Shown here: positions 1-64,000 of the stretch, in pieces
Numbering within the stretch: position 1 is the stretch's first letter
How the letters are laid out: every line of letters starts with the position of its first letter
DNA from: Vulcanimicrobiota bacterium
Lineage (GTDB): Bacteria; Vulcanimicrobiota; Xenobia; Xenobiales; JADMJV01
Direction of reading: 5' to 3'
NCBI GenBank assembly: GCA_019637395.1
Contig: JAHBVR010000002.1
Coordinates: forward strand, 133,495-197,494
DNA length: 64,000 nucleotides
Made by a program: the position numbers and the translations under genes
The notes under the pieces: generated by a model
What the model saw: the letters and a program-made list of their open reading frames with translations, nothing else
What the model was told of the DNA's origin: nothing
Databases searched by the model: none

Positions 1-925
1 AGGGCCGGGCCAGGCGTAGCGCCAAGCCGGCGAAAAAATTGCCCAGCGTTTCCTGCAGGGCAAAACCGAGCGCCACTGAGACCACCGCAGAACCGAGCAA
101 CAACGAGCTTGGATCCTTGCCGAAAACGGTGACCATGACGACGGCGAGAATGGCCAGGTAGCCCAGGCCGCGGGCCAGATCGCGAAACAGCGTGGGCACA
201 TCCCAGTGACGGATGAGCGGAAAATAGTAGTCGAAAAGCGAAACCAGACCGCCTTCAAAAATCAACGTGCCTACGATGACCAGAATGGCCGCCCGGCCAT
301 AGGCCAGGTGTTGGTCGTTTTGATGGTAGACATGGAAGTGCAGCAACCCGAAGTAGGCCACCACCGCCATGAGCAGTACGTAGAGCAGAACTCTCAGGCG
401 CTGCCGTAGCGCCAGTGTGAGGGGATGTTGCCAGGGAAGCCATTTGACCAGGTAAGTGTAGCTCAAGTGCAGTGAAAGCCAGAGCACCAGCACACTGCCC
501 AGGCGAATTTGGAACTCCGGATCAAAGAGCGGAACGCCCGCCACCAGCGCGGCGAAGATGGCGGCGGTGCCGCCGTAGAGTATAATGCGCAGCCAGATTT
601 GCAGTGATTCGGGTAGCCGGTGTTCCTCGTTGACGTCCACAAAAGGCGAAAGCATGGCCTCCAGCAGCGTCACCAGGATGCCATAGTAAAGAAAAAGCTC
701 GAGGCTGTGTTCGAAAGGCTTAAGTTCCTCCACACCGTGGGCCAGGTGAAGTAGAGCACCCATAAAGATAGGGATCAGGCTGGGAATGCGCAGGCGCCCC
801 TGGAAGCGGGGCCAGCTTTTCCAGGGCAATTGGAGCACGCGCAGCAGCAGATGGTGCACGGTCATGCCGAGCAATAGCACTCCCAGGGCTTGAATGGAGG
901 TAAAAAGAACCTCGTGGTCGCCCAT
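1..925 (-). CDS. MscS-family mechanosensitive ion channel (C-terminus outside window)
   Basis: The reverse strand is open from an ATG at 925 to the window edge, giving 308 visible residues. The first ~230 residues are rich in hydrophobic segments (about 5-6 likely membrane helices). The last visible part reads GSAVVSVALGFALQETLGN followed by FFAGLALRLARP, which is the pore-lining TM3 and start of the beta domain of MscS channels (A/G-rich helix, then the LQ.TLGN.FAG hinge). The channel would open under membrane tension to release solutes in osmotic downshock. The start lies 10 bases after the TAA stop of the upstream acyl-CoA oxidase, so the two are probably one transcript. The extra N-terminal membrane helices make it longer than E. 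coli MscS, like the YnaI/YbdG-type members. The family call is secure; the exact subfamily is not. Confidence 0.88.
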   Translation of the reverse strand, partial: MGDHEVLFTSIQALGVLLLGMTVHHLLLRVLQLPWKSWPRFQGRLRIPSLIPIFMGALLHLAHGVEELKPFEHSLELFLYYGILVTLLEAMLSPFVDVNEEHRLPESLQIWLRIILYGGTAAIFAALVAGVPLFDPEFQIRLGSVLVLWLSLHLSYTYLVKWLPWQHPLTLALRQRLRVLLYVLLMAVVAYFGLLHFHVYHQNDQHLAYGRAAILVIVGTLIFEGGLVSLFDYYFPLIRHWDVPTLFRDLARGLGYLAILAVVMVTVFGKDPSSLLLGSAVVSVALGFALQETLGNFFAGLALRLARP

Positions 926-935
926 CGACGGGCCT

Positions 936-3284
936 TTATCTGGCCATCGGAGGCGCCGGGTAGTCGCCCAGGCCGATCGGGGCCGAGATCAGCTTGTCAG
1001 GAATGCCGAAGGCGGATACCACGTCCCAGGCCATGGCGCGCGTCTGCTTGCAGAGCTCCAGCACTTGATCGCGGATAGCCTTGGCCTTGGTGCCCTCGAA
1101 GTAGCCGTTCTCCAAGAACCAGGCGCGATCCACCTCCAGGCGGGAGAGGGCGAACAGGCAGCAAAACTGCTGGAGCACGCCCTGGGTGGGCGCGTCCGGG
1201 CAACGCTGTACGGCTGCCTGGAAGCATTCCAGCAGATTGCGCTCGACGCTGGCTTTGGCCAGCGTGACCAGGTGATCCTGGCAATTATTGAAGGCGCTCC
1301 AGGTATCCTCGCCGCCTTCGATCATGCGCTTGAGGCGGCCGGCCACGCGCGTCAGCAGATGGTTTTCGCGGGCCTTGAAGGCGCGCAGGTGGAAATCGAA
1401 GTCGCGCAGGTGGGTGGGATCGACCGAGCGCGTCACCAGAGGATTCCAGGCGCTCACCGCCTCGGTGGCCCGACGTGACAGGTATTGAAGCAGTCCCACG
1501 AAACCCATCTCGGAGAACTGATGGCGGAAATCAGTCAGCAGCGACTTGGCTACCAGTTGCATGAGCACGGTGTTGTCGCCCTCGAAAGTCAGGAAAACGT
1601 CGAGATCATCGCGCATGGAGCCGAAGCGATTGGCCGCCAGGTAGCCCTGCCCTCCGCAGCATTCGCGGCATTGCTGCACGGTCTCGAAGGCGTGCCAGGT
1701 GCCCCAGGCTTTGAGGCCGGCGGCCAGGGCTTCGATGCGGCGGCGCCCGTCTTCGCTGTCCAGGCTGTCGACACAGCGTAGCGACAGATCCTGGAAGGCG
1801 AAGTTCAGGGCCAGCGTCGAGGCCAGACGTGGCAGCAGGCGGCGCTGGTGAGTTTGATAGTCGAGGATCGATTGTTCGGGAGCTCCTTCGGCGCCGAATT
1901 GGCGGCGCTGCTCGCCATAGCGCAGCGCGATGGTCAAGGCGTTTTTCGAGACACTGGTGGCGGCTGCGGCTAAAGTCACGCGTCCAAGCACCAGGGTGCT
2001 GATCATCGTAAAAAAACGTTTGGTCGGACTGGTAATGGGGCTGGTGTAGCTGCCGTCGGGCGATACCTGGGCGAAACGGTCGAGCAGGTTCAGGCGGGGA
2101 ATGCGCACCCGGGTGAAGCGGAGGCGGCCGTTGTCGACCCCGTTCAAACCGACCTTTTCGCCGCAGTCTTCGATGTGCACGCCGGGCATGGTCACGCCCT
2201 GGGCGTCGCGAATGCGCACCAGAAAGGCATGCACTCCATATTGTTGATCGCCGATGATCAGTTGGGCGAAGACGGTGGCCATCTGGGCGTGGAGCGCGGC
2301 GTTGCCGATGTAGTCTTTGCGGGCCGCCAGGTTGGGCGTGTGGATCACAAACTCCTGGCGTTCGACGTCGTAGGTAGCGGTGGTTTCCAGAGAGCGCACG
2401 TTGGAGCCATGACCGGTTTCCGTCATGGCGAAGCAGCCGGGTAATTCCAGAGAAAATCCGAGCGGCAGAATTTCCTGGTGATGGCGGGAGCTTCCGAGAT
2501 GATAGACGCTACCGCAGAAAAGGCCGAAGTGCACGCCGAACTTGATCACCAGCGACAGGTCAAAGTGGGCAAGGGCCTCAATCGAGGTGAGGAAGCCCAG
2601 CAGCTCGCCGCCGCCGCCCACTTCCACCGGGTAAGGCATCTTGCCCAGTCCTTCACGGCAGAATTCGATGCACCAGTTATAAACGCGGTCGCGGAAGACC
2701 GAAGTGGAGATGCCGTAATCGTGGCGAAAACGCGGGTGTTCCAGGGTTTGAAACATCTTCTCGCGCATTTCTGGGCGCGGACCGGCCAGCATCTTGCGCA
2801 GGGGGCGTGGATTGAAGCGCCGCGGCTCATCGCTGTGGGCCGCCTTGAAAGGGCAGGGGAGCAATTCGCCGGGAACGGCCGCGCCCGTCAACTGCAGATG
2901 CGTTTCCAGCAGCTCTAAGGAAGACTTGCCGGCGGCATCCAGCTCGGGTCCGGCCAGGGTGAGGGAGTAATCCATCAGACGATAGAGTGAACTCCAATCG
3001 CTGATGGAACTGCCCTGAGCCAACTGCAGAATCAACTGCTGCAATTGATTGAACTCTTGCGGGGTGAGTCCGGCGTCCAACAGCAGTCGAAGCGTTTTTA
3101 AGCCGCTCTCTTCAAAGGAATCGGCGGGGAGCTGACTGGCCAATTGCTGGAGGGCCTGGCTGTCCAGACTGCCTTCCGACCAGGCCACGAAAATCCAGGG
3201 AAGGACCGCGCGCTGCAACGGCGTCAATTGTCCGGCTGCCGAATTCAGCAAGACCTGGCGTTGATTCTCTACGGTTAGCGACAT
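936..3284 (-). CDS. Acyl-CoA oxidase / acyl-CoA dehydrogenase family flavoprotein
   Basis: This 782-residue protein would oxidise acyl-CoA to trans-2-enoyl-CoA using FAD. After an N-terminal helical region (about 1-190) comes the middle domain with MTETGHGSNV and a following beta region, then CGEKVGLNGVDNGRLRFTRV and a C-terminal helical domain with GGQGYLAANR and TFEGDN. This order, and the extra C-terminal helical domain, match acyl-CoA oxidases (ACOX type) rather than the ~380-residue dehydrogenases. The frame stays open upstream to 3788, but that extension translates the tandem repeat at 3371-3795 into low-complexity sequence. I therefore place the start at ATG 3284 (protein begins MSLTVENQRQ), although the Shine-Dalgarno sequence there is weak. 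Fatty acid beta-oxidation is the likely role. The mechanosensitive channel gene follows at once. Confidence 0.85.
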   Translation of the reverse strand: MSLTVENQRQVLLNSAAGQLTPLQRAVLPWIFVAWSEGSLDSQALQQLASQLPADSFEESGLKTLRLLLDAGLTPQEFNQLQQLILQLAQGSSISDWSSLYRLMDYSLTLAGPELDAAGKSSLELLETHLQLTGAAVPGELLPCPFKAAHSDEPRRFNPRPLRKMLAGPRPEMREKMFQTLEHPRFRHDYGISTSVFRDRVYNWCIEFCREGLGKMPYPVEVGGGGELLGFLTSIEALAHFDLSLVIKFGVHFGLFCGSVYHLGSSRHHQEILPLGFSLELPGCFAMTETGHGSNVRSLETTATYDVERQEFVIHTPNLAARKDYIGNAALHAQMATVFAQLIIGDQQYGVHAFLVRIRDAQGVTMPGVHIEDCGEKVGLNGVDNGRLRFTRVRIPRLNLLDRFAQVSPDGSYTSPITSPTKRFFTMISTLVLGRVTLAAAATSVSKNALTIALRYGEQRRQFGAEGAPEQSILDYQTHQRRLLPRLASTLALNFAFQDLSLRCVDSLDSEDGRRRIEALAAGLKAWGTWHAFETVQQCRECCGGQGYLAANRFGSMRDDLDVFLTFEGDNTVLMQLVAKSLLTDFRHQFSEMGFVGLLQYLSRRATEAVSAWNPLVTRSVDPTHLRDFDFHLRAFKARENHLLTRVAGRLKRMIEGGEDTWSAFNNCQDHLVTLAKASVERNLLECFQAAVQRCPDAPTQGVLQQFCCLFALSRLEVDRAWFLENGYFEGTKAKAIRDQVLELCKQTRAMAWDVVSAFGIPDKLISAPIGLGDYPAPPMAR

Positions 3285-3370
3285 CGAGGGGGGTTCGCCA
3301 GGATCTGTGGCATTCCCCTGCGCTTTGCCGTCGTCAAGAGTGGCGCCCATGGCCGGAAGCGTCAACCGGC

Positions 3371-3795
3371 ACCGGGCGGCGGCAATTGCCGGAAATTTGG
3401 CAAGAGTTGCCAAGGAAGCGGCAACCCCGGCCTCAGGTGGCGGCAATGCCGGAAACTTGGCAAGCGTTGCCAAGGAAGTGGCAACCCCGGCCTCAGGTGG
3501 CGGCAATGCCGGAAACTTGGCAAGAGTTGCAGAAAAGTGACAACCCCGGCGCCGGGTGGCGGCCATTGCCGGAAATTTGGCAAGAGTTGCCAGAAAAGTG
3601 GCAACCCCGGCCTCAGGTGGCGGCAATTGCCGGAAACTTGGCAAGAGTTGCCAGAAAGTAGCAAGCCTCGGCGCCGGGTGGCGGCCGTTTGCCGGAAACT
3701 TGGCAAGAGTTGCCAGAAAAGTGGCAACCCCGGCGCCGGGTGGCGGCCATTGCCGGAAATTTGGCAAGAGTTGCCAAAAAGGTGGCAACCTCGGC
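3371..3795. repeat. Tandem repeat array, seven imperfect copies of 60-61 bp
   Basis: Seven head-to-tail copies lie between the divergent acyl-CoA oxidase and the 849-residue protein gene. The core GCCGGAAA-YTTGGCAAG recurs at about 3389, 3449, 3509, 3569, 3630, 3692 and 3753. Each unit carries alternating TTGCC and GGCAA pentamers that can pair as short hairpins (GGCAA-GAG-TTGCC is the tightest), linked by a GC-rich CCCCGGC spacer that is either CTCAGG or GCCGGG. The array is open in several frames on both strands because the unit length is close to a multiple of three, so long ORFs across it are artefacts. The function is unknown: a protein-binding iteron-like regulatory array, a hairpin-rich leader or a neutral minisatellite are all possible. 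Confidence 0.92.
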
Positions 3796-3835
3796 CGAGG
3801 CAGGTCGACAACCGCAGCCGGAAAACCCTGAGGTT

Positions 3836-6385
3836 ATGCTTTCCGAGCCTTTTTGCAACTTCGAGGGATGCGCCAGTCCGGTGGATGTGCAGCAGCGATT
3901 GAGGGAGGCGGGTTTGAGTGCCAGCCCACGTTTGGCCACGCGACTCCTGGCTCTTCAACAACGCCTGGTCCGGCTCACCTGGTCGGCGCTGGAGGTCTTG
4001 CTGGCTGAAGGGCAATCCCAGTTGATGCGACCTGAGTGGCTACAACAGCCTTTTCCTCTCGAGCTGCTGACCACCGAACTGGAGCCGGCCGGTCTGGTTT
4101 TGCGCCAGCGCCGCGGTTTGCTGGAAGTCCTTTCGTCCGACGAAGTCTGGCTGGAATCGCAGGAAACGGCGCTGGTGCCGCTGGCCAGTGAAGCGGTCGC
4201 CCAGGCCATGGTGCGCCCTTCCCGGCCCGGTGTGGTCGATGAATGGCCGGATTCCTGGCGGATTGTGGCCGACGCCGAGGAGACTGCGCGTATTCTTGAG
4301 CACCTGCGTTCGGCCTTCCGCCAACTGCGCTCTCAAGGCGGCTCGCCGGCTCCGCTCCTGTGGCTGGCTCTCAAGCGCAAACGTCCCGAGGTTACTCGCG
4401 AAGTGGCCCGCCTGACCCACGAGTACCTCGACGCCGATGCCGGCCGCCAACTGGAGAATCTCTTTTCGCCGGTGGGCCACGTGGCCGCCAGCGCCCTCAA
4501 GCAATTGCGCCAGAACCTGGCCCACTGGGATCCAGCCTTTCTGGTCGGCCTGCTGCAGATCTTGTGGGACCAGAACGAACTGCGGCAACCCATCCTGGAG
4601 GTGGTGGAAGACTTGACCGGCCGTTGGCAGGAGCAGCCGGATTTGATCCTGGCCTGGTGGGAAGACTGCCTGGCTCAGGCGGCCAGCCTGGAGCCGCTGT
4701 TGGTGCAACGGCTGGCCCAGATTACCCTGCACTGGGCCCGCCTGGGCCTGGATCTGGTGCCCAGTCTGTTGCGGCGATTGCAGAAAGGTTTGGCGCTGGC
4801 CGAACGCATGCTGGCCAGTTGGTTGCTGGGCCAGCTCGATCTGCAGGGGGAGGAACGCCAATTGCTGCTGGAGCAGGCCTGGGCCCTGGCCGCCGAGCCG
4901 GGGCTGGGAGGCCAGTCGCTGGTGCGGGTCGAGCAGATTTTGACCAACCTGGGCTACGAGGCGATCGCCCCGCTGTTGGACGAACAGCGCTTTGGGCGGC
5001 TTCAGCCCGACCTGCGCTGCTGGCTGGTGGGCGAGGCTATGAACTGGCCGGATCTCAAGCGGGTGGCCGAGCTGCGCGCGCTTCAAGAGCTGGGCACCGG
5101 TTCACGGCGTATGCTGCGCCAACTCTCGGAGCTGGGCTGGAAGCTCGAGTTCGCGGTCGAGGACGAACTACGCTGGACTCTGGCCAGCTTTTTGGAGCAA
5201 GAGATTCCCCACCTGGAAGATCCCGATGATGCCTGGGCCATTGCCCTTCTGGTTCAGTTGGACCCGGATATTCTGCTGCGTCAGTTCTTGCAGGCCCGGC
5301 GTGACGCCGAGCTGCACTCGCGCGCCTTTCCCGTGCGCCTGGAAACGCTGGCCAAACATTGCGCCGCCTCGGACCGCCCGCCTACTCCGGAACGTCTGGA
5401 GTTCTTGTTGGAAGCCAGCTACGGCAATTCTGAGCGCCCCGAAATGTGGCGTTCCTGGGCGATCTTTTTGAGTTGTCCCAGTTTCCCCGAGGAACTGCGC
5501 TCCCTCGTCATCGATCATCTGGAAAAGGGGAAGCAAGCCTTTCCCCAACTCTGGCCGGAATGGTGGGAGCAGATCCAGCGCAGTCCTGACCGCAGGATCA
5601 GCGGCGCGGCCGAGTTGGACATACAAGGAGTGTTGACTGACGACACGGCCGGGCGCGGGACGGTGCAGGCTGTGCTGGAAACGCTGGGGCGCCGCGTCGG
5701 ATCCTGGTACCAGGCGCAAGACCTGGTCAAAGCCTTAAGCCGCCGCCTGCTTTTCTTGCCGGTGGAGCGTTCTCCCCAGCAACGTCTGCGCTGGGCCCTG
5801 GCCGAAGATTCGCAAGGTGACGGAGTCTTTCTGGCCCAGTCTTGGGACGCCGAGCAACGCGACCTGGCGCTGGGGCTGCTGGGGCAACTGGCCCAGCGGC
5901 CCGACCTGAGCGATGAGCTGCGCCGGCCGCTACGGGTGCGTTGCTGGCAGTTTTTGCGCGACTGGTTGGACGGCGTGGCCCGGGGCGGCGACAGCTATCA
6001 GCATCGTTCCATGCCGTTATGGACCACGGCCCGCCAGTTGCTGCCTCAGATCAGCGCGGCCGAGAGTGAATTGGTGGATGACCTGAGCGAAAGCGTCATC
6101 GGCCTGCAGGGCAGTTGCCCGGAACGGCTGCGCCTGCTGACCCATGGTGATTGCCTGGGTTTTTTGCTGGACTGGGCGATGGCCGCTTCTGAGCAGCAGG
6201 CCATCGTGCGCCAGCGCCAACTGCTGGTATTGCTGCAGCAATTGCTGGCCACCAGCGATCGCGACTATCGTCCGGTGGTGGTCGGCTATCTGGTGGGCCT
6301 GCCTACCGAACGTCTGCACCCCGGCATGCAGGCGGAATGGCTGCGCCTGCGCCAACGCTGGGAAGGCTGGCTCTACGGGGAATGA
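3836..6385 (+). CDS. Large leucine-rich helical protein of unknown function
   Basis: I do not recognise this 849-residue protein. It is soluble, with no signal peptide or membrane helix, and is extremely rich in Leu, Gln, Glu, Arg and Trp. Nearly the whole length predicts as alpha helices (for example LLQILWDQNELRQPILEVVE), as in HEAT- or TPR-like solenoid scaffolds, though I see no clear repeat register. I chose ATG 3836 because an AGG stretch precedes it and the longer reading (from 3689) only translates the tandem repeat. It stands alone on the plus strand, divergent from the acyl-CoA oxidase, so the repeat array is its immediate upstream region. The C-terminus ends WEGWLYGE. A role as a protein-interaction scaffold is only a guess from composition. 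Confidence 0.75.
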   Translation: MLSEPFCNFEGCASPVDVQQRLREAGLSASPRLATRLLALQQRLVRLTWSALEVLLAEGQSQLMRPEWLQQPFPLELLTTELEPAGLVLRQRRGLLEVLSSDEVWLESQETALVPLASEAVAQAMVRPSRPGVVDEWPDSWRIVADAEETARILEHLRSAFRQLRSQGGSPAPLLWLALKRKRPEVTREVARLTHEYLDADAGRQLENLFSPVGHVAASALKQLRQNLAHWDPAFLVGLLQILWDQNELRQPILEVVEDLTGRWQEQPDLILAWWEDCLAQAASLEPLLVQRLAQITLHWARLGLDLVPSLLRRLQKGLALAERMLASWLLGQLDLQGEERQLLLEQAWALAAEPGLGGQSLVRVEQILTNLGYEAIAPLLDEQRFGRLQPDLRCWLVGEAMNWPDLKRVAELRALQELGTGSRRMLRQLSELGWKLEFAVEDELRWTLASFLEQEIPHLEDPDDAWAIALLVQLDPDILLRQFLQARRDAELHSRAFPVRLETLAKHCAASDRPPTPERLEFLLEASYGNSERPEMWRSWAIFLSCPSFPEELRSLVIDHLEKGKQAFPQLWPEWWEQIQRSPDRRISGAAELDIQGVLTDDTAGRGTVQAVLETLGRRVGSWYQAQDLVKALSRRLLFLPVERSPQQRLRWALAEDSQGDGVFLAQSWDAEQRDLALGLLGQLAQRPDLSDELRRPLRVRCWQFLRDWLDGVARGGDSYQHRSMPLWTTARQLLPQISAAESELVDDLSESVIGLQGSCPERLRLLTHGDCLGFLLDWAMAASEQQAIVRQRQLLVLLQQLLATSDRDYRPVVVGYLVGLPTERLHPGMQAEWLRLRQRWEGWLYGE

Positions 6386-6469
6386 CGGAAAGTTCAAAAT
6401 TCGATGCAGATTCCTTTCAGCATGCATGGGTATGGTGAGGACGTAAATCCGACCTGGAGGTTCGTACTC

Positions 6470-6808
6470 GTGTTCAAGAATTTAGTGCTCACCGTCGCGC
6501 TCAGCAGCGCCGCCTACGCCCAAACCGGCGTGACTTTCTCGGTCGGCTCCGGCAACGGCTGGAACAACAATGGTGTGCAGTGGGGGGTCAGCGTGCAAAA
6601 CGGCTACCCCGGCTACAACAACTATCCGGTTTACAACAGCTACCCGGTCTATACCAGCCCGGGCTACAGCGTGCCGGTTTACAATGTTCCCGTCGCCTAT
6701 CCGAACTACAACTACAATAACAACTATAATTGCCGGCCCGCCTACCCGGTTTACAACGCCTACCCGGGTTACTTTCCTCACCGCCGCCACCGCAACCACT
6801 GCCGATGA
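6470..6808 (+). CDS. Small secreted Tyr/Asn/Pro-rich repetitive protein
   Basis: The protein is about 112 residues long. A short signal peptide (FKNLVLTVALSSAAYAQ, likely cleaved after AYA) is followed by a Gly/Asn stretch and then repeats of a YPVYN/S motif (PVYNSYPVYTSPGYSVPVYN and a later NAYPGY), ending in a His/Arg-rich tail. The start is GTG 6470, with GGAGG 9 bases upstream. The in-frame ATG further upstream at 6404 would add a polar leader before the signal peptide and lacks a good ribosome-binding site. The composition suggests an exported, intrinsically disordered surface or matrix component. No enzyme family is recognisable. Its stop overlaps the ATG of the next gene (ATGA), so the two secreted proteins are translationally coupled. 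Confidence 0.75.
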   Translation: MFKNLVLTVALSSAAYAQTGVTFSVGSGNGWNNNGVQWGVSVQNGYPGYNNYPVYNSYPVYTSPGYSVPVYNVPVAYPNYNYNNNYNCRPAYPVYNAYPGYFPHRRHRNHCR

Positions 6809-7224
6809 TTCGCCGCATTCTCTGGGGGATTTGCCTGGTGGCCTTGAGCAGTCAGGTACTAGCCGATGACGCCACTCCCTGGAAGGGACGCTACAAGTTA
6901 ACCATCAGCAACGACGCCGCCTGGCACAACGATGCCGTCGAGATCGAGACGGCCACGCTGGAAGAGATAGAAGGCACCATGGAAGTCGACCTGGGCCTGG
7001 GTCCGGAGGGGCGCGAGCCGAATGCGGACGAGACGCTGCACAAGATCAAATTCAAGGGGCGCCGGGCTTCCGATGCTGATCCGTACGTGGCTGAAGTCAT
7101 GGTCGGCAGCGTGCAGCCGCGTGTCTATCGCTTCGAGCTCTTCCCGATCGAGCTGGGCAAAAGCCTGGCGGGCACGGTCACTATGGGCAGCAAGCGAGCC
7201 GGAGCTTTGATTCGCAGGGATTAA
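6805..7224 (+). CDS. Small secreted protein of unknown function
   Basis: This 139-residue protein starts at ATG 6805, overlapping the stop of the preceding gene by four bases. A clear signal peptide (MIRRILWGICLVALSSQVLA, cleavage likely before DDATPW) precedes a domain of mostly beta character with alternating polar and hydrophobic residues (GRYKLTISNDAAW, PYVAEVMVGSVQPRVYRFEL). I cannot assign a family. The coupling to the Tyr-rich secreted protein suggests they act in the same extracytoplasmic place, but this is inference. A longer frame from 6730 only translates the end of the upstream gene. Confidence 0.72.
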   Translation: MIRRILWGICLVALSSQVLADDATPWKGRYKLTISNDAAWHNDAVEIETATLEEIEGTMEVDLGLGPEGREPNADETLHKIKFKGRRASDADPYVAEVMVGSVQPRVYRFELFPIELGKSLAGTVTMGSKRAGALIRRD

Positions 7225-7251
7225 AAGGGTGCCTTAGAGAAAAACCGTTTC

Positions 7252-8931
7252 GTGGCACGCGAAAGCATTCAAAGTCTGATCCAGGCGGTCGGCCGGCACT
7301 CCGGTCAGGCCGCCCGTGAACTTCTCTACCAGGTCCGGGCCGAAGACCCGAGCCATTTTGTCTTACAACTGGTGGCCGCCGGCGTAGCCTGCCGGGCCAG
7401 CCGTATTCAGGTACGCAACGATGAACTGGACCTAGTGGTGGAGTTTAACGGCAATGTGCCCGGCCCCCAGGCCCTGGCCGATCTCTATGCCTCCTTCGAG
7501 AAAACCAGCAATGACGAGCGCACCCGCTATCTCTCGTTGGGCTTAAACAGCGCTTTCGCTACCGGCATCGCGGAGCTTCAGGTGGATACCTGGGATGGGC
7601 GAACCGGCATTCGCCTGGTGCTGACTCCCAGCAGCCAGAGCCACCAGTTGCTCAAGATGGACCCCTTCGGCGGGCAGAGCTGGGGCTTGCGGGTGCGCTG
7701 CCTGCAGCGCAGCAAGTTCGCCGCTCTGGCCCGGGCTGTCAAAAGTAAGGACGGCGGGCCGCCCGAGTGCCAGGCGGTGCGCGACCGCTGCCCCTGGGCC
7801 GGACCGGAAATCATCGTGGACCGGGTGGCTGTCAACGAAGAGGTGGCGGCCGGCAAAGTCCTGGCCTGGACCTGGATGGAACCGCAGTCGCCTCTGCCGC
7901 ATCTGGCCTTCCGCATCGCCCGGCCACGCCTGGGACTGGAGATTTCCGATCCGCCACCGGTTCCTTTTTACGCCCTGATGTGTTTGGGAGCCCAGGGTCT
8001 GGAATGGACGGGATTGCGCGCCATCGTGAACGGAGTCACCCTGCCGCCGCTGGCGGCCTTGAGTTTCCGCGATATCAGCGTGGTTCTCTCGGCCCCCGAG
8101 CTGGAGCCGGACGTCAATTTCACGGCCTTGCGTTCCACACCGCTTCTGGAGAAGGTGGTGGATGTGCTCAATACTTTGAGCGCCCGCCTGGCTCAGGAAC
8201 TGATGCGGCGCCGCGAACAGATCGGTTTCGATCAGGCCGAGCTGGGCGCGCGTATTTTCGAAGATCTCAGCCGTTATTACCAGCGCCAGGGACATCAGAA
8301 CGACAGCCTGGAAGCCCTGGGAGCGTGCCTGGAACTACGCGAGCAGGCGCTGGGAGCAACTCATCCGGATCTGGTGGACGGTTGGACTCAGTTACTCGAA
8401 CTCAACCGCAAAGTGGGCAACACCGATGCCATTCGGCCGATTCAGCAGCGTCTGGTTCCGTTGCTGCGAGCGGCGGGCGAGAATCACCTGCGCAAGCATC
8501 GGGTGGCCGACGCCACCAATTTGCTCAAGCGGGCGCTGGAATTGGAAGAACAGCTTCCCGACCCGCCCGCCGATCTGGCCAAACGCTATCATGAACTGGC
8601 CGTGCTGGTGAAGGAGCACCGTCTTTCCGGGGCCGAGGAGTTGTTTCAGAAAGCGCTGGGGCTGCAGCAAAGCTCGGCCGAAGCTTCCCCGGAGACGACT
8701 CTCAAGAGTTACTATGAGCTGGCCGATCGCCACCGCGCCAATCGCAAGTTGGCCGAGGCGGAAGTGCAGGCGCGCAAAGCTCTGGAACTGGCCGAGAAAG
8801 TGCATGGCAGCGAAAGCAAGGAACTGGTGCCTTACTTAAAATTGCTGGCCGAGATCCTCAAATCGGCCAACCGCTATTCGGATGCCACCGATTATGAGAG
8901 TCGGGCCATGACGCTGCGCTTCAAGCGGTAG
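7252..8931 (+). CDS. Degenerate HSP90-like GHKL domain fused to TPR repeats
   Basis: This 559-residue protein starts at GTG 7252. Residues about 25-310 resemble, by eye, the N-terminal part of the HSP90-like proteins at 10980-15662. The helix QLVAAGVACRASRIQV aligns with the GHKL N-box helix, LDLVVEFNG with the strand before the DxGxG loop, and RTRYLSLGLNS with the GxxGxG lid. The catalytic Glu/Asn, the DSGEG and GKFGIG motifs are all replaced, so it should not hydrolyse ATP. A CPW motif (DRCPWAGP) is shared with the 1041-residue protein. The C-terminal half (about 330-555) holds tetratricopeptide repeats (for example EVQARKALELAEKVHGSESKEL), usual in protein-protein contact. It probably works as an adaptor or client-binding partner of the ATPase encoded 7 kb downstream; this is inference. 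Confidence 0.7.
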   Translation: MARESIQSLIQAVGRHSGQAARELLYQVRAEDPSHFVLQLVAAGVACRASRIQVRNDELDLVVEFNGNVPGPQALADLYASFEKTSNDERTRYLSLGLNSAFATGIAELQVDTWDGRTGIRLVLTPSSQSHQLLKMDPFGGQSWGLRVRCLQRSKFAALARAVKSKDGGPPECQAVRDRCPWAGPEIIVDRVAVNEEVAAGKVLAWTWMEPQSPLPHLAFRIARPRLGLEISDPPPVPFYALMCLGAQGLEWTGLRAIVNGVTLPPLAALSFRDISVVLSAPELEPDVNFTALRSTPLLEKVVDVLNTLSARLAQELMRRREQIGFDQAELGARIFEDLSRYYQRQGHQNDSLEALGACLELREQALGATHPDLVDGWTQLLELNRKVGNTDAIRPIQQRLVPLLRAAGENHLRKHRVADATNLLKRALELEEQLPDPPADLAKRYHELAVLVKEHRLSGAEELFQKALGLQQSSAEASPETTLKSYYELADRHRANRKLAEAEVQARKALELAEKVHGSESKELVPYLKLLAEILKSANRYSDATDYESRAMTLRFKR

Positions 8932-8963
8932 GGATTTTGTCCGGCGGGTGCCAAGGGGCGGTC

Positions 8964-10829
8964 ATGCGAAAAACCACTCTGCTGGCCGGTCTGCTGCTGG
9001 CCGCCATGTCTTCTGCCCCCCTTGTTTCGGCCAAAGAAAGACGGGAGGTTCCCAAGGGACTCACCTGGGATCTCGAGCAGATCTATGCCAGTCCCGAGGC
9101 CTGGCAGGCCGCGCGCCAGAAGGTTGCCGCCCGTCTGCCCGAGATGTCCGCCTTTCAGGGTCATCTGGGCGAGCCCGGCAACCTCTGGACGGCTTTCAGC
9201 CGGCTCCTGGAAATTCGCAAGGAGCTGGAGCGCGTCAACGCTTACGCCTATTTTCTGGCCGATCAGGACACGCGCGATTCCCAGCACGCCGAGATGCGCT
9301 CCCAGGCCCAGCAATTGCTGACCGACTTTGAATCGGCTACCGCCTATTTCCGCCCCGAGTTGTTGGCTCTGGGCGAACCCAAAGTGAAGGCCTTGATCGC
9401 GGCTGAGCCCAGGTTGGCTGCCTACCAGGCCGTCTTTGACGATATTCTGCGCAGCGCTCCCCATACTCTGAGCAGCGGCGAGGAAAAACTGGTGGCTCAG
9501 GCGGGCGAGATGCAAGATTCGGGCCAGGCGGTGCACAGCGTTTTTACCGATGCCGACCTGCCCTATCCCGAGGTGCAACTGAAGAACGGACCAAAGGTGC
9601 GCCTGGATGCGGCCGGTTATACCAAGCATCGGGCCGATCCAACTCGAGAGAATCGGCTCAAAGTCTTCAAAGCTTTCTGGACGCGCTATAACGAGTTTCG
9701 GCGCACGCTGGCGGCCACGCTTTACGCTCAGGTCAAGGGCCACCTCTACGACCAGAGCGTGCACAAATATGATAGCTGTCTGGAAGCCGCGCTCTTTCCC
9801 AACAATGTGCCTCCCCAGGTGTATCACCAGTTGCTCAAAGATGTGCACGCCAACCTGCCCACGCTGCACCGTTATCTTAAGTTGCGACGTCGTTTAATGG
9901 GTCTCAAGCAGTTGGGCTACGAGGATCTGTACGCGCCTATCATTCAGGGCGTCGACCTGAAGTATACCCCCGAGCAGGCCATGAAGCTGACCTTGGAGGC
10001 GGCCGCGCCGTTGGGCGAGGACTATGTCAAAACTCTGAGCGGAGCTTATCAGGACCGCTGGGTGGATTTCTTGCCTTCGACTGGAAAGCGCTCGGGCGCC
10101 TACAGTTCGGGCGACGTCTACGACCTGCATCCCTACCAGTTGTTGAACTTCAACGGCAATTACGAGGACGTCTCCACCTTGAGTCACGAGTCAGGTCACT
10201 CGATGCACAGCTATCTGTCCAACAAGAATCAGCCGTACGGCCTCAACAGCTATCCGATTTTCGTGGCCGAAGTGGCTTCCACGCTCAACGAGAACCTGTT
10301 GTTTCATTACATGCTGGATCATACTCAGGACAAAAAGGTCAAGCTGAGTCTGCTGGGCAGCTACCTGGAGAACATGCGGGCCACGCTTTTCCGCCAGACG
10401 CTGCTGGCCGAATTCGAACTGAAGATTCACGAGATGGCCGAGCAAGGGCAACCGCTCACGGGGGACAACCTGAACGCTCTCTACCTCAAACTGCTGAGGG
10501 AATACTACGGCCACAATCAGGGGATCTGCCGGGTGGACGATCTCTACGCCATCGAGTGGGGTTATATCCCTCACTTCTTTTATAACTTTTACGTCTTTCA
10601 ATACGCCACCAGTCAGGTGGCCTCGACTTCCATCGCCAAAGCCATCCTGGCCGGGCAACCGGGCGCACGCAAGGCTTACTTAAAAATGCTCTCCTCGGGC
10701 AATTCGGAATACCCCCTGGTTCTGCTGCAAAAGGCGGGAGTGGATATGACCACCAGCCAGCCTTTTGCCGCGGCCATGACCGAGATGAATCACATTATGG
10801 ACGAAATCGAGAAACTCTCCCCGCCTTAG
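8964..10829 (+). CDS. pepF: Secreted oligoendopeptidase F (M3B zinc metallopeptidase)
   Basis: The protein has 621 residues. The start ATG 8964 has AAGGGG upstream and gives a signal peptide (RKTTLLAGLLLAAMSSAPL), so this copy is exported, unlike most cytoplasmic PepF. The catalytic zinc motif HESGH is at residues 408-412 (TLSHESGHSMHS), with the third ligand expected in VAEVASTLNENL about 30 residues on. The order of blocks (N-terminal PKGLTWDLEQIY, middle AALFPNNVPPQVYHQLL, C-terminal YATSQVASTSIAKAIL) is typical of the M3B family. It would cut short peptides of roughly 7-17 residues in the envelope. It follows the HSP90-like/TPR gene by 32 bases on the same strand. A hairpin with minus-strand terminator character follows its stop. 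Confidence 0.9.
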   Translation: MRKTTLLAGLLLAAMSSAPLVSAKERREVPKGLTWDLEQIYASPEAWQAARQKVAARLPEMSAFQGHLGEPGNLWTAFSRLLEIRKELERVNAYAYFLADQDTRDSQHAEMRSQAQQLLTDFESATAYFRPELLALGEPKVKALIAAEPRLAAYQAVFDDILRSAPHTLSSGEEKLVAQAGEMQDSGQAVHSVFTDADLPYPEVQLKNGPKVRLDAAGYTKHRADPTRENRLKVFKAFWTRYNEFRRTLAATLYAQVKGHLYDQSVHKYDSCLEAALFPNNVPPQVYHQLLKDVHANLPTLHRYLKLRRRLMGLKQLGYEDLYAPIIQGVDLKYTPEQAMKLTLEAAAPLGEDYVKTLSGAYQDRWVDFLPSTGKRSGAYSSGDVYDLHPYQLLNFNGNYEDVSTLSHESGHSMHSYLSNKNQPYGLNSYPIFVAEVASTLNENLLFHYMLDHTQDKKVKLSLLGSYLENMRATLFRQTLLAEFELKIHEMAEQGQPLTGDNLNALYLKLLREYYGHNQGICRVDDLYAIEWGYIPHFFYNFYVFQYATSQVASTSIAKAILAGQPGARKAYLKMLSSGNSEYPLVLLQKAGVDMTTSQPFAAAMTEMNHIMDEIEKLSPP

Positions 10830-10834
10830 GAGCG

Positions 10835-10974
10835 CGGCCGAAAACCCCCTTGACAACGTCAAGAGGGGGTTGGAGGCTGCGAGACGTCCAACGGGTTGTG
10901 CTAGAATCCGGCCGACTATACCATATCCAGTGGAGGAGCGGCTTGCCCGCGACGGAACTGGGGGTTTTCGGCCG
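10835..10974. other. Intergenic 15-bp inverted repeat enclosing a hairpin and an extended -10-like site
   Basis: CGGCCGAAAACCCCC at 10835-10849 recurs exactly inverted at 10960-10974, 110 bases away. Between the arms lie the terminator hairpin (10843-10872) and a TGCTAGAAT sequence (10899-10907), which fits an extended -10 promoter on the plus strand. The right arm itself ends in GGGGGTTTTC, so a short plus-strand transcript could start near 10914 and stop near 10970. No convincing protein is encoded. This may be a small RNA unit or a duplicated terminator; I see no matching -35. Confidence 0.4.
10839..10872 (-). terminator. Rho-independent terminator for the minus-strand HSP90-like operon
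   Basis: AACCCCCTTGAC and GTCAAGAGGGGGTT form a long stem with one bulged base and a 3-base loop. Read on the minus strand the stem is followed by a short T run (TTTT at 10844-10841), which suits termination of transcripts leaving the 1041-residue gene that ends at 10980. There is no T run on the plus-strand side. Confidence 0.6.
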
Positions 10975-10979
10975 GACTT

Positions 10980-13900
10980 CTAAAGCTGGGCCAGCATGGC
11001 CTCGAGATAGGCCAGTTCGTGTTCGTCGTTGACGTCGTCGAGGGCGCGGTTGATGGCCGTGTAGACGGCCGAGGCCAGCACCGGCACTCTGTGCTCCCAA
11101 CCTTTCTGTTCGCGAAAAAGGCGGATGAAGATCGCGTCGGCGGGATTGAGGCGGGTGGTGGCTTCATCGGCTTCGTGCTTGATGAAATACTTGCGGGGAC
11201 CACCAAACCAGCGAGTGGGCTCGCCGAAACGCAATCCTTCCACCCATTCCGGCTGAAGCGGGGATTGAGAGCGTTGGCAGGTCTGCACGAGAAATTGTTT
11301 GATCTCGCTCAGCAGTTGCTCTTCCTTCTTTTCTTCGACTTCCAAAATCGCCGGCTGCAGGGGTTTCCGGATCAACTTTTCCAGATCGGCCACTTCGAAG
11401 GGGGGATTCAGGCGCAGGGTTTGATAGGGCCTGGCCACTTTTCCCGCTCCCAGAGGTGCCCAAAATAAGGGCTGGTCTGACTGGCGCAGGCTGTGGAAAT
11501 CGACCACCTGGCCGGCCAGGTTGTGCACCAGCGGCACCCGCAGAAAGCAGCTTTCCTCACAGGCCGAGGCCCAGGGATCGCGCAAAAGAAACTGGGCGAA
11601 CCGGCGCGCCCAGGCCGAGCCGATTTCGAGATAGCCGGCCCCGGCCAATTTCTGGGCGGCGATTTTGAAGAGGAAGCGTAGCGCCCACACTAGGTCCGTT
11701 TGCAGCTCGGCCTGTAACTGGAAGGGCAGCTCCGGCTCGGGCCAGCACTCGTCCGCGTTGGTCAGTTCGGAATCGGAACGCAGCAAAGGAAAAACGAATT
11801 GGGGGCGGGCTTGCCAACCGGCCGGCACCTCCAGCCAGCCGCCCACTCCAGCCAGGTCCAGGCAATAGGCCACCGGATCTTGCTCGCCGAGCTTGACCAA
11901 TAATCGATCTCCCTGGAGAGGTTTAGGAAGCGCTCCGTCATGGACGAAAACCAGACCGTGCAGGCCTTCCTGCTGAAAAGCCACCTGCCAGCGCTGGTTG
12001 AGGACCTGGCTGGCCTCGTTGCAGGCCCGCACGAACTCGGAAAGCGACGGCTGAGACTCTGGCTGCGGCGTATGGATGTGAATTCCCAACTGGCGGAGAA
12101 CCGCGTCCTGGTCCAGTGGTTTTACCTCGGCGGCCATCAGGCCGTCCTGTTCGGCCAGTTCAATTTCGCGCTGGATGGCCGCCAGTTCGGCGTCTTCATC
12201 GAAGCTCTCGGCCTTCTTGACGCCGACTCGGGCGGCGCCGCTGAGCCCCAACTGCTGACCCCGCTCCAGCAGGAAGGGCTGCGAGAGGTCGGCCAGCACG
12301 AACTTTTCATGTCCCAGTACTTCGCTCAAGGCTTCGAGTAGCTTGGGAGTAACGGCCAGAGCGTGGTCTTCCTGGCTCAAAGCGGAACCGTAGCTCACCA
12401 CCAGGCTGGGATAGACTTCCAGCCAGGCGCGCAGGTCCTGGAGCCTGACTTCGGCTGACTGCACCGAATGAAACAGCGAAAGGGATTGCCATTCCGGTTG
12501 GCTGAAAGCCTTCACTAGGCTGCCGTGACGATATTCCAAATAGTGCAGAAAGGAGCGTTGCAAGGAACGCAGCGAGACGATTTCGCCGGCCTGGTTGGTC
12601 AGCCGCTGGCCGAGTTCGCGGTAACAGGGCTCGACGTAGTCCTGCAAGAGACGCTTGAGCGCGTCGGGCTTCAGGGTAAAGCGCTGTTCTGATACGATGG
12701 CGAAACTTAGAGGGCTTTTACCCAGGCGCACCCGTTCCGCCTCCGAGTTCTGAGCGCGAATATAAAGATCAACCTGGCCTTCGGGAGAGGCGTCGGGAAT
12801 GCGGAACTCCAGTTGGCCCCGTTCCGAAGCCGCGATGCGCATGGCCAGGGCCGGCGGAAGGCGCTGACTGCGCTCCCATTTATGGCGCTGCAGGCTGTTT
12901 TGCAGCGTGGAGGCATCCAGACGCTGGATTTTTTGTAGCTCGGGAAACAGCGTCCGCAACGAGTTGGCGCCGCTGTCGCTGAGGCGAATGCAGCTTCCGG
13001 GATCGCAGGCGAACAGACGATGGTGATCGTCGGTGTAAAAGGCGACGCCGAATTCCTGGATGACCGACCAGATCTGGCGGGCGCTACAGCGCTTGCCGTC
13101 GCTGCTCTGAAACATCTGGGCGTTGCACAGCCTGGCTTCCAGCGGACTGAGATGGTGTTCGGCCAGGGCCAGCAACTCCGAGCTGAGATTTTGCACCACC
13201 AGTTCCTGGAAGTAATGAAACACCTGCTGCGCCTGATAACCGGGCAGGCGCTTGCCGGCCAGTTCCAGCGCAAATTCCAACTGGATTTTCTGCAGTTCGG
13301 CTAGCATGGAGGAGTAGTTCTCGTCTTCCACCACGTCGCTCTGAGAAGCATTCTTACGCAGCCGGTCGTGTTCCATTTCCACAATCAAAGAGGGCAGAAT
13401 GCGCGCCTCCGGCCGCTTGCTGAAGACCACTCCGTAGCGGGTCAAGGTGAGATGGGTGGCCGTGATTTCACCATAGGCGATGCCGAAGGCGCCGCGGAAG
13501 CCATCGCCCTGGAAGGCATAGTTCGGCCAGGGACAGCCGGTATTTCGAACAGATGTACGGCAAGATGCGATGGTTTCATTGACATAGATATCTGCCCGGC
13601 AGCTCTGGCAGGTCTGGCGCAGAGTTTGCTGTTCCTGCGTGTCTCCGCGCCGATGCTGGATGATGATTTCGTTGCGCTCGTGCTCGGCCTCGGAAATCTT
13701 GCCGCATCCCGGGCCGCGTTCCCAGCGCGTTCCCTGACTGCTGATGGAAACATCGCGAGGATTGAGCGCCTGCACCGAGAGCAATCCCAGCGCCAGCTCG
13801 CGGATGCGATCGCGCTGGCGATTTTTGCCGGATTCGAAGACCGCGTCGGAAATACGCTCGAGCTCTTCTCGGCTGTAGCCGGGGCCGTCAAACTCGATTT

Positions 13901-14105
13901 TGACGTTCATTCCCTCGATCAATACTTGAATGTGCAGGGCCTGATTGGCCAGCAAGGCCTGGACCAGTTGGGTAATGTAGTAACGTGGATCGGGTAATTG
14001 GAATTTTTTGAGTTTCTCCTGAGCCTTCTCCACCGCCAGCGTAAAGTGGCCCTGGCGCACCAGCGCCGCGCCTTCTTCGATCATCTCGATGAGATCAGGA
14101 GTCAT
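10980..14105 (-). CDS. 1041-residue protein with degenerate HSP90-like N-terminal module
   Basis: Residues about 40-260 align by eye with the GHKL module of the ATPase encoded just upstream. LVQALLANQALHIQV matches LIQNAMDAGSNQVDV, the FDGPGYSREELERISDAVF stretch matches ADSGEGMSEKVIDEQL, and IRELALGLLSVQALNP matches IGKFGIGFVSIFAIQP. The nucleotide-binding residues (N, DxGxG, GxxGxG) are lost, so this copy is probably non-catalytic. A Cys-rich stretch (TCQSCRADIYVNE, then NTGCPWPNY) may bind zinc. The remaining ~750 residues contain no domain I can name; there is an acidic coiled-coil segment near 640-680 and a conserved-looking C-terminus. The start ATG 14105 lies 3 bases after the ATPase stop, a tight operon. 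A subunit or regulator of the ATPase is the best guess. Confidence 0.68.
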   Translation of the reverse strand: MTPDLIEMIEEGAALVRQGHFTLAVEKAQEKLKKFQLPDPRYYITQLVQALLANQALHIQVLIEGMNVKIEFDGPGYSREELERISDAVFESGKNRQRDRIRELALGLLSVQALNPRDVSISSQGTRWERGPGCGKISEAEHERNEIIIQHRRGDTQEQQTLRQTCQSCRADIYVNETIASCRTSVRNTGCPWPNYAFQGDGFRGAFGIAYGEITATHLTLTRYGVVFSKRPEARILPSLIVEMEHDRLRKNASQSDVVEDENYSSMLAELQKIQLEFALELAGKRLPGYQAQQVFHYFQELVVQNLSSELLALAEHHLSPLEARLCNAQMFQSSDGKRCSARQIWSVIQEFGVAFYTDDHHRLFACDPGSCIRLSDSGANSLRTLFPELQKIQRLDASTLQNSLQRHKWERSQRLPPALAMRIAASERGQLEFRIPDASPEGQVDLYIRAQNSEAERVRLGKSPLSFAIVSEQRFTLKPDALKRLLQDYVEPCYRELGQRLTNQAGEIVSLRSLQRSFLHYLEYRHGSLVKAFSQPEWQSLSLFHSVQSAEVRLQDLRAWLEVYPSLVVSYGSALSQEDHALAVTPKLLEALSEVLGHEKFVLADLSQPFLLERGQQLGLSGAARVGVKKAESFDEDAELAAIQREIELAEQDGLMAAEVKPLDQDAVLRQLGIHIHTPQPESQPSLSEFVRACNEASQVLNQRWQVAFQQEGLHGLVFVHDGALPKPLQGDRLLVKLGEQDPVAYCLDLAGVGGWLEVPAGWQARPQFVFPLLRSDSELTNADECWPEPELPFQLQAELQTDLVWALRFLFKIAAQKLAGAGYLEIGSAWARRFAQFLLRDPWASACEESCFLRVPLVHNLAGQVVDFHSLRQSDQPLFWAPLGAGKVARPYQTLRLNPPFEVADLEKLIRKPLQPAILEVEEKKEEQLLSEIKQFLVQTCQRSQSPLQPEWVEGLRFGEPTRWFGGPRKYFIKHEADEATTRLNPADAIFIRLFREQKGWEHRVPVLASAVYTAINRALDDVNDEHELAYLEAMLAQL

Positions 14106-14108
14106 GGG

Positions 14109-15662
14109 TTAACTCCAGCACCGCTTGAGCATTTTGGCTTCCAAATCCTGAGGCAGGCCGTCCTGCAGCAGGGCCGCTTTGCTCAATGCGTAAGCGCAGA
14201 TTTCCGGAAAGTCGCGATATTTGTCCAATGCCTGCAACACCAAAGTGTGGCGGTGGTTGAGCAGCAGACGGCCGGGATAGATGGTCAGGTTACGCCAGAT
14301 CCCTCGTTGGAACAGGCGGGTGGCCTGGCCCACCTTGCTCTCGGCCAGACAGGGTAGCCCCTGCACGCAGGACCCACTGTAGTCGAAATCGGCCAGATGC
14401 ACGCCGCCCAGCCGGGTTTCGCCTAACCGCAAATATTCGCGCATGCTCTCTTCCACACGGTTCCATTCGCCGGGCAACTGGGATTTATCGAGTGACTGCG
14501 GGCAGGCCACCACCTGATTGGCCTGGTAAAAGGAACGCGAGCAGAAAAGCCCGACCACCTCGGTGGCGGACTGCCCCCAGAGCACGGGGAGCTCCTCGCG
14601 GGCCAGCGCTTCGGTCACGGGGCCGCTGACCAGGTCGTAATAGATGGCCCCCTCCAGAAATCCCTTGGATTTAAGCAGGCTCAGAGAAACCAGGCCGTGG
14701 TGGTGGGTGGGCAGGAGCGGGCGGTTGGCCAGGCGCTTGAGTAACTTGGGCCGGGCCCGCAACCAGGCAAAAGCGGCGTGCATGAGCTCTTCCAACTCGT
14801 CCAGACCGTCTGGAAGCCGGCGTTGCAAAGCCGTGACTTTGGCCACAAAGACTTCCACCAGTTGATTTTCGGCGGCGCCGTTCAGGATGGCCATGGCCTT
14901 GTGGTAGTTGGCGTCCACAATCACGTTATCGCGGGTCAGAGTGTGTTCCAAATAGTTTGACTTGATGCGGAAAGTCAGCCCGGGCAAGAGGGCGTCCTGT
15001 CCCTGCTTCAGGGTCAAACCGTGGTTGTACATACCGAATTCGGGCAAGGCTTCGGCAGTCATGCCCACCACCGCTCGCGTACCGGGACCGCTAACTTCCA
15101 CCGAACAGGGAGATTCCACCGCCAGTTCTTTGTTGAGCAGTCGCCCATTGAAGCTCACCTGGGTTTCCGAGTAGCCGCACCAGTAGGAGATGGTGTCCTC
15201 GGAGCGGCGCAGGAATTCGGGCCAGGCCACGGCCGGCAGGCGTTTGAAAAGGCGGATCGAGGTTCCTTCCACCGGATTTTTGAGGCGGTAGAGCAGATAT
15301 TGGGTCGTGCCCGGGAAGACCACGCGCCAGAAGGCACCGTCGCGGCCGGTATCGAGCACCACACACTCGGGCTGAATGGCGAAAATCGAGACAAAGCCGA
15401 TGCCGAACTTGCCGATTTTGGTCATGTCGTGCTCTTTGGTCGAGGAGAACAGGCGGGTCAATTGCTCGTCGATGACCTTTTCGCTCATGCCTTCGCCGCT
15501 ATCGGCTACCGTCACCGTGACCCGTTCCTGAACCTCGTCGTACTCACAGAAAACGTCGACCTGGTTGGAGCCTGCGTCCATGGCGTTCTGGATCAATTCG
15601 CGGTAGAAAGTAAAGGGGTCACTGAACTGATCGACCAGATTCTCAAAGACTTCCTCAATCAC
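14109..15662 (-). CDS. HSP90-like GHKL ATPase (HtpG-related, divergent)
   Basis: This 517-residue protein carries an intact GHKL/Bergerat ATP-binding fold in its first ~190 residues: the N box ELIQNAMDAGSN with catalytic Glu and Mg-binding Asn, the G1 loop VADSGEGMSEK, the lid GKFGIGFVS and the GTSIRLFKR strand. The middle region (to about 260) ends in TLTRDNVIVDANYHKAM, like the junction after the HtpG N-domain. The C-terminal half shows no recognisable HSP90 dimerisation domain, and the protein is shorter than HtpG (~620). It could be a chaperone-like ATPase working with the 1041-residue protein encoded 3 bases downstream. It is divergent from the M48 protease gene. MutL and histidine kinases share the fold, but the lid and strand order point to HSP90. 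Confidence 0.82.
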   Translation of the reverse strand: MIEEVFENLVDQFSDPFTFYRELIQNAMDAGSNQVDVFCEYDEVQERVTVTVADSGEGMSEKVIDEQLTRLFSSTKEHDMTKIGKFGIGFVSIFAIQPECVVLDTGRDGAFWRVVFPGTTQYLLYRLKNPVEGTSIRLFKRLPAVAWPEFLRRSEDTISYWCGYSETQVSFNGRLLNKELAVESPCSVEVSGPGTRAVVGMTAEALPEFGMYNHGLTLKQGQDALLPGLTFRIKSNYLEHTLTRDNVIVDANYHKAMAILNGAAENQLVEVFVAKVTALQRRLPDGLDELEELMHAAFAWLRARPKLLKRLANRPLLPTHHHGLVSLSLLKSKGFLEGAIYYDLVSGPVTEALAREELPVLWGQSATEVVGLFCSRSFYQANQVVACPQSLDKSQLPGEWNRVEESMREYLRLGETRLGGVHLADFDYSGSCVQGLPCLAESKVGQATRLFQRGIWRNLTIYPGRLLLNHRHTLVLQALDKYRDFPEICAYALSKAALLQDGLPQDLEAKMLKRCWS

Positions 15663-15705
15663 GGGAGCCGTTTTCGCCGACTGGGCAAGCCCATCCCCTC
15701 TCGGC

Positions 15706-15711
15706 TATACT
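15706..15711 (+). promoter_or_regulatory. Possible -10 element (TATACT) of the M48 protease gene
   Basis: TATACT lies 9 bases before the ATG at 15721 in a 58-bp divergent gap. A start site near 15718 would make the transcript almost leaderless, in line with the absence of a Shine-Dalgarno sequence. No good -35 box is visible, so this is tentative. Confidence 0.3.
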
Positions 15712-15720
15712 CTAAAGCCT

Positions 15721-17097
15721 ATGCGGAAATTTTTATGCGCCGGGATGCTCTTGCTGAGTTTGAGCGCTTGGGCTCAGAGCGCTCCACCCCCGGTCGGCGT
15801 GATGTTCGTCGACGGGAAGGGCCACTGGGATCCTCTCAACCAGGCCGAAGCCACCTCACTGTTGCGCCCCGAGGTCATTAAAAAGCTCAGCTATGAACAG
15901 CGCCAGGACCTTTTGCACGAGCCGGAGCGACTGCTGGCTTGCTCGCGAGTGCGCGAGATTTTTTCTACTCCCCGTTTGCTCTTGCTGCCACCCCAGCGAG
16001 AGGGTCGCATTTTGGGAATTTATTTTGATTTGGAGAGCAAGGTCCGAGAAACTCTGCTGGCGGATGCGGATTTGAGCCCTCAGGAGGGGCGCGAGCAGTT
16101 GCTCCAGCTGGCCCAGAAGAAGTACGGACCGCATTCGGTGGCGGTTCTGGCCAATCCGCAGAGTCATCGCTACCACCTGCGCCACGCCAGCCATGTCGAC
16201 ACCAGCGGCGGCCTGCTTGAAATCCCCAGTTCTTACCAGGCCGAGGCCCAGGGTTATACGGCCTGTGAAATTTGCTTTGAGGCCGTGAACCGACCGGTCG
16301 ATCAGGACGAACTGGAGCGCTCGCTCGGCCAGCAATTGGCCCGCCAGGTGGAGTCGGAGTTTCGCCTCAGCCAGGATCCGGTGCTCATCGAGCGGGTGCA
16401 GCGCGTCGGGCGCCGCTTGCTCACCGGCAATCAGCTGGCCAACAACTACCGCTTTATCGTGCTCGAATCCGATAAGATCAATGCTTTTGCCGTACCCACC
16501 GGGCCGCTCTACGTAACCACGGCCCTGCTCAACGTGGTGGAATCGGAAGACGAATTATCGGGGGTGATGGGTCACGAGCTGGCCCATTCCGAGCTGCACC
16601 ACGGCCGGCGCCAGTATGAGCAAGCCCAGCAATGGTCGTGGCTGAGCCTGCTGGCCGGTATCGCCACGCGTAACGCCTGGCTCTACAACGCCACTCAGAT
16701 GTTCGGGTCCATGCTGACGCGCGGTTATTCCCGCGATTTTGAATTGGAAGCCGACCGCCAGGGCGTCTGGTATTCCTATGGAGCGGGCTATCGAGCCGAT
16801 CACTTCAAGCTGACCTTGCAGAAATTTCTCGACCTCGAGAAGAAGCGGGGAACAGGCGGTTTCACCTGGCTGCGCACCCATCCCGGGAGCGAACAGCGCC
16901 TGCAGGAAATCAACGATATTCTGGGGCGGGTCGAACCATTGCGCTTGCTTCTGGAAGAGATCGAGCCGGTGGACGCGGGTCTGGCCGGACATCTGCAGCG
17001 CAAGGGCTCGCAATTTTTGGAAGACCCGCAGGAAGTGGTGCGTTTTTACGCAGCCTACCGGCAGCTCAATTTTTCATCGGTGAGCCCAGGCCAGTAG
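15721..17097 (+). CDS. Secreted M48-family zinc metalloprotease
   Basis: The protein has 458 residues. A signal peptide (RKFLCAGMLLLSLSAWAQS) is followed by a ~200-residue region with a CEIC pair in the context AQGYTACEICFEA. This resembles the short GY.PC..C zinc-knuckle motif, but only the second pair of cysteines is kept. The catalytic M48 domain follows: HELAH at 285-289 and the third ligand in FELEADRQG at about 341-346. The family includes BepA/YfgC-type periplasmic quality-control proteases, which degrade misfolded envelope proteins. No TPR domain follows here. The 3' end overlaps the convergent serine protease gene by 24 bases. Its position beside the HSP90-like genes suggests a proteostasis neighbourhood (inference). 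Confidence 0.88.
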   Translation: MRKFLCAGMLLLSLSAWAQSAPPPVGVMFVDGKGHWDPLNQAEATSLLRPEVIKKLSYEQRQDLLHEPERLLACSRVREIFSTPRLLLLPPQREGRILGIYFDLESKVRETLLADADLSPQEGREQLLQLAQKKYGPHSVAVLANPQSHRYHLRHASHVDTSGGLLEIPSSYQAEAQGYTACEICFEAVNRPVDQDELERSLGQQLARQVESEFRLSQDPVLIERVQRVGRRLLTGNQLANNYRFIVLESDKINAFAVPTGPLYVTTALLNVVESEDELSGVMGHELAHSELHHGRRQYEQAQQWSWLSLLAGIATRNAWLYNATQMFGSMLTRGYSRDFELEADRQGVWYSYGAGYRADHFKLTLQKFLDLEKKRGTGGFTWLRTHPGSEQRLQEINDILGRVEPLRLLLEEIEPVDAGLAGHLQRKGSQFLEDPQEVVRFYAAYRQLNFSSVSPGQ

Positions 17098-17787
17098 CTC
17101 CTGGACGCCGCGGCCCCAGGCCGGCGAGACCAGGAAGTCGTCGCTGCCTTGGGAGGTGAGCCCGACCGAGACGTAGCCTCGCCCGCGCCGCTGCAGCCAG
17201 GGGCCGCCGCTGCAGCCTTCGCTCATGCTGGCGGATACGCGGGCGCCGCGCGTGTTCCAGTGCAGATCGTGGCATTGCGCCTGCCAGAGTTGGGCGCCTC
17301 CGGAGACGTAGCCGATTACCGAGCAGTCGGGTTTGGGCTGGTAGCCCAGCAGGGGCAGGGCCAACAGCGGGGTTTCGTAGACTTTATCCAGCTTGGCGAT
17401 GGCCAGGTCGTAATGGTGGTCGCGTAATTCCGTCCAGCCCCACAGCGAAGCCGCTGAGCGCACCCGGCTCCACAGACCTCCCTGCTGTCGCGAATACTGC
17501 AGGGCAAAGTAAAAGTCGCGGGTGCTCTCTCCCAACTCCGGGCGGAACAGGCAGTGGCCGGCCGTCATAATCGTATCGGGAGCCACCAGGAAGGCGGTGG
17601 TGGCCGTGCCCGTCTGCCCGTCCACCAGCAATCCCAGGCTGTTGAAGGGGGCCTTGTCCAGGTCCTCGATACGCCGCACCCCCGGGGCGGGCGTGGCCAG
17701 GATAGGGGAGGTGGCGATGTAGCGGGGGGTATGCTTACGAGCGCGACGGATCGGGAGCTCCACCAAAGTCGTGCGTAACGGAGGCAT
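17074..17787 (-). CDS. Trypsin-like serine protease (S1 family, V8-like)
   Basis: From ATG 17787 the protein has 237 residues with the complete catalytic triad: His78 in MTAGHC, Asp127 in HHYDLAIAKL and Ser193 in EGCSGGPW. The spacing and short loops fit the bacterial glutamyl-endopeptidase/V8-like branch of S1. An in-frame ATG at 17838 lies inside the GC-rich direct repeat and would add 17 Gly/Pro-rich residues, so I prefer the internal start. No classic signal peptide is visible. The Arg-rich N-terminus (IRRARKHTPRY) could be a propeptide. It is convergent with the M48 protease and is followed upstream by the hairpin repeat pair. Confidence 0.85.
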   Translation of the reverse strand: MPPLRTTLVELPIRRARKHTPRYIATSPILATPAPGVRRIEDLDKAPFNSLGLLVDGQTGTATTAFLVAPDTIMTAGHCLFRPELGESTRDFYFALQYSRQQGGLWSRVRSAASLWGWTELRDHHYDLAIAKLDKVYETPLLALPLLGYQPKPDCSVIGYVSGGAQLWQAQCHDLHWNTRGARVSASMSEGCSGGPWLQRRGRGYVSVGLTSQGSDDFLVSPAWGRGVQELLAWAHR

Positions 17788-17798
17788 ATCCAGGGCTT

Positions 17799-17890
17799 TT
17801 CCAAGGGGGGCTAACGCGCCTCCCCCTGGACCCCCCACTTTTGTTCCAAGGGGGGGCTAACGCGCCTCCCCCTGGACCCCCCACTTTTTG
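17799..17890. repeat. Direct repeat pair, each able to form a G/C hairpin
   Basis: Two almost identical units of 45 and 47 bp lie head to tail (17799-17843 and 17844-17890). Each begins TTCCAAGGGGGG, contains CTAACGCGCC and ends in CCCCCCACTTTTG or ACTTTTTG. Inside each unit TCCAAGGGGG can pair with CCCCCTGGA, leaving a loop around CTAACGCG. A third partial TTCCA follows. The downstream T run makes a plus-strand terminator-like element, but duplication and strong symmetry also fit a dispersed intergenic repeat (REP/MITE-like). It separates the serine protease from the universal stress protein gene. Confidence 0.85.
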
Positions 17891-17934
17891 TTCCAGGCAG
17901 GCGAACCTGCCCTCATGGGGCGAACCGGCTGGAC

Positions 17935-18405
17935 ATGAAGATCGAGAATGTGTTGGTGCCGTTAGACGGTTCGGAATTGTCGTTAAAAGCTTTGGAGCAC
18001 GCGGAAAAGCTAGCGCTGCCCCTGGGAGCCAAGGTGATCCTGCTGAGGGTGGGCGCCAGTATTGCTCCAGAAGCCTTTGGCCTGCCCGAACTCAGCATGG
18101 CTTTGGCCAACGAATTAACCTTGCAGCAGGCCAAGACGGAGGCGACCCTGACCGGCTACCTGGAGAAACTGGCCGAGCCGCTCCGCGAGAAGGGGATAAA
18201 AGTAGAAACGGTGGTCCGCTCCGGCGACCCCGCCAGCCAGATCGTGGAACTGGCCGAGAGCGAGCACGTCGATCTGGTGGTGATGTCCTCGCATGGGCGC
18301 ACCGGACTGACCCGCTGGATCTACGGGAGCGTAGCCGAGCGCGTCCTGCATAATGCCCGTTGCTCCCTCCTGGTCGTGCGCATTCCCCCCGAACACCTCA
18401 GCTAG
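17935..18405 (+). CDS. Universal stress protein (UspA family)
   Basis: This is a single-domain Usp of 156 residues. It starts MKIENVLVPLDGSELS, the usual first strand with the nucleotide-contacting Asp, and ends with SSHGRTGLTRWIYGSVAERV and CSLLVVR. The ATP-binding pattern G-x2-G-x9-G-S is present, with Ser at the first Gly (a common variant). It is likely an ATP-binding cytoplasmic dimer that helps survival in stress or stasis. It is monocistronic: repeats lie upstream and a bidirectional hairpin downstream. Confidence 0.92.
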   Translation: MKIENVLVPLDGSELSLKALEHAEKLALPLGAKVILLRVGASIAPEAFGLPELSMALANELTLQQAKTEATLTGYLEKLAEPLREKGIKVETVVRSGDPASQIVELAESEHVDLVVMSSHGRTGLTRWIYGSVAERVLHNARCSLLVVRIPPEHLS

Positions 18406-18455
18406 CTTCGTCCGGAAGGAGACCGCGAGGGGCCGGTCGGTATCGACTCAACTCT

Positions 18456-18480
18456 GAAGCACTCCCGGGAAGGGTGCTTC
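18456..18480. terminator. Hairpin between convergent genes (usp and DUF1684)
   Basis: GAAGCACTCCC and AAGGGTGCTTC pair around a short GGG loop with one mismatch, between the stop of the stress protein gene and the stop of the DUF1684 gene on the other strand. It is placed as a bidirectional terminator. There is no strong T run on either side. Confidence 0.5.
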
Positions 18481-18487
18481 CTCTCGT

Positions 18488-19327
18488 TCAGTGCCCGCCA
18501 AATTGTTCGCCGGCGGGGATTTCGAAGTCGAGGCGGTTTTGTGGCGTCGGTAGGGGGCAGGTGGCGTAGGGGGTCCAGCAGCACGGCGGATTGTAGGCTT
18601 TGTTGAAGTCCAGCACCACACCGCCACGGGCGTCGGCTTTTTCGATGTCCAGGAAACGCCCGCCGCCGTAGCTGCCGTGACCGTTGGAGCGGTCGCCGAA
18701 CATGAGAGAATAACCTTCACCTTCTTGACTGACCTGTAGCGAGTAGCTCTTGCCCTGGTGGGAAAACTCAATTTCGCCGGGGCTCTGGCTGACTTCCTCG
18801 AGGCCGCTGATGACGCTTTCGGCCCGCATTTCTCGAGGTCTATCGTAAGGCTTGAAGTGAGCCTGAACGCGCCAGGCGGGGTCGATTGTGAAGAAGTCCA
18901 GACCCTTGAAAGCGCGCCGCACCGGACTGTCATTGTCCTTCACGCGCAGGCCCAGACGTCCGTCGCGGCGGATCGTATACCAACTGATGGAGCCGGATTG
19001 GAGAATGGTAGCTGCTTCCGGTTCGTCCGGGTCGCAGATTTTTTCGCCGGTGGCCTCACTTTTCCAGCCGAGGCGAATTCCGTCCCAGTGATAGGAGCCG
19101 AGGTAGGCCGGGCCCGCTGTGAGGCGAAACGAGCAATCGGCGGCGGAGCCGAGTCGGTTCTCGCCCTTCTCCATCCAGAACAATCCGACCAGCGTGAGCC
19201 AGCCGTTGGGCTGGCGCAGTCGTTCGAGGCGCCGGGCCCGCCATTGCTCGATCGAGGTGAAATAGTCGTCGGCCTGAACGCCGCCACTCAAAATCATGAG
19301 CGCCAACAGAGCTAACCAGGGTTTCAT
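18488..19327 (-). CDS. Secreted DUF1684 family protein
   Basis: The protein has 279 residues with a signal peptide (KPWLALLALMILSGGVQA). The mature part carries the DUF1684 signatures: WRARRLERLRQPNGWLTLVG with GLFWMEKGENRLGS near the N-terminus, the central YDRPREM, and the C-terminal DFNKAYNPPCCWTPYATCP with NRLDFEIPAGEQ. The conserved NPPC/TCPLP cysteines and the Arg/Asp residues are present. The family has no established biochemical function. Its ATG overlaps the stop of the upstream acyltransferase gene (ATGA), so the two are co-translated. Confidence 0.85.
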   Translation of the reverse strand: MKPWLALLALMILSGGVQADDYFTSIEQWRARRLERLRQPNGWLTLVGLFWMEKGENRLGSAADCSFRLTAGPAYLGSYHWDGIRLGWKSEATGEKICDPDEPEAATILQSGSISWYTIRRDGRLGLRVKDNDSPVRRAFKGLDFFTIDPAWRVQAHFKPYDRPREMRAESVISGLEEVSQSPGEIEFSHQGKSYSLQVSQEGEGYSLMFGDRSNGHGSYGGGRFLDIEKADARGGVVLDFNKAYNPPCCWTPYATCPLPTPQNRLDFEIPAGEQFGGH

Positions 19328-19977
19328 GAGGAGGAAGATTTGAGCGGGCGGGCCGGATTTCCCGCCACCCGTTCCCCGGCCGCCACGGATTTGACTACCA
19401 CACTACCGATCCCCAGCAGGCAGCCTTCTCCCAGCCGCAAGCGCTCCCGCACCAAACTGCCGGCTCCCAGATAGCAATTTCGCTCTACTTCCACGAAACC
19501 GGAGAGAATCACCCCGGTGGCCAGCGTATTGTAGTCGCTTACTTCCGTATCGTGGCTGACGCGGCAACCGGGCAGCATGACCACCTGGTCGCCCAGGCGG
19601 CAGCCGGCCGACAGGGTGCACTGTTGTAGAATCACGCAACCGCGGCCGATTGCCGCCCACTGCGAAACACTGGAGCTGGGATGGATGACCGAAGCCCAGC
19701 GCTCCCGGGCGATTCCGAGCCTGTCGAGCAGTGCCGGCTTGTCCCGATAACTGGTCGGACTGCCTATGGCCGTCACGAATTGAACTTGTGGGTCAAAGTC
19801 CGAGACTGCCGCCAATCCACCCAAAATGGGAAAACCGTGCACACTGGCCTGAGCGGGCCGATCATCTAAAAATCCCAGTGGCCGGTAGCGCTCCTGAATG
19901 CGATTGGCCTCCAGCAGACTGTCGAGAATGTCGATTCCGTGGCTTCCGGAACCGAGAATCACGATGGGAGTGACCAT
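19324..19977 (-). CDS. Sugar O-/N-acyltransferase, PglD/NeuD family (left-handed beta helix)
   Basis: This 217-residue protein has a Rossmann-like N-terminus (PIVILGSGSHGIDILDSL) for sugar-nucleotide recognition, then hexapeptide repeats (AAIGRGCVILQQCTLSAGC, YNTLATGVILSG, YLGAGSLVRERLRLGEGCLLG). It ends in VAGNPARPLK, the usual acetyltransferase C-terminal motif. The general-base His is expected in VIHPSSSVS or VSHDTEVSDY. It should transfer an acetyl group from acetyl-CoA to an amino or hydroxyl sugar used in surface glycan synthesis. It sits between a coiled-coil protein (sharing one base, TGATG) and the DUF1684 gene, not in a classic glycan operon. Confidence 0.85.
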   Translation of the reverse strand: MVTPIVILGSGSHGIDILDSLLEANRIQERYRPLGFLDDRPAQASVHGFPILGGLAAVSDFDPQVQFVTAIGSPTSYRDKPALLDRLGIARERWASVIHPSSSVSQWAAIGRGCVILQQCTLSAGCRLGDQVVMLPGCRVSHDTEVSDYNTLATGVILSGFVEVERNCYLGAGSLVRERLRLGEGCLLGIGSVVVKSVAAGERVAGNPARPLKSSSS

Positions 19978-20651
19978 CAGGGCTGTAGGAAGTGCTGAAT
20001 CTGCTCGACCAGGTCTTCGTTAAACTCGTCACCCGGAGCCAGCAGGCTGAGTAAAGCCTCGCGCAGGAAGCCTTCGGCCAACTGTTGGCGGATTTCGGCC
20101 TGCACCGTCTCTGCCTGGGCCTCGCGCAGGCGCCTGGTCAATTCCTGGATCTGGGCGTGGGCCTGTTCATTCTGTTCTTGAAATTCACTGACCACCAGTC
20201 CTAATTCTTCGAGTTCTTCCTCGCGCGTGCGCAGCAGTTCTTGCAAATCCTCCAATTGGCTGCCGGCGGAAGGAGCGGAGTCCCCGGGAAGCAGACGTTC
20301 TTCCAGAGCTTTCAGGTCGGCCCAGGTAGGTTGGGTGGCCAGGGCCTGGCTGAGGCGGGCCACTTCTTCTACCAGAGCCTGGAAAGTGGCGGCATCAGGA
20401 GCTTTGGCCTTGACCGCCGGCGGTTTCTTGGGCGCTCGGCTGGTGCTTTGAGCCCTGGGCTTGGGAGCCGGCTTGGCCGGGGGAGCTGGCTCGGAGGGAG
20501 CCGGCTTTTCGCGCCGTTCCTGGCGCACGAAAGCGGGAGGCTTTTCCAAACCGGTGGGCCGATTCTTACGCTGACCCAAGAGGGCGCTTCGATGCAGCCC
20601 TCCCTCAGGGGGGTGGAAGGCGGAATTTGATTCGGCGGAATCAGGAGTCAA
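19977..20651 (-). CDS. Coiled-coil protein with Pro/Ala/Lys-rich N-terminus
   Basis: The protein has 224 residues and no recognised family. The first ~90 residues are disordered (repeated PAPPAKPAPKP-type sequence). From about 95 to 205 there is a strongly heptad-patterned region (DLQELLRTREEELEELG, then ELTRRLREAQAETVQAE) and a short acidic C-terminus. There is no signal peptide or membrane helix. It may be a structural or scaffolding protein. It is translationally linked to the acyltransferase downstream (stop and start share a base). A 77-bp gap separates it from the giant ATPase gene upstream on the same strand; I see nothing definite in that gap. Confidence 0.7.
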   Translation of the reverse strand: MTPDSAESNSAFHPPEGGLHRSALLGQRKNRPTGLEKPPAFVRQERREKPAPSEPAPPAKPAPKPRAQSTSRAPKKPPAVKAKAPDAATFQALVEEVARLSQALATQPTWADLKALEERLLPGDSAPSAGSQLEDLQELLRTREEELEELGLVVSEFQEQNEQAHAQIQELTRRLREAQAETVQAEIRQQLAEGFLREALLSLLAPGDEFNEDLVEQIQHFLQP

Positions 20652-20728
20652 CAGCTTGGGTGGGACCTTTCTCCCGTGGTCTTTAGGGAGTTTCGCGCAG
20701 TCTCGAAGTGGAACCTGCCCTGGCCCAC

Positions 20729-23700
20729 CTACAGGTCCAACTGCTCGAGGGCTTTTACGGCATCGGCCAGGGTGTGGATATCCTTAAATGCTTCAAAGGT
20801 ACGCACCAATCCGGGATCCATCAAAATGACTTTGGCCTTGGGCCCGCGCAGCCTTTGACCAAGTTGCTGCAGCTTGGGAACGAACTGCATCAGGTTATCC
20901 AGAGAGCCGACCATGGCGCTGCTGGCTTCCGGAGCCAGGACTACCTGAGTTGGAGCTGAGCTGGCCGCCATGACCACCGGCGTGCCGGAGCTTTCCACCA
21001 CACGGGCCGGCTGGCTGGCCAGTTTATCGATGGCTCGCGAAAGTTTTTCTAACACCGGAGCCAGGTCCGACTGAGGTGCGGGCATGATCGTCGGAGACGC
21101 CGGAGCGTTGCCCCCGGGCGCGGGAGCGGCCACCGTGACGACCTGAGGAGCTGCCGCCAGGCCGGCGGCTCCCAGGCGTTCCAGAGCCAGACCTATGCGA
21201 TCCAGGGCGGCGCCCAGCTCGACCGGGGCGGCTCCGGCTCCATTGCCACCTTTCTCGAGAGCTTGGGTCACGTGGCGGCCCATCTGCACCATGGCATTCT
21301 GCAGGGCCTGGACATAGGGGGTGAGGTCGGCCTGGGGAGCGCCGCCACTGGAGGGAATTTCGCTCAACTTGACCAGCAGAGGCGCGGGATCGCGCTGGCT
21401 CACCTGCAAGATATTGCCCGAGATCTGGTCGAGGTTTTCCGAGACCTTGCCCAGCACCGAGGTCATGCGCATGACCGGATCGTCGCTGCCACCGCTGGCC
21501 TGGCGCCGTCCAAAGCCGCGCTTGATCTCGGCCCAACGCTCCTTCTGCTGATCGGTCATGCGGCCGCGCAGTTCGGCCAGCTTGAGCAGGTTCTGCTCCG
21601 CTCCGGTGGTCAACGTCTGCGATTCGCCGGCGTAGTGATCGTCGAGCAGTCGTTCGACCTCTTCATCGTTCATGACGGCCACCACTTTCTCGGTCACCTT
21701 GGTCATGTTGCGGTAGCTGCCTTGCAGCTTGAAGGAGGGCTCCGTGCGATAAGCGTCGTCGGTGGCGGCCGAAGCGATATATTGCTTATTGACGGCCAGC
21801 AACACTTTCTGCACGGTGAAGAGCTTGCGCATTACCGAAAGAATTTCGTCCAGCTCCACACTCGAGTAGTTGTGAGAAAGCTCGTTGGCGTTGACGGGCA
21901 TGCCCTCAGCCATGCGGATCAGTTTGTAGATGTCCTCGGGGTCGCGGCTGGCCAGGGGAGCCAGCGAGGGATTGGAAGTTAGCGCGTTCTCCAGATAGCT
22001 AAGCTCGAAAACGGCTTCCTTACCCTGCATGACGTCGCCCAGATTGTAGGTGTCGGCGCGGTTGGCCAACATGTCGGGAATTTGGAAGCGGGCGCCCGAC
22101 TCCGTGTAGGGATTGCCGGCCATGCAGATGCAGAAGCGTTTGCCCTTCATATCGTAGGTGCGCGTGCGCCCTTTCCAGACGCCCTCCACCTTGCGTTGGG
22201 CATCGCACAGGGAGATGAACTTCTGCAAGAATTCCGGATTGGTGTGCTGGATATCATCGATATAGAGCATGACATTATTGCTCATTTCCAGCGCGAAATT
22301 GACCTTTTCCACTTCTTGTTTGGCAGTGGCGCTGGTGGCTTCGGCCGGATCCAGCGAGACCACCGAATGGCCCAGAGCTGGACCGTTGATTTTCACGAAG
22401 ATCAGGCCGAGACGGTTGGCCACATACTCCATCAGGGTGGTTTTACCGTAACCGGGAGGCGAAACCAGCAAAAGCATGCCCATCTGATCGGTGCGTTTGT
22501 TTTCGCCCAGCGAACCCATCTGCTTGGCCAGGTTGTCGCCCACCAGCGGCAGGTAGATTTCGTTGATCAACTTGTTGCGCACAAAGGCGGTCATGACTTT
22601 GGGAGCCATCTCGTCCATGCGCAGGCGCACTCTTTGCTTGGCCAGGATGTTGCGGCGGATTTCCTGATAGTGGCGGAAGGCCGGCACGCGCACCTGGCGG
22701 AATTGGTCGAGGCGGGCGACGAACTGCTCCAGGCGCAGATCCATGACCCGGTTCTTGATGCGCGGATGTTGTCCCAGCAATCCCTGAATGGTGATCTTGG
22801 TGTTGGTGGAGGAAGCCTCGCGCTCCATCTTGCCTTCGGTGAGCAGCAAACTGGCGGCCTCTTCCTGGGAGATACTCCAGCGTTCCAGCACGTCCTCCGG
22901 TTGGTTCTGGGGATTGGCGGCCACGAAAGCCTGTAGCCAGGCCAGCGACAGCTCGTAGCTGCGGCGCAGGTCACCGCGCAGCCCCGACCATTGGGCCTGC
23001 AATTTGGGCAGGGCTCCGGTTTCCTGGAGATAGCGCATAAAGTTGTCGCGTAGAGCCACCGCGCCGCCCGAAACCAGGAACTTACCGTCAGCGTCTCCCA
23101 GATCTTCGACCAGATATTCGCCGGCCAACATCAGGTCGTGCTCGCTGGCTTCAATGTAGTTCTTGTGGCAGAACGTCTTGATGCGGCTCGAAAATTCTTT
23201 GGCCAGGCGCGAGGTGGCCGTGGAGGGTCCAAAAATGCTCTGCATGAGCTTGAAGGAGGTGGATTGGCTGGTGTAGGTGCGCCGTTCGTTTTCATCCAGA
23301 TCGTAGGCCCACCACAGACTGGCGGCGTGGCGCACCCGGCTGGAGAAGCGCAGGTGGCGCGCGCTTTGATACAAGGTTAGCAAACTCTCGAGAATCACGG
23401 CTGCGTCGGTGTCGTGGATGCCCCTATCGTAGCCCTCGTCGTAGCGGTCCTGAGCATAAGCGCGCACGATATCGAGCAAACCCGGATGAACCGAACTGGC
23501 GGCCGCTTCGTCGCCCAGACCGGCGGTGCGGGGCGGACCACTCAGCAGGGTGTCATAGAGCAGTTTCAAGGAAAGTCCCTTGCGCCCGACCTCGGCGTCA
23601 TTGAGCATGCAGAAGGCCAGGTACTCGGAGCGGTAGACGTCGTTGGTTTCGGACACCAGCGATTGCTCCCAGAAGTCCCGGGTCTTTTCCAGTTCGGGAT

Positions 23701-26464
23701 GCTCGATATCTTCAAAGAAGTCGGTGCCGGTGATGTGCAGGGCCATGATGGTGGTCTCGCCGCTGCCCAGGTCGACGCGGCGCGGCACCATGGTGAGCTC
23801 GACCGGTTCGCTGTTGACGGAAAAACGGTGGCGGCCGAACTTGATGACGTTGGCGCCGTCCTCGAAAATCTCTTTGCGGTCGCGCAGACTGCGGCCGGAT
23901 TCCTGACGGGCCGCCTTGAGACGGGATTCGAGTTCGTCGGCCTTGACCGGATCATTGAGTTCGCGCAGGCGCTCGGCCACTTCGCGCACCTTCATGACCA
24001 TGGCGTCGGAGGCGAAGAAGGTGTTGAGCTCGACGTCATCAGTGATACCGGCGGCGCGCCGTTGCAGGCCCTCCAGGATGCGCTCGGCCGAGCCCATCAG
24101 CTGCTGCACGCGGCGCTGGCGGGCTTCCAGCAAGGTTTGCTTTTTAGCCGCGATCGACTTGGAGATATCCTCGCGCTTGAGGTTCAGCTGCTCCAGATAG
24201 TCGTCGTACTCGCCGAAGCGGCCTTCCAGATCTTCGAGCTGCAGCATCAGGCGCGACATGGCCTGTTCGCATTTTTCTGGTGAGTCGGCCAGGTTGATGG
24301 AGCTGGTGGCGTTTTGCGTGAGCAACTGAAATTGGACCGCGAATTCGGCCGTGGACTCCTTCGACCCGAGCTCTTTCTTTTTGCCCAAAACTAGCGCACG
24401 GGCCCGGTTTAAATGGCCCATGAGTTCGGCAATTTTTTCCAACACGGCGGTGCGCTGGGTGGCGTCCTCGATCTTGAGGCCGCCGATGACGTCCATGAGT
24501 AATTCTAGGCCGGAGCCGATCTTCTCCAGGTTTTCCTGCACGGGTACGGCGTCGCCGGCTTTTTGCATGCCGTCGACCAGGGCCGTTTGTTCTTCAATTT
24601 GTGTTTGTAGAGGTATAAAAGCCTCGGGCGCCAGGAGGAACTCGACCGCGCGCTGGCTGATCACATCAAACTTTTGGATGGCCTGGTCTTCAATGGCTTT
24701 GATTTTCTCGAGCGGCGCATAGCGCATATCCTTGAGAGTGATCAACTGGCCGCGGGCGTTTCTTAGAAAAGCCAGCGCGTCTACGTATTCCTCGACGGTT
24801 TTCCAGTCATCGGGGTTGAGCCGGCGGGTCTTTTCGTGGAAGCTCTTGGAAGCTTCCTCAAAGGCTTTGTTGGCCTGTTTCTTGAGGCTGACCACCTTTT
24901 CGAACTCGTCCAGCACCAGGCTGGAGGTCTTTTTGATATCCTGCAGCGGAGCCAGCAGGCCGCCCACTTCGGCGTGGCTGAGCCAGGGGTAGACGTCCAC
25001 GATGCGGTTGAGGGCGCTCACCATGTCTTCGTAAATGGCCACCGTAGGGGTCTGCTCTTCGACGCGGCGGGCTACCGACAGGCAGTCCGAGATGCCGCGC
25101 ACCAGCTCGGCGTTGCCGATGTTTTCCAAGTAGGAACCCGATTTGCTTTGCTGGGCCGAGCTGTATTCGGCGGTGGTAAAGGGCGTGCGCCAGATCTGCA
25201 TAGTGTGCACGCGGGTTGGTTCGCTGTCGGATGGACTGCGGAAGAGCACCAGCGTGCCGTCTTCGTAGACGCAGTAGCCGTTACAGTGGATTGGGCTGCG
25301 CACTTCCTTCTGAATCATGTTGTAGGGCATGAGGGCGAAGCGGCACTGTTCGCGGTGGCGGAAAACGTAGAGAACGTCTTCGCCATTAGGAGACTTGATG
25401 GTGGTTTCGTAGTTCATGCCGGCGAAGTCGCCGTCAAAATTTTTCAGGGTTCCCTCTTGCAGGTAATAGCCGCCGGGGAAGATCAGTCCGTGATCTTCGG
25501 GGAGTTGGTGGCAAGAGTCGCCGATGGCTTTGACGTTGTGAACCGTCTGGGTGCGCGTGTTGAAGATCAGGTAACGCCACTGCTGCTCGCGATAGGGCAG
25601 GACCTTGAGCAAGATGATGTTGCCCAACTTTTTGTAGTGGAACTGAGCGTCCGACAGGGTCTGGCGGGCGTCGTCGACTTTTTCCGAGTAGATGCCCAGG
25701 CCGTCGTCGGTATTGTTTTCGACTTTGACGGTCAGATCGCCGCCCACCGTTTCCACGAAGACTTCGTCCAGGATGGATACGTGGGGATGCTTGCCGGTCA
25801 CAAATTGATCGCGGCCGGCTACCTCCCAGGTGAACTCATAGGGTGGCTGCTGGACGGCGTCGCGCTCGCCCCGGTTGTCGAGGTATTTGACTTCCTCTTT
25901 GCTGACCGCCCAGCGCAGAGCTTTGACGTCGTTGATGGTCTGGCCAATTTGGAAGACGGCCACCAGCTTGGTGCCGCTGTCCACCAGGCGCAGCTGCAGT
26001 AAGCGAATGTTTTTGTAATATTTAAAGAGCTCTTTGAAGTCGCGCTTGAAGTTCTCGTCGGCCAGGAATTTAGGCGTGAGGGGATGATTTCCCTCATCAT
26101 CCACCTGACTGGAAAGTGGGCGGAATTCGAAGCTATCGCCTTTGTTGACAAAGCCGTAGAGGCTCATGACATCGTCGACTTCAACCTCTTGTTTGAGGCC
26201 GAGTTTTACCTCGTAACCGAAAAGCAGGTCTTGACCCAGGCTGACGATGTCGCGCGGCAGGCAGGCGTTTTTGGTGCGGATCTTTTCCGAACCAATGACT
26301 TCCATCTCCTGGCTGCCGAAAAGTTCCAGGCGCTTTTGATTGAGTTGTTCGATCTGCGTGCGCAGCAGACGCGACTGGTCGACGAGGCGGCCGCGCAGGA
26401 CTTCATAAGTGCCCTGCTCGATGCCCGCCGCGCCAGCCGCTGGAGCTTCGGTTGTTTCGGCCAC
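20729..26464 (-). CDS. Giant AAA ATPase with DUF3686 domain (SPFH-associated)
   Basis: The protein has 1911 residues from GTG 26464. The N-terminal ~450 residues (IRTKNACLPRDIVSLGQDLL onward, with the YLIFNTRTQTVHNVKAIGDS stretch) match the DUF3686 domain of proteins often labelled DNA repair ATPase. Long coiled-coil regions follow (about 480-900). The AAA core has Walker A SPPGYGKTT near 1335 and Walker B NNVMLYIDDI near 1400, with an AGNPYTESG sensor segment. The last ~280 residues are Ala/Pro-rich with short amphipathic helices repeating Q-x-G-L/V-x-x-L. The gene starts 7 bases after the flotillin-like gene, a pairing also known in other bacteria. The pair probably forms a membrane-anchored remodelling complex; the substrate is unknown. 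Confidence 0.85.
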   Translation of the reverse strand: MAETTEAPAAGAAGIEQGTYEVLRGRLVDQSRLLRTQIEQLNQKRLELFGSQEMEVIGSEKIRTKNACLPRDIVSLGQDLLFGYEVKLGLKQEVEVDDVMSLYGFVNKGDSFEFRPLSSQVDDEGNHPLTPKFLADENFKRDFKELFKYYKNIRLLQLRLVDSGTKLVAVFQIGQTINDVKALRWAVSKEEVKYLDNRGERDAVQQPPYEFTWEVAGRDQFVTGKHPHVSILDEVFVETVGGDLTVKVENNTDDGLGIYSEKVDDARQTLSDAQFHYKKLGNIILLKVLPYREQQWRYLIFNTRTQTVHNVKAIGDSCHQLPEDHGLIFPGGYYLQEGTLKNFDGDFAGMNYETTIKSPNGEDVLYVFRHREQCRFALMPYNMIQKEVRSPIHCNGYCVYEDGTLVLFRSPSDSEPTRVHTMQIWRTPFTTAEYSSAQQSKSGSYLENIGNAELVRGISDCLSVARRVEEQTPTVAIYEDMVSALNRIVDVYPWLSHAEVGGLLAPLQDIKKTSSLVLDEFEKVVSLKKQANKAFEEASKSFHEKTRRLNPDDWKTVEEYVDALAFLRNARGQLITLKDMRYAPLEKIKAIEDQAIQKFDVISQRAVEFLLAPEAFIPLQTQIEEQTALVDGMQKAGDAVPVQENLEKIGSGLELLMDVIGGLKIEDATQRTAVLEKIAELMGHLNRARALVLGKKKELGSKESTAEFAVQFQLLTQNATSSINLADSPEKCEQAMSRLMLQLEDLEGRFGEYDDYLEQLNLKREDISKSIAAKKQTLLEARQRRVQQLMGSAERILEGLQRRAAGITDDVELNTFFASDAMVMKVREVAERLRELNDPVKADELESRLKAARQESGRSLRDRKEIFEDGANVIKFGRHRFSVNSEPVELTMVPRRVDLGSGETTIMALHITGTDFFEDIEHPELEKTRDFWEQSLVSETNDVYRSEYLAFCMLNDAEVGRKGLSLKLLYDTLLSGPPRTAGLGDEAAASSVHPGLLDIVRAYAQDRYDEGYDRGIHDTDAAVILESLLTLYQSARHLRFSSRVRHAASLWWAYDLDENERRTYTSQSTSFKLMQSIFGPSTATSRLAKEFSSRIKTFCHKNYIEASEHDLMLAGEYLVEDLGDADGKFLVSGGAVALRDNFMRYLQETGALPKLQAQWSGLRGDLRRSYELSLAWLQAFVAANPQNQPEDVLERWSISQEEAASLLLTEGKMEREASSTNTKITIQGLLGQHPRIKNRVMDLRLEQFVARLDQFRQVRVPAFRHYQEIRRNILAKQRVRLRMDEMAPKVMTAFVRNKLINEIYLPLVGDNLAKQMGSLGENKRTDQMGMLLLVSPPGYGKTTLMEYVANRLGLIFVKINGPALGHSVVSLDPAEATSATAKQEVEKVNFALEMSNNVMLYIDDIQHTNPEFLQKFISLCDAQRKVEGVWKGRTRTYDMKGKRFCICMAGNPYTESGARFQIPDMLANRADTYNLGDVMQGKEAVFELSYLENALTSNPSLAPLASRDPEDIYKLIRMAEGMPVNANELSHNYSSVELDEILSVMRKLFTVQKVLLAVNKQYIASAATDDAYRTEPSFKLQGSYRNMTKVTEKVVAVMNDEEVERLLDDHYAGESQTLTTGAEQNLLKLAELRGRMTDQQKERWAEIKRGFGRRQASGGSDDPVMRMTSVLGKVSENLDQISGNILQVSQRDPAPLLVKLSEIPSSGGAPQADLTPYVQALQNAMVQMGRHVTQALEKGGNGAGAAPVELGAALDRIGLALERLGAAGLAAAPQVVTVAAPAPGGNAPASPTIMPAPQSDLAPVLEKLSRAIDKLASQPARVVESSGTPVVMAASSAPTQVVLAPEASSAMVGSLDNLMQFVPKLQQLGQRLRGPKAKVILMDPGLVRTFEAFKDIHTLADAVKALEQLDL

Positions 26465-26470
26465 GAAGGT

Positions 26471-28471
26471 TTAGCCTGCCGTGGGAGGGGTGGGGGGCTT
26501 GGGGATAGGCGGGACCGGCTTGGCGGCCGTCACGGCCGAGGCTACCTGGCCCAATTTGCTGGCTGCGCTGGAGGCAGCTTTCCCCAGGCCGTCGAGCGCT
26601 TGCGGTCCGCCGTTGGTGATCGACTTGGAAATGTTGCCGGCGAAGTCGCTATGCTCCAGGAAGGTGTCCAGCGTGCGACCCATGCTGGCGGCGTTGAAGA
26701 TGCGCTCCATAAAGGCGCCATCACCGCCTACGATATTGAACTTGGCCGACTTGAAGGCTTCGCCCATGGCCTGGGCCTGATACTGTGACATGGTGACTTG
26801 AGCTTTGATACTCTCTACCGCGATCAGGCGCTGGTTTTCCATGGTCAGGCGGAACTCTTCGTGGGCTCTGGAGGCTTCGTTGAGGGCGGCCATGGCTTTG
26901 GCTTTCTCGCCGATGCCCGAGGCCTCGGCGGTCAGTTTGAGCTGAATGGCCGAGGCCTGCTGTTCGGCTTCGGCGCGCTGTACTTCCACCTTGGCCAGGC
27001 CCAGCTTCTGTTCGGCCGGAGCCTGAGCTTCCTTGATGCGCACCTCGGCCATGCCACGCTTTTCGTAGGCCACGGCGTCGGCTTCTTTGACTTTGATCTC
27101 GGCCAGACCCAGAGCGGCTTCTTCGGCCTGGATACCTTCGGCCATGCGAACCTTGGCCTGGGCAACTTTGTCGGCAGCCCCCAATTCGGCTTCGGCCAGG
27201 GTCTGCTTTTCCTTGGCTTTGAGCCGAGCCGCCGCTTCCGAAGCCTCGGCCGCTTTGACGGCGCGCACGGCGTCTTTTTCGGCGTCGGCCTGGGCCTGGA
27301 TGACCAGGGCATCTTTTTGGCGCTTGGCTTCCTCGACCAGGCGCAGAGTCTTGATACGCTCCTCTTCTTCGGCCACCGTCTTTTCGACGGCGATGCGCTC
27401 GCGGATGACGTCCTGAATCAGCTTGCGCTGTTCTTCCAGGTCTCGCTCCTTGGCTATGCTGGCTAGCTGGACTTCGCGTTCGCGCTGCACTTGTTGCAGA
27501 GCCCGATCTTGTTCCACCTTTTCTTTCTCGATGGCCATCAGGCGCTGCGTGTTCAGCTCGGCCAACTGCACTTCTTGATTCTTGCGCACGTTGTTGATGG
27601 CCAGTTCTTGCTCGGAGGCGATGCGGGCCGCTTCGAAACGCAGATGTTCCTCGGCTTTGACTTTCTCGATTTCGGCGTTCTCGCGGGCCGTCATGGTCTC
27701 GATTTCGCGGCGCATGCGCAACTGGGCGTCGGTCTTGTCGCGTTCCATCGCGCCCATCTGCTGGGCGGTGGTGACGTCTTTTTGCATGATCTCTTTGTCG
27801 CGATCACGCTGGAATTCATTGGTTCTGACCTGCTCTTTGGCGGTGAGCTCGGTGATTTTCTTGATGCCCTGGGCATCCAGGATGTTGTTGGGGTCCAGCG
27901 AGGCTTTGGTGGTTTGTTCCAGGTAGTCGATGGCCACGTCTTCGAGCTTGAAGCCGCTCAGGTTTTCGCCCACCACCTTGACGATTTCGTCGCGGAAATG
28001 TTCGCGCTGGGTGTAGAGTTCTTCGAAATTCATCTGCTTGCCCACGGTCTTGAGGGCTTCCGAGAACTTGGCGTCAAACAGTTTGGCCACCACCGCCGGG
28101 TCGGAGGCGCGCTCCACGCCGACGGTCTGAGCCACCTTGATGACGGCTTCCGACGATTTGATAACATGCACGAAGAAAGTGACGCGGATGTCGGCGCGGA
28201 TGTTGTCCTTACAAATCAAGCCTTCTTTGCCGGCCCGGCCGATTTCGATAGCGTGCACGGAGATGTCCATAATCTCGTAGCGGTTGCGCAGCGGTAGCAC
28301 GATAGCGCTGGTGAAGTAGACGTGGGGGTCGTCGCCAGCGCCGGTGACGATCAGGGCCTGGCCCTGCTCGACGAAGCGCCGCAGCCTCGAGATGACAATC
28401 AGCGCGACCAGGGCGAGCACGCCCACGGCCCCGACGCCAAAGAGTCCCAGGACTAACTTAATTGAATCCAA
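26471..28471 (-). CDS. Flotillin-like SPFH/band-7 membrane protein
   Basis: The protein has 666 residues. A TTG start at 28471 is supported by GGGGAAGGA about 9 bases upstream. An N-terminal membrane anchor (LVLGLFGVGAVGVLALVALIV) leads to an SPFH domain (about 30-210, including DISVHAIEIGRAGKEGL and NLSGFKLEDVAIDYLEQT) and then an unbroken ~350-residue Ala/Glu/Lys-rich coiled coil as in flotillins. The C-terminal 100 residues are Gly/Ala/Pro-rich. Such proteins assemble large membrane scaffolds. The following gene encodes a DUF3686/AAA ATPase that likely docks on this scaffold. Confidence 0.9.
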   Translation of the reverse strand: MDSIKLVLGLFGVGAVGVLALVALIVISRLRRFVEQGQALIVTGAGDDPHVYFTSAIVLPLRNRYEIMDISVHAIEIGRAGKEGLICKDNIRADIRVTFFVHVIKSSEAVIKVAQTVGVERASDPAVVAKLFDAKFSEALKTVGKQMNFEELYTQREHFRDEIVKVVGENLSGFKLEDVAIDYLEQTTKASLDPNNILDAQGIKKITELTAKEQVRTNEFQRDRDKEIMQKDVTTAQQMGAMERDKTDAQLRMRREIETMTARENAEIEKVKAEEHLRFEAARIASEQELAINNVRKNQEVQLAELNTQRLMAIEKEKVEQDRALQQVQREREVQLASIAKERDLEEQRKLIQDVIRERIAVEKTVAEEEERIKTLRLVEEAKRQKDALVIQAQADAEKDAVRAVKAAEASEAAARLKAKEKQTLAEAELGAADKVAQAKVRMAEGIQAEEAALGLAEIKVKEADAVAYEKRGMAEVRIKEAQAPAEQKLGLAKVEVQRAEAEQQASAIQLKLTAEASGIGEKAKAMAALNEASRAHEEFRLTMENQRLIAVESIKAQVTMSQYQAQAMGEAFKSAKFNIVGGDGAFMERIFNAASMGRTLDTFLEHSDFAGNISKSITNGGPQALDGLGKAASSAASKLGQVASAVTAAKPVPPIPKPPTPPTAG

Positions 28472-28622
28472 AGTCTTGATCCTTCCCCGCTCACAACGAA
28501 AACCAGAATTTTTTCGCGGGAGCCTTTCTACTACAAAAAAAGATAACCCTGGTGCAATGCAAAGGGTATGTTTGGACTACCCGACGATTTGTCTGTGATT
28601 CAGTTCACCAGCGGGGGGCGAT

Positions 28623-29072
28623 TTACTTATCCTGGTTCAGGAAAAGTAGCCCGGCCGTGACCAGGCCCAGGGCGCCCAGGCCCGCGGCCTGCCAGGCCGA
28701 GCCGGCGGCGGCACCGAGATAGATCCCTCCGGCCAGGCCGGCCGCGCCGCCCAGCAAGGCGCCGCCGATGGTGGCCCCCACGGTGGTGGACTCTTTGGCG
28801 TGGAAGAGATGCTGGCTGATGAGAGCGCTACCCAGACCGCCCAACAACGCTCCTCCAGGGGCGGCGGCCACGGCGCCGGCCAGACCGGCCGCGGCTCCGC
28901 TGGCCAGGCCGGCGTAGATACCCGCCGCTACCGGTACGGCCATGACGGCGCCCATTTTCCAGGTGATCAGCGGCGGCTTCTGAGCCGGCTTAAAGGCGTC
29001 CGGGGAAGGTGTCGGCTTCTTGCCCGGCGGGCGTGTCTGGGGAAGTTTGGCGAAAGAGGGACGAATAACCAT
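28623..29072 (-). CDS. Small Gly/Ala-rich membrane protein (glycine-zipper type)
   Basis: From ATG 29072 the protein has 149 residues. A Pro/Lys-rich cytosolic N-terminus (~45 residues) leads to repeated glycine-zipper membrane segments (GIYAGLASGAAAGLAGAV, GATIGGALLGGAAGLAGGI) and a final helix GLGALGLVTAGLLFL. The pattern fits self-associating helices in the inner membrane. It lies upstream of the flotillin-like gene on the same strand, separated by ~150 bp that hold a T-rich stretch but no clear promoter pair. A role in the same membrane assembly is possible but unproven. A longer frame from 29126 overlaps the start region of pdxH and is less likely. Confidence 0.65.
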   Translation of the reverse strand: MVIRPSFAKLPQTRPPGKKPTPSPDAFKPAQKPPLITWKMGAVMAVPVAAGIYAGLASGAAAGLAGAVAAAPGGALLGGLGSALISQHLFHAKESTTVGATIGGALLGGAAGLAGGIYLGAAAGSAWQAAGLGALGLVTAGLLFLNQDK

Positions 29073-29130
29073 GGCTCTGATGCTACTTCGACCCGGGGCA
29101 GGCAGGTGTGAACTGGGAGTTACCAAAGCT

Positions 29131-29781
29131 ATGCCGATGCTGCAATCGTTCGCACGCCTGCGCCAGGAATATCAAAATCCCCCTCTGCGAGCCGAAGACC
29201 TCGATGTGGACCCGTTGAAAGAATTTGAGAAATGGTTTGCTCTGGCGGTGGAGCGCGAGCCTTTCGAGCCCAACGCCATGGCTCTGGCCACGGCCGACGA
29301 AAAGGGCCGTCCCTCGGCCCGCATGGTGCTGCTCAAGGAATTGGACCGCAACGGCTTCGTGTTTTTCACCAACTATGAGAGCAACAAGGGACATGACCTG
29401 GAGATCAATCCCCAGGCAGGTCTGGTCTTTTACTGGGCGGTGCAACACCGGCAAATTCGCGTCGAAGGCCGCATTGAAAAGCTGAGCGCCGGTGAATCCG
29501 ACACCTATTTCGCCACCCGCCCTCGCGGCGCTCAGTTGGGCGCCTGGGCCTCCCGCCAGAGTCGCTCTATCGAATCCCGCGATGAGTTTCACAACCTGCT
29601 GAGCGAGGTGGAAGGGCGCTTTCCCGACCAGGACCTGGTCGCCCGCCCCCCTCACTGGGGCGGCTATCGCCTGATTCCCGACCAGATCGAATTCTGGCAG
29701 GGCCAACCCTGCCGCCTCCACGACCGCATCGAGTACCTGAAAACTGAAGCCGGCTGGTCTCGCCGCCGGCTTATGCCCTGA
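29131..29781 (+). CDS. pdxH: Pyridoxamine 5'-phosphate oxidase
   Basis: The protein is 216 residues, the normal size for the FMN-dependent oxidase that makes pyridoxal phosphate from PNP/PMP. FMN- and substrate-contacting blocks are present: PSARMVLLKELDRNGFVFFT, YWAVQHRQIRVEGRIEKLS, then QSRSIESRDEF, PPHWGGYRLIPDQIEFWQG and the ending WSRRRLMP, the family's R-x-R-L-x-P terminus. I start at ATG 29131; another ATG six bases on is also possible. It supplies the cofactor of the threonine aldolase encoded 1.7 kb away. The last 11 bases overlap the convergent aidB-like gene. Confidence 0.95.
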   Translation: MPMLQSFARLRQEYQNPPLRAEDLDVDPLKEFEKWFALAVEREPFEPNAMALATADEKGRPSARMVLLKELDRNGFVFFTNYESNKGHDLEINPQAGLVFYWAVQHRQIRVEGRIEKLSAGESDTYFATRPRGAQLGAWASRQSRSIESRDEFHNLLSEVEGRFPDQDLVARPPHWGGYRLIPDQIEFWQGQPCRLHDRIEYLKTEAGWSRRRLMP

Positions 29782-31405
29782 CGCTGACCCGAGCGTTCCA
29801 GCCTCGCTCCAGCATGGCTTCCAGCGGCGTGCCGGCCGGAAGCCCACCGAACTCGCTGCTCCGGCTGTCGCTGAGTCGGCTGGTGCAGAAAGCTTCCGCC
29901 AGGAAGCCGGGCGAGTTGCGCAGCAGCAGGGAAGCCTGCAGCGCCAGCGCCATGCGCTCAACCAGCCGGCGGGCCCGAACTTCGGCGTCCTCGGCCCGGA
30001 ACCAGGAAGCCTTGAGGTTTTCCACCCAGGCGTCCAGGCGCCGGTCGGCGCCGCGCGTTTTCTCCAGCTCCACAAAAAAGAGATCGAGAGTATGGGGTGT
30101 TTTTTGGACGGCGCGCAGCACATCCAGGCAGATCACGTTGCCGCTGCCTTCCCAGATCGACGCTAAAGGCATCTCGCGGTAAATACGCGGCATGATGGAT
30201 TCCTCCACGTAGCCGCCACCCCCCAGGCACTCCATGGCCTCCTGGCCAAAGCGAGCGCCGCGTTTGCACACCCAGAACTTGGCAACGGCCGTGGCCAGGC
30301 GCACGAAGTGCGACTCGTGCTCGTCCCGGGCGCCGTAGCCGGCAGCCAGGCGCATCATTAACTGTAGAGCCGCCTCCCAATCCAGCACCAGGTCAGCCAG
30401 CACGTTGCGCATCAGCGGCTGATCCACCAGTTTCTTGCCAAACGCCGAGCGCTGCCGGCAATGGTGCAGAGCCTGCACCAGAGCGGCCCGCATCAACGAA
30501 GTGGTGCCGACCACGCAATCCAGGCGAGTATGATTGACCATCTCGATGATGGTCGGCACTCCGCGGCCTTCCTCGCCCACCCGCCAGGCGATGGCGCCGT
30601 GGTATTCGATTTCTGAAGAGGCGTTGGAGCGATTGCCCAGCTTGTCTTTGAGACGCTGGATGTGCATGCGGTTGCGGGTGCCGTCGGGCAGGATGCGGGG
30701 CACCAAAAAACAGGTAAGGCCCTGGGGCATCTGGGCCAGCGTCAGGAACATGTCGCACATGGGTGCCGAACAGAACCACTTGTGCCCTTGCAAACGATAG
30801 GTTCCATCACTCAAGGGCTCGGCCACGGTGGTATTGGCGCGCACGTCGCTGCCGCCTTGTTTCTCGGTCATGGCCATGCCGGCCAGGCAGCCTTTTTTGC
30901 TTTGAGGCGGACGCAGGCCGAAGTCGTATTCGCGCGAGGTCAGGCGTGGTTCCCAAAGGGCGCTCAACTCCGGTTGGCGGCGGAGCGCTGGCACGGCCGC
31001 AAAAGTCATGGTGAGTGGGCAGCCCACTCCGGCCTCGATTTGTGTCAGCAGATAGTGCAGGCCGACGCGGGCCTGGTGGGCTCCGGGGCGTTTCTCCACC
31101 CAGGGCAGGCTGTGTACACCGGCGTTGACGCCGGCCTCGATGAGACGATGCCAGGCGGGGTGATACTCCACTTCGTCAATGCGCTCGCCCTGGCGTGAAA
31201 AGGCCATCAGTTCGGGCTCGTGGCGATTGGCCAGGTGCCCCTGGTGCTGCCAGTCGGCAGAGCCGACCCTGGCCCCCATTTCCCGGAGCAGGGGGAGCGA
31301 CCAGTCGGCCTGTTTTTGAATCTGTTCCGAGAGGACCGGGTCGCTATCAAAACCGTTGTATCCGGTCAAGTCATCGGGCTGGTTGAGTGGTGGAAAAATC
31401 TGCAT
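29771..31405 (-). CDS. aidB: AidB-like acyl-CoA dehydrogenase family flavoprotein
   Basis: The protein has 544 residues, close to E. coli AidB (541), and starts at ATG 31405 (MQIFPPLNQPDDLTGYN). The typical AidB opening (LTGYN near the N-terminus) is followed by GCLAGMAMTEKQGGSDVRAN for FAD contact, HKWFCSAPMCDMFLTLAQ, and ECLGGGGYVEESIMPRIYRE with WEGSGNVICLD. The C-terminal ~110-residue helical domain, which binds DNA in E. coli AidB, is present. AidB is linked to protection from alkylation damage, though its catalytic substrate is unclear. The frame continues upstream to 31663, but that part overlaps the divergent threonine aldolase gene and is not family-like. Confidence 0.88.
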   Translation of the reverse strand: MQIFPPLNQPDDLTGYNGFDSDPVLSEQIQKQADWSLPLLREMGARVGSADWQHQGHLANRHEPELMAFSRQGERIDEVEYHPAWHRLIEAGVNAGVHSLPWVEKRPGAHQARVGLHYLLTQIEAGVGCPLTMTFAAVPALRRQPELSALWEPRLTSREYDFGLRPPQSKKGCLAGMAMTEKQGGSDVRANTTVAEPLSDGTYRLQGHKWFCSAPMCDMFLTLAQMPQGLTCFLVPRILPDGTRNRMHIQRLKDKLGNRSNASSEIEYHGAIAWRVGEEGRGVPTIIEMVNHTRLDCVVGTTSLMRAALVQALHHCRQRSAFGKKLVDQPLMRNVLADLVLDWEAALQLMMRLAAGYGARDEHESHFVRLATAVAKFWVCKRGARFGQEAMECLGGGGYVEESIMPRIYREMPLASIWEGSGNVICLDVLRAVQKTPHTLDLFFVELEKTRGADRRLDAWVENLKASWFRAEDAEVRARRLVERMALALQASLLLRNSPGFLAEAFCTSRLSDSRSSEFGGLPAGTPLEAMLERGWNARVSVRA

Positions 31406-31466
31406 GGCCGGCTCTTCGCCCGTCCCCGGCAGGGTCCCTGGCCCACCGAATCCAAAGAAGGTGCCC

Positions 31467-32495
31467 ATGATCGACCTCTTCTCCGATACCGTCACGCGAC
31501 CGACCCTGGCCATGCGCTCGGCCATGGCCGAGGCCGAAGTAGGGGACGAACAGCGCGGTGAAGATCCCACCACGCGCCGCCTGGAAGAGCGAGCCGCCGA
31601 ACTGCTGGGCCAGGAAACCGCCACCTTTCTGCCCAGCGCGACTATGGCCAACGCCATCGCCATCCAGTTGTTCTGTGGCCCGGGCGACGAGATTTTGTCG
31701 GCCGAGAATGGTCACGTCCTCAACTATGAGGCCGGCGGTGCGGCCGTGCACGCGCGCGCCTCGGTACGCAGCATTCCCACCTGGACAGGTGTTTTTGGCC
31801 GCAATGCCGTGCTGCAACGGTTGCGCCACGATACGCCTCACGCCCCGCGTCCTCGTCTGGTGGTGGTGGAAAACACCACCAACGCGGGGGGCGGCCGCCC
31901 CTGGCCGGTGGACGAATGCGACGGGGTGCTGCAAGCGGCTCACCAGCACGGACTGCGCGTCCATCTGGACGGTTCGCGCTTATTCAATGCTTCGGTGGCG
32001 CTGGGGTTGCCCTCGCGCCGCCTGGGTCAGGGTTTTGACAGCGTGACCTTGTGCCTCTCCAAAGGTTTAGGCTGTCCGGTGGGAGCGCTGCTGGCCCACG
32101 GCCGCGAATGGTCCGGCCAGGTGCGCCGGCTCAAGCAGTTGATGGGTGGCGCCATGCGCCAGAGCGGCATTCTTTCGGCCGCCGGCCTCTACGCGCTGGA
32201 GCACCACATAGAGCGGCTGGCCCAGGACCATCGCAATGCCCAGGCCCTGGCCGAGGGATTGGAGCGCCTTTCCCAACTGGTGATCGAGAAAGTCCCGCTT
32301 CGCACCAACATGGTCTACTTCGAAGTTCCGGACCGCTATTCGCCCGACCGCCTGGAACAAGAACTTCTGGCCGAAGGCGTGCGCCTCTCCCGCATCCACT
32401 CCCGCCGCTTCCGCGCCGTCACCCACCTGGACATCGACTCTACCGACATAGAGCGGGCTTTAGCGGTCTTCAGGTCCGTTTGCAACCGAATCTGA
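31467..32495 (+). CDS. ltaE: Low-specificity L-threonine aldolase
   Basis: This PLP enzyme of 342 residues cleaves L-threonine or allo-threonine to glycine and acetaldehyde. Family blocks in order: IDLFSDTVTRPT at the N-terminus, EVGDEQRGEDPTTRRLE, ENTTNAGGGRPWP, HLDGSRLFNASVALG (PLP aspartate) and VTLCLSKGLGCPVGALL, where the lysine forms the internal aldimine. The start ATG 31467 has AAGG six bases before it. It is divergent from the aidB-like gene by 61 bp. The next gene is convergent and starts its stop 11 bases away. Confidence 0.93.
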   Translation: MIDLFSDTVTRPTLAMRSAMAEAEVGDEQRGEDPTTRRLEERAAELLGQETATFLPSATMANAIAIQLFCGPGDEILSAENGHVLNYEAGGAAVHARASVRSIPTWTGVFGRNAVLQRLRHDTPHAPRPRLVVVENTTNAGGGRPWPVDECDGVLQAAHQHGLRVHLDGSRLFNASVALGLPSRRLGQGFDSVTLCLSKGLGCPVGALLAHGREWSGQVRRLKQLMGGAMRQSGILSAAGLYALEHHIERLAQDHRNAQALAEGLERLSQLVIEKVPLRTNMVYFEVPDRYSPDRLEQELLAEGVRLSRIHSRRFRAVTHLDIDSTDIERALAVFRSVCNRI

Positions 32496-32506
32496 CTTGC
32501 TGCGGG

Positions 32507-33316
32507 CTAGCCTTTGACCGCTCCTTGAGCCAGTCCGGCCAGCAGGTGGCGGTGTAGCGCCAGATAGAGCAACAGACTGGGCAGCATGACCAGCACCAGG
32601 CCGGCGTAGAGCTGGCCGAAGTCGGCGTGATACTGACTGACGATGGTCAGGTTGGCCAATCCCAGCGGTAGCGTTCCTTTTTCTTGTTCGCCGGCCAGCA
32701 GGATGAAGGCCAGGAAATACTCATTGTAGATACTCACGGCCGTAAACAGGGCCACCGTGCTCAGGCCGGGCCGGGCCAGCGGCAGGAAGATGCGCCAAAA
32801 GGCCTGCCGCGGCGTGCAGCCGTCCAACAGGGCCGCTTCGAACAATTCTTGGGGCAGACCGGCAAAAAAACCGCGTAGCAAGAGCACCGCATAGGGAATG
32901 CCGCTGGCCGTGTAGACCAGGATCAGGCCGCTGTGGGTGCCGATCAACCCGAGCTGTTTGAGCCAGAAAAAGAGTGGCAGCACCACCAGTTGGAGCGGCA
33001 GAATCAGGCCGGTGGCCAGGGCCGCCTGGGCCAGCGTGTGAGCGGGCAGGCGAAAGCGGGCCAGGCAAAAAGCCAGACTGGCCCCGGTCAGGGTGGTCAG
33101 CAGTGTCGAGGCCAGCGTAACCCACAGCGAATTGACAAAATACTGGGAAAAACCACCCAGGGCCAGGGCTTGGCGGTAGTTCTGCAGAGTCCAATGCTGA
33201 GGCCAGCCCAGCGGATCCAGGAAAACATCCGGCCCGGGCCGTAGCGAGCAGAGCAGAACCCAGATCAACGGGCAGATCACCGCAAGAGCGGCCAGACCCA
33301 GCAACAGCCGGCTCAT
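32507..33316 (-). CDS. Sugar ABC transporter permease (MalG/UgpE type)
   Basis: The protein has 269 residues with six predicted membrane helices and the EAA loop EAALLDGCTPRQAFWRIFLP that contacts the ATPase subunit. It belongs to the carbohydrate CUT1 inner-membrane permeases. Its ATG overlaps the stop of the binding-protein/permease fusion gene (ATGA), so the two permeases form one transporter. No ATP-binding subunit is encoded nearby. It must be shared with another system or lie outside the window, as is known for MsiK/MalK-type shared ATPases. Confidence 0.9.
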   Translation of the reverse strand: MSRLLLGLAALAVICPLIWVLLCSLRPGPDVFLDPLGWPQHWTLQNYRQALALGGFSQYFVNSLWVTLASTLLTTLTGASLAFCLARFRLPAHTLAQAALATGLILPLQLVVLPLFFWLKQLGLIGTHSGLILVYTASGIPYAVLLLRGFFAGLPQELFEAALLDGCTPRQAFWRIFLPLARPGLSTVALFTAVSIYNEYFLAFILLAGEQEKGTLPLGLANLTIVSQYHADFGQLYAGLVLVMLPSLLLYLALHRHLLAGLAQGAVKG

Positions 33317-35466
33317 TCTGCCTCCAGCCGGTGCAAAGCCCGTTGCAGGGCCAGCACCAGCACCAGCAAGATAACGGCCAGCGCGGTAGCCTCGCCCAGT
33401 TTGAGTTCGGCAAAGGCGGTCTGCACCAGCAGGGTTCCCAGCACGTGCACCTGGCTGGTCGGTTCCTGGTTGGTAAAAAGCCAGATGGTTTCGAAGGATT
33501 TCACAGCTCCGATGAGCAGCAGAAAGTAGCCGGCCAGCACGGTGGGGCGCAGGCAGGGCCAGGAGACCGCCCAGAATTGCTGCCAGCGATTGGCGCCCTC
33601 CAGTCGGGCGGCGTCCACCAGGTCGGACGGGACCTGCGCCAGGGCGGCGCTACACAGCACCAACTGGAAGCCACCGGCGCTCCACAGCGCCAGCGGCAAC
33701 ATGCTGGGATAGAGGTGGTCCTGGCTCAGCCAGGTGAAGTTTTCCCACCCCAGCAGCCGGTTCAGCGGCCCCTGGGGGTGGTAGATTTGCTGCCAGATCA
33801 AGATGGCTCCGATGCCCAGCAGATTGGGCAGAAAGTAGAGCGCGCGCAGAAAGCGGTGGCCGGGCCGGTCGGGCTGGAGCAGCACTGCGAAAAGCAACGA
33901 CCAGACGGTGATGAGTGTGGGAATGCAGGCCATCAGGAAGAGATTGTTGCCCAGGGCCTGCCAGAAGCGCGGTGAGCTTTGCAGCAGTTGGCGAAAATTG
34001 GCCCCCCCCACCCAGTGAGGAGCACTCAAGCCGTCCCACTCGCAGCCGGAAGCCAGCAGTGCGCTCAGACCGGGCAGCCAGAAAAAAAGCGCGTAGAGAA
34101 AGAGCGGCGGTCCGGCCAGCCAGAGAGCGTCCGCCCAGGGGAGCCTGCGCAGATGGGAAGCCTGCGCTGGCTCCGATGATTTACCCAGCAGAACCAGCCC
34201 GAGCACTGCCGCCAGCAACAGCCAGGGCCTCCAGGGAAAGAGCGGCGCAGCGGCAGCCTCGCCGTCGCGCAGGCGGGCCGCGGCCGTCTCCAGCCGTTGT
34301 GCCAGTTCGGCCGGGGTGGCTCGGGCCTGCAACAGATCGAAGCGCACGTCCGCCCACACCTGGGCCATTCCTGGATGAGTGACCGAGAGACCTTCACCAA
34401 AACTGGCCCGAGACTGAGCCAGGATGTCGCGCAATCCGTCCAGATCGGGAGAAAGCTGGTTATTGGCCCCGCGCACGGCCACCGGCAGGTCCTGGGCGGC
34501 CACCAACTCGGCCGCCCGCGCGCGCGAGCTGATCAGGCGCAGGTAGTCCACGCCGCGCGCGGGTTGCGCCGACTCGGAGAACACAAAAAAGTAGCCGGCT
34601 CCCACCTGGGCGGCGGGAGGAGTCCGGCTGGCGGCGGGGGGCGGCAGGGCGAATTCGGCCAGCTCAAAGCCGGCGGGGATTTTGTCGCGCATTTCGCTTT
34701 TGAACCAGGAACCGCACACCAACATGGCCGCATGACCTTGTAAGAACTCCAGTTGGGCTTCGGTGTGGCTCATTCCCAGCGCGCCCGGCTGGAAATGCTC
34801 GCGCGCCAGTTGCTGGACCCTGTGCAGCGAATCGATCATGGCCGCATTGTCAAAGCTGCCCGCCTTTAAGGTGAACTGGTCGGCATAGGCCCGTGGGCCG
34901 GCCAGATAGTAGTAACAATGCTGAATCAAAGGCGACGCATAGTAGGTGTAGCGGCCCTGGAAAGCCAGAGCGGCCTGACCAGACGTTTCCACCCGGCCGC
35001 ACAATTGCACCCACTCTTCCCAGGTTTTGGGTGCGACCCAGCCGTGCGCGCGAAAGTTGGCCCGGCTGTAGTAGCAGGCCTGGACCGTATATTGCAGGGG
35101 AATGCCATAGATGTGGCCACCCACTCGAAAGCGCTCCAGGCTGCCGGGCAAAAAGTCATCGCGCCAGCGGCCGCTGCCCTCCCAGTTGGGACCCTCCAGC
35201 CAGCGGTCGAGCGCCAGCACCTTGCCTTTGGCAATCAGTTGGTCGAAAGGCAGGCTGGCATTGGTCACCTCCGGGGGCTTGCCTTCCAGCAGGCGGATGC
35301 GGAGTTTTTCGCTGATGCGTGGATCGCCCTGACAACGGGCTTCGGAGAACTCAAGGGCGCAACGTTGGAAATAATCCAGACCCTCGCCCCCCTCGAACAG
35401 GGCGATCTCGATAGGCTGGGCCCAGACCGCGCAGGTCAGGATAAAAAACCAGATCAGACAACGCAT
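33313..35466 (-). CDS. Fused solute-binding protein and ABC permease (MalE-MalF type)
   Basis: The protein has 717 residues. A signal peptide (RCLIWFFILTCAVWAQ) leads into a family-1 solute-binding domain (about 18-420) with typical blocks: YGIPLQYTVQACYYSRANF, APKTWEEWVQLC, QLEFLQGHAAMLVCGSWF. A membrane helix (FPWRPWLLLAAVLGLVLLG) joins it to a full MalF-type permease (about 450-715) with the EAA motif DAARLEGANRWQQFWAVSWP. In most genomes these are two genes. The gene is co-translated with the MalG-type permease. Sugar specificity cannot be read from the sequence. A tethered binding protein suggests the complex handles a ligand at fixed stoichiometry (inference). It is divergent from the 225-residue membrane protein gene by 63 bp. 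Confidence 0.87.
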   Translation of the reverse strand: MRCLIWFFILTCAVWAQPIEIALFEGGEGLDYFQRCALEFSEARCQGDPRISEKLRIRLLEGKPPEVTNASLPFDQLIAKGKVLALDRWLEGPNWEGSGRWRDDFLPGSLERFRVGGHIYGIPLQYTVQACYYSRANFRAHGWVAPKTWEEWVQLCGRVETSGQAALAFQGRYTYYASPLIQHCYYYLAGPRAYADQFTLKAGSFDNAAMIDSLHRVQQLAREHFQPGALGMSHTEAQLEFLQGHAAMLVCGSWFKSEMRDKIPAGFELAEFALPPPAASRTPPAAQVGAGYFFVFSESAQPARGVDYLRLISSRARAAELVAAQDLPVAVRGANNQLSPDLDGLRDILAQSRASFGEGLSVTHPGMAQVWADVRFDLLQARATPAELAQRLETAAARLRDGEAAAAPLFPWRPWLLLAAVLGLVLLGKSSEPAQASHLRRLPWADALWLAGPPLFLYALFFWLPGLSALLASGCEWDGLSAPHWVGGANFRQLLQSSPRFWQALGNNLFLMACIPTLITVWSLLFAVLLQPDRPGHRFLRALYFLPNLLGIGAILIWQQIYHPQGPLNRLLGWENFTWLSQDHLYPSMLPLALWSAGGFQLVLCSAALAQVPSDLVDAARLEGANRWQQFWAVSWPCLRPTVLAGYFLLLIGAVKSFETIWLFTNQEPTSQVHVLGTLLVQTAFAELKLGEATALAVILLVLVLALQRALHRLEAE

Positions 35467-35529
35467 CGACCGCTATGCTTGCCCGTCCTGGGGGTTTGTC
35501 CTGGCCCACGGGTTGGGTAAAGCCTGCCG

Positions 35530-36207
35530 ATGACCACCAAAAAGCTTCGCTCTTTGCATCGTCAGATCGGCCTGGCGGCGTCTTTGTGGCTGGTAATTGC
35601 GGCGCTGACCACGCTAGTTCTGAATCATCGCAAGCTTTTCTTTCCTCCCTCTGCGCAAAGCAATGGACCCTACGGGCAGTATCTCCTCTCCCACGCTATT
35701 TGCGCCAGTCAGCCCGAGCTGGTGCTGGTCGGCACCGATGCGGGCGTCTTTACCAGCGAGAACGGGGGCAAGTCTTTCATCCAGGTCACTCTGCCGGTGG
35801 AAGCCAGCCAGGTGGTGGCGGTGGCTTTTCATCCCAACGAGCCCAGTCACTATTACGCGGTGCTGCGTCAGAAAGGCATCTTTTCCAGCCTGGACAGCGG
35901 CAAGCTTTGGACCAAGATCAATTTCCCCTCGCAAGCGCCTATCCAGAGCTTTCACGTCGGCTTTGACGGCACCATCTCGGTGCTCACCAATGAAGGCCTG
36001 CATCGCCGCGTCCAGGAAAACTGGTCGTTGATCCCGGCGGTTGCCCGCACGGACAGTTCTCAAAGAGACTTCCTGCGCATCGCTTACAACCTGCATGACG
36101 GCACCGCCTGGGGCCCGCTGGGGCTGTGGATCACGGACTTGCTTTCGCTCAGTATCCTGGGGCTGGTCTGCTCGGGAGTGGTGCTCTGGAAAAGACAGGC
36201 TGCATAA
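35530..36207 (+). CDS. Membrane protein with BNR/sortilin-like repeats between two helices
   Basis: This 225-residue protein has one membrane helix at about 13-32 (LHRQIGLAASLWLVIAALTT) and one near the C-terminus (WITDLLSLSILGLVCSGVVL). The ~165-residue extracytoplasmic part holds two BNR-type repeats (GVFTSENGGKSF and GIFSSLDSGKLWTKI), the Asp-box pattern of beta propellers. The N-terminal helix with its HRQIGL start and the C-terminal helix ending in LWKRQ resemble the PepSY-TM family frame. No enzyme activity is evident. It is monocistronic, 90 bp upstream of the EF-hand gene. Confidence 0.65.
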   Translation: MTTKKLRSLHRQIGLAASLWLVIAALTTLVLNHRKLFFPPSAQSNGPYGQYLLSHAICASQPELVLVGTDAGVFTSENGGKSFIQVTLPVEASQVVAVAFHPNEPSHYYAVLRQKGIFSSLDSGKLWTKINFPSQAPIQSFHVGFDGTISVLTNEGLHRRVQENWSLIPAVARTDSSQRDFLRIAYNLHDGTAWGPLGLWITDLLSLSILGLVCSGVVLWKRQAA

Positions 36208-36297
36208 GTTAACAGTTCGTTCATATTGCCGGCGTTTCGATGACCTTTTTACCACCTTGTTTCACTATTCTCAAAGGGAGGAAGCGAGGAAGAAAAA

Positions 36298-37221
36298 ATG
36301 GCTTACAGCAGTGCGATGAACTTGAATTCTATGGGAGGATACGCAGCCATCGGCGGCAACTACGGGGCTTTCCCCGTGAGCTATCCCTTCCAGAGTCAGC
36401 CGCTGTCGGCCGGCCCCGGCCAGATGTTGCAGATGTTGATGCAGTTGCTGCAGGCTTTCAACAGTCTCCAGAGCAGTTGGGCGCAAACGCTGGGCCACCC
36501 CGGCCAGCCTTCTCAGGCCTATGCACCCCAGCCGGTTCCTTTCCCCAGCGAGCCTTCGCCGCCAGCGTATCAGGCCCCGGCTCCCGCCTCCGCTTATGTC
36601 GCTCCTACCCCCGCGCCAGAGCCCGCCACCAACCTGGCCGTGGCCGTCAACCTGGAAGCCGCGGTAGCCACTCCCGAGCCGGTGGTCGAAGTCGCTGCAG
36701 GCGGTGACGGCGGTGATGGCGGCGGCGACGGCGGCGACCCGGTCATTCTCGACCTCAACGGTGATAACAAGCTCGACGTCACCGGCGCCAACGGCGGCAA
36801 AATCAACTTTAACCTTTTCGGCAACGGCACCAATGTGAAGACCGAATGGCTCAAAGCCGGCACGGAAGACGGCTTGCTCGTCTCCGATTTCAATGGGGAC
36901 GGCAAAATCGACAGCGGGCGCGAGTTGATGCGTACCACCGGCGTCAACGGCGAACAGGGCAAATACAAGGGCGGTTGGGATAAGCTCTCCCAGTTGTTCG
37001 ACAAGAATAAGGACGGCAAGGTGTCCGGCGATGAACTCAATGAGCTGAAGGTCTGGGTCGACAAAAACGGCGACGGCGTGAGCGACGAAGGAGAACTGCG
37101 TTCGGTCAAAGAGCTGGGAATCAGCAGCATCGACATTCCCACCGAAGGCGTGAAGAGCAACTTTACCATGAACGGCAAGCAACAGATGGCCGAAGATTAC
37201 GTCTTCGACCTGGCCAAGTAG
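36298..37221 (+). CDS. EF-hand calcium-binding protein with Ala/Pro-rich and Gly/Asp linkers
   Basis: The protein has 307 residues. The start ATG 36298 follows a purine-rich region with GGGAGG and GAGG. The first ~130 residues are low complexity (Pro/Ala/Tyr, then a GGDGGDGGGDGGD run). The C-terminal half holds at least four EF-hand-like calcium loops: DLNGDNKLDVTG, DFNGDGKIDSGRE, DKNKDGKVSGDE and DKNGDGVSDEGE. No signal peptide is visible, so if exported it would use a type I or another C-terminal signal system; the calcium loops near the C-terminus would suit that. It is followed 3 bases later by a helical protein with a TTG start. Confidence 0.8.
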   Translation: MAYSSAMNLNSMGGYAAIGGNYGAFPVSYPFQSQPLSAGPGQMLQMLMQLLQAFNSLQSSWAQTLGHPGQPSQAYAPQPVPFPSEPSPPAYQAPAPASAYVAPTPAPEPATNLAVAVNLEAAVATPEPVVEVAAGGDGGDGGGDGGDPVILDLNGDNKLDVTGANGGKINFNLFGNGTNVKTEWLKAGTEDGLLVSDFNGDGKIDSGRELMRTTGVNGEQGKYKGGWDKLSQLFDKNKDGKVSGDELNELKVWVDKNGDGVSDEGELRSVKELGISSIDIPTEGVKSNFTMNGKQQMAEDYVFDLAK

Positions 37222-37224
37222 CCT

Positions 37225-38322
37225 TTGCTGCTGTATCAGCCGATCGCTCTCTACTGGGAGCAGGGCCAACCCGAGCAGCGGGCGGCGGCTGAAGAGGCCT
37301 GCCGGTTGATCGCCGAATTTCAGACGAACTCAGGCGAGCCGGCTGCCCCGCCCGATTTGGAGCGCCCCTGCCAGTTGCCGGTGCTGCCGGCGCGGCCGGC
37401 CGACTTGTTGGAAGAAGTCCAGCTGCTGCTGGGGAAGGGAGCGCATAGCGCCCTTTCGGCGCGCTTTTCCGAGCTGCTGGCCTATTACCGGCAGTGGGTC
37501 GAGCGAGTCGATTCCTTTGGCCGCCGGTATCCGGGTCAAAAAGAGTTGCTGGCGGCGATCCAATTGGATCTGAGCGACTATCAGGAGGCGGTGGGTGCTC
37601 TGGTGGAGCAGGCCTGGGTGGAGGCCGCGCCCATGGTCAGCCGGGTGGCCCGGAATCTGGCATTGCGCCAGGCCTCCATGGAGAATGTGCGCCGCCAGGA
37701 GGGCTTCAGCCCGCTGGCCGAGCTGGACGAGCTGGCCTGGAATCTTCAGCGCGGCAAGGCGGACGGAACGGCCGCTTTGCACAGGTTGCGGGAGGCGCAG
37801 CTCCAGGTTGGCCAGCTGCTCGAGCAGGAGTTCCCCGACCCGCGCCTGCGGACTGAGTGGATCGATCTGTGGGCTCCGCTGGGCCGGGAGCTGGCTCAGC
37901 GTCTGGCCACTCCCGACCTTTCCCTGTTGGCCCGCCTGGAGGACTTCTTTCGGCGCCACGCTCACTGGCTCCAGAGGGCCCGGCAACGCCGCGACTTCAG
38001 CCGGCTTCCCTGGTGGCGGCAGCTCCGAGAGAAACTGGTGGGCTGGTTCGCCGGCCAGACCTTGCGGGAGTCCGTCGAATTCCAGGCGGCCCGCTGCTGG
38101 CTGCATCGGGATTTTTCCGAATGGCCCGAAGCGGATCGCGAGTTGCGCCTCCATTACAGCCGGCAGACCAGCCACTGGCTGGATCAAGTGGAAGCCTGCT
38201 TGGCCGGCTCGGCCCGCCAGCAAGTGGCCGAACTGCTGGCTTTCGGGGATCTGCACTATGACCGCTGGCTCTGGCTGGAGTCAGGCCTAGGACACCTGCG
38301 GGCACTTACGAACACAAAGTGA
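37225..38322 (+). CDS. Helical protein of unknown function, coupled to EF-hand gene
   Basis: I do not recognise this 365-residue protein. It starts at TTG 37225, three bases after the EF-hand gene's stop, so translation is probably coupled. It is rich in Leu, Glu, Arg and Trp, with long amphipathic helices (EAACRLIAEFQTNSG, LREAQLQVGQLLEQEF) and no membrane or signal segment. A C-terminal part has LHYSRQTSHWLDQVEACLAG. The composition resembles a cytosolic partner or chaperone. Its last codon overlaps the start of the small membrane protein gene (TGATG). Confidence 0.62.
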   Translation: MLLYQPIALYWEQGQPEQRAAAEEACRLIAEFQTNSGEPAAPPDLERPCQLPVLPARPADLLEEVQLLLGKGAHSALSARFSELLAYYRQWVERVDSFGRRYPGQKELLAAIQLDLSDYQEAVGALVEQAWVEAAPMVSRVARNLALRQASMENVRRQEGFSPLAELDELAWNLQRGKADGTAALHRLREAQLQVGQLLEQEFPDPRLRTEWIDLWAPLGRELAQRLATPDLSLLARLEDFFRRHAHWLQRARQRRDFSRLPWWRQLREKLVGWFAGQTLRESVEFQAARCWLHRDFSEWPEADRELRLHYSRQTSHWLDQVEACLAGSARQQVAELLAFGDLHYDRWLWLESGLGHLRALTNTK

Positions 38323-38645
38323 TGCCAAACAAAGCGAGAATGCTGGTGCTGGCGAGCTTGCTCACGCCGCTCTCCCTGTTGATCCCCTACAAAGGCCTGA
38401 AGTATGGCCTCGGGTGGGACATCAACTTCGGCTGGGTTGTCGCCTGCCTTATTTTCGGCAGTCCTCTCTTCTTGCTCCGTCTCTACAATGCCAGTGGGCG
38501 CTTCCAGCGCCAACTGGACGAACGGGAGCGAATCTTGAGTTCGATGTCCGCCGATGACGCTCAGGCCTGGCAACACGAAGAAACCCTGGGAATCCTTCTT
38601 TTCATTCCCATTATCGGAGCCATCGTCTATAAGATCTGCGCCTGA
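38322..38645 (+). CDS. Small membrane protein of unknown function
   Basis: The protein has 107 residues. ATG 38322 shares a base with the previous gene's TGA stop. It has a first helix (MLVLASLLTPLSLLIPY), a second (WVVACLIFGSPLFLL) and a third at the C-terminus (LGILLFIPIIGAIVY), with a charged coiled-coil-like segment (RQLDERERILSSMSADDA) between. I cannot name a family. As the third gene of the EF-hand cluster it may be a membrane anchor for that system. Confidence 0.6.
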   Translation: MPNKARMLVLASLLTPLSLLIPYKGLKYGLGWDINFGWVVACLIFGSPLFLLRLYNASGRFQRQLDERERILSSMSADDAQAWQHEETLGILLFIPIIGAIVYKICA

Positions 38646-38690
38646 GTATCGAAAAGGAGTCTTACCGAGAGCCGAGTATATGCCAGTGAT

Positions 38691-38945
38691 ATGCCTGGCG
38701 ATGAGAACAAATGGCGTGCTCGATTATTTACCAATGGTAAGTCGCAAGCTGTGCGACTGCCCAAGGCGCTCCGGTTTCAGACCGATGAGGTTCTCATGTG
38801 GAGAGAGGGAGACCGAATCATTCTGGAACCTGCTCCTAAAGATAGCTGGCCTGAGGGCTACCGGGAGGAATTGGACGAACTGGCTTCTCTTCTGGGTAAA
38901 GAGGAACCCATGAATCCGGCTTTCTTGGACCTGGACCTGGATTGA
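38691..38945 (+). CDS. vapB: VapB-type antitoxin (AbrB/SpoVT swapped-hairpin DNA binding)
   Basis: The protein has 84 residues. The N-terminal half has the MraZ/AbrB-like fold of VapB antitoxins: RARLFTNGKSQAVRLPKALRF, then VLMWREGDRIILEPA. The C-terminal half (about 50-84) is acidic and unstructured, as expected for the part that wraps and neutralises the toxin. Binding to its own promoter with the toxin is the known autoregulation of this family. The toxin gene overlaps its 3' end by 4 bases. Confidence 0.88.
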   Translation: MPGDENKWRARLFTNGKSQAVRLPKALRFQTDEVLMWREGDRIILEPAPKDSWPEGYREELDELASLLGKEEPMNPAFLDLDLD

Positions 38946-39331
38946 AGTATCTTCTTGACAGCAACGTTCTCATTCATGCTGTCAAAGGGGTCGGCGGCGT
39001 TCGGAAGCGGATGCTTGCGGAAAAACCCGGAGATTTGTTCATCTCGGTTATAACCCTGGCGGAGCTGCTTTACGGGACATACAGGAGTTCCGCCCCGGAG
39101 CAGGCGCGGCAGAGATGGCTCAAAGTGATAAAGCCGCTGGCGCTGCTGAGCTTTTCGGAAGAGTGCGCGCACTTTCACGCGCAGATTCGCTACGCTCTAA
39201 GGCATCGACCCATCGGGGAACGCGACCTTCTGATCGCATCCATTGCGTTGGGATACGGACTTCGTCTTGTTACCCACAATTCTGGCGAATTCGAGCGCGT
39301 GGCCGGCCTGAGCTGGGAAGACTGGTACTAG
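38942..39331 (+). CDS. vapC: VapC-type PIN-domain ribonuclease toxin
   Basis: The protein has 129 residues. A TTG start at 38942 overlaps the antitoxin stop. PIN acidic residues that bind the catalytic metal are present: Asp in LLDSNVLIHAV, Glu in LAELLYGTYRS and Asp in GERDLLIASIAL, then the conserved THNSGEFERVAGLSWEDW end. VapC toxins cleave tRNA or rRNA when the antitoxin is degraded. The gene looks intact. Directly downstream is a decayed gene region, a usual setting for such modules in variable DNA. Confidence 0.9.
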   Translation: MKYLLDSNVLIHAVKGVGGVRKRMLAEKPGDLFISVITLAELLYGTYRSSAPEQARQRWLKVIKPLALLSFSEECAHFHAQIRYALRHRPIGERDLLIASIALGYGLRLVTHNSGEFERVAGLSWEDWY

Positions 39332-39340
39332 AGGTTTGAC

Positions 39341-39959
39341 TTCGGGCTACGCCGAAATTCGGGCCCAATCTATCCCATCGTATGGTTGTTACTGGCCCTG
39401 TGCGCTCCTCTGAGCGCTGATCCGCTGAGCCTGCGCGGCCATCCCTACGAGGGTACCATCACCGGGCAGGGTGAAGAGATGATGCTCAGTCTGAAAGAAC
39501 TCTGCAGAATTTTTGGCCTGAAAATCACTCCGCTTCGCGGCGCTTTCCTGGTCGACACCCCAGAGGAAACCGCCGTTTCTTCCGGGCAGGTGCTGGTGCG
39601 CGGTCGCTGCAGCAGCCACCAGCCCTTCGTCAACCCCGGCCGGCCAGGTCTCCTAACGGGACGATCCTGTCGACCTGGTCGAATACAGCCACGGGAAAAG
39701 CAGACTGGTAGGATTTATCAAACGACGTCAGACGTTGAACGACCCTATCGTGTGGGTGATTCCGCCCAAGTATCAACGGGTGGGCACCTTCCGGTACGGT
39801 ATCTGCACTGCTCAGTTGCCGGATCGACACACGACTAGAAGCGATACTTTGACTCGTTCAGTTATCACGGCAAAATTTCGGTACCGATCGCGAGGGTGGA
39901 ACAAGGCAAGAAGTCCTTTGGGATAGACCCCCAGGGCAACGTTCACCCCGGGCCCTGAG
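39341..39959 (+). pseudogene. Decayed gene of unknown function with two frame changes
   Basis: Coding-like sequence runs through the gap between vapC and the convergent phosphatase but needs three frames. Up to about 39650 one frame gives a hydrophobic WLLLALCAPLSADP leader and then MMLSLKELCRIFGLKITP with GAFLVDTPEE, reminiscent of a stalk/copper-amine-oxidase-N-like repeat. From about 39657 a second frame reads DDPVDLVEYSHGKSRLVGF and VWVIPPKYQRVGTF. From about 39845 the first frame resumes with FDSFSYHGKISVPIARVEQG and ends at 39959. There is no start codon for a full leader. Two compensating frameshifts suggest a pseudogene, or sequencing errors. The 3' end overlaps the phosphatase gene by 17 bases. 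Confidence 0.45.
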
Positions 39960-40539
39960 GCCCAGGCTGGATGGCCTGAAGTAACTTCTTTTGTTCCGGC
40001 GTCAGTCCCACGCCCGGCCGGATCTGCTGAAGCCACTCCTCGCTCTTTCCCAGGTAAGCCAGCACAAAAGTGGCGCTACGTCCGTGCCCTAAGGCGCAGT
40101 GGACGTAGACGGGCCGGCCCATGCCATGGTGTTCTTTGAGGAAATCCACGCCGGCCTGCAACTGGGCCGCTGTCGGGGCGGTCTTGTCCAGGAGGGGAAG
40201 GTTCAGGTAGTCGAGCCGCCGGAATGCCACGGGCTCCGCGAATTCCGCGGTCAGGTCGAGGACAGCCGCTAACTCCAGCTCAGCGACCGCCCGGCGTGCG
40301 GCTCTTCCCCCCAAACGGCGGCCCAAATAGAGTCCGGGCGCCACCTCATGGTAGGGCGTCGCGCTGCTGGCCAGATAGGCGGCCAGATGGCTGAGCAGGT
40401 GGTAAGGCGCCAGCACCAGCGTGTGAACCCAGGAGAGGCGGCCGTCGGCATGCTTGCCGAACACGCCCGCGCTACGGCGGACATAGGCCAGGGCCACCAG
40501 GGCAAAGGAGAGGAGCATCCAGACCAGCGGTGCGTTCAT
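39943..40539 (-). CDS. Dual-specificity protein phosphatase family, membrane-anchored
   Basis: This 198-residue protein starts at ATG 40539 with an N-terminal helix (VWMLLSFALVALAYV) that would anchor it in the membrane. The DSP domain runs from about 60. The general acid Asp118 is in LPLLDKTAPT and the P-loop is HCALGHGR (Cys148, Arg154), the complete CX5R catalytic site. It would dephosphorylate phosphotyrosine/serine or a phospholipid head group (PTPMT1-like enzymes share this size). It follows the REC-BTAD regulator gene by 37 bases on the same strand. Confidence 0.85.
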   Translation of the reverse strand: MNAPLVWMLLSFALVALAYVRRSAGVFGKHADGRLSWVHTLVLAPYHLLSHLAAYLASSATPYHEVAPGLYLGRRLGGRAARRAVAELELAAVLDLTAEFAEPVAFRRLDYLNLPLLDKTAPTAAQLQAGVDFLKEHHGMGRPVYVHCALGHGRSATFVLAYLGKSEEWLQQIRPGVGLTPEQKKLLQAIQPGPQGPG

Positions 40540-40576
40540 AGCGATGGATACTTCGCCGGCGAGCACCCGGTTCAGT

Positions 40577-42841
40577 TTATAGCAACAGGCGAGCTTCGGT
40601 GTGCAGGCGCAACAGGTCCAGCGACGGCTCGACCTGCAATTCTCGGGCCAGCGCCTTGTGGGCTCGCTCGTAAAGCTTGATGGCCTCGATCGGACTATGC
40701 AGCTCCAGGTGAACGCGCATCATCAGGGCGTAGGCTTCCTGGCAACAGGCATCCAGTTCGAGAATGCGCTGGCCGAGTTCCAGGGCTTCGGCCAGGCCGA
40801 CTTCGGTCTTCTTCTGGAAGAGCAATTCGGCCAGCCGATAAAGGGCGCGTGTCATCTGCGCATCCAGTTGCTGGCGAGCTTCGACGGCCCAATCCAGGTA
40901 GCAGTTTTCCAGGAAGGGTCCGCGGTAAAGTTCCGCCGCCCGCCGTAGCGCGGCCAGGGCGGAGGTGGAATCGCCCTGCCGGTCGGCGCTTTCCCAGGAG
41001 CGCAGGCACGAACGCAGTTCCTCTACGTCGTGCCACCAGGGCAGGTCCCGATCCATGGCCAGGCCCTGGGGCTGACGGCAAACATAGGCGATCTCCCGAG
41101 TCAGGCCGGGGGGCTGGAGAGCTTTGCGCAGGATGGAGCGCACCGAATAAACGTTTTTACGGCCGCGCGAGCCTTCTTGCGGCCAGAAGATTTCGGCCAG
41201 AATGTCATCACTGACCACCCGCCCGCGTTCCCAGGCCAGATAAGTCAGCAACTGGCGGGCTTTCTGATTGCGCCGGAAAGAGGTTTCGGGCAGACGTGCC
41301 TGACCGTGGAAAATCTCTTGCAGGCCCATACTGAAGATGCGCAGAGTGGGCACGGCCCCGTCGCTCTCGCCCGGAGCCTGAAGTTGCTGGGCCGTCTGGC
41401 GAACCTGCTCGGAGGGGTGGCTCAACAGCAACTCCTGCACCTCGCGCGAAACGGGACTTTGCAGCAAGGTAAGCAAGGCGCGCGCCGATAGTTTTTCCGA
41501 CTTCACCAGTTCCAGCGCCAGAGTGGGCCGTTGCTGCAAGAGAATTTGCGTCAACTGGGGGGCCCGAGGTTCTTCGCTCTCCAACAGGCCGGGCACCAAC
41601 CAGGTCGCCGCCGCCAACAGGGAGTCGCCCGGATGTCCCAACTGAGCTGCCAGCGAGGGCCCGTGCAGCTCCCGGCCGGCCAGCCAGTCTCCGGCCAGAT
41701 GGGCCAACCCGGCCGGCCCGGCGAAGTCAAGCCGCTGATAAATCCCCTCCGCCTCGGTCAGCAAGGCGCCCGCTACTTTTGGATCCAGCCGGGCTAGCAG
41801 CAGGCCGGCTTGATAGGCGCTTTCCGCCAGGCTGACGGGCCCCAGGCTGCGACTGATGGACACCGCCTGCTGGCAATGAGTCATGACCTGGTCGGGGCGG
41901 CCCAGGCGCCCGGCCAGGTGGGCCAGTGCCAGACAGGCTTTGGCGCCTTCCGGGGAAGGCGGAGGAGCAGCCAGGCTCTGGTAAGCCTGGACCGCCGCCG
42001 CTAACTGGTCGCTCTGTTCCAACGCCAGCGCCAGGGCCAGGGTGGAACGACGCTTGCGCCCCGTTTGCCCGACCGGTCCCGCTTGCCCGCCTTCGATGGC
42101 CTGGAGCACGGCTGCCGGGGTGTGAGCCGAGGGCTGGCGGCCCTGGGCCAGCGCCTCGCTAGCCTCCAACAACTGGCTTTCCAACCCGTGGGGGCTTTGC
42201 AGAATCGAGAGCACCCGGGCCGGCAAGATCTGATCGAGTTCGCGGGGCAGGCCCAACCGGGCCAGGTTCGAGCACATGCTGGCCAGTTCCAAAGCCTGCG
42301 TGTCCGGTTCGTCCCAAGAGAAGTAGCCGGCCAGTTCGCGAGCTTTCTCGGCGGCCGGCAGCGCCCAGGGGCATTTTTGCTCGACGGCCGGACTGGCCGC
42401 GAAGCCGGCCAGCGACCAGCGCAAAAAACCCAGCAAACTGGCTTCGTGAGCCGCGGCCCGGCGCTTGTTTTGCACCTTCACCACCAGACGGTCGATGGCC
42501 GCCTGCAAATCCTCGACCGTGAAAGGCTTGAGCAGATATTCTCCCACACCCAGACGCAGGGCCCGCAAGGTATCGGTTTCACTGGCAAAACCGGTGATCA
42601 CCAGGGAGCAAACATCGGGGGACCATTCCTGCACTTTGGCCAGCGCCTGCAGCCCGTCCATGCCGGACATGCGAATATCGGTGACGATGATATCGAAGTC
42701 ATATTCCAGCGATAATTCGACCGCTTTGGAGCTGTCGCTGGTGGAGCGGACCGTAAAACCACAGTCGGTCAGGGCCTCCACCAGGGTGTTCAGCAGACCC
42801 AAATCGTCCTCTAAGACCAGAACCTGAATGTTCTCTTGCAA
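40577..42841 (-). CDS. Response regulator with SARP/BTAD transcription-activator domain
   Basis: The protein has 754 residues from TTG 42841. The receiver domain (1-125) has the acidic pair EDD at 11-13, phospho-acceptor Asp55 (VTDIRMSG), Thr83 and Lys105 (YLLKPF). A middle part (about 135-245) looks like a reduced HD-domain helix set. Next come TPR-like repeats (about 265-400). A winged-helix DNA-binding domain (LRIFSMGLQEIFHG, FRRNQKARQLLTYLAW, RGRKNVYSVRSILRKAL) and a bacterial transcriptional activation domain with TPR-like helices (QLDAQMTRALYRLAELLF) close the protein, as in AfsR/DnrI-type SARPs. It is divergent from the PRTase/PQQ fusion gene. The kinase encoded at 44515 may be its partner (inference). 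Confidence 0.87.
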   Translation of the reverse strand: MQENIQVLVLEDDLGLLNTLVEALTDCGFTVRSTSDSSKAVELSLEYDFDIIVTDIRMSGMDGLQALAKVQEWSPDVCSLVITGFASETDTLRALRLGVGEYLLKPFTVEDLQAAIDRLVVKVQNKRRAAAHEASLLGFLRWSLAGFAASPAVEQKCPWALPAAEKARELAGYFSWDEPDTQALELASMCSNLARLGLPRELDQILPARVLSILQSPHGLESQLLEASEALAQGRQPSAHTPAAVLQAIEGGQAGPVGQTGRKRRSTLALALALEQSDQLAAAVQAYQSLAAPPPSPEGAKACLALAHLAGRLGRPDQVMTHCQQAVSISRSLGPVSLAESAYQAGLLLARLDPKVAGALLTEAEGIYQRLDFAGPAGLAHLAGDWLAGRELHGPSLAAQLGHPGDSLLAAATWLVPGLLESEEPRAPQLTQILLQQRPTLALELVKSEKLSARALLTLLQSPVSREVQELLLSHPSEQVRQTAQQLQAPGESDGAVPTLRIFSMGLQEIFHGQARLPETSFRRNQKARQLLTYLAWERGRVVSDDILAEIFWPQEGSRGRKNVYSVRSILRKALQPPGLTREIAYVCRQPQGLAMDRDLPWWHDVEELRSCLRSWESADRQGDSTSALAALRRAAELYRGPFLENCYLDWAVEARQQLDAQMTRALYRLAELLFQKKTEVGLAEALELGQRILELDACCQEAYALMMRVHLELHSPIEAIKLYERAHKALARELQVEPSLDLLRLHTEARLLL

Positions 42842-42891
42842 CCGGGACGTGTTCCTGAGGATCGGCCCGATCCCTCCGCGAAGGGCCGGAC

Positions 42892-44454
42892 ATGGATTTG
42901 CTTCGCAGAGATCTGCTGCGCGTTGCCGTGAAGTGGGGAGAAGGCGTCAATCGTCAGGGAGAGCCCTACGGGTGGTTGATTGATTCCCGGGAATTTCTCC
43001 TGCAGGGGGACTATCTGGAAAGAGTCTGCGCCGAACTGGGCCCGCGCCTGGAGAGTTATCAAATCGACTCGCTGGCCGGTTATACCCTGGCCGCCCACCC
43101 GCTGGCGCTCGGTCTGCAAGCCTGGGCGGCCGCCCGGGGCCGGCGGCTGAACGTCAATCTCATCCGCCGGGAACCCAAGGCTGACGGGCTGCAGCGCCAG
43201 ATCGAAGGCCCGCCCATCCAGCCGGGGCAACGAGTGTTGCTGGTGGACGACCTGATCAACAGCGGTTCCACTCAGGTCAACGCGGTGCGGATCGTGCGTC
43301 AGGCCGGAGGGGTAGTGGCGGGAGTGGCCGTCGTCCTGGATTACGAGCGCAGCGGCGCGGCCTGGCTGCGCAGTCAGAACATCCCGGTGGAAAAACTCTT
43401 CACCCTGAGTCAACTCGGCATCCAGAAGCCCCAGGGTCTTCCGCAGCTCCAACCCTGCTGGCAGATCACCGGAGTGAACCGCGGAGAATACACGGCACCC
43501 AAGTCGTCCGCCTGTGTACGGCAAGACAGGCTCTGGATCGGCAGCGACCAGGGCGATTTGCTCTGTCTGAATCGACAGGGCCAGGAGCTCTGGCGCTTCG
43601 GCGCGCGGGACCGCCAACGCGGCATTCACGCCACTCCCTGTGAATGGCAGGGCCGAGTCTATTTCGGCGCCTACGACGGCTATCTTTATTGTCTGTGCGG
43701 CCAGTCCGGCCGCCTGCTCTGGGAGTTACGGGCCGGCCAGTGGATCGGAGCCTCGGCGCTGGTGGACGAGGGCAAACTCTTCGTGGGCGTCGAGTACGGC
43801 GAGATGGGCGGCAGCCTGATTGCGCTGGAGGCCATGACCGGCCGGCAACTTTGGGAAGCGCCGGCCGGCGACTACGTGCACAGCGGTGCTTGCCTGGCCG
43901 GGCCGGGAGTTTGTTTCGGCGCCAATGACGGCATTGTGCGCGCGGTCGAGCGCGCCAGCGGCAAGCTGCTGTGGAAATTTTACACGCAGGGACCGATCAA
44001 GAGCGACCTGGTCAGCGATGGCCGGCGCGTGCTGGTGGCCGGCGGCGACGGTGTGCTTTACTGCCTGGACGCCAGCAGCGGCCAGTTGCTCTGGCAACGC
44101 CGGCTCTCCCGCCAACTCTACTGCCGGCCGCTTTTGCTCGGAGAGCTGGTGCTGGCCGGCGGCGACGCCACCTGTCTGATCGCCACCCGCCTGCAAGACG
44201 GAGAAGTGGCCTGGGCCGCTCCTCTGGGTTCTTCGCTGGTGGGAGGAGCCTGTCTGGGGGCGGGCGGTCACATCTGGGCCACCGGCGTGGCGGGAACCAT
44301 CGGCTGCTTCAGCCAGGATGGGCAACCGCTGGCCTATTGGGAAACCGGCCAGCCGATCCGCAACCGTCCGGCCGGTGACTCCGATTTGACCTGTATCGCC
44401 GACATGGCCGGCAATCTCTACGCTTTTGACTCCAGCCGCCAAGCCACCAGTTGA
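42892..44454 (+). CDS. Fusion of an orotate-PRTase-like domain with a PQQ/BamB-type propeller
   Basis: The protein has 520 residues. Residues 1-175 form a type I phosphoribosyltransferase. The PRPP-binding motif RVLLVDDLINSGST is at about 114-127, and INLIRREPK-type catalytic loop residues (NLIRREPKADG, then EG) resemble orotate PRTase. From about 190 to the end there are repeats of the PQQ-quinoprotein/BamB propeller (GSDQGDLLCLNRQGQELWRF, GAYDGYLYCLCGQSGRLLWE, AGGDGVLYCLDASSGQLLW). The absence of a signal peptide makes the propeller cytoplasmic, unlike BamB. The substrate and role are unknown. ATG 42892 has AAGGG upstream, and the gene is divergent from the regulator. Confidence 0.85.
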   Translation: MDLLRRDLLRVAVKWGEGVNRQGEPYGWLIDSREFLLQGDYLERVCAELGPRLESYQIDSLAGYTLAAHPLALGLQAWAAARGRRLNVNLIRREPKADGLQRQIEGPPIQPGQRVLLVDDLINSGSTQVNAVRIVRQAGGVVAGVAVVLDYERSGAAWLRSQNIPVEKLFTLSQLGIQKPQGLPQLQPCWQITGVNRGEYTAPKSSACVRQDRLWIGSDQGDLLCLNRQGQELWRFGARDRQRGIHATPCEWQGRVYFGAYDGYLYCLCGQSGRLLWELRAGQWIGASALVDEGKLFVGVEYGEMGGSLIALEAMTGRQLWEAPAGDYVHSGACLAGPGVCFGANDGIVRAVERASGKLLWKFYTQGPIKSDLVSDGRRVLVAGGDGVLYCLDASSGQLLWQRRLSRQLYCRPLLLGELVLAGGDATCLIATRLQDGEVAWAAPLGSSLVGGACLGAGGHIWATGVAGTIGCFSQDGQPLAYWETGQPIRNRPAGDSDLTCIADMAGNLYAFDSSRQATS

Positions 44455-44514
44455 ACCGGGCCGGTCCGGGTGCCACCGGTGGTATGTGTTGCCGACCACG
44501 GATGGCGGCCCCCG

Positions 44515-46263
44515 TTAGAGCTCGATCAGGAAATCGGCTCCCTGGCCGCCTTGCCGGTTGGATGCGCTGATTTTGCCGCCGTGCGCATGGATGATCTGCT
44601 GCGCCATCGAGAGACCCAGTCCGGCTGACTTGCCCGGATCGGCGGTGGTGAAAAAGGGTTCGAAAATACGGTCGAGGATTTCCGGCTCGATGCCTTTGCC
44701 GTTGTCGCGCACCAGGATGGTGCGGGCCTCGCCCTGCATCAAGGAATAAACCTCGACCACTCCTCCTTGAGAACAGGCGTCCTTGGCGTTGAGCAGCAGG
44801 CTGCTCAGCGCCTGTTGCAGGTCGCTGGCGTTCCCTTCCAGAGGTTTGAGCGGTTCCAATCGGCTGACCAGCTTGACCTGCTGGTTGGCCAGCACGGCCC
44901 GGGTCAAATCCAGAGTATCTTCGATGACTTGATTGAGATCGACCTGGACGGCGCTGTGCACTCCGTCGCGCGAGTAGAAAAGCAGCTTGCGCAGCAGGCC
45001 TTGCGACTGGTCCAGGCTACCGTTGAGGCTGGCCAGAGCCGAGGGTAGGGAGGCGGCTAACTTGTCCGGTTGATTGGCGCGCTGCTGCAGTAAGCCCAGT
45101 TGCAGCCGGATGGCGGCCAGCGGCGAGTTGAGTTCGTGGGCCAGGCCAGCCGCCAGCTGCCCCAGAGCGGCAACTTTGCTCGACTGGGTCAGACTGGCCA
45201 GGCGCCGGGCCTGCTCTTCCAGCAGGCTGACCGACTGCAGACCGAGCGTGAAGACACCCGCCAGTTCAATCAGCAACTCGCGTTCCTCAATCGAAAAGGC
45301 TTTGCTGCGGGCGCAATAGAGCAGCCCGATCTCCCCCAGTTCGATGAAGAGCCTGCCGGGATCGGTTTGCTCCATATGGGCGGGTGGGATGCCGGCCAGC
45401 AACTGCAGGCCGTCCTGGGAGCGGCGCCAGAAGGCAACCTGGTCGCAGCCCATTCGCTTGGAAAGATAGTCCAGGCTGCGTTGAGCCGTCTCCTCAGCGG
45501 CCTGGCATTCCACCAGTTGCAGGCTCAGTTCCCAGAAAACACTTTCTTTCTGCTGACTGACGCGCAGACGCTGTTGCACCGTGTCCAGTTTATTGGCCAC
45601 CTGATGGAGACGCTGCCGGGCCTGGCTGGCCTCTTCCACCAGTTGCTCTTCATCGCGGAATTCGAGCCGGATTTTTTCCCCCTGGACGGCCCGGTGCAGG
45701 GAAAAAAGCAGCGGCGCCAGACAGACGAGGTAAGGGGGAGCGGAGCGGGCCAGCAGGCCGGCCAATGGGGCCAGACTGTAGCAAATGAGGCGGTGCGGCA
45801 GGACGTAGCGGTCGAAGCGCACCCAGCGTTGGAATTCCCGCTGTTGGGCCATGGATTTCCCGCCCAGCGCCACGAAGGCGCCCAGGCGCAAGTAGCCCTC
45901 GGCCACCACAGCGGCGGGGACAACTGCCCAGGGAGCGCCGATGGCGAAAAGCATCCAGCAAAAAAGTGCGCGCGCGCCCAATTCCCAGCAGGCGGCCAGC
46001 CCGCCGGAGAAAACCAGACTGCGCAAAATCAGGCCCAGGGCGGCGGCGGCCAGAGCCACCAGGGGTTGTTGTCGCCAGGCCAGCACCGCCAGCAGGCTGG
46101 GGGCGGTTGAGAAAATGCCGAAGTAAGGCAGGCGCACGGCGGCAGCGTCCAGGGTGGCGGCCATCAGCAAGAGAGCGCACTCCAGAGGGCTGGGAAGGCG
46201 GCTTTCCTGGATTAAAAACAGCAGGGGTAGCGCACCCAGTAATCCGGCCCGCCAGCGCTTCAT
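44515..46263 (-). CDS. Membrane-bound sensor histidine kinase with GAF-like domain
   Basis: The protein has 582 residues. It has five or six N-terminal membrane helices (about 5-180), a coiled coil, a GAF-like region (about 225-350) and a transmitter. The H box LGQLAAGLAHELNSP has phosphorylated His near 376. The N box LLLNAKDAC, G1 VRDNGKGIEPE, F box FEPFFTTADPG and G2 SAGLGLSMAQQI are complete, so the kinase should be active. Its ATG overlaps the stop of the glycosyltransferase gene (ATGA). A start upstream at 46431 would lie inside that gene. Its partner regulator is not adjacent; the REC-BTAD gene 1.7 kb away is one candidate. Confidence 0.88.
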   Translation of the reverse strand: MKRWRAGLLGALPLLFLIQESRLPSPLECALLLMAATLDAAAVRLPYFGIFSTAPSLLAVLAWRQQPLVALAAAALGLILRSLVFSGGLAACWELGARALFCWMLFAIGAPWAVVPAAVVAEGYLRLGAFVALGGKSMAQQREFQRWVRFDRYVLPHRLICYSLAPLAGLLARSAPPYLVCLAPLLFSLHRAVQGEKIRLEFRDEEQLVEEASQARQRLHQVANKLDTVQQRLRVSQQKESVFWELSLQLVECQAAEETAQRSLDYLSKRMGCDQVAFWRRSQDGLQLLAGIPPAHMEQTDPGRLFIELGEIGLLYCARSKAFSIEERELLIELAGVFTLGLQSVSLLEEQARRLASLTQSSKVAALGQLAAGLAHELNSPLAAIRLQLGLLQQRANQPDKLAASLPSALASLNGSLDQSQGLLRKLLFYSRDGVHSAVQVDLNQVIEDTLDLTRAVLANQQVKLVSRLEPLKPLEGNASDLQQALSSLLLNAKDACSQGGVVEVYSLMQGEARTILVRDNGKGIEPEILDRIFEPFFTTADPGKSAGLGLSMAQQIIHAHGGKISASNRQGGQGADFLIEL

Positions 46264-47393
46264 AGCGGCTCCCCCGCGTAGAGCCGCAGCCATTGGGGCA
46301 GGATGATGTCCCAACTGAACAGGCTTTGCACCCTCAGCCGTCCGTTGTGGCCGTGGGCACGGCGCAGTTCTTCGTTGCCCAGGTAATAGGCCACGCGAGC
46401 ACTCAGTTTTTGCGGGTCCAACTCCGAGCAAAGCCAGCCGGTTTGCCCATCTTCCACCACTTCCGGAAGGCCGTCGCGCAAGTAGGCCACCACCGGCACC
46501 TGCAAACTCATGGCCTCCATGGCCACCAACGAGAAGGTTTCCCTGGGGCTTGCCTGGAGCAGCACCTGCAGGCCGGCCAGATAGGGGAGGGGGTCGGCCA
46601 CGTGGCCCGGCATCCAGACCTGCTCGGCCACTTCGAGTTCCACCGCCAGTTTTTTTAGGGATTCCGCTTCGGGGCCCTCACCGGCCAGCAGCAGCCTCAG
46701 GTCGGAGTGCCGGCGCAGGAGGGGAGCGCTGGCTCGCAGCACGTCGCCCACGCCCTTACTGGGCAGCAGAGCTCCCACGTAGCCGAGCCAGCGGTGCCGG
46801 CGCATCGGTTCCGGGATGGGTTGCTCGAGATCGGGGAGATCCATGGCGTTGTGGATCACCTGATAGGGGAGATAGAAGGGCAGAATCTCGCTCATTTGCC
46901 GGCGCAGAGCCTGCGAGACGGGAATCACCGCCTGACACTGACGGTAGCACCAGCGCAGCCAGGCTGAGCCGGCAGAGTCCAGAAACGAATGTTCCGACTT
47001 GAGCAGGCGGGTTTTCTTCAAGAAGAGCCGCCGCACCGACCCGAACAAGGCCAGATCGCGGCTCGCCTGGCAGTGAATGACATCGGGCTGTAGAGGAACC
47101 AACTTTTGGTGGGCGGCCAGGTAGGAGGCGGGGTCGATTTCCCCGCGGAAAGGTAAGTGCACCGAGTTCAGCTCCTGACCGGCCAGCCAGGAGTCGGCGC
47201 GGCAGGCCAGTGTGACCTTCAGTCCGGCGCCGCGCAGGCGGCGGCCTAACTGAACGGTGAAACGCTCGGCTCCGCCACGCCCGCGATTCTCGTTCGTCAG
47301 CAGGATGTGCACCCGGCCATGTTTGGTGGCCGGGCTCAGACCCCTTGCCAGGCAAAGGGCTATCTGATATAAGGGGTTTTCCTGTGTTCGCAC
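46260..47393 (-). CDS. GT4-family glycosyltransferase
   Basis: The protein has 377 residues with the two Rossmann domains of the GT-B fold. The N-terminal domain has GGAERFTVQLGRRLRGAG; the C-terminal nucleotide-sugar site has YVGALLPSKGVGDVLRA, RLLLAGEGPEAESL and PRETFSLVAMEAMSLQVPVV (the E-x7-E motif with GLPEVVEDGQTG). It transfers a sugar to a lipid or polysaccharide acceptor. The start is a GTG at 47393. An internal start nearer VHILLTNENRG is possible because the first ~25 residues are not family-like. It is co-translated with the histidine kinase and divergent from rpmG by only 43 bp. Confidence 0.87.
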   Translation of the reverse strand: MRTQENPLYQIALCLARGLSPATKHGRVHILLTNENRGRGGAERFTVQLGRRLRGAGLKVTLACRADSWLAGQELNSVHLPFRGEIDPASYLAAHQKLVPLQPDVIHCQASRDLALFGSVRRLFLKKTRLLKSEHSFLDSAGSAWLRWCYRQCQAVIPVSQALRRQMSEILPFYLPYQVIHNAMDLPDLEQPIPEPMRRHRWLGYVGALLPSKGVGDVLRASAPLLRRHSDLRLLLAGEGPEAESLKKLAVELEVAEQVWMPGHVADPLPYLAGLQVLLQASPRETFSLVAMEAMSLQVPVVAYLRDGLPEVVEDGQTGWLCSELDPQKLSARVAYYLGNEELRRAHGHNGRLRVQSLFSWDIILPQWLRLYAGEPL

Positions 47394-47436
47394 TTTTGCG
47401 AGGGATAGAGTTTTTTAGAGCAACGAAGGGGGCCCT

Positions 47437-47616
47437 ATGGCCAAGAAACAGACCCGAGTGATCATCACTCTCGAATGCACCGAGGCTCGTAAAGAAGGAG
47501 CGTCTCCTTCTCGCTATGCCACCACCAAGAATCGCCAGACTCATCCGGACCGGATGGAGATGAAGAAATATAATCCCAACCTGCGCCGCCACACGATTCA
47601 TAAGGAAGTGAAGTAG
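47437..47616 (+). CDS. rpmG: 50S ribosomal protein L33
   Basis: This 59-residue protein reads [19 protein letters not shown], then [19 protein letters not shown] and [15 protein letters not shown]. The LECTEAR, YATTKN and [12 protein letters not shown] blocks are diagnostic of L33. Only one of the four zinc-ligand cysteines is kept, so it is a zinc-free C-minus form. The ATG at 47437 follows GAAGGGGG. It is monocistronic with a perfect terminator 18 bases after its stop, usual for rpmG. Confidence 0.95.
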
Positions 47617-47633
47617 GCTAGCGCGCGGTTTAG

Positions 47634-47664
47634 AAAGAGACTCCCGGTGGAGTCTCTTTTCATT
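47634..47664 (+). terminator. Rho-independent terminator of rpmG
   Basis: AAAGAGACTCC, loop CGGT and GGAGTCTCTTT form an 11-bp perfect stem followed by TTCATTT. It sits 17 bases after the L33 stop codon. Confidence 0.93.
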
Positions 47665-47700
47665 TGTGGAGTTATGAAGGGTTGTGAGGTAGAGGGATTG

Positions 47701-48039
47701 GTGAGTGATGCGAATCGACGGATTTTTCCTCGCGCCGAAGGGGAGTATCTGGCCTGGTTCCAGGTTCCGGGTGGCAGTTTTGAGCAATGTGTGGCGCTGG
47801 ATATCGGATTGGACGGAGCCTGCCTGGTTCTTCCCGGCGCTCTACCGGAGGGTGAAGAGCCTTTTGAAGTAGAGTTTCAGTTAGCTCCCGATTGGATGGT
47901 GCGCGCCAAAGCGACTTTGCTCTGGCAGAAGGCCCACTCCGACCTCGTGCTGGCGGGTATTCGCTATCGCCCCGTACGCTCGGCCGATCGCAATCTTATC
48001 GGGCCGTGGGTCCACCGGCAGCGTAAAGTTCAGTCCTGA
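47701..48039 (+). CDS. Single-domain PilZ protein (c-di-GMP binding)
   Basis: A GTG start at 47701 with AGAGGG five bases upstream gives 112 residues. An earlier ATG at 47674 is possible. The c-di-GMP motif RRIFPRA (RxxxR type) is followed by QCVALDIGLDGACLVLP, which matches the (D/N)-x-S-x-x-G box except that Ser is replaced by Gly or Leu. Binding may therefore be weakened. C-terminal strands end in HRQRKVQS. It stands just before the STAS and Pel genes, separated by 47 bp, so a role in controlling polysaccharide output is likely. Confidence 0.7.
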   Translation: MSDANRRIFPRAEGEYLAWFQVPGGSFEQCVALDIGLDGACLVLPGALPEGEEPFEVEFQLAPDWMVRAKATLLWQKAHSDLVLAGIRYRPVRSADRNLIGPWVHRQRKVQS

Positions 48040-48086
48040 TCCATCCGCAAGAGAGGACATCCGGCCGCCTAACAGAACCCCGGCCG

Positions 48087-48428
48087 ATGCAATGCACGGC
48101 CCAAGTTGAGAGTGGGGTAGCCATTCTCCATCTACACGGTAAACTGGACGCGGTTTCGGTAGCGGACTTCCGAGAGGAAGCGCAAAAACAGGTTCGTTCG
48201 GGGTATCGCCGGATGGTGCTTGACTTCGCCCAGGTGGATCACGTCGACGGCCAGGGCCTGGCCGGACTGGTCGCCTTTTATCGCCGCCTTACCGTGGAAC
48301 ACAAAGGCCGGCTGGCCATTGCGGGCTTGAATCCGGAGTTGCGCATGTTCTTTGACCGTACCGCCCTGACCCGGGTGGTGCCGGTGGCCTATGAATGGCA
48401 GGAAGCGGCTCGCGAGGTGCGCTCGTGA
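48087..48428 (+). CDS. STAS-domain protein, anti-sigma-factor-antagonist-like
   Basis: This 113-residue protein has the STAS fold from MQCTAQVESGVAILHLHG through KGRLAIAGLNPELRMFF. The strand-loop normally holding the phosphorylated serine (D-S-x-G) reads VDHVDGQGLAGLV, so the Ser is a Gly and kinase switching is impossible there. It may act as an unregulated partner-binding domain. Its stop overlaps the start of the pelE-like gene (GTGA), so it is part of the Pel operon. Confidence 0.83.
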   Translation: MQCTAQVESGVAILHLHGKLDAVSVADFREEAQKQVRSGYRRMVLDFAQVDHVDGQGLAGLVAFYRRLTVEHKGRLAIAGLNPELRMFFDRTALTRVVPVAYEWQEAAREVRS

Positions 48429-49567
48429 CCATTGCCGTCCGCACCGATGCGACCCAGCCCAAGGACGACGGATTGCCGCTGGTGGCGGCCATCATCTGGG
48501 CCTTCGGGGCGCTGTGTTCGATTATCGCCTGTTTCGTGATGCTCAGTTCCGCGCCCCGAGATACCTCGGTGGGCGGTTTCCCCTGGTTCGGCGCCGGCCT
48601 GCACCTGACCGGGGTGGTGCTGGCCTATTTCGGCACGCGCGTGGCCAAGGGGAGCCACCCGTCCAGCGCCGGTTGGGCCCTGCTGGTCAGTTTTTTCGCT
48701 CTCTTCGGCGGCCCGCTGGGCTTCCTGGCGGGTGTGGCCTGCTATCTCTTCGGGGTGGGACAGCCCACCGAAATGCCTCTGGTGGACGTGGTCAAAGCGG
48801 AAATGTTCGTGCGCACGACCGCTCACTCGAAGGTGGAGCAAGCGGGCGCGTTCGATGTGCAACTGCGGGAAGAGCTGCGCACCCAGCCGATTGTCGACCT
48901 GCTTCCCTATGCCGACGTGGCCACCGCCATCGCCATCATCAACAAACTGGCCGATCAGCGCAAACGTGGAGATTTGATCATGTTGCGCGAGTTGTCCCAG
49001 GATCGGCGCCCGGAAGTCTATCAGTTCGCCCTTTCGCGTCTGGATGAGTTCGAACGCGACTACGCTACCCGTATCTATCATCTCAAAGAGCAGTTGAACT
49101 ACCGTCCCGATGATGTGGGACTGCGGGTGGAGCTGGCCAAAGTTTACTACGACTACACCAATAGCGGCTTGCTCGATGACTCTTTGGAAGATTACTACTG
49201 GGAAATGACGCTGGCCCAGTTGTTTGAGGCCATGCGCTTCGAATCCAATCGCCAGGATCTGGTGGTGGATATGGCCCGCTTGTTCTTGATGCGCCAGATG
49301 TACCGTGAGGCCGAGGCGGCCGTGGACGACGTTTTGCGTAAGGAGCCGGCCAATCTTGACGCTCAACTGCTCATGCTCGAGTGTATGACGGAACGGGCGC
49401 AGATCGAGGGCGACCCGGCTCTGCTTCAGCAAGCGCGCAAGCGGGCTCTGGAGTCGGCCTGGGCTATCAAGCTACCCCGGAGCCAGGAGCAACACCCCCT
49501 GTTCAAGGTGGCTCAATATTGGTTCGGACGCACCCGCACCAGCGAGAAGGCTGCTCCCCATGCTTGA
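48425..49567 (+). CDS. pelE: PelE-like inner-membrane TPR protein of Pel polysaccharide machinery
   Basis: The start GTG 48425 overlaps the STAS stop; the protein has 380 residues. Two or three membrane helices (about 18-115, for example AAIIWAFGALCSIIACFV) precede a cytosolic part with helical TPR/HEAT-like repeats (LRELSQDRRPEVYQFAL, VYYDYTNSGLLDDSLEDYYW, REAEAAVDDVLRKEPANL). The layout (membrane helices then TPR) and position directly before pelF and pelG match PelE, which links PelD and PelF in the synthase complex. Sequence identity to known PelE is not obvious by eye, so the name rests mainly on context. Its 3' end overlaps pelF by 8 bases. Confidence 0.75.
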   Translation: MTIAVRTDATQPKDDGLPLVAAIIWAFGALCSIIACFVMLSSAPRDTSVGGFPWFGAGLHLTGVVLAYFGTRVAKGSHPSSAGWALLVSFFALFGGPLGFLAGVACYLFGVGQPTEMPLVDVVKAEMFVRTTAHSKVEQAGAFDVQLREELRTQPIVDLLPYADVATAIAIINKLADQRKRGDLIMLRELSQDRRPEVYQFALSRLDEFERDYATRIYHLKEQLNYRPDDVGLRVELAKVYYDYTNSGLLDDSLEDYYWEMTLAQLFEAMRFESNRQDLVVDMARLFLMRQMYREAEAAVDDVLRKEPANLDAQLLMLECMTERAQIEGDPALLQQARKRALESAWAIKLPRSQEQHPLFKVAQYWFGRTRTSEKAAPHA

Positions 49568-51077
49568 CGTCCTTTTTTTCTGCGAAGGCACCTATCCTTA
49601 CGTCTCGGGCGGCGTGTCCAGTTGGATTCATCAGTTGATCACCGGAATGCCGGACCTGAACTTCGGCATTCTCTACCTGGCCACTTCGGAAAAGTCCGAA
49701 CGGGAGCTGAAATATAAGCTTCCTCCCAATCTTAAGACCATGGTGGAGTTCTACCTCTATGACTTTGTCGACTTTCCCCGGCCTACCACCGGTTCGCAGT
49801 CGCAGGCCTGGGAAGATGTCGGGCCCTTCTTACGGGGCCTTTTTGCCGGCAACGGCGTAGGCTTTGACAAAGCCTACGCGGCGGTTTGCGGCGAAGACGG
49901 CGGCTTGCCGGCTTTGAGTTATCGCGATTTGACCAGCTCCAAAGGCTCTTGGGACCTGCTCACCGATGTCTATTTCAATAATTTCAAGCAGGCCTCTTTC
50001 TCGGATTTCTTCTGGTCCTGGCGCTACGCCCACTACCCTCTGTATAAGCTTTTCGCGGCCGACATTCCCAAGGCCCGCGTCTATCATGCCGTCACCACCG
50101 GCTGGTGCGGTTTGCTGGGCGCGATTGCGGCCCGGCGCCATCAGCGACCGCTGCTGTTGACCGAGCACGGCCTCTACGTAAACGAGCGCCGCATCGAGAT
50201 CAGCCAGGCTGACTGGATTTTTGTGGACGCACCCAAGCAAGGACAGTTGGAAATCGGCCTGGGCACTTTCAAAGAGCTCTGGATCAACCTGTTCACCGGT
50301 CTGGGCAAGGTAACTTATCTGGAAGCGGACCATATCTTCACCTTGTTTGAGGGCAACCGCAAGCTGCAGATCGAATATGGAGCGCCGGCCGACAACATTC
50401 AAATCATCCCTAACGGCGTGAATGTGGAGGTTCTCTCCAACCCCCCCAGCCGTGCCTTACAGCGCGACAGTTCTCGCTTCCGCGTCGGATTTGTGGGCCG
50501 CATCGTGCCCATCAAGGATATCAAGACCCTGATCAAAGCGGCCCGCATCGTGGCTCAGACGGTGCCGGACGTCGAGTTCTATCTGTGCGGACCGGTGGAA
50601 GAGGATCCTGACTATTACGCCGAGTGCACCACCCTGGTCAATGCCCTTGGTTTGGCCAACGTGATTCGCTTTACCGGGCCGGTAGACGTCAAAACCTACT
50701 ATCCGTGTTTTGATGTGCAGGTCCTGACTTCCATTTCCGAGGGCCAGCCGCTGGTGATCCTGGAGGGGTTCTGCAGCGGCCTGCCCTGCGTGGCTTCCGA
50801 CGTGGGAGCCTGCCGGGAAATGATCAACGGCCGGGGCGAAGAGGACGAAGCCCTGGGGCCGGCCGGCCTGGTGACCTGGGTGGGCAATCCGCGGCAAACG
50901 GCCGAGGCCATCCTCAAACTCTACCGAGAGCCTTCGCTGCGCCAGCGCATGGGGCAGGCCGGCCAGGAGCGCGTGCGCCGCTTCTACGACCAGAAGCAGT
51001 TACTCGAAAGCTATGCTCAGATTTATAAAATGGCGGCCGCCCAGTCCGGGCGCAATCGCACGAAGGCAGGAAGATAA
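49560..51077 (+). CDS. pelF: PelF glycosyltransferase (GT4), Pel polymer synthase
   Basis: The protein has 505 residues, the usual PelF size. PelF polymerises UDP-GalNAc/GlcNAc into the partially deacetylated Pel polysaccharide. The signature N-terminus DVLFFCEGTYPYVSGGVSSW is followed by ITGMPDLNFG, then LLLTEHGLYVNERRIEI and IIPNGVNVEVLSN. The nucleotide-sugar domain has RVGFVGRIVPIKDIKTLIKA and SISEGQPLVILEGFCSGLPC (the E-x7-E motif) with SDVGACREMI. Start ATG 49560 lies in the last bases of pelE with GAAGG 9 bases upstream. The product is cytoplasmic, docking on PelE/PelD. Confidence 0.95.
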   Translation: MLDVLFFCEGTYPYVSGGVSSWIHQLITGMPDLNFGILYLATSEKSERELKYKLPPNLKTMVEFYLYDFVDFPRPTTGSQSQAWEDVGPFLRGLFAGNGVGFDKAYAAVCGEDGGLPALSYRDLTSSKGSWDLLTDVYFNNFKQASFSDFFWSWRYAHYPLYKLFAADIPKARVYHAVTTGWCGLLGAIAARRHQRPLLLTEHGLYVNERRIEISQADWIFVDAPKQGQLEIGLGTFKELWINLFTGLGKVTYLEADHIFTLFEGNRKLQIEYGAPADNIQIIPNGVNVEVLSNPPSRALQRDSSRFRVGFVGRIVPIKDIKTLIKAARIVAQTVPDVEFYLCGPVEEDPDYYAECTTLVNALGLANVIRFTGPVDVKTYYPCFDVQVLTSISEGQPLVILEGFCSGLPCVASDVGACREMINGRGEEDEALGPAGLVTWVGNPRQTAEAILKLYREPSLRQRMGQAGQERVRRFYDQKQLLESYAQIYKMAAAQSGRNRTKAGR

Positions 51078-51080
51078 TCC

Positions 51081-52532
51081 ATGGCCGGCATAGGATTTAA
51101 GCTCCGCGCCTATACCCAGGAGGGCACTCTCGGCGGTATCTTCCGGGGTTATTATCATGCCGCGCTGGTGGCGGCGGGTCCGTGGATTTTGACGGTGGTC
51201 AGTCTGGTGGTGGTGCAATACCTGATGCGCGCCCAGGGTGACGAGACGCGGCTCTTTTTGGAGTTGATCATCTATGTCTACGCCTGGACGCTGATCACCA
51301 CCGCCCCGATTCAACTGGTGGCGACCCGCTATCTGGCCGACCAGCTGGACGCCCAACGTCTTTCCACCCACATGCCCACTCTGGTCTCGGTCACCCTGGT
51401 CAACGCTCTGGTCCACCTGCTCATCGGTGGTGTCTTTATCGTGTTCGTCAATATCAACTGGTTCATGCGCTTTACGGCCGTGGCCCTGTTTGTGTTGGTG
51501 GCTCAGACCTGGCTGGTCATGGCGTTTATCGGCGCCCTGCGCGCTTACCATCTGGTAGCCACTTCGTTTGTTTCCGGTACGGCCGTCAACTTGATTGCAG
51601 CCTATACTTTGGGTCGTTACCTGAGCGTCAACGGCTATCTGATGGGCATGGTGATCGGGCAGTGCGCCGTGCTGGCGGTGGCGCTGGCTTCGCTGGCGCG
51701 CGAATTCGAATTCGATATTTCTTTCAACTGGGACTGGCTGGAGTATTTCAAGCTCTGCCCGCAGTTGCCGTTGGCCGGCTTCATTTATTACGCCTCGGTG
51801 TGGATGACTTTGATGTTTTACTGGTGGGGGCCCGGGGGCTATCTGATCCAGAGCGAGATTCTCTACGCTTTTCCCACCCTCGACCTGGCTTCGTTCTATG
51901 CGCAGATGACGATTATCCCGACCATAACCGCCTTTTACGTGCATTGCGAAACCTCGTTTTACGAGGACTACCGCGGCTTTTACAACGCCATCCTGACCAA
52001 AAAGTCCCTGGAATTCATCCAGGAGTCGCGCCGGCGCCTGAAGACGCGCCTGCGTGACTCGCTTTTTGGATTGTTCCTGGTCCAGGTGGCGGTCACGCTG
52101 GGAGCTTTGACTTTTGCCCCGCAACTGCAGATTCTCTTGCAGTGGAATGACGGTGAGCGCTACATGTTCCGCAACGTCTGTTTGGGAGCGGTGCCGCAGG
52201 TGATGCTGCTTTTTTGCCAGGTGATCTTGTTCTACTTCCAGCTCTACAAGGAAGCGCTCTGGTCGTCGCTGGTGACTTTCCTCGGCTGTCTGGTGGGCGC
52301 TTTCATTACCTTGAAGTATGGCCAGGACACCTACGGACTGGGTCTGTTGCCGGGCGCTTCGCTGGGTTGTCTGGTGGGCTATTGGAAACTCTTCGAGCAG
52401 ATCGATCAGCTTGAATACTTGACTTTCAGCAAACAACCGATGGCTGAGGGAATTCCCTTCGATCGCGAGATGATGACGCCGGAAGGCTATCTGGGCAAGA
52501 CCATTATCCGCGATGGCAAGATGGTTTCTTAA
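51081..52532 (+). CDS. pelG: PelG, inner-membrane MOP/flippase-like Pel transporter
   Basis: The protein has 483 residues with twelve or so membrane helices and the PelG opening MAGIGFKLRAYTQEGTLGGI followed by FRGYYHAALVAAGPWILTV. PelG passes the nascent polymer across the inner membrane. Typical blocks include VATRYLADQLDAQRLSTHMP, LIQSEILYAFPTLDLASFYA and LLIFYFQLYKEA-like text near the C-terminus. The gene begins 3 bases after pelF with AGGAAG upstream, and is followed 31 bases later by pelD. Confidence 0.95.
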   Translation: MAGIGFKLRAYTQEGTLGGIFRGYYHAALVAAGPWILTVVSLVVVQYLMRAQGDETRLFLELIIYVYAWTLITTAPIQLVATRYLADQLDAQRLSTHMPTLVSVTLVNALVHLLIGGVFIVFVNINWFMRFTAVALFVLVAQTWLVMAFIGALRAYHLVATSFVSGTAVNLIAAYTLGRYLSVNGYLMGMVIGQCAVLAVALASLAREFEFDISFNWDWLEYFKLCPQLPLAGFIYYASVWMTLMFYWWGPGGYLIQSEILYAFPTLDLASFYAQMTIIPTITAFYVHCETSFYEDYRGFYNAILTKKSLEFIQESRRRLKTRLRDSLFGLFLVQVAVTLGALTFAPQLQILLQWNDGERYMFRNVCLGAVPQVMLLFCQVILFYFQLYKEALWSSLVTFLGCLVGAFITLKYGQDTYGLGLLPGASLGCLVGYWKLFEQIDQLEYLTFSKQPMAEGIPFDREMMTPEGYLGKTIIRDGKMVS

Positions 52533-52563
52533 TGAACAAGAGTAAGAGGAAGAGGCGAAAACG

Positions 52564-53901
52564 GTGACTACGAGACTCAACAACCTGGGCTCGATTCTGG
52601 GCAGCTTTCTGGTGATGTGCCTGTTCGGGGTGGCCCTGGCCCACAACTTCGCCTTCATCGGCTACAAGCTTCACCCGTTCTTGCTGTGTATCGCGGCCGC
52701 CGCCATCGGCTACGGATTAATTGAAGCGCTTTTCGCTTTTGTGGTGGCGGTGGCCATCTACTTCCTCGGTCTATTGGTCTACCACCACGATATGCTGCCG
52801 GCGGCCGACCCCCACGTCTACATCATTTTCTCCTTTGTGGTCACGGCCGTGGTATTGGGTATGGTGCAAAACAGCCGTTTTCGCCAGTTGCTGCAGACGC
52901 GCTCGGAACTGGAAGAAGTGCGCAACGAGGGCGAGCGCCTGCGCCAGCGCCTGCAAGTGGTCAATACCGCCAATCAGAAGCTCAATGAACGCATTCTGGG
53001 CGAAGTCACCACCGTGCAATCTTTTGCCGACATTGCCCGCCGTCTCTCGGTGCTGGAGGAGAAAGACCTCTACGCCGCTCTGTGCGACCTGATGGTGGAT
53101 TTTGTGCACGCTCAGGAAGCCTCGGTTTACATGCTGCAGGGCGAGCGACTCACTTTAATGGCCGAGAAGGGCTGGGAGAGCGTTCCCCAGGAAGCCCGGG
53201 CCCTGGTGCGCGACCGCGACCTCTTGTGGTCGGCGCTGGACCAACGCAAAGTGGTCACCCCTCTGGACCTGGAGAAGATGCCCGGTCAGACCGTGCTCGA
53301 TGCGGCCCGGCGCCACCGCCGCTTGATTTGCGCCCCCATTTTTCACCCTCAGAGCGGCGAGGCCACCGGAGTTCTCTCGGTCGACCGCCTGCCTTTCGCT
53401 CACCTGCATGGCAATACGCTGGGCATGCTGGGCGTGATCGCCAAGTGGGCCGGCGACAGCCTGTTCAACGCCAGTTCCTTCCAGGAATTGTCTCGCCAGT
53501 TGGTCAGTGACGAGCTGATTCCCGGTTGCATCCCGCCGATTTTGCTGCAGGACCGCTTTCAGCAGAAACCCGGGCAGGCTTTGGTGGTGTGCCAGTTGCA
53601 AGGCCTGAAGGGCCTGGAATACGCTGACCAGGTCTGGTTCCGAAAAACTCTTAGCGCCGCCCTGCAGCCCCTGGCCGGCGGTGGAGCCAGCATCGGTCGC
53701 GCCGGCGAGGAAGCCTACGCCCTTTTGTTGCCGGATGCCGGTAGCGCGGCGGCAGCCTCCGAACAGTTGGTGAACACCCTGCGCACCAAAGTTCAAGGCC
53801 ATCCCCAGGCGGCTCGGCTGAGTATTTTCATCGGCTCCGCTCTGGGTGATAGCTACGAGAGCGCCTGGCAGCAGGCGCTCAAAAGCGCTCAGCGCTGCTA
53901 G
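52564..53901 (+). CDS. pelD: PelD-like membrane GAF/degenerate-GGDEF regulator
   Basis: A GTG start with AAGAGG upstream gives 445 residues. Four membrane helices (about 9-110, ending VVTAVVLGMVQN), a coiled coil (LEEVRNEGERLRQRL), a GAF domain (about 145-300) and a degenerate GGDEF domain ending in RAGEEAYALLLPDAG (in place of R-x-GGDEF) match PelD. In Pseudomonas PelD an RxxD inhibitory site near this point binds c-di-GMP; here the aligned stretch is GGGA in LAGGGASIGRAG, so the site is lost. The gene is last, not first, in the pelEFGD order. It still likely anchors PelE and PelF. Confidence 0.83.
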   Translation: MTTRLNNLGSILGSFLVMCLFGVALAHNFAFIGYKLHPFLLCIAAAAIGYGLIEALFAFVVAVAIYFLGLLVYHHDMLPAADPHVYIIFSFVVTAVVLGMVQNSRFRQLLQTRSELEEVRNEGERLRQRLQVVNTANQKLNERILGEVTTVQSFADIARRLSVLEEKDLYAALCDLMVDFVHAQEASVYMLQGERLTLMAEKGWESVPQEARALVRDRDLLWSALDQRKVVTPLDLEKMPGQTVLDAARRHRRLICAPIFHPQSGEATGVLSVDRLPFAHLHGNTLGMLGVIAKWAGDSLFNASSFQELSRQLVSDELIPGCIPPILLQDRFQQKPGQALVVCQLQGLKGLEYADQVWFRKTLSAALQPLAGGGASIGRAGEEAYALLLPDAGSAAAASEQLVNTLRTKVQGHPQAARLSIFIGSALGDSYESAWQQALKSAQRC

Positions 53902-53909
53902 GGGGAACG

Positions 53910-54674
53910 ATGTTGAAGAGTCTGATCGACGGAATCAAATCTTTCATCGGCATCAATCAGCCGACCGGCGACGAGGTGCGCGATCGTGCCCGGGTACTCT
54001 GCCGCTATCCGGTGGATTGCTCGACCGCACCCGGAGAAGTGCCTTTCCGAGCCCAGGTGGTCGATGTCAGCCGCAGCGGCATGCGGCTGGAGGGCGTGGG
54101 CAGCGTGAGCAAGGGCGACAAGCTCTATATCGCCTACGTGACCTACCCCGGAGCCGACCCGCTGCCCAACAACGCCCCGGTCGAAGTCGAGGTGATGTGG
54201 TCGCGTAAGCGCCCGCACGACGGAGAGCGCCTGGCCGGCGTGCGCTACGCCAGCCCCGAGCAGGTTTCGCGCAGCTGGGTCAACCACGTGTTGGAGGAAG
54301 TGGGATTGAGCGCCGAACGCACCGGCTCGCAACGGCGCAAGCATATTCGCCTGGCCACCGCCTTGCGGGCCGAGATACGCGACAATCAGACCGGCCAACA
54401 CATTGCCGAAGGCAAGGTGGCCAACCTGTCGGTGGGCGGAACGCTGGTGCAAACCGAGCAGCAGGTAGAGGAAGGTTCCCAGGTGCTGGTGCTGGTCTCG
54501 CCCTACAACAACTTCCCGATCTTCTCGGTCCCCGCCAAGGTCATGTCGGTGCGCTTTGACCCGGATGAGGGCCAGACGTTCGTCTCGCTGCAGTTCATCA
54601 ACGTCAACGCCCGCCAGCTCAAAACCCTGAAGCGCTTCATGTTCAACCTGCTGAAAGGCCGCTCCATCGGTTAG
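53910..54674 (+). CDS. Tandem PilZ-domain protein
   Basis: The protein has 254 residues with GGGGGAA before the ATG. A membrane-proximal amphipathic start (LKSLIDGIKSFIGINQ) leads to the first PilZ domain (about 20-130) with DRARVLCRYPVDC and VVDVSRSGMRLEG. The second (about 142-240) has RRKHIRLATALRAEI and VANLSVGGTLVQT, with both RxxxR and N-x-S-x-x-G intact. The second domain should bind c-di-GMP; the first has the DxSxxG box and a weaker Arg motif. It begins 8 bases after pelD. It could transfer the c-di-GMP signal that this PelD no longer reads (inference). Confidence 0.88.
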   Translation: MLKSLIDGIKSFIGINQPTGDEVRDRARVLCRYPVDCSTAPGEVPFRAQVVDVSRSGMRLEGVGSVSKGDKLYIAYVTYPGADPLPNNAPVEVEVMWSRKRPHDGERLAGVRYASPEQVSRSWVNHVLEEVGLSAERTGSQRRKHIRLATALRAEIRDNQTGQHIAEGKVANLSVGGTLVQTEQQVEEGSQVLVLVSPYNNFPIFSVPAKVMSVRFDPDEGQTFVSLQFINVNARQLKTLKRFMFNLLKGRSIG

Positions 54675-54692
54675 GTGACCGCTGAAAAACTC

Positions 54693-54727
54693 CTTTGTGG
54701 CGTCCGGGGGAACCCCGGCCACCAAAG
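54693..54727 (+). other. Strong intergenic hairpin downstream of the tandem PilZ gene
   Basis: CTTTGTGG...CCGGGG pairs with CCCCGG...CCACCAAAG around a GAA loop, with a small internal mismatch. It lies 19 bases after the PilZ stop. There is no T run, so it may be a transcript-stabilising or attenuating structure and not a plain terminator. The rest of the 118-bp gap to the protease gene shows only an AGGAG at about 54759-54763. Confidence 0.6.
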
Positions 54728-54792
54728 CACAACCTGTTGATCGTCGCTGACTGAACCCAGGAGCATGTCCGGGTGGCGCAGAAAAATTACCG

Positions 54793-56157
54793 GTGGCGCA
54801 CTCTATTCAGACGGGTAATTCCGTTCCTTACCTGGGTTCCACTCGGACCTTTACGCCCGCGCCCATTCTCCAACCCGTTTCCAACCCTCCGCTGCCTCAG
54901 GAATCGGTGTCGCTCACCGGGCAGCCGTGGCCACAGCCCGAGGTGGTGGCCGAGAAGAAGGCGCCCCCCTCCCAGCCTGAGGAAAAGCCGGTCGGGGTGC
55001 CCGTTCCGGCTACCTTGCTCATGGAGGGGCCCGCCCCCGAGTCGGCCGAGACTCGGCAGCAGAGCGCCCTGGCCGGGAGTCTGGTGCAGCATTTTGCAAC
55101 CAGCCTGCAGCAAAACCCGAAGGCCCTGGCCGCTCTGGAAAAGTGGCCGCACCAGCAGCGGGCCAAATTAGACGATTTGATCCGTGATAACAGCCTGGAG
55201 CGGAGCTTTCTTCACCAGGGTCCGCACACCCCCACCAAAGCCATGGGCCTTTTGCCCGAACTCATCGCCTCGGGGCGCTTGCTGGACAAGGATAAAACCG
55301 GCAAGACCACCCTCGACCACCTGCGCGAAATTCAGGAGCAGCCGCTGGAGGGCAACTTCCAGGCAGGCGTGGTCGTCTCCGAGCTGCTGGCCAATCTGCA
55401 CAATCCGGGTGAAATCAACCAGCGCAATCGCGGTACCTGTACCGTCACCACCATCGAGTATTTTCACGCCTCGCAGCAGCCTTCCGATTACGCGCGCCTG
55501 GTCAAAGAGCTGGTGCGTTCCGAGGGCAAAGCGCATTTCCAGACGGGCCAGGTGTGCTGGACCAACCCCACCGGCCTGGGAGAAGACAGTAGCGGGCGCA
55601 GCAGCGTCGACCGGATATATCAAAGTTCGATGATGCAGGCGGCCTATAAAGGCATCGCTCTTTATAACAATCATAACGATACCTTCTGGACGCGCGGTTG
55701 GACGCGGCAGTTCCGGGATTCCGGCCTGTTCAGTCACCAGTCCGGCTATCTCATGGAGCAGGTGCTCGGCAAGCCTACCCAGGTCATGGAGTACGAAGGC
55801 AATCGCCAGCGCTTCGAAGCCGATATGCTCCGCGCTCTCAATCTTGGGCAAACGGTGTTCGTGGCCATGGCCTGGCATCCCGATCCCCAGGACCGCGACT
55901 CCAACCACGCACTGGCCGTGGAGAAAATCGAAAACGGCAAGGTCTATTTACGCAATCCTTGGGGTGACGGCGAAAAAGGCGGCGACAATGGGCCGCCGCG
56001 GGAACTGGTCGATGACAAAGGCCGGGTGGTGGTTTCCCAGGACGATTTCTTTGCCCACCTGAAGGGGGCCATTCGGCCCGAGCGCAACTTTTTCAACGTG
56101 TGGGCCAACCGGATTCGCTATCATCTACAGGGTGAAGCCGGCATTCTCAAAGGCTGA
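54793..56157 (+). CDS. Papain/calpain-like cysteine protease-fold protein
   Basis: The protein has 454 residues from GTG 54793. The first ~110 are Pro/Ser-rich and disordered. The catalytic residues can be read as Cys216 in NRGTCTVTTIEYF, His372 in SNHALAVEKI and Asn388 in LRNPWGDGE, the Cys/His/Asn order and H...NPWG spacing of calpain-like (C2) and related peptidases. No signal peptide is visible. The target is unknown. It may cut a protein of the adjacent Pel/PilZ system or be an effector. The 3' end overlaps the convergent glycosidase gene by 11 bases. Start choice is uncertain. Confidence 0.72.
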   Translation: MAHSIQTGNSVPYLGSTRTFTPAPILQPVSNPPLPQESVSLTGQPWPQPEVVAEKKAPPSQPEEKPVGVPVPATLLMEGPAPESAETRQQSALAGSLVQHFATSLQQNPKALAALEKWPHQQRAKLDDLIRDNSLERSFLHQGPHTPTKAMGLLPELIASGRLLDKDKTGKTTLDHLREIQEQPLEGNFQAGVVVSELLANLHNPGEINQRNRGTCTVTTIEYFHASQQPSDYARLVKELVRSEGKAHFQTGQVCWTNPTGLGEDSSGRSSVDRIYQSSMMQAAYKGIALYNNHNDTFWTRGWTRQFRDSGLFSHQSGYLMEQVLGKPTQVMEYEGNRQRFEADMLRALNLGQTVFVAMAWHPDPQDRDSNHALAVEKIENGKVYLRNPWGDGEKGGDNGPPRELVDDKGRVVVSQDDFFAHLKGAIRPERNFFNVWANRIRYHLQGEAGILKG

Positions 56158-57835
56158 TTTTGGGAGCGGGACGGCTCTCGTGATTGCCGCCGTCAAAGCT
56201 GGTGACCAGCACCTCCAGCGGCCCGTCCACCCGCACCTCCAGATTGGTCTCGCCTACCCGCGTGAAAGGCAGAGCCAGGGGGCCCTCCGGCCGGCTCAGG
56301 TAAACTCGATAGCCGGCCAGATCGGGAGCCGTCACTTTTTCCCAGGTGACCGTAACATAGGCGCCGCGGCGGCGCGCCGCCACGCGCGTGGGGCTGGGCG
56401 GGGGAGTGACATCCTGGGTGCGGGCCGGCCGGGCCCGGTCGGGCGCTCCGCCGGGGCGGCTCAGGGCCACCCAATACAGCCGATCTGACTCCAGTCCTTC
56501 GGCTCGTAAGGGCGAAGCCCCCTGGACCCGGGTAGGCTTCATTCCCTCGGGCGACTCTCCCAGCCACAGTTGTCCTTGCTCGCCACCTTCCCAACTCAGC
56601 TTCAGCGCGTGCTCCAGTTCCAGCACCGTCCAGGCGGCCGTCCAGTCATCGTGGCGCGGAGCCAGCTCGAGAGTCTCGGGTGGCGAAGTGTTGCCCTGAT
56701 CGTCCACCTGACGCACCTGCAGCCGGGTGGCGGCGCCCACCGCCCAGGGGCCCCGGGCTCCCGGCAGCAAATGGGAATCGGCCCAGGCCTCGCAAGCGGC
56801 CGACGCCTGGACCCGCCCGTCCGACAGCCTCTCCAGTTGAACCACCACCGGCGCCAGGGGGATGGGAGTGGTTTCCGGCCAGGGCTGCAGCCGGTCTAGA
56901 AAAGGATGGCTCCAGAAAGCCGGCTCGCGTCCCCGGCGCAAAGCCAGCAAGCTGCCCCGGTCCGGCTGCTGGGGGTCGAGGTAGTCCAGGTACAGGCTGG
57001 TCACGCCTTGCAAAACGGTTTGCGACAGCCGCTCGTTTTCCAGCCGATCAGGGGCCACCACCGCCCTCCCCCAGGACCAGTTCCAGTGAGTGAACCAGCT
57101 CTCCAAAACCACCGCATCGATTAACTGGCGCATTTCCTGCGGATGTTTCCGCCAGAGATCCACCCCGCGGTTGGCTACCCAACGCAACTTGGGGTGGCGG
57201 GCGTGCAAGTGCCCCAGCAGTTCGAACATCTCCTCTTGCAGGTCGGGAGCGACATCCACCGTGTCCAGGAAGAATCCATCCACGCCGCGCTCGGCCAGTT
57301 GTTGCAGGCGAGTCTCGAGCATCTCCCGCCATTCCTGATCCATGGGGTGAACATAGTAACTTCCCCACGCCCCGTTGCGATCGGGGATTCCATCGGCGCC
57401 CTCGACCTCCTGGGGCAAGCCGTCTTCCCCCATCGCGAAGAAGCCATCCTTCTGCAGCCGCTTTTTGCGATCCAGATAGCGCGCGGCCGGCCGGCCGGGA
57501 CCGGGAGCCGGATCCTCGTCCTCTCCCAAAGAAAGGTAGGCCAGCACCAGGCAGTCATCCGCGTTGCCGGGCAAGCCGTCGGCGCCGCTGCGCAGGCGGC
57601 TGATCAGATCGGCGTTAAAGCGCTCCATCTGCTTGCCGGGATGAGCGATGATCAGGTCGTAGTGGTGGGCCTGAGAAATTTTGGCATGGTCCCAGTTGCC
57701 GTAATAAACGGCGAAAGAGCGCGGCGGCCAGGCGGCGGCCTGACCGGGCGGATGGCCACTCGGCCCGGGTAGCAACAGGGCCAATCCCCAGAGCGCCAGG
57801 CCGGCGGCCCAAACGCTAGACTTCCGCCACCACAT
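56147..57835 (-). CDS. GH114/PelA-hydrolase-like glycosidase with C-terminal Fn3-type domain
   Basis: From ATG 57835 (GGAG upstream) the protein has 562 residues with a signal peptide-like N-terminus (SVWAAGLALWGLALLLPG). The catalytic TIM barrel has FAVYYGNWDHAKISQ, LVLAYLSLGEDEDP, GSYYVHPMDQEWREML and GVDGFFLDTVDVAPD, matching GH114 alpha-1,4-galactosaminidases and the hydrolase domain of PelA. A C-terminal part (about 390-560) has Fn3-like strands (DLAGYRVYLSRPEGPL). PelA-type hydrolases cut Pel and are needed for its release. Here no deacetylase domain is visible, unlike PelA. A longer frame to 58033 overlaps the oxidoreductase gene. The 5' end overlaps that gene by 20 bases. Confidence 0.82.
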   Translation of the reverse strand: MWWRKSSVWAAGLALWGLALLLPGPSGHPPGQAAAWPPRSFAVYYGNWDHAKISQAHHYDLIIAHPGKQMERFNADLISRLRSGADGLPGNADDCLVLAYLSLGEDEDPAPGPGRPAARYLDRKKRLQKDGFFAMGEDGLPQEVEGADGIPDRNGAWGSYYVHPMDQEWREMLETRLQQLAERGVDGFFLDTVDVAPDLQEEMFELLGHLHARHPKLRWVANRGVDLWRKHPQEMRQLIDAVVLESWFTHWNWSWGRAVVAPDRLENERLSQTVLQGVTSLYLDYLDPQQPDRGSLLALRRGREPAFWSHPFLDRLQPWPETTPIPLAPVVVQLERLSDGRVQASAACEAWADSHLLPGARGPWAVGAATRLQVRQVDDQGNTSPPETLELAPRHDDWTAAWTVLELEHALKLSWEGGEQGQLWLGESPEGMKPTRVQGASPLRAEGLESDRLYWVALSRPGGAPDRARPARTQDVTPPPSPTRVAARRRGAYVTVTWEKVTAPDLAGYRVYLSRPEGPLALPFTRVGETNLEVRVDGPLEVLVTSFDGGNHESRPAPKISL

Positions 57836-59105
57836 CGACGAGCCGTTTCTCCAGGCGGGCCTGTTCGGCTGCGAAACACAAGGCATGCCCGCGCAACGCC
57901 TCCTCGGGCAGCGCCCATTGTAAAGCTCGGGCTCGATCCGCCAGACACTCGTGAAAGAATTGCATGAGGCCGTCGTCGCCGCCGCTATGACCGTAACCGG
58001 GAATGTGTGAAAAGTCCCAAACCCAATCGCCATTTGGTTGCAATTGGCCGTCCCGATCCGGTAGAGGCGCGGCCAGGTCGCCGAAAGGACGCAGCCAGAT
58101 TTTACGGCCGTCCCCGCTCAACTGGGCATGACTGCCGAGCAACTCCGTCTCGCGCAGGCGCTCGTGGGCAAAGGCGGTCATGGTAAAAGTGGCGCTCAGC
58201 CCGCCGGAAAATTCGACCGCCACCACCTGGTGGTCGACCACGTCGTTGTCGCAGGCGTAGACACAGCGTCCGTAGGGCCCTTCATCCAGGGCCCTACGGA
58301 CGCCCGCATCGCTGGTGTCGGAAGTGATGGTGTCGAGCGGCCAGCCCAGCAATCCCTGCTTTTGCAGGCCCAGATAAAAGCGATGGGCCGAATAGGGACA
58401 ACCATGATCGCGATAGCGGCAGTCCCGGCAATGCTGGCTGGCCCCCGGAGGCTGATTTTGTGGCGAGAAGTGACTCAAGCCGCCAAAGCTGGCCACCCGC
58501 AGGGGATCTTGCCCTACCAGGTGGCAAAGCATATCCAGATCGTGACAGGACTTGGCCAGAATCATGGGAGCCGAATCGGCCGTCCGGCGCCAGTTCCCCC
58601 GCACGAACGAGTGGGCCTGATGCCAGAAGAGCACCGGTTCGAAGTGGCGGAGCGTGACCAGCTGGCCCAGCACGCCCGCCTCCACCAGCCGTTTTAATTG
58701 CTTGAAGTAAGGGGTGTAACGCAGAACGTGAGCCACCACCATCAATTTCTGGTGGCGGCGACTGGCCTGCCGCAACTGCCGGCATTCTTCCAGGGTCGGG
58801 GCCATGGGTTTTTCCAGCAGCAAGTCGTAGCCGAGTTCCATGAGCGCCAGGGCCGGCTCCAGGTGATCCCGGTCCTGCGTGGCTAAAATAACGGCCGGAG
58901 CCAGTTGGGGTTGGTTCAACAGGGCGCGCCAGTCGCTCCAGCAACGGTCGGCCGGCAACTGGTGGCGCCGGGCGGTCTCCTCCCGATAGTAGAGGCGCGG
59001 TTCGGCCACCCCCGCCAGGCGGAACTGTTCGGGATGGCGGGCAATGTAGTCCGCATAGACGGTGAGACCGCGACTACCGGCTCCGACGATGAGAACATCC
59101 TGCAT
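57816..59105 (-). CDS. Gfo/Idh/MocA-family oxidoreductase
   Basis: The protein has 429 residues from ATG 59105. The NAD(P)-binding start is QDVLIVGAGSRGLTVYADYI, followed by DLLLEKPMAPTLEECRQLRQ (the EKP motif with the catalytic Lys) and the second domain with HDLDMLCHLVGQDP. A cysteine cluster (HCRDCRYRDHGCPYS) may bind metal. The family dehydrogenates or epimerises sugars such as UDP-sugar acids. Being co-directional with the glycosidase gene (overlap 20 bases), a glycan-processing role is likely. Confidence 0.88.
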   Translation of the reverse strand: MQDVLIVGAGSRGLTVYADYIARHPEQFRLAGVAEPRLYYREETARRHQLPADRCWSDWRALLNQPQLAPAVILATQDRDHLEPALALMELGYDLLLEKPMAPTLEECRQLRQASRRHQKLMVVAHVLRYTPYFKQLKRLVEAGVLGQLVTLRHFEPVLFWHQAHSFVRGNWRRTADSAPMILAKSCHDLDMLCHLVGQDPLRVASFGGLSHFSPQNQPPGASQHCRDCRYRDHGCPYSAHRFYLGLQKQGLLGWPLDTITSDTSDAGVRRALDEGPYGRCVYACDNDVVDHQVVAVEFSGGLSATFTMTAFAHERLRETELLGSHAQLSGDGRKIWLRPFGDLAAPLPDRDGQLQPNGDWVWDFSHIPGYGHSGGDDGLMQFFHECLADRARALQWALPEEALRGHALCFAAEQARLEKRLVDVVAEV

Positions 59106-59159
59106 GCGCCGCCATTTCTTGCAAGGGGTCGCAAAGGCCTTGCAGAAAGGCTCCTTCCT

Positions 59160-60371
59160 ATGGTTGCGCGACAAGCCTCGAAACGATTGGGTGAACTTTT
59201 CTCTCTGGTCAAGGCCGTCCTCTTGGGACGCCCCAATATCAGTCTGGATAACCGCCGCCAGGCGGCGCGGTTGCGCCTGCGCGTGCCTATTCTATGCAAA
59301 TTGGGCGATGAAGAAGTGGACGGAGAACTGCTCGACATCTCCTCCACCGGTATGCGCATTTTGCTCAAGACCTTTGTGGAGCCCGACGAAACCATTCGAG
59401 TTTCGGCGCCCGACCAGTCCGGGCTGGTGGGAAGGCAGCGGCTCATCTGCCGGGTCGCCTGGGTGCGTCCGCGGCGACCTGAATACGAGGTGGGGCTGGA
59501 ATACAACGACAGCGACGAGAACCTGGCCCACTCCTGGATTCAACTGGCCTTGCGCCACCTGGATCCGGAACAGGTCAAGCGGCGCTCGCGGCGCATTCCC
59601 GCCAACCTTTTCGTGCAGGTCTGGGATTCGCATAATATCTCGCTGGGACGTGGTATTTGCGTGAATATTAGCACGGGTGGCTGTCTGCTCCAAATGGAGC
59701 GCCATATCGCCCGCGAGGAAGTGGTCAAACTCGGACTTGGACCTAGCGATTTGGAAGCCAGCATTTTTCTCTCCGGCCGGGTGTTGAATCACATCCCCAG
59801 CCCTGAGTTCGGTCAGTTTCTCCATCATGTCCAGTTCTTCCCGGGAGAAAATCGCAACCACTCGCGGTTGCGCAGCCTGATGTTGACGCTGCTACAGGAG
59901 TTGGAGCAAGAGGCGCTCATCTCCGAGGATCCGGAAGTCGATCTGGCCGATGAAGAAGAAGAGTCCTTGTTCACCCGCCTGAGTCGCGTCAATCCGCCGC
60001 CGCCTCCTCCCAGGCCGCCCGAGCCGGCGCCCGAACCGCATTACACTCCCGGCCCCGACCAGTTGCAATTCACACCGGGCGCTCCACTACCCCTGGGAGC
60101 TCCCGTGGAATTTGGTGTAGCCCGCAAAGCGCAGACCCCCCCGCCAGAGCCGGGAGAGCCGGGGGCCGAGCCCATGCTGAGCGACCGTATCGGCCGCCAG
60201 GGTCCCTTGCATACCCGCAATTACGAGCTACGCTCTACCTCGCTGTGGGCGGCCCGGACCTTGCCGGTTTCCGCGCGCCGGCGCACCCAGCCCCAGGACA
60301 GCCAGCATTTTTCCGAACCTGATTCTAAAGACGAAGAGACCCCACCGCTAGACAGAGACTACCTCAGTTAG
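59160..60371 (+). CDS. Second tandem-PilZ protein with Pro-rich C-terminus
   Basis: The protein has 403 residues from ATG 59160 (AAAGG nine bases before); an upstream frame to 58905 overlaps the divergent oxidoreductase gene. The first PilZ domain (about 35-140) has RRQAARLRLRVPIL and LLDISSTGMRILL with the D-x-S-x-x-G box intact. The second (about 140-245) has RRSRRIPANLFVQV and CVNISTGGCLLQM. A disordered acidic/Pro-rich tail (LFTRLSRVNPPPPPP) follows. It should bind c-di-GMP at both domains and may pass the signal to a partner through the tail. The HD-GYP gene follows by about 180 bp. Confidence 0.87.
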   Translation: MVARQASKRLGELFSLVKAVLLGRPNISLDNRRQAARLRLRVPILCKLGDEEVDGELLDISSTGMRILLKTFVEPDETIRVSAPDQSGLVGRQRLICRVAWVRPRRPEYEVGLEYNDSDENLAHSWIQLALRHLDPEQVKRRSRRIPANLFVQVWDSHNISLGRGICVNISTGGCLLQMERHIAREEVVKLGLGPSDLEASIFLSGRVLNHIPSPEFGQFLHHVQFFPGENRNHSRLRSLMLTLLQELEQEALISEDPEVDLADEEEESLFTRLSRVNPPPPPPRPPEPAPEPHYTPGPDQLQFTPGAPLPLGAPVEFGVARKAQTPPPEPGEPGAEPMLSDRIGRQGPLHTRNYELRSTSLWAARTLPVSARRRTQPQDSQHFSEPDSKDEETPPLDRDYLS

Positions 60372-60549
60372 TGATATACTAAGGAAGTGACCCCCGCCAC
60401 AAATTCCCTCACGAATTTGGACGCCCGGGCATCCCGCCTGGCGGCGTCGCCCTTCCTCGCCGTATATCCCGATACGACTTGTCAGCTCTCCTTGCCATGC
60501 GGGCCCCCGGCCGCCCAAATTGCGCAACGGAATTGTGCCGAGGGCCACG

Positions 60550-61932
60550 GTGTTTGAGTTCCAATCTCTGCCTCGCCGAGCCAACTTGCCGGGGGCTGGA
60601 ATGCGCACCAGTGAAACCGGCGCCGCCAGCCTGCGGGGGGAGTCGGCCGGGAATACCAATCTCGCTTCGGGAAATCACGCCCAACTGACCTCTTTGCGCC
60701 AACTTCGCGTGGTCTGGTCGAGTCTGCTGGAAGGTCCTCAGCCTCAGGCTCACAGCCGGGAACTTCCCTCCAAATCGACTCCCGAGAAACAGCACAATCT
60801 CAACCAGGGCGGTGATTCCCGAGCCCGCGCCAGCGGCAGCGACAACGCCAATTTCTCCCGTTTGGACGTGCGCCTTTTTTCGGGCCGAATCAGCCTGGGA
60901 GCCTCTCCCGTCACGCAGCGCCGAACCGAGGCGCAGGTCCGCACCCAGTCCAACGAAGGCAAGACCAGCACCTTGAACGGCTCGGAGCAGAAAGTCCAGT
61001 TGCGCAGCACTCCCGAGCCGCGCCTGGCCAACGGGCGGGTGGTCACGGCTCAGTCGCCGATCCACTCACCCATCCTCGACCAGGCCAACGGCGAGCTAAA
61101 GCTGCAGCCACAAAAACTCACGCCCGAGCAGTTGACCTTTCCGGCCGGCAGTAAACTGGCCGAGTTCGCGCTGGCTCACGCCGGCCACAGCCTCGAGTCT
61201 TTGTTGAAAAAGGCCTACAAGCTGGAGTCTCAAGCGCAGCTGGGGCGGGATCAGGCGGTACTTTTCTTGAGCCTGGTGCTCAAGCTGGGGGGAGAGTTCA
61301 CGGCCGCTCACTCGGCCCGCGTGCTCGACCTGGCCATGGACCTGGCCGACGAGATCGGACTGGATGAGGATACTCGGCGCGACCTGGAACAGGGCGTGGC
61401 TTTCAAAGATCTGGGCGAGATGGGACTCTTGTTGGATGGAGTGCCGCCGGAAAAACTGGAACAGATGGGGGAATGGTTGTCGGGCCAGGACCTGCATCAG
61501 GCCGGCCTGCTTCATGACATCGGCAAGACCCGAATTCCCAACGAAATCCTCTACAAGCCGGGCAAATTGAGCGAGGAAGAATACGAAGTCATGAAGCTCC
61601 ACCCGGTGCTGGGCGAGCAAATGATCCGGCCTATCGAGTCGCTTCGCCACCTCTGTCCGATCATTCGCGGCCACCACGAGCGTTGGGACGGCAAGGGCTA
61701 TCCCGACGGCCTGGCCGGTGAAAAAATCCCGTTGGGCGCCCGCATCATCGCTGTGGCCGACGTTTTCGACGCCCTGGCCGCTGAACGGCCCTACAAAGCC
61801 TCGCTGCCCGTGGAAAAAGTCCGCGCCATCCTCATGGAAGGCCGGGGCACCCACTTTGATCCCGAGCTGGCCGACGCTTTCGGCCGGGTGCTGGAGCGCC
61901 GCTTCCCCGAACTCGGCAACCCCTTCGCTTAG
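60550..61932 (+). CDS. HD-GYP cyclic-di-GMP phosphodiesterase
   Basis: From GTG 60550 (GAGGG six bases upstream) the protein has 460 residues. Starts at 60520 or 60601 are also possible because the first ~200 residues are disordered. The HD-GYP domain (about 245-455) has LLHDIGKTRIPNEILYKPG (H322, D323), KLHPVLGEQM, RGHHERWDGKGYPDGLAGE (H375, H376, and the GYP signature) and IIAVADVFDALAAERPY. These are the residues of active phosphodiesterases that hydrolyse c-di-GMP to GMP. No sensory domain is recognised. It closes a run of c-di-GMP genes that starts at 47.7 kb and would lower the signal for the PilZ and Pel proteins. Confidence 0.88.
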   Translation: MFEFQSLPRRANLPGAGMRTSETGAASLRGESAGNTNLASGNHAQLTSLRQLRVVWSSLLEGPQPQAHSRELPSKSTPEKQHNLNQGGDSRARASGSDNANFSRLDVRLFSGRISLGASPVTQRRTEAQVRTQSNEGKTSTLNGSEQKVQLRSTPEPRLANGRVVTAQSPIHSPILDQANGELKLQPQKLTPEQLTFPAGSKLAEFALAHAGHSLESLLKKAYKLESQAQLGRDQAVLFLSLVLKLGGEFTAAHSARVLDLAMDLADEIGLDEDTRRDLEQGVAFKDLGEMGLLLDGVPPEKLEQMGEWLSGQDLHQAGLLHDIGKTRIPNEILYKPGKLSEEEYEVMKLHPVLGEQMIRPIESLRHLCPIIRGHHERWDGKGYPDGLAGEKIPLGARIIAVADVFDALAAERPYKASLPVEKVRAILMEGRGTHFDPELADAFGRVLERRFPELGNPFA

Positions 61933-62306
61933 TGGCCAACTGGAGCACAGGGCGACCCGCGTGCTGGGGGGACGCCATCCCCTGAGCCAGAAAAAACGCC
62001 GTGATAACCATCTACCTCCATTCGGCCTCCAGTATAACCGGCTTCACGGCTCGAGCATAGTGCCCATATGCTTAGTCGCAATTCGTAACGAAACCAAAAA
62101 GTCTCGATCTCGACGGGGCTCTCGCTCTTTATGGTATCGGATTTCCTCGAGGACGTCCTTGATGGCCGGCTCAGTGAAGCGGACGGTCCACTTCATCCTG
62201 GGAAAGAGCCTCCGCTTCCGACCAGGATAGCGAGCGACCTCATCCTGGACGACTCGCGGAAGGGAACCTTTTCACGCGGCGCAAAGCCACCGCCCTGGAG
62301 GTGCCC
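61933..62306. other. 374-bp gap between HD-GYP and lpdA genes
   Basis: Apart from the minus-strand toxin-like fragment at 62044-62196 I see no complete gene, no clear promoter pair and no terminator. The region has many short frames and lower coding bias than its neighbours. Confidence 0.5.
62044..62196 (-). pseudogene. ParE/RelE-like toxin fragment
   Basis: The minus strand from ATG 62196 reads MKWTVRFTEPAIKDVLEEIR, then YHKEREPRRDRDFLVSLRI, and stops at 62044 after 50 residues. This resembles the start of ParE/RelE toxins (strand, then a long first helix, then FL..L..A), which are usually ~95 residues, so the second half is missing. No antitoxin is recognisable upstream. The surrounding 61933-62306 region has no other good gene. 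It could be a remnant of a toxin-antitoxin unit. Confidence 0.4.
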
Positions 62307-63728
62307 TTGAGTTCAGTATCCTATGATGTGGCCATCGTCGGTGGTGGTCCGGGCGGTTATGTGGCCGCCATTCGTGCGGCCCAGTTGGGCTTGAAGACTT
62401 TGCTGGTGGAGAAGGATGCCGCCCTGGGCGGTACCTGTCTGCACCGAGGTTGCATTCCCACCAAGACCTGGCTGCACGACTCGGATTTCTTCCACAAGGT
62501 GCTGCACAGCGAAAAGTTCGCTGTGAAACTCTCGAGCCCGCCTCAGCTCGATGTGGCTCTGCTGCTTAAGCGTAAGAACGAGGTCATCAAGCGCATGGCC
62601 ATGGGCCTGGACGGGTTGATGAAAAAGAACCGCATCGAGGTGCTGCGCGGCTGGGGCCGTCTCACCCAGGGCGGTAAGTTGCTGGTCGACGATCAGCCGG
62701 TAGAGACCAAGAACGTAATCCTGGCCACGGGTTCGGCCCCCGCCCTGTTGCCCGGGCTCACCGTGGACAGAAGACGGGTTTTTACCAGCGACGAGATTCT
62801 TGAACTGGACCGGGTTCCTCAGAGCTTGATCATCCTGGGGGCCGGCGCCGTGGGCATGGAGTTTGCTTCCATCTACCATCGCCTGGGCAGCCAGGTGCAG
62901 GTGGTGGAATTGCTGGATCGAGCGCTGCCGATGGAGGATGCCGAAGTTTCGGCCGAGATCGCCAGGATATATCAAAAGCAAGGCATTGCCGTGCATACCT
63001 CCACGCGCATGCAGAAGGTGGAGGTGAGCGAAAGCGGCGTGCGCATGCAGGTTCAGGATGCGCAGGGCGAGCGCTGGCTGGAGGCCGAGATCTTGCTCTC
63101 GGCGGCCGGACGCAAGCCGCTGCTGGAAGGCATCGGTCTGGAGGAAGCAGGAGTGGCCAGGTCCGGCCGCTTCCTTCAGGTGGACGGCTTCATGCGCACC
63201 AGTCTGCCCCACCTCTACGCCATCGGCGACATCGTGCCCACCGCCCAGTTGGCCCACGTGGCTTCGGCCGAGGGCATCGTGGCCGTGGAGCATATCGCCG
63301 GCCATCAGACCCACCCGCTCAACTACGACAAGATTCCCAGCGCCACATACTGCCATCCGGAAGTGGCCAGCGTCGGTTTGACCGAAGCCAGAGCCCGGGA
63401 GCGCGGCTACGAGGTCAAAGTGGGGCGTTTTCCCTGGGCCGCCCTGGGCAAAGCTCAAATCATCGGGGAAACCGACGGTTTCGTGAAGGTGGTGGCCGAG
63501 GCCAAATACGGCGAACTGTTGGGGGTGCACATCATCGGCCCGCATGCCACCGATCTGATCCACGAAGCCTGCGTGGCGCTCAACTGTGAAGCCACCGTGG
63601 AGGAACTGTTCCGCACCGTGCACGCCCATCCGACCCTGGCCGAGGGAGTCATGGAGGCCGCTCACGGCGTCTTCTCCAACCCCATTCACTTTGTGCCGCC
63701 GCCGGCTCGGAAGAAGGCTGGCGTATGA
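62307..63728 (+). CDS. lpdA: Dihydrolipoyl dehydrogenase (E3)
   Basis: The protein has 473 residues. GGAGG at 62297-62301 favours the TTG at 62307 over the GTG at 62301, which overlaps it. FAD site GGGPGGYVAAIRAAQLG, redox-active disulphide GGTCLHRGCIPTK (Cys-x4-Cys), NAD site LGAGAVGMEFASIYHRLG, then YAIGDIVPTAQLAHVASAEG and the C-terminal HAHPTLAEGVMEA with the catalytic His. It re-oxidises the lipoyl group of 2-oxoacid dehydrogenase complexes. Its stop overlaps the start of the E1 alpha gene (ATGA), which makes the operon identity clear. Confidence 0.93.
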   Translation: MSSVSYDVAIVGGGPGGYVAAIRAAQLGLKTLLVEKDAALGGTCLHRGCIPTKTWLHDSDFFHKVLHSEKFAVKLSSPPQLDVALLLKRKNEVIKRMAMGLDGLMKKNRIEVLRGWGRLTQGGKLLVDDQPVETKNVILATGSAPALLPGLTVDRRRVFTSDEILELDRVPQSLIILGAGAVGMEFASIYHRLGSQVQVVELLDRALPMEDAEVSAEIARIYQKQGIAVHTSTRMQKVEVSESGVRMQVQDAQGERWLEAEILLSAAGRKPLLEGIGLEEAGVARSGRFLQVDGFMRTSLPHLYAIGDIVPTAQLAHVASAEGIVAVEHIAGHQTHPLNYDKIPSATYCHPEVASVGLTEARARERGYEVKVGRFPWAALGKAQIIGETDGFVKVVAEAKYGELLGVHIIGPHATDLIHEACVALNCEATVEELFRTVHAHPTLAEGVMEAAHGVFSNPIHFVPPPARKKAGV

Positions 63729-64000
63729 CCGGCGAGCAACTGCTGCAGGCTTACTACTTTCTGAAGCTCAATCGAGCTTTGGAAGAACAGTTGTTGAAAT
63801 TTTATATGCAGAACAAAGTGGTGGGGGGCCTCTATCGGAGCCTGGGTCAGGAAGCCATCTCGGTAGGCACGGCCATGGCGCTGGAGCCCCAGGACTGGGT
63901 GGCTCCGCTGATCCGCAACGTGGGCGCCTTCCTGGTGCGCGGTTACCGCCCGCGCGACCTCTTCACCCAGTACATGGCCAAGGCCACTTCGCCCACGGCG
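63725..64000 (+). CDS. 2-oxoacid dehydrogenase E1 component, alpha subunit (partial)
   Basis: The first 92 codons are visible. The start ATG 63725 overlaps the lpdA stop. The text LNRALEEQLLKFYMQNKVVG and GLYRSLGQEAISVGTAMAL matches the beginning of the thiamine-diphosphate E1 alpha family (pyruvate or branched-chain oxoacid dehydrogenase). The protein runs off the window edge. The specific substrate cannot be judged from this piece. With lpdA it should form a three-component complex whose other subunits lie beyond 64000. Confidence 0.92.
   Translation, partial: MTGEQLLQAYYFLKLNRALEEQLLKFYMQNKVVGGLYRSLGQEAISVGTAMALEPQDWVAPLIRNVGAFLVRGYRPRDLFTQYMAKATSPTA

Follow-up and report, generated by a model that had tools for sequence, protein, structure and literature searches.

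The accepted view of Hsp90 is of a homodimer that cycles between open and closed states with ATP. The contribution of each protomer, including asymmetric or one-sided hydrolysis, is a long-standing question. Here, we analysed a stretch of 64,000 nucleotides from a Vulcanimicrobiota bacterium (the window), in which a preliminary description had placed one catalytic Hsp90-like subunit and two pseudo-chaperone partners, one of them carrying TPRs. Are the two proteins that lack the ATP motifs true relatives of Hsp90, and do they belong with the ATPase? The three open reading frames are present as described, and the features of the locus are the following.

7252-8931, plus strand: pseudo-Hsp90/TPR fusion, 559 aa (Pfam, AlphaFold, hhalign)
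7309-8268, plus strand: inactive Hsp90 N-M domain of the TPR protein, residues 20-339 (pseudo-domain model, 7.7e-68)
8227-8925, plus strand: TPR region, about residues 326-558 (Pfam TPR_12, 1.1e-14; helical repeats in the model)
8937-10829, plus strand: oligoendopeptidase F (M3), between the TPR protein and the pair (NCBIfam pepF, 554 bits, over cut-off)
10980-14105, minus strand: pseudo-Hsp90 partner, 1041 aa, beginning 3 nt past the ATPase stop codon
13197-14096, minus strand: inactive N-domain and first middle domain of the partner up to the catalytic-loop helix, residues 4-303 (profile bounds, motif loss, AlphaFold model)
12939-13601, minus strand: middle-domain repeat 1, residues 169-389 (M-domain model, E=4e-41)
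12312-12893, minus strand: middle-domain repeat 2, residues 405-598 (M-domain model, E=2e-13)
11373-11618, minus strand: middle-domain repeat 3, partial, residues 830-911 (M-domain model, E=4e-7)
14109-15662, minus strand: Hsp90/sacsin-type GHKL ATPase with intact active site, 517 aa (Pfam, NCBIfam, PDB profile, M-domain model)
15570-15602, minus strand: ATP motif 1, RELIQNAMDAG, with general-base Glu22 and Mg-binding Asn26 (invariant in alignment A1)
15486-15503, minus strand: ATP motif 2, DSGEGM, with Asp54, Gly56 and Gly58 (A1)
15393-15413, minus strand: ATP motif 3, GKFGIGF, with Gly84, Gly87 and Gly89 (A1)
14928-14945, minus strand: catalytic-loop motif HTLTRD of the middle domain, with Arg244 (invariant in A1)
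15721-17097, plus strand: M48 metallopeptidase, divergent neighbour of the ATPase (Pfam Peptidase_M48, 8.3e-27)

An intact ATPase and two relatives that lack its ATP residues

The ATPase is composed of an N-domain (about residues 1-160), a middle-type domain (residues 164-332) and an uncharacterised C-terminal part. It matches the Pfam models HATPase_c_3 (1.8e-12), SACS (1.4e-9) and HATPase_c above their cut-offs. A sacsin-type N-terminal ATP-binding domain is recognised by SACS (PF25794, 38.5 bits, cut-off 32.8), and the NCBIfam model P_loop_sacsin (NF047352) gives 54.6 bits with a cut-off of 50. In the PDB, a profile of 22 sequences of the ATPase type (A1) matched GRP94, TRAP1, HtpG and sacsin, while the M-domain model, which is specific to this family, matched the window ATPase with 9e-21. 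The intact GHKL motifs described earlier (RELIQNAMDAG, ADSGEGM and GKFGIGF) were all found, and about 79 of the 84 ATPases keep the first, the remainder being alignment gaps. Judged by its place in the alignment, Arg244 is the positional counterpart of Arg380 of Hsp90 and Arg474 of sacsin; the equivalent arginine in the middle repeat of sacsin has been described (PMC9880540). A GHKL N-domain followed by a middle domain with a catalytic-loop arginine is an arrangement shared with the Hsp90 family (HtpG, TRAP1, GRP94). Neither the ATPase nor the partner matched Pfam HSP90 (PF00183) at E<=1, and the full-length HtpG model (31.4 bits, cut-off 371) and the HSP90-family model PRK14083 (38.9 bits, cut-off 455) stayed below cut-off. 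The genome holds two further ATPases, and the three copies are kept throughout the genus.

Among the three proteins, only the ATPase has the Hsp90-type ATP-binding N-domain with the E/N/D/G motifs. The 1041-residue protein has FDGPGY, RELALGL and KNASQSD in their place, and its middle domain has the catalytic-loop arginine replaced. The same losses are seen in 65 partners from three phyla, where Asn26 is changed to Ala in 55, Asp54 to Phe or Tyr in 53, Gly84 to Arg in 55 and Gly87 to Ala in 59, and where Arg244 is replaced by Gln, His, Gly and others.

The alignment of the 1041-residue and TPR proteins to the ATPase, originally made by eye, was upheld by profiles and by predicted structure. 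A profile made from pseudo proteins alone matched the window ATPase colinearly over residues 12-271 (E=3.6e-12), and such an ATPase-free profile matched ATPases with E up to 1.8e-18. With hhalign, the 1041-residue family aligned to the ATPase over 332 columns (E=7.7e-24) and the alignment of the TPR protein over 261 columns (9.4e-20). The AlphaFold model of the 1041-residue protein, with pLDDT mostly above 90 over residues 40-400, has TRAP1, the mitochondrial Hsp90, as its best PDB match (E=7.7e-12); TRAP1 is also the best match for the model of the TPR protein (E=1.5e-8). The predicted folds are those of Hsp90 N-M domains, not folds unrelated to GHKL. Both proteins are true homologues of the Hsp90 N-plus-middle domains in which the ATP pocket and the catalytic arginine have been replaced. 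For these two, the basis is homology together with predicted fold; for the ATPase, it is sequence homology. For their N-M domain, no model of Pfam or NCBIfam passed its cut-off. At the sequence level, the partner profile (A2) picks up the middle domain of HtpG (E=4e-4), and the PDB matches of this profile are Hsp90s only, MutL being absent. A CPW motif, previously noted as common to both inactive proteins, was ruled out as a link between them. It is a coincidence of non-homologous columns: in the TPR protein it falls on a conserved 'C' position (CPW, CQS or CGY), and in the 1041-residue protein it comes about 20 residues later.

The partners can be described as an inactive N-domain followed by 2-8 middle-domain repeats in tandem. 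The extra repeats, which had no direct match in the PDB, are identified as middle domains by the family model and by hhalign against the ATPase (2.6e-6). A C-terminal Hsp90 dimerisation domain was not recognised in either the ATPase or the partner. A C-terminal LNxxHP element common to both is weak (hhalign probability 85%; 9/67 against 15/1000 in a control that is not clean), and a shared C-terminal dimer domain was not adopted.

Conservation of the ATPase-partner gene pair

In Eremiobacterota, Myxococcota and Elusimicrobiota, the ATPase gene and, after it, the gene for a large pseudo-Hsp90 protein form a conserved pair. The partner lies directly downstream on the same strand in the window and in 64 of 81 ATPases (80 named loci, three phyla). 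The two frames mostly overlap or abut, with the predicted partner start -38 to +67 nt from the ATPase stop in 62 of the 64 pairs, and at one locus (L110) both are fused into a single protein of 1901 aa. Of the 17 ATPases with no such partner, two have it directly upstream, a few have it nearby and two have their downstream sequence missing; the C36 ATPase of this genome is without a partner. Both proteins occur in an identical set of 13 of 58 relatives. Among 141 Myxococcota there are 28 carriers: 26 with both, one with the ATPase alone and one with the partner alone, and the other 113 have neither. The co-occurrence that the preliminary description proposed to look for is hence found, in three phyla, for proteins of the 1041-residue type, which adjoin the ATPase almost everywhere. 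ATPase and partner co-evolve (mirror-tree r=0.79; <=0.12 in 1000 shuffles), and dN/dS values of 0.04-0.17 indicate purifying selection, which was counted as evidence of constraint on an ATPase/partner machine.

The ATPase and the 1041-residue protein probably form, as its two subunits, a heteromeric chaperone of the Hsp90 type, with the ATPase driving a client-binding partner that is itself inactive. Tandem duplicates commonly remain adjacent, and dozens of pseudo-Hsp90 relatives have no adjacent ATPase, so that the partner could instead be a mere duplicate with a scaffold function of its own, co-transcribed but not a subunit of the same machine. That is quite improbable given the adjacency in three phyla with overlapping or abutting frames, the gene fusion, the mirrored distances and the near-perfect co-occurrence.

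A folding role is supported by a cyclophilin gene that immediately precedes the paralogous C7-type pair in five genomes of the genus; in another family, the fused gene likewise has a cyclophilin gene upstream. Canonical HtpG is separately present, so the pair is an addition to it, and replacement of HtpG was ruled out. A string of genes for a coiled-coil protein, an unknown protein and an AAA+ ATPase is conserved upstream of the pair in three phyla, and offers no obvious folding context.

Alternatively, the pair could serve defence or signalling as a switch powered by ATP, with Tiamat-, MORC- or STAND-like logic and the large partner as sensor or effector scaffold. The N-domain of the ATPase has weak matches to models of the Tiamat anti-phage protein TmtA (best 2.5e-12), the upstream string is conserved in three phyla, and among the carriers are lineages that have large genomes and are often social (Myxococcota). 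However, the alignment to TmtA covers the N-domain only, about 85 of 1300-1780 positions (for example, 70-153 of a profile of 1486), and TmtA is a single protein of 1300+ aa rather than a two-gene system. Pfam searches of the partners gave neither a nuclease nor a TIR domain nor any other known effector domain, the C7-type pair has its cyclophilin, and the genus has retained all three ATPase copies, which are not sporadic. We consider a switch of this kind unlikely, and the PADLOC matches to TmtA, confined to the N-domain, were not adopted as a defence-system identity.

A proposed two-subunit chaperone compared with known systems

In the chaperone that we favour, the small subunit would bind and hydrolyse ATP through its GHKL N-domain and middle-domain arginine, as in Hsp90 and sacsin. 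The large subunit would be an obligate pseudo-Hsp90 that has kept the N-domain fold and lost ATP binding, and its tandem middle domains would extend the surface that holds clients in Hsp90. ATP-driven closure of the active against the inactive subunit may then clamp and remodel clients asymmetrically. The physical complex, the ATP hydrolysis and the chaperone activity are what we infer for the pair.

The N-M folds of both pseudo proteins are nearest to TRAP1, and the resemblance of the partner to HtpG lies in the middle domain. Unlike the Hsp90 homodimer, with its identical active subunits and C-terminal dimer domain, the proposed system has two differing subunits; one of them has lost all ATP residues and carries 2-8 middle domains in tandem. 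MutL-type MLH1/PMS1 also consists of two non-identical GHKL subunits acting together, but there both have the GHKL motifs, whereas here one has none. Sacsin is similar in its ATPase N-domain, for which the curated SACS and P_loop_sacsin cut-offs are passed, and it chains several Hsp90-like modules (PMC9880540), a layout approached by the fused gene in G006. It differs in being a giant chain with ubiquitin-like, DnaJ and HEPN domains, none of which was found by Pfam in ATPases or partners, in contrast to two genes with an ATPase of 517 aa. Furthermore, pocket residues are reported to be conserved between the sacsin repeats (PMC9880540), while the partner has lost them.

In open-licence papers on bacterial sacsin, Hsp90-like proteins, pseudo-Hsp90 and conflict systems, we found no description of such a system, which leaves its novelty unproven; PMC7159879 does not mention HSP90, GHKL or sacsin. 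The pair of an Hsp90-type ATPase and a larger ATP-dead relative, present in at least three phyla, is undescribed in that literature. A natural system that joins one live protomer to one dead one, conserved in three phyla, would make the protomer question in Hsp90 directly testable, and sacsin, a poorly understood human protein built of repeats, gains bacterial relatives.

The TPR protein and the dispersed paralogues

The pseudo N-M proteins are a large unannotated family. In the genus, single pseudo-Hsp90 proteins have multiplied, and each genome has roughly 25-60 of them. Most of those of the TPR-protein type lie dispersed, a long way from any ATPase, with no enriched gene neighbours among 71 neighbours of the dispersed paralogues. 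Of the preliminary reading, the ATPase with two motif-less homologues stands, but a role for the TPR protein as a further subunit is unsupported, since it adjoins the pair only within the genus and its proximity has a chance of about 0.1.

The TPR protein is somewhat more likely than otherwise to be an unrelated passenger near the pair, with no role in it, which is compatible with a two-subunit chaperone. Other genera lack it in the vicinity of the pair. With up to about 60 paralogues in 7.66 Mb, finding one within about 7 kb of any point has the chance given above. Its gene lies on the strand opposite to the pair, and the M3 peptidase gene separates them in four of five genomes. Against this, the TPR gene is kept beside the pair in all five genus genomes, even at L096, which has no M3 gene and where 536 nt separate it from the partner. 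Likewise, a few kb from C7, the second pair in the genome, lies a single-domain pseudo protein that the genus has conserved (L040, L111, L121, L124, L125), and TPRs are the classic co-chaperone module of Hsp90.

The dozens of inactive Hsp90 relatives in this genome point to a chaperone machine with inactive subunits. For the standalone proteins we infer a role as well: within the genus, single pseudo-Hsp90s, some with TPRs like the protein at 7252-8931, may provide the few active ATPases with interchangeable adaptors or client receptors. A split-Hsp90 class of chaperones is a tentative and rather doubtful extension of this, with a catalytic subunit and a large ATP-dead family comprising one obligate partner, in which as many as 8 middle domains stand in tandem, and, for one Eremiobacterota lineage, also dozens of interchangeable single-domain pseudo-Hsp90 receptors, through which a few active ATPases would gain many client specificities. 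If true, it would be analogous to one motor with many adaptors. The size of this family, the two further ATPases and the tandem middle domains of the partner had been missed in the preliminary description.

The M3 oligoendopeptidase F, found at the locus in four of five genus genomes, may be incidental. The M48 metallopeptidase gene also adjoins the pair in G002, G003 and, in another genus, G005.

Hsp90 domains in the degenerate proteins

The three reading frames of the preliminary description, and the motifs reported in them, are present in the window:

14109-15662, minus strand: ATPase, 517 aa
10980-14105, minus strand: large partner, 1041 aa
7252-8931, plus strand: TPR protein, 559 aa

The ATPase scores above the curated Pfam cut-offs for HATPase_c_3, SACS and HATPase_c, and above that of the NCBIfam sacsin N-domain model. 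Pfam finds TPRs in the 559-aa protein but no significant GHKL or HSP90 match in it or in the 1041-aa protein (best HATPase_c score for the latter, E=0.22), so that their by-eye alignment to the ATPase needed an independent test. Profile, profile-profile and fold comparisons support this alignment. A profile built from pseudo proteins, with every ATPase taken out, matches ATPases colinearly (best E=1.8e-18; window ATPase, E=3.6e-12). In profile-profile comparison with the ATPase, the 1041-aa family aligns over 332 columns (E=7.7e-24) and the TPR protein alignment over 261 (E=9.4e-20). All 31 PDB matches of the pseudo profile at E<=1 are Hsp90, and the HtpG middle domain is matched on sequence with E=4e-4. 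The AlphaFold model of the 1041-aa protein has pLDDT mostly above 90 over residues 40-400, while that of the TPR protein is near 80 in the N-domain core and low in 207-271. TRAP1 is the top structural match of both (E=7.7e-12, probability 1.00, and E=1.5e-8, respectively), which bears out the GHKL-type fold expected of them. Both are Hsp90 N-M proteins, more than just GHKL-like.

Almost all partners contain 2-8 copies of the middle-domain model, and partner length follows copy number (r=0.85). The 1041-aa protein of the window carries two copies and part of a third. The model is specific, as 206 of its 211 matches among 7704 ORFs fall in the pseudo-Hsp90/ATPase family and, of the remaining five, at least two resemble partner fragments. 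The repeats after the first middle domain have no direct sequence match in the PDB; in profile comparison they match the catalytic-loop region of the ATPase.

Loss of ATP-handling residues

We aligned 65 adjacent partners from three phyla to the ATPase (residue numbers are those of the window ATPase). The replacement of ATP motifs, as first described, extends across this set. Asn26, which binds Mg, is replaced, by Ala in 55 partners; Asp54, which binds adenine, has become Phe/Tyr in 53. The lid glycines are lost as well (Arg for Gly84 in 55, Ala for Gly87 in 59), and so is R244 of the middle domain, where Gln (32), His (10) and Gly (7) are the most frequent substitutes. The ATPases retain these residues, except where the alignment has gaps and in a few divergent members. 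The replacement residues are conserved in turn, so that the partner is a maintained pseudo-enzyme rather than a gene in decay. Purifying selection agrees with this reading: against genus relatives, the 1041-aa gene has dN/dS of 0.11-0.17, and the ATPase and TPR genes have 0.04-0.12; synonymous sites are close to saturated in the comparisons with the two more distant relatives. CPW, the motif reported as shared by the two degenerate proteins, occurs in both at non-equivalent alignment positions and is a coincidence.

The gene pair and the wider family

Across 84,980 species genomes, a single scan found 80 named loci, which belong to Eremiobacterota, Myxococcota (e.g. Nannocystis, Plesiocystis, Enhygromyxa, Archangium) and Elusimicrobiota. 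Of the 81 ATPases in these loci, 64 have a large pseudo-Hsp90 gene as their immediate downstream neighbour on the same strand, and in 62 of these 64 pairs the expected partner start is -38 to +67 nt from the ATPase stop; in the window, the ATG is 3 nt past it. In genome G006 the two are fused in a single 1901-aa protein. Among 58 relatives, ATPase and pseudo partner occur in an identical set of 13 genomes, and of 141 Myxococcota, 26 have both, 113 neither, and one each the ATPase or the pseudo protein only. Conserved co-occurrence thus holds for the large partner. Evolutionary distances of the subunits correlate (r=0.79 vs <=0.12 in 1000 shuffles), with a contribution from shared species history. 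In the closest relative (L133:3160-5277 and 5314-6297), the 1041-aa orthologue is interrupted near residue 705 by an in-frame stop codon, the remainder being open downstream; this is either a sequencing error or a real truncation.

The own genome (7.66 Mb) has two further ATPases, at C7 and C36, and the one at C7 has a pseudo partner of 1322 aa behind it. The pseudo N-M profile gives 61 matches there (matches, not genes, which may include ATPases), about 25 of them stronger than E=1e-38; genus and family relatives have 56-76, and most other phylum members 0-4. Single-domain pseudo-Hsp90 genes are scattered in the genome, with no class enriched among their neighbours. One dispersed paralogue (L041:6778-7964, at C10) is broken across two overlapping frames and so may be a pseudogene.

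Of the two pseudo-chaperone partners proposed, both are genuine pseudo-Hsp90 proteins, and the 1041-aa type is paired with the ATPase. The TPR protein stays next to the pair within the genus; because of the paralogue density, this proximity, taken alone, is a weak argument for membership.

Proposed mechanism and gene context

Homology, residue loss and gene linkage, as computed here, are the basis of a possible mechanism. In the complex that we infer, the active subunit would close on ATP binding, while the dead subunit would give a fixed N-domain surface and grip the client with its several middle domains; hydrolysis would release the client. The ATPase has the N-domain characteristics of sacsin but not its architecture. 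The pair shares N and M domains with Hsp90, but a C-terminal dimer domain is not recognised and the HSP90/HtpG models are not matched at cut-off. Since the characteristics of each are present in part, the pair is a variant of the Hsp90/sacsin kind and a member of neither. No description of it was found in the accessible literature searched. A canonical HtpG is encoded elsewhere in the genome.

The best functional clue is a cyclophilin prolyl isomerase gene, which points to protein folding. It lies directly upstream of the C7-type ATPase in 5/5 genus genomes, and also neighbours the fused gene of G006, from another family. The metallopeptidases M48 and M3 beside the window pair are a weaker clue.

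Genes neighbouring the ATPases
L040:7048-7497 (also L111, L121, L124, L125 and the fused-gene locus L110): cyclophilin-type prolyl isomerase, directly upstream of the paralogous pair
L045:10302-15715; L175:5887-14832; L138:1750-11697; L191; L170: coiled-coil/unknown/AAA+ string

A few kb off in the window, 20729-26464 (minus strand) encodes a 1911-aa DUF3686/DUF7902/AAA protein ('ATPase involved in DNA repair') with no sign of linkage to the Hsp90-like genes. At about 3360-3940, G+C-rich direct repeats, translated in overlapping frames as NSCQISGNGRHPAPG / LATLAKFPA units, sit between genes 936-3788 and 3689-6385 and make their true starts uncertain.

About 20 loci from three phyla have, ahead of the ATPase, a string of very conserved, unannotated proteins: a coiled-coil protein (~355 aa), a ~340-aa protein with no Pfam or PDB match and an AAA+ ATPase (~550 aa; motifs GxPGCGKT and VYWPDID). 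Next comes the GHKL ATPase, which may or may not have a pseudo partner. The string appears to form a separate, undescribed machine, and the GHKL ATPase could serve this different machine too. Directly downstream of partner-less ATPases there is a DUF6941-type small protein (L117:8456-8971, L119, L142, L146, L103, L140, L116).
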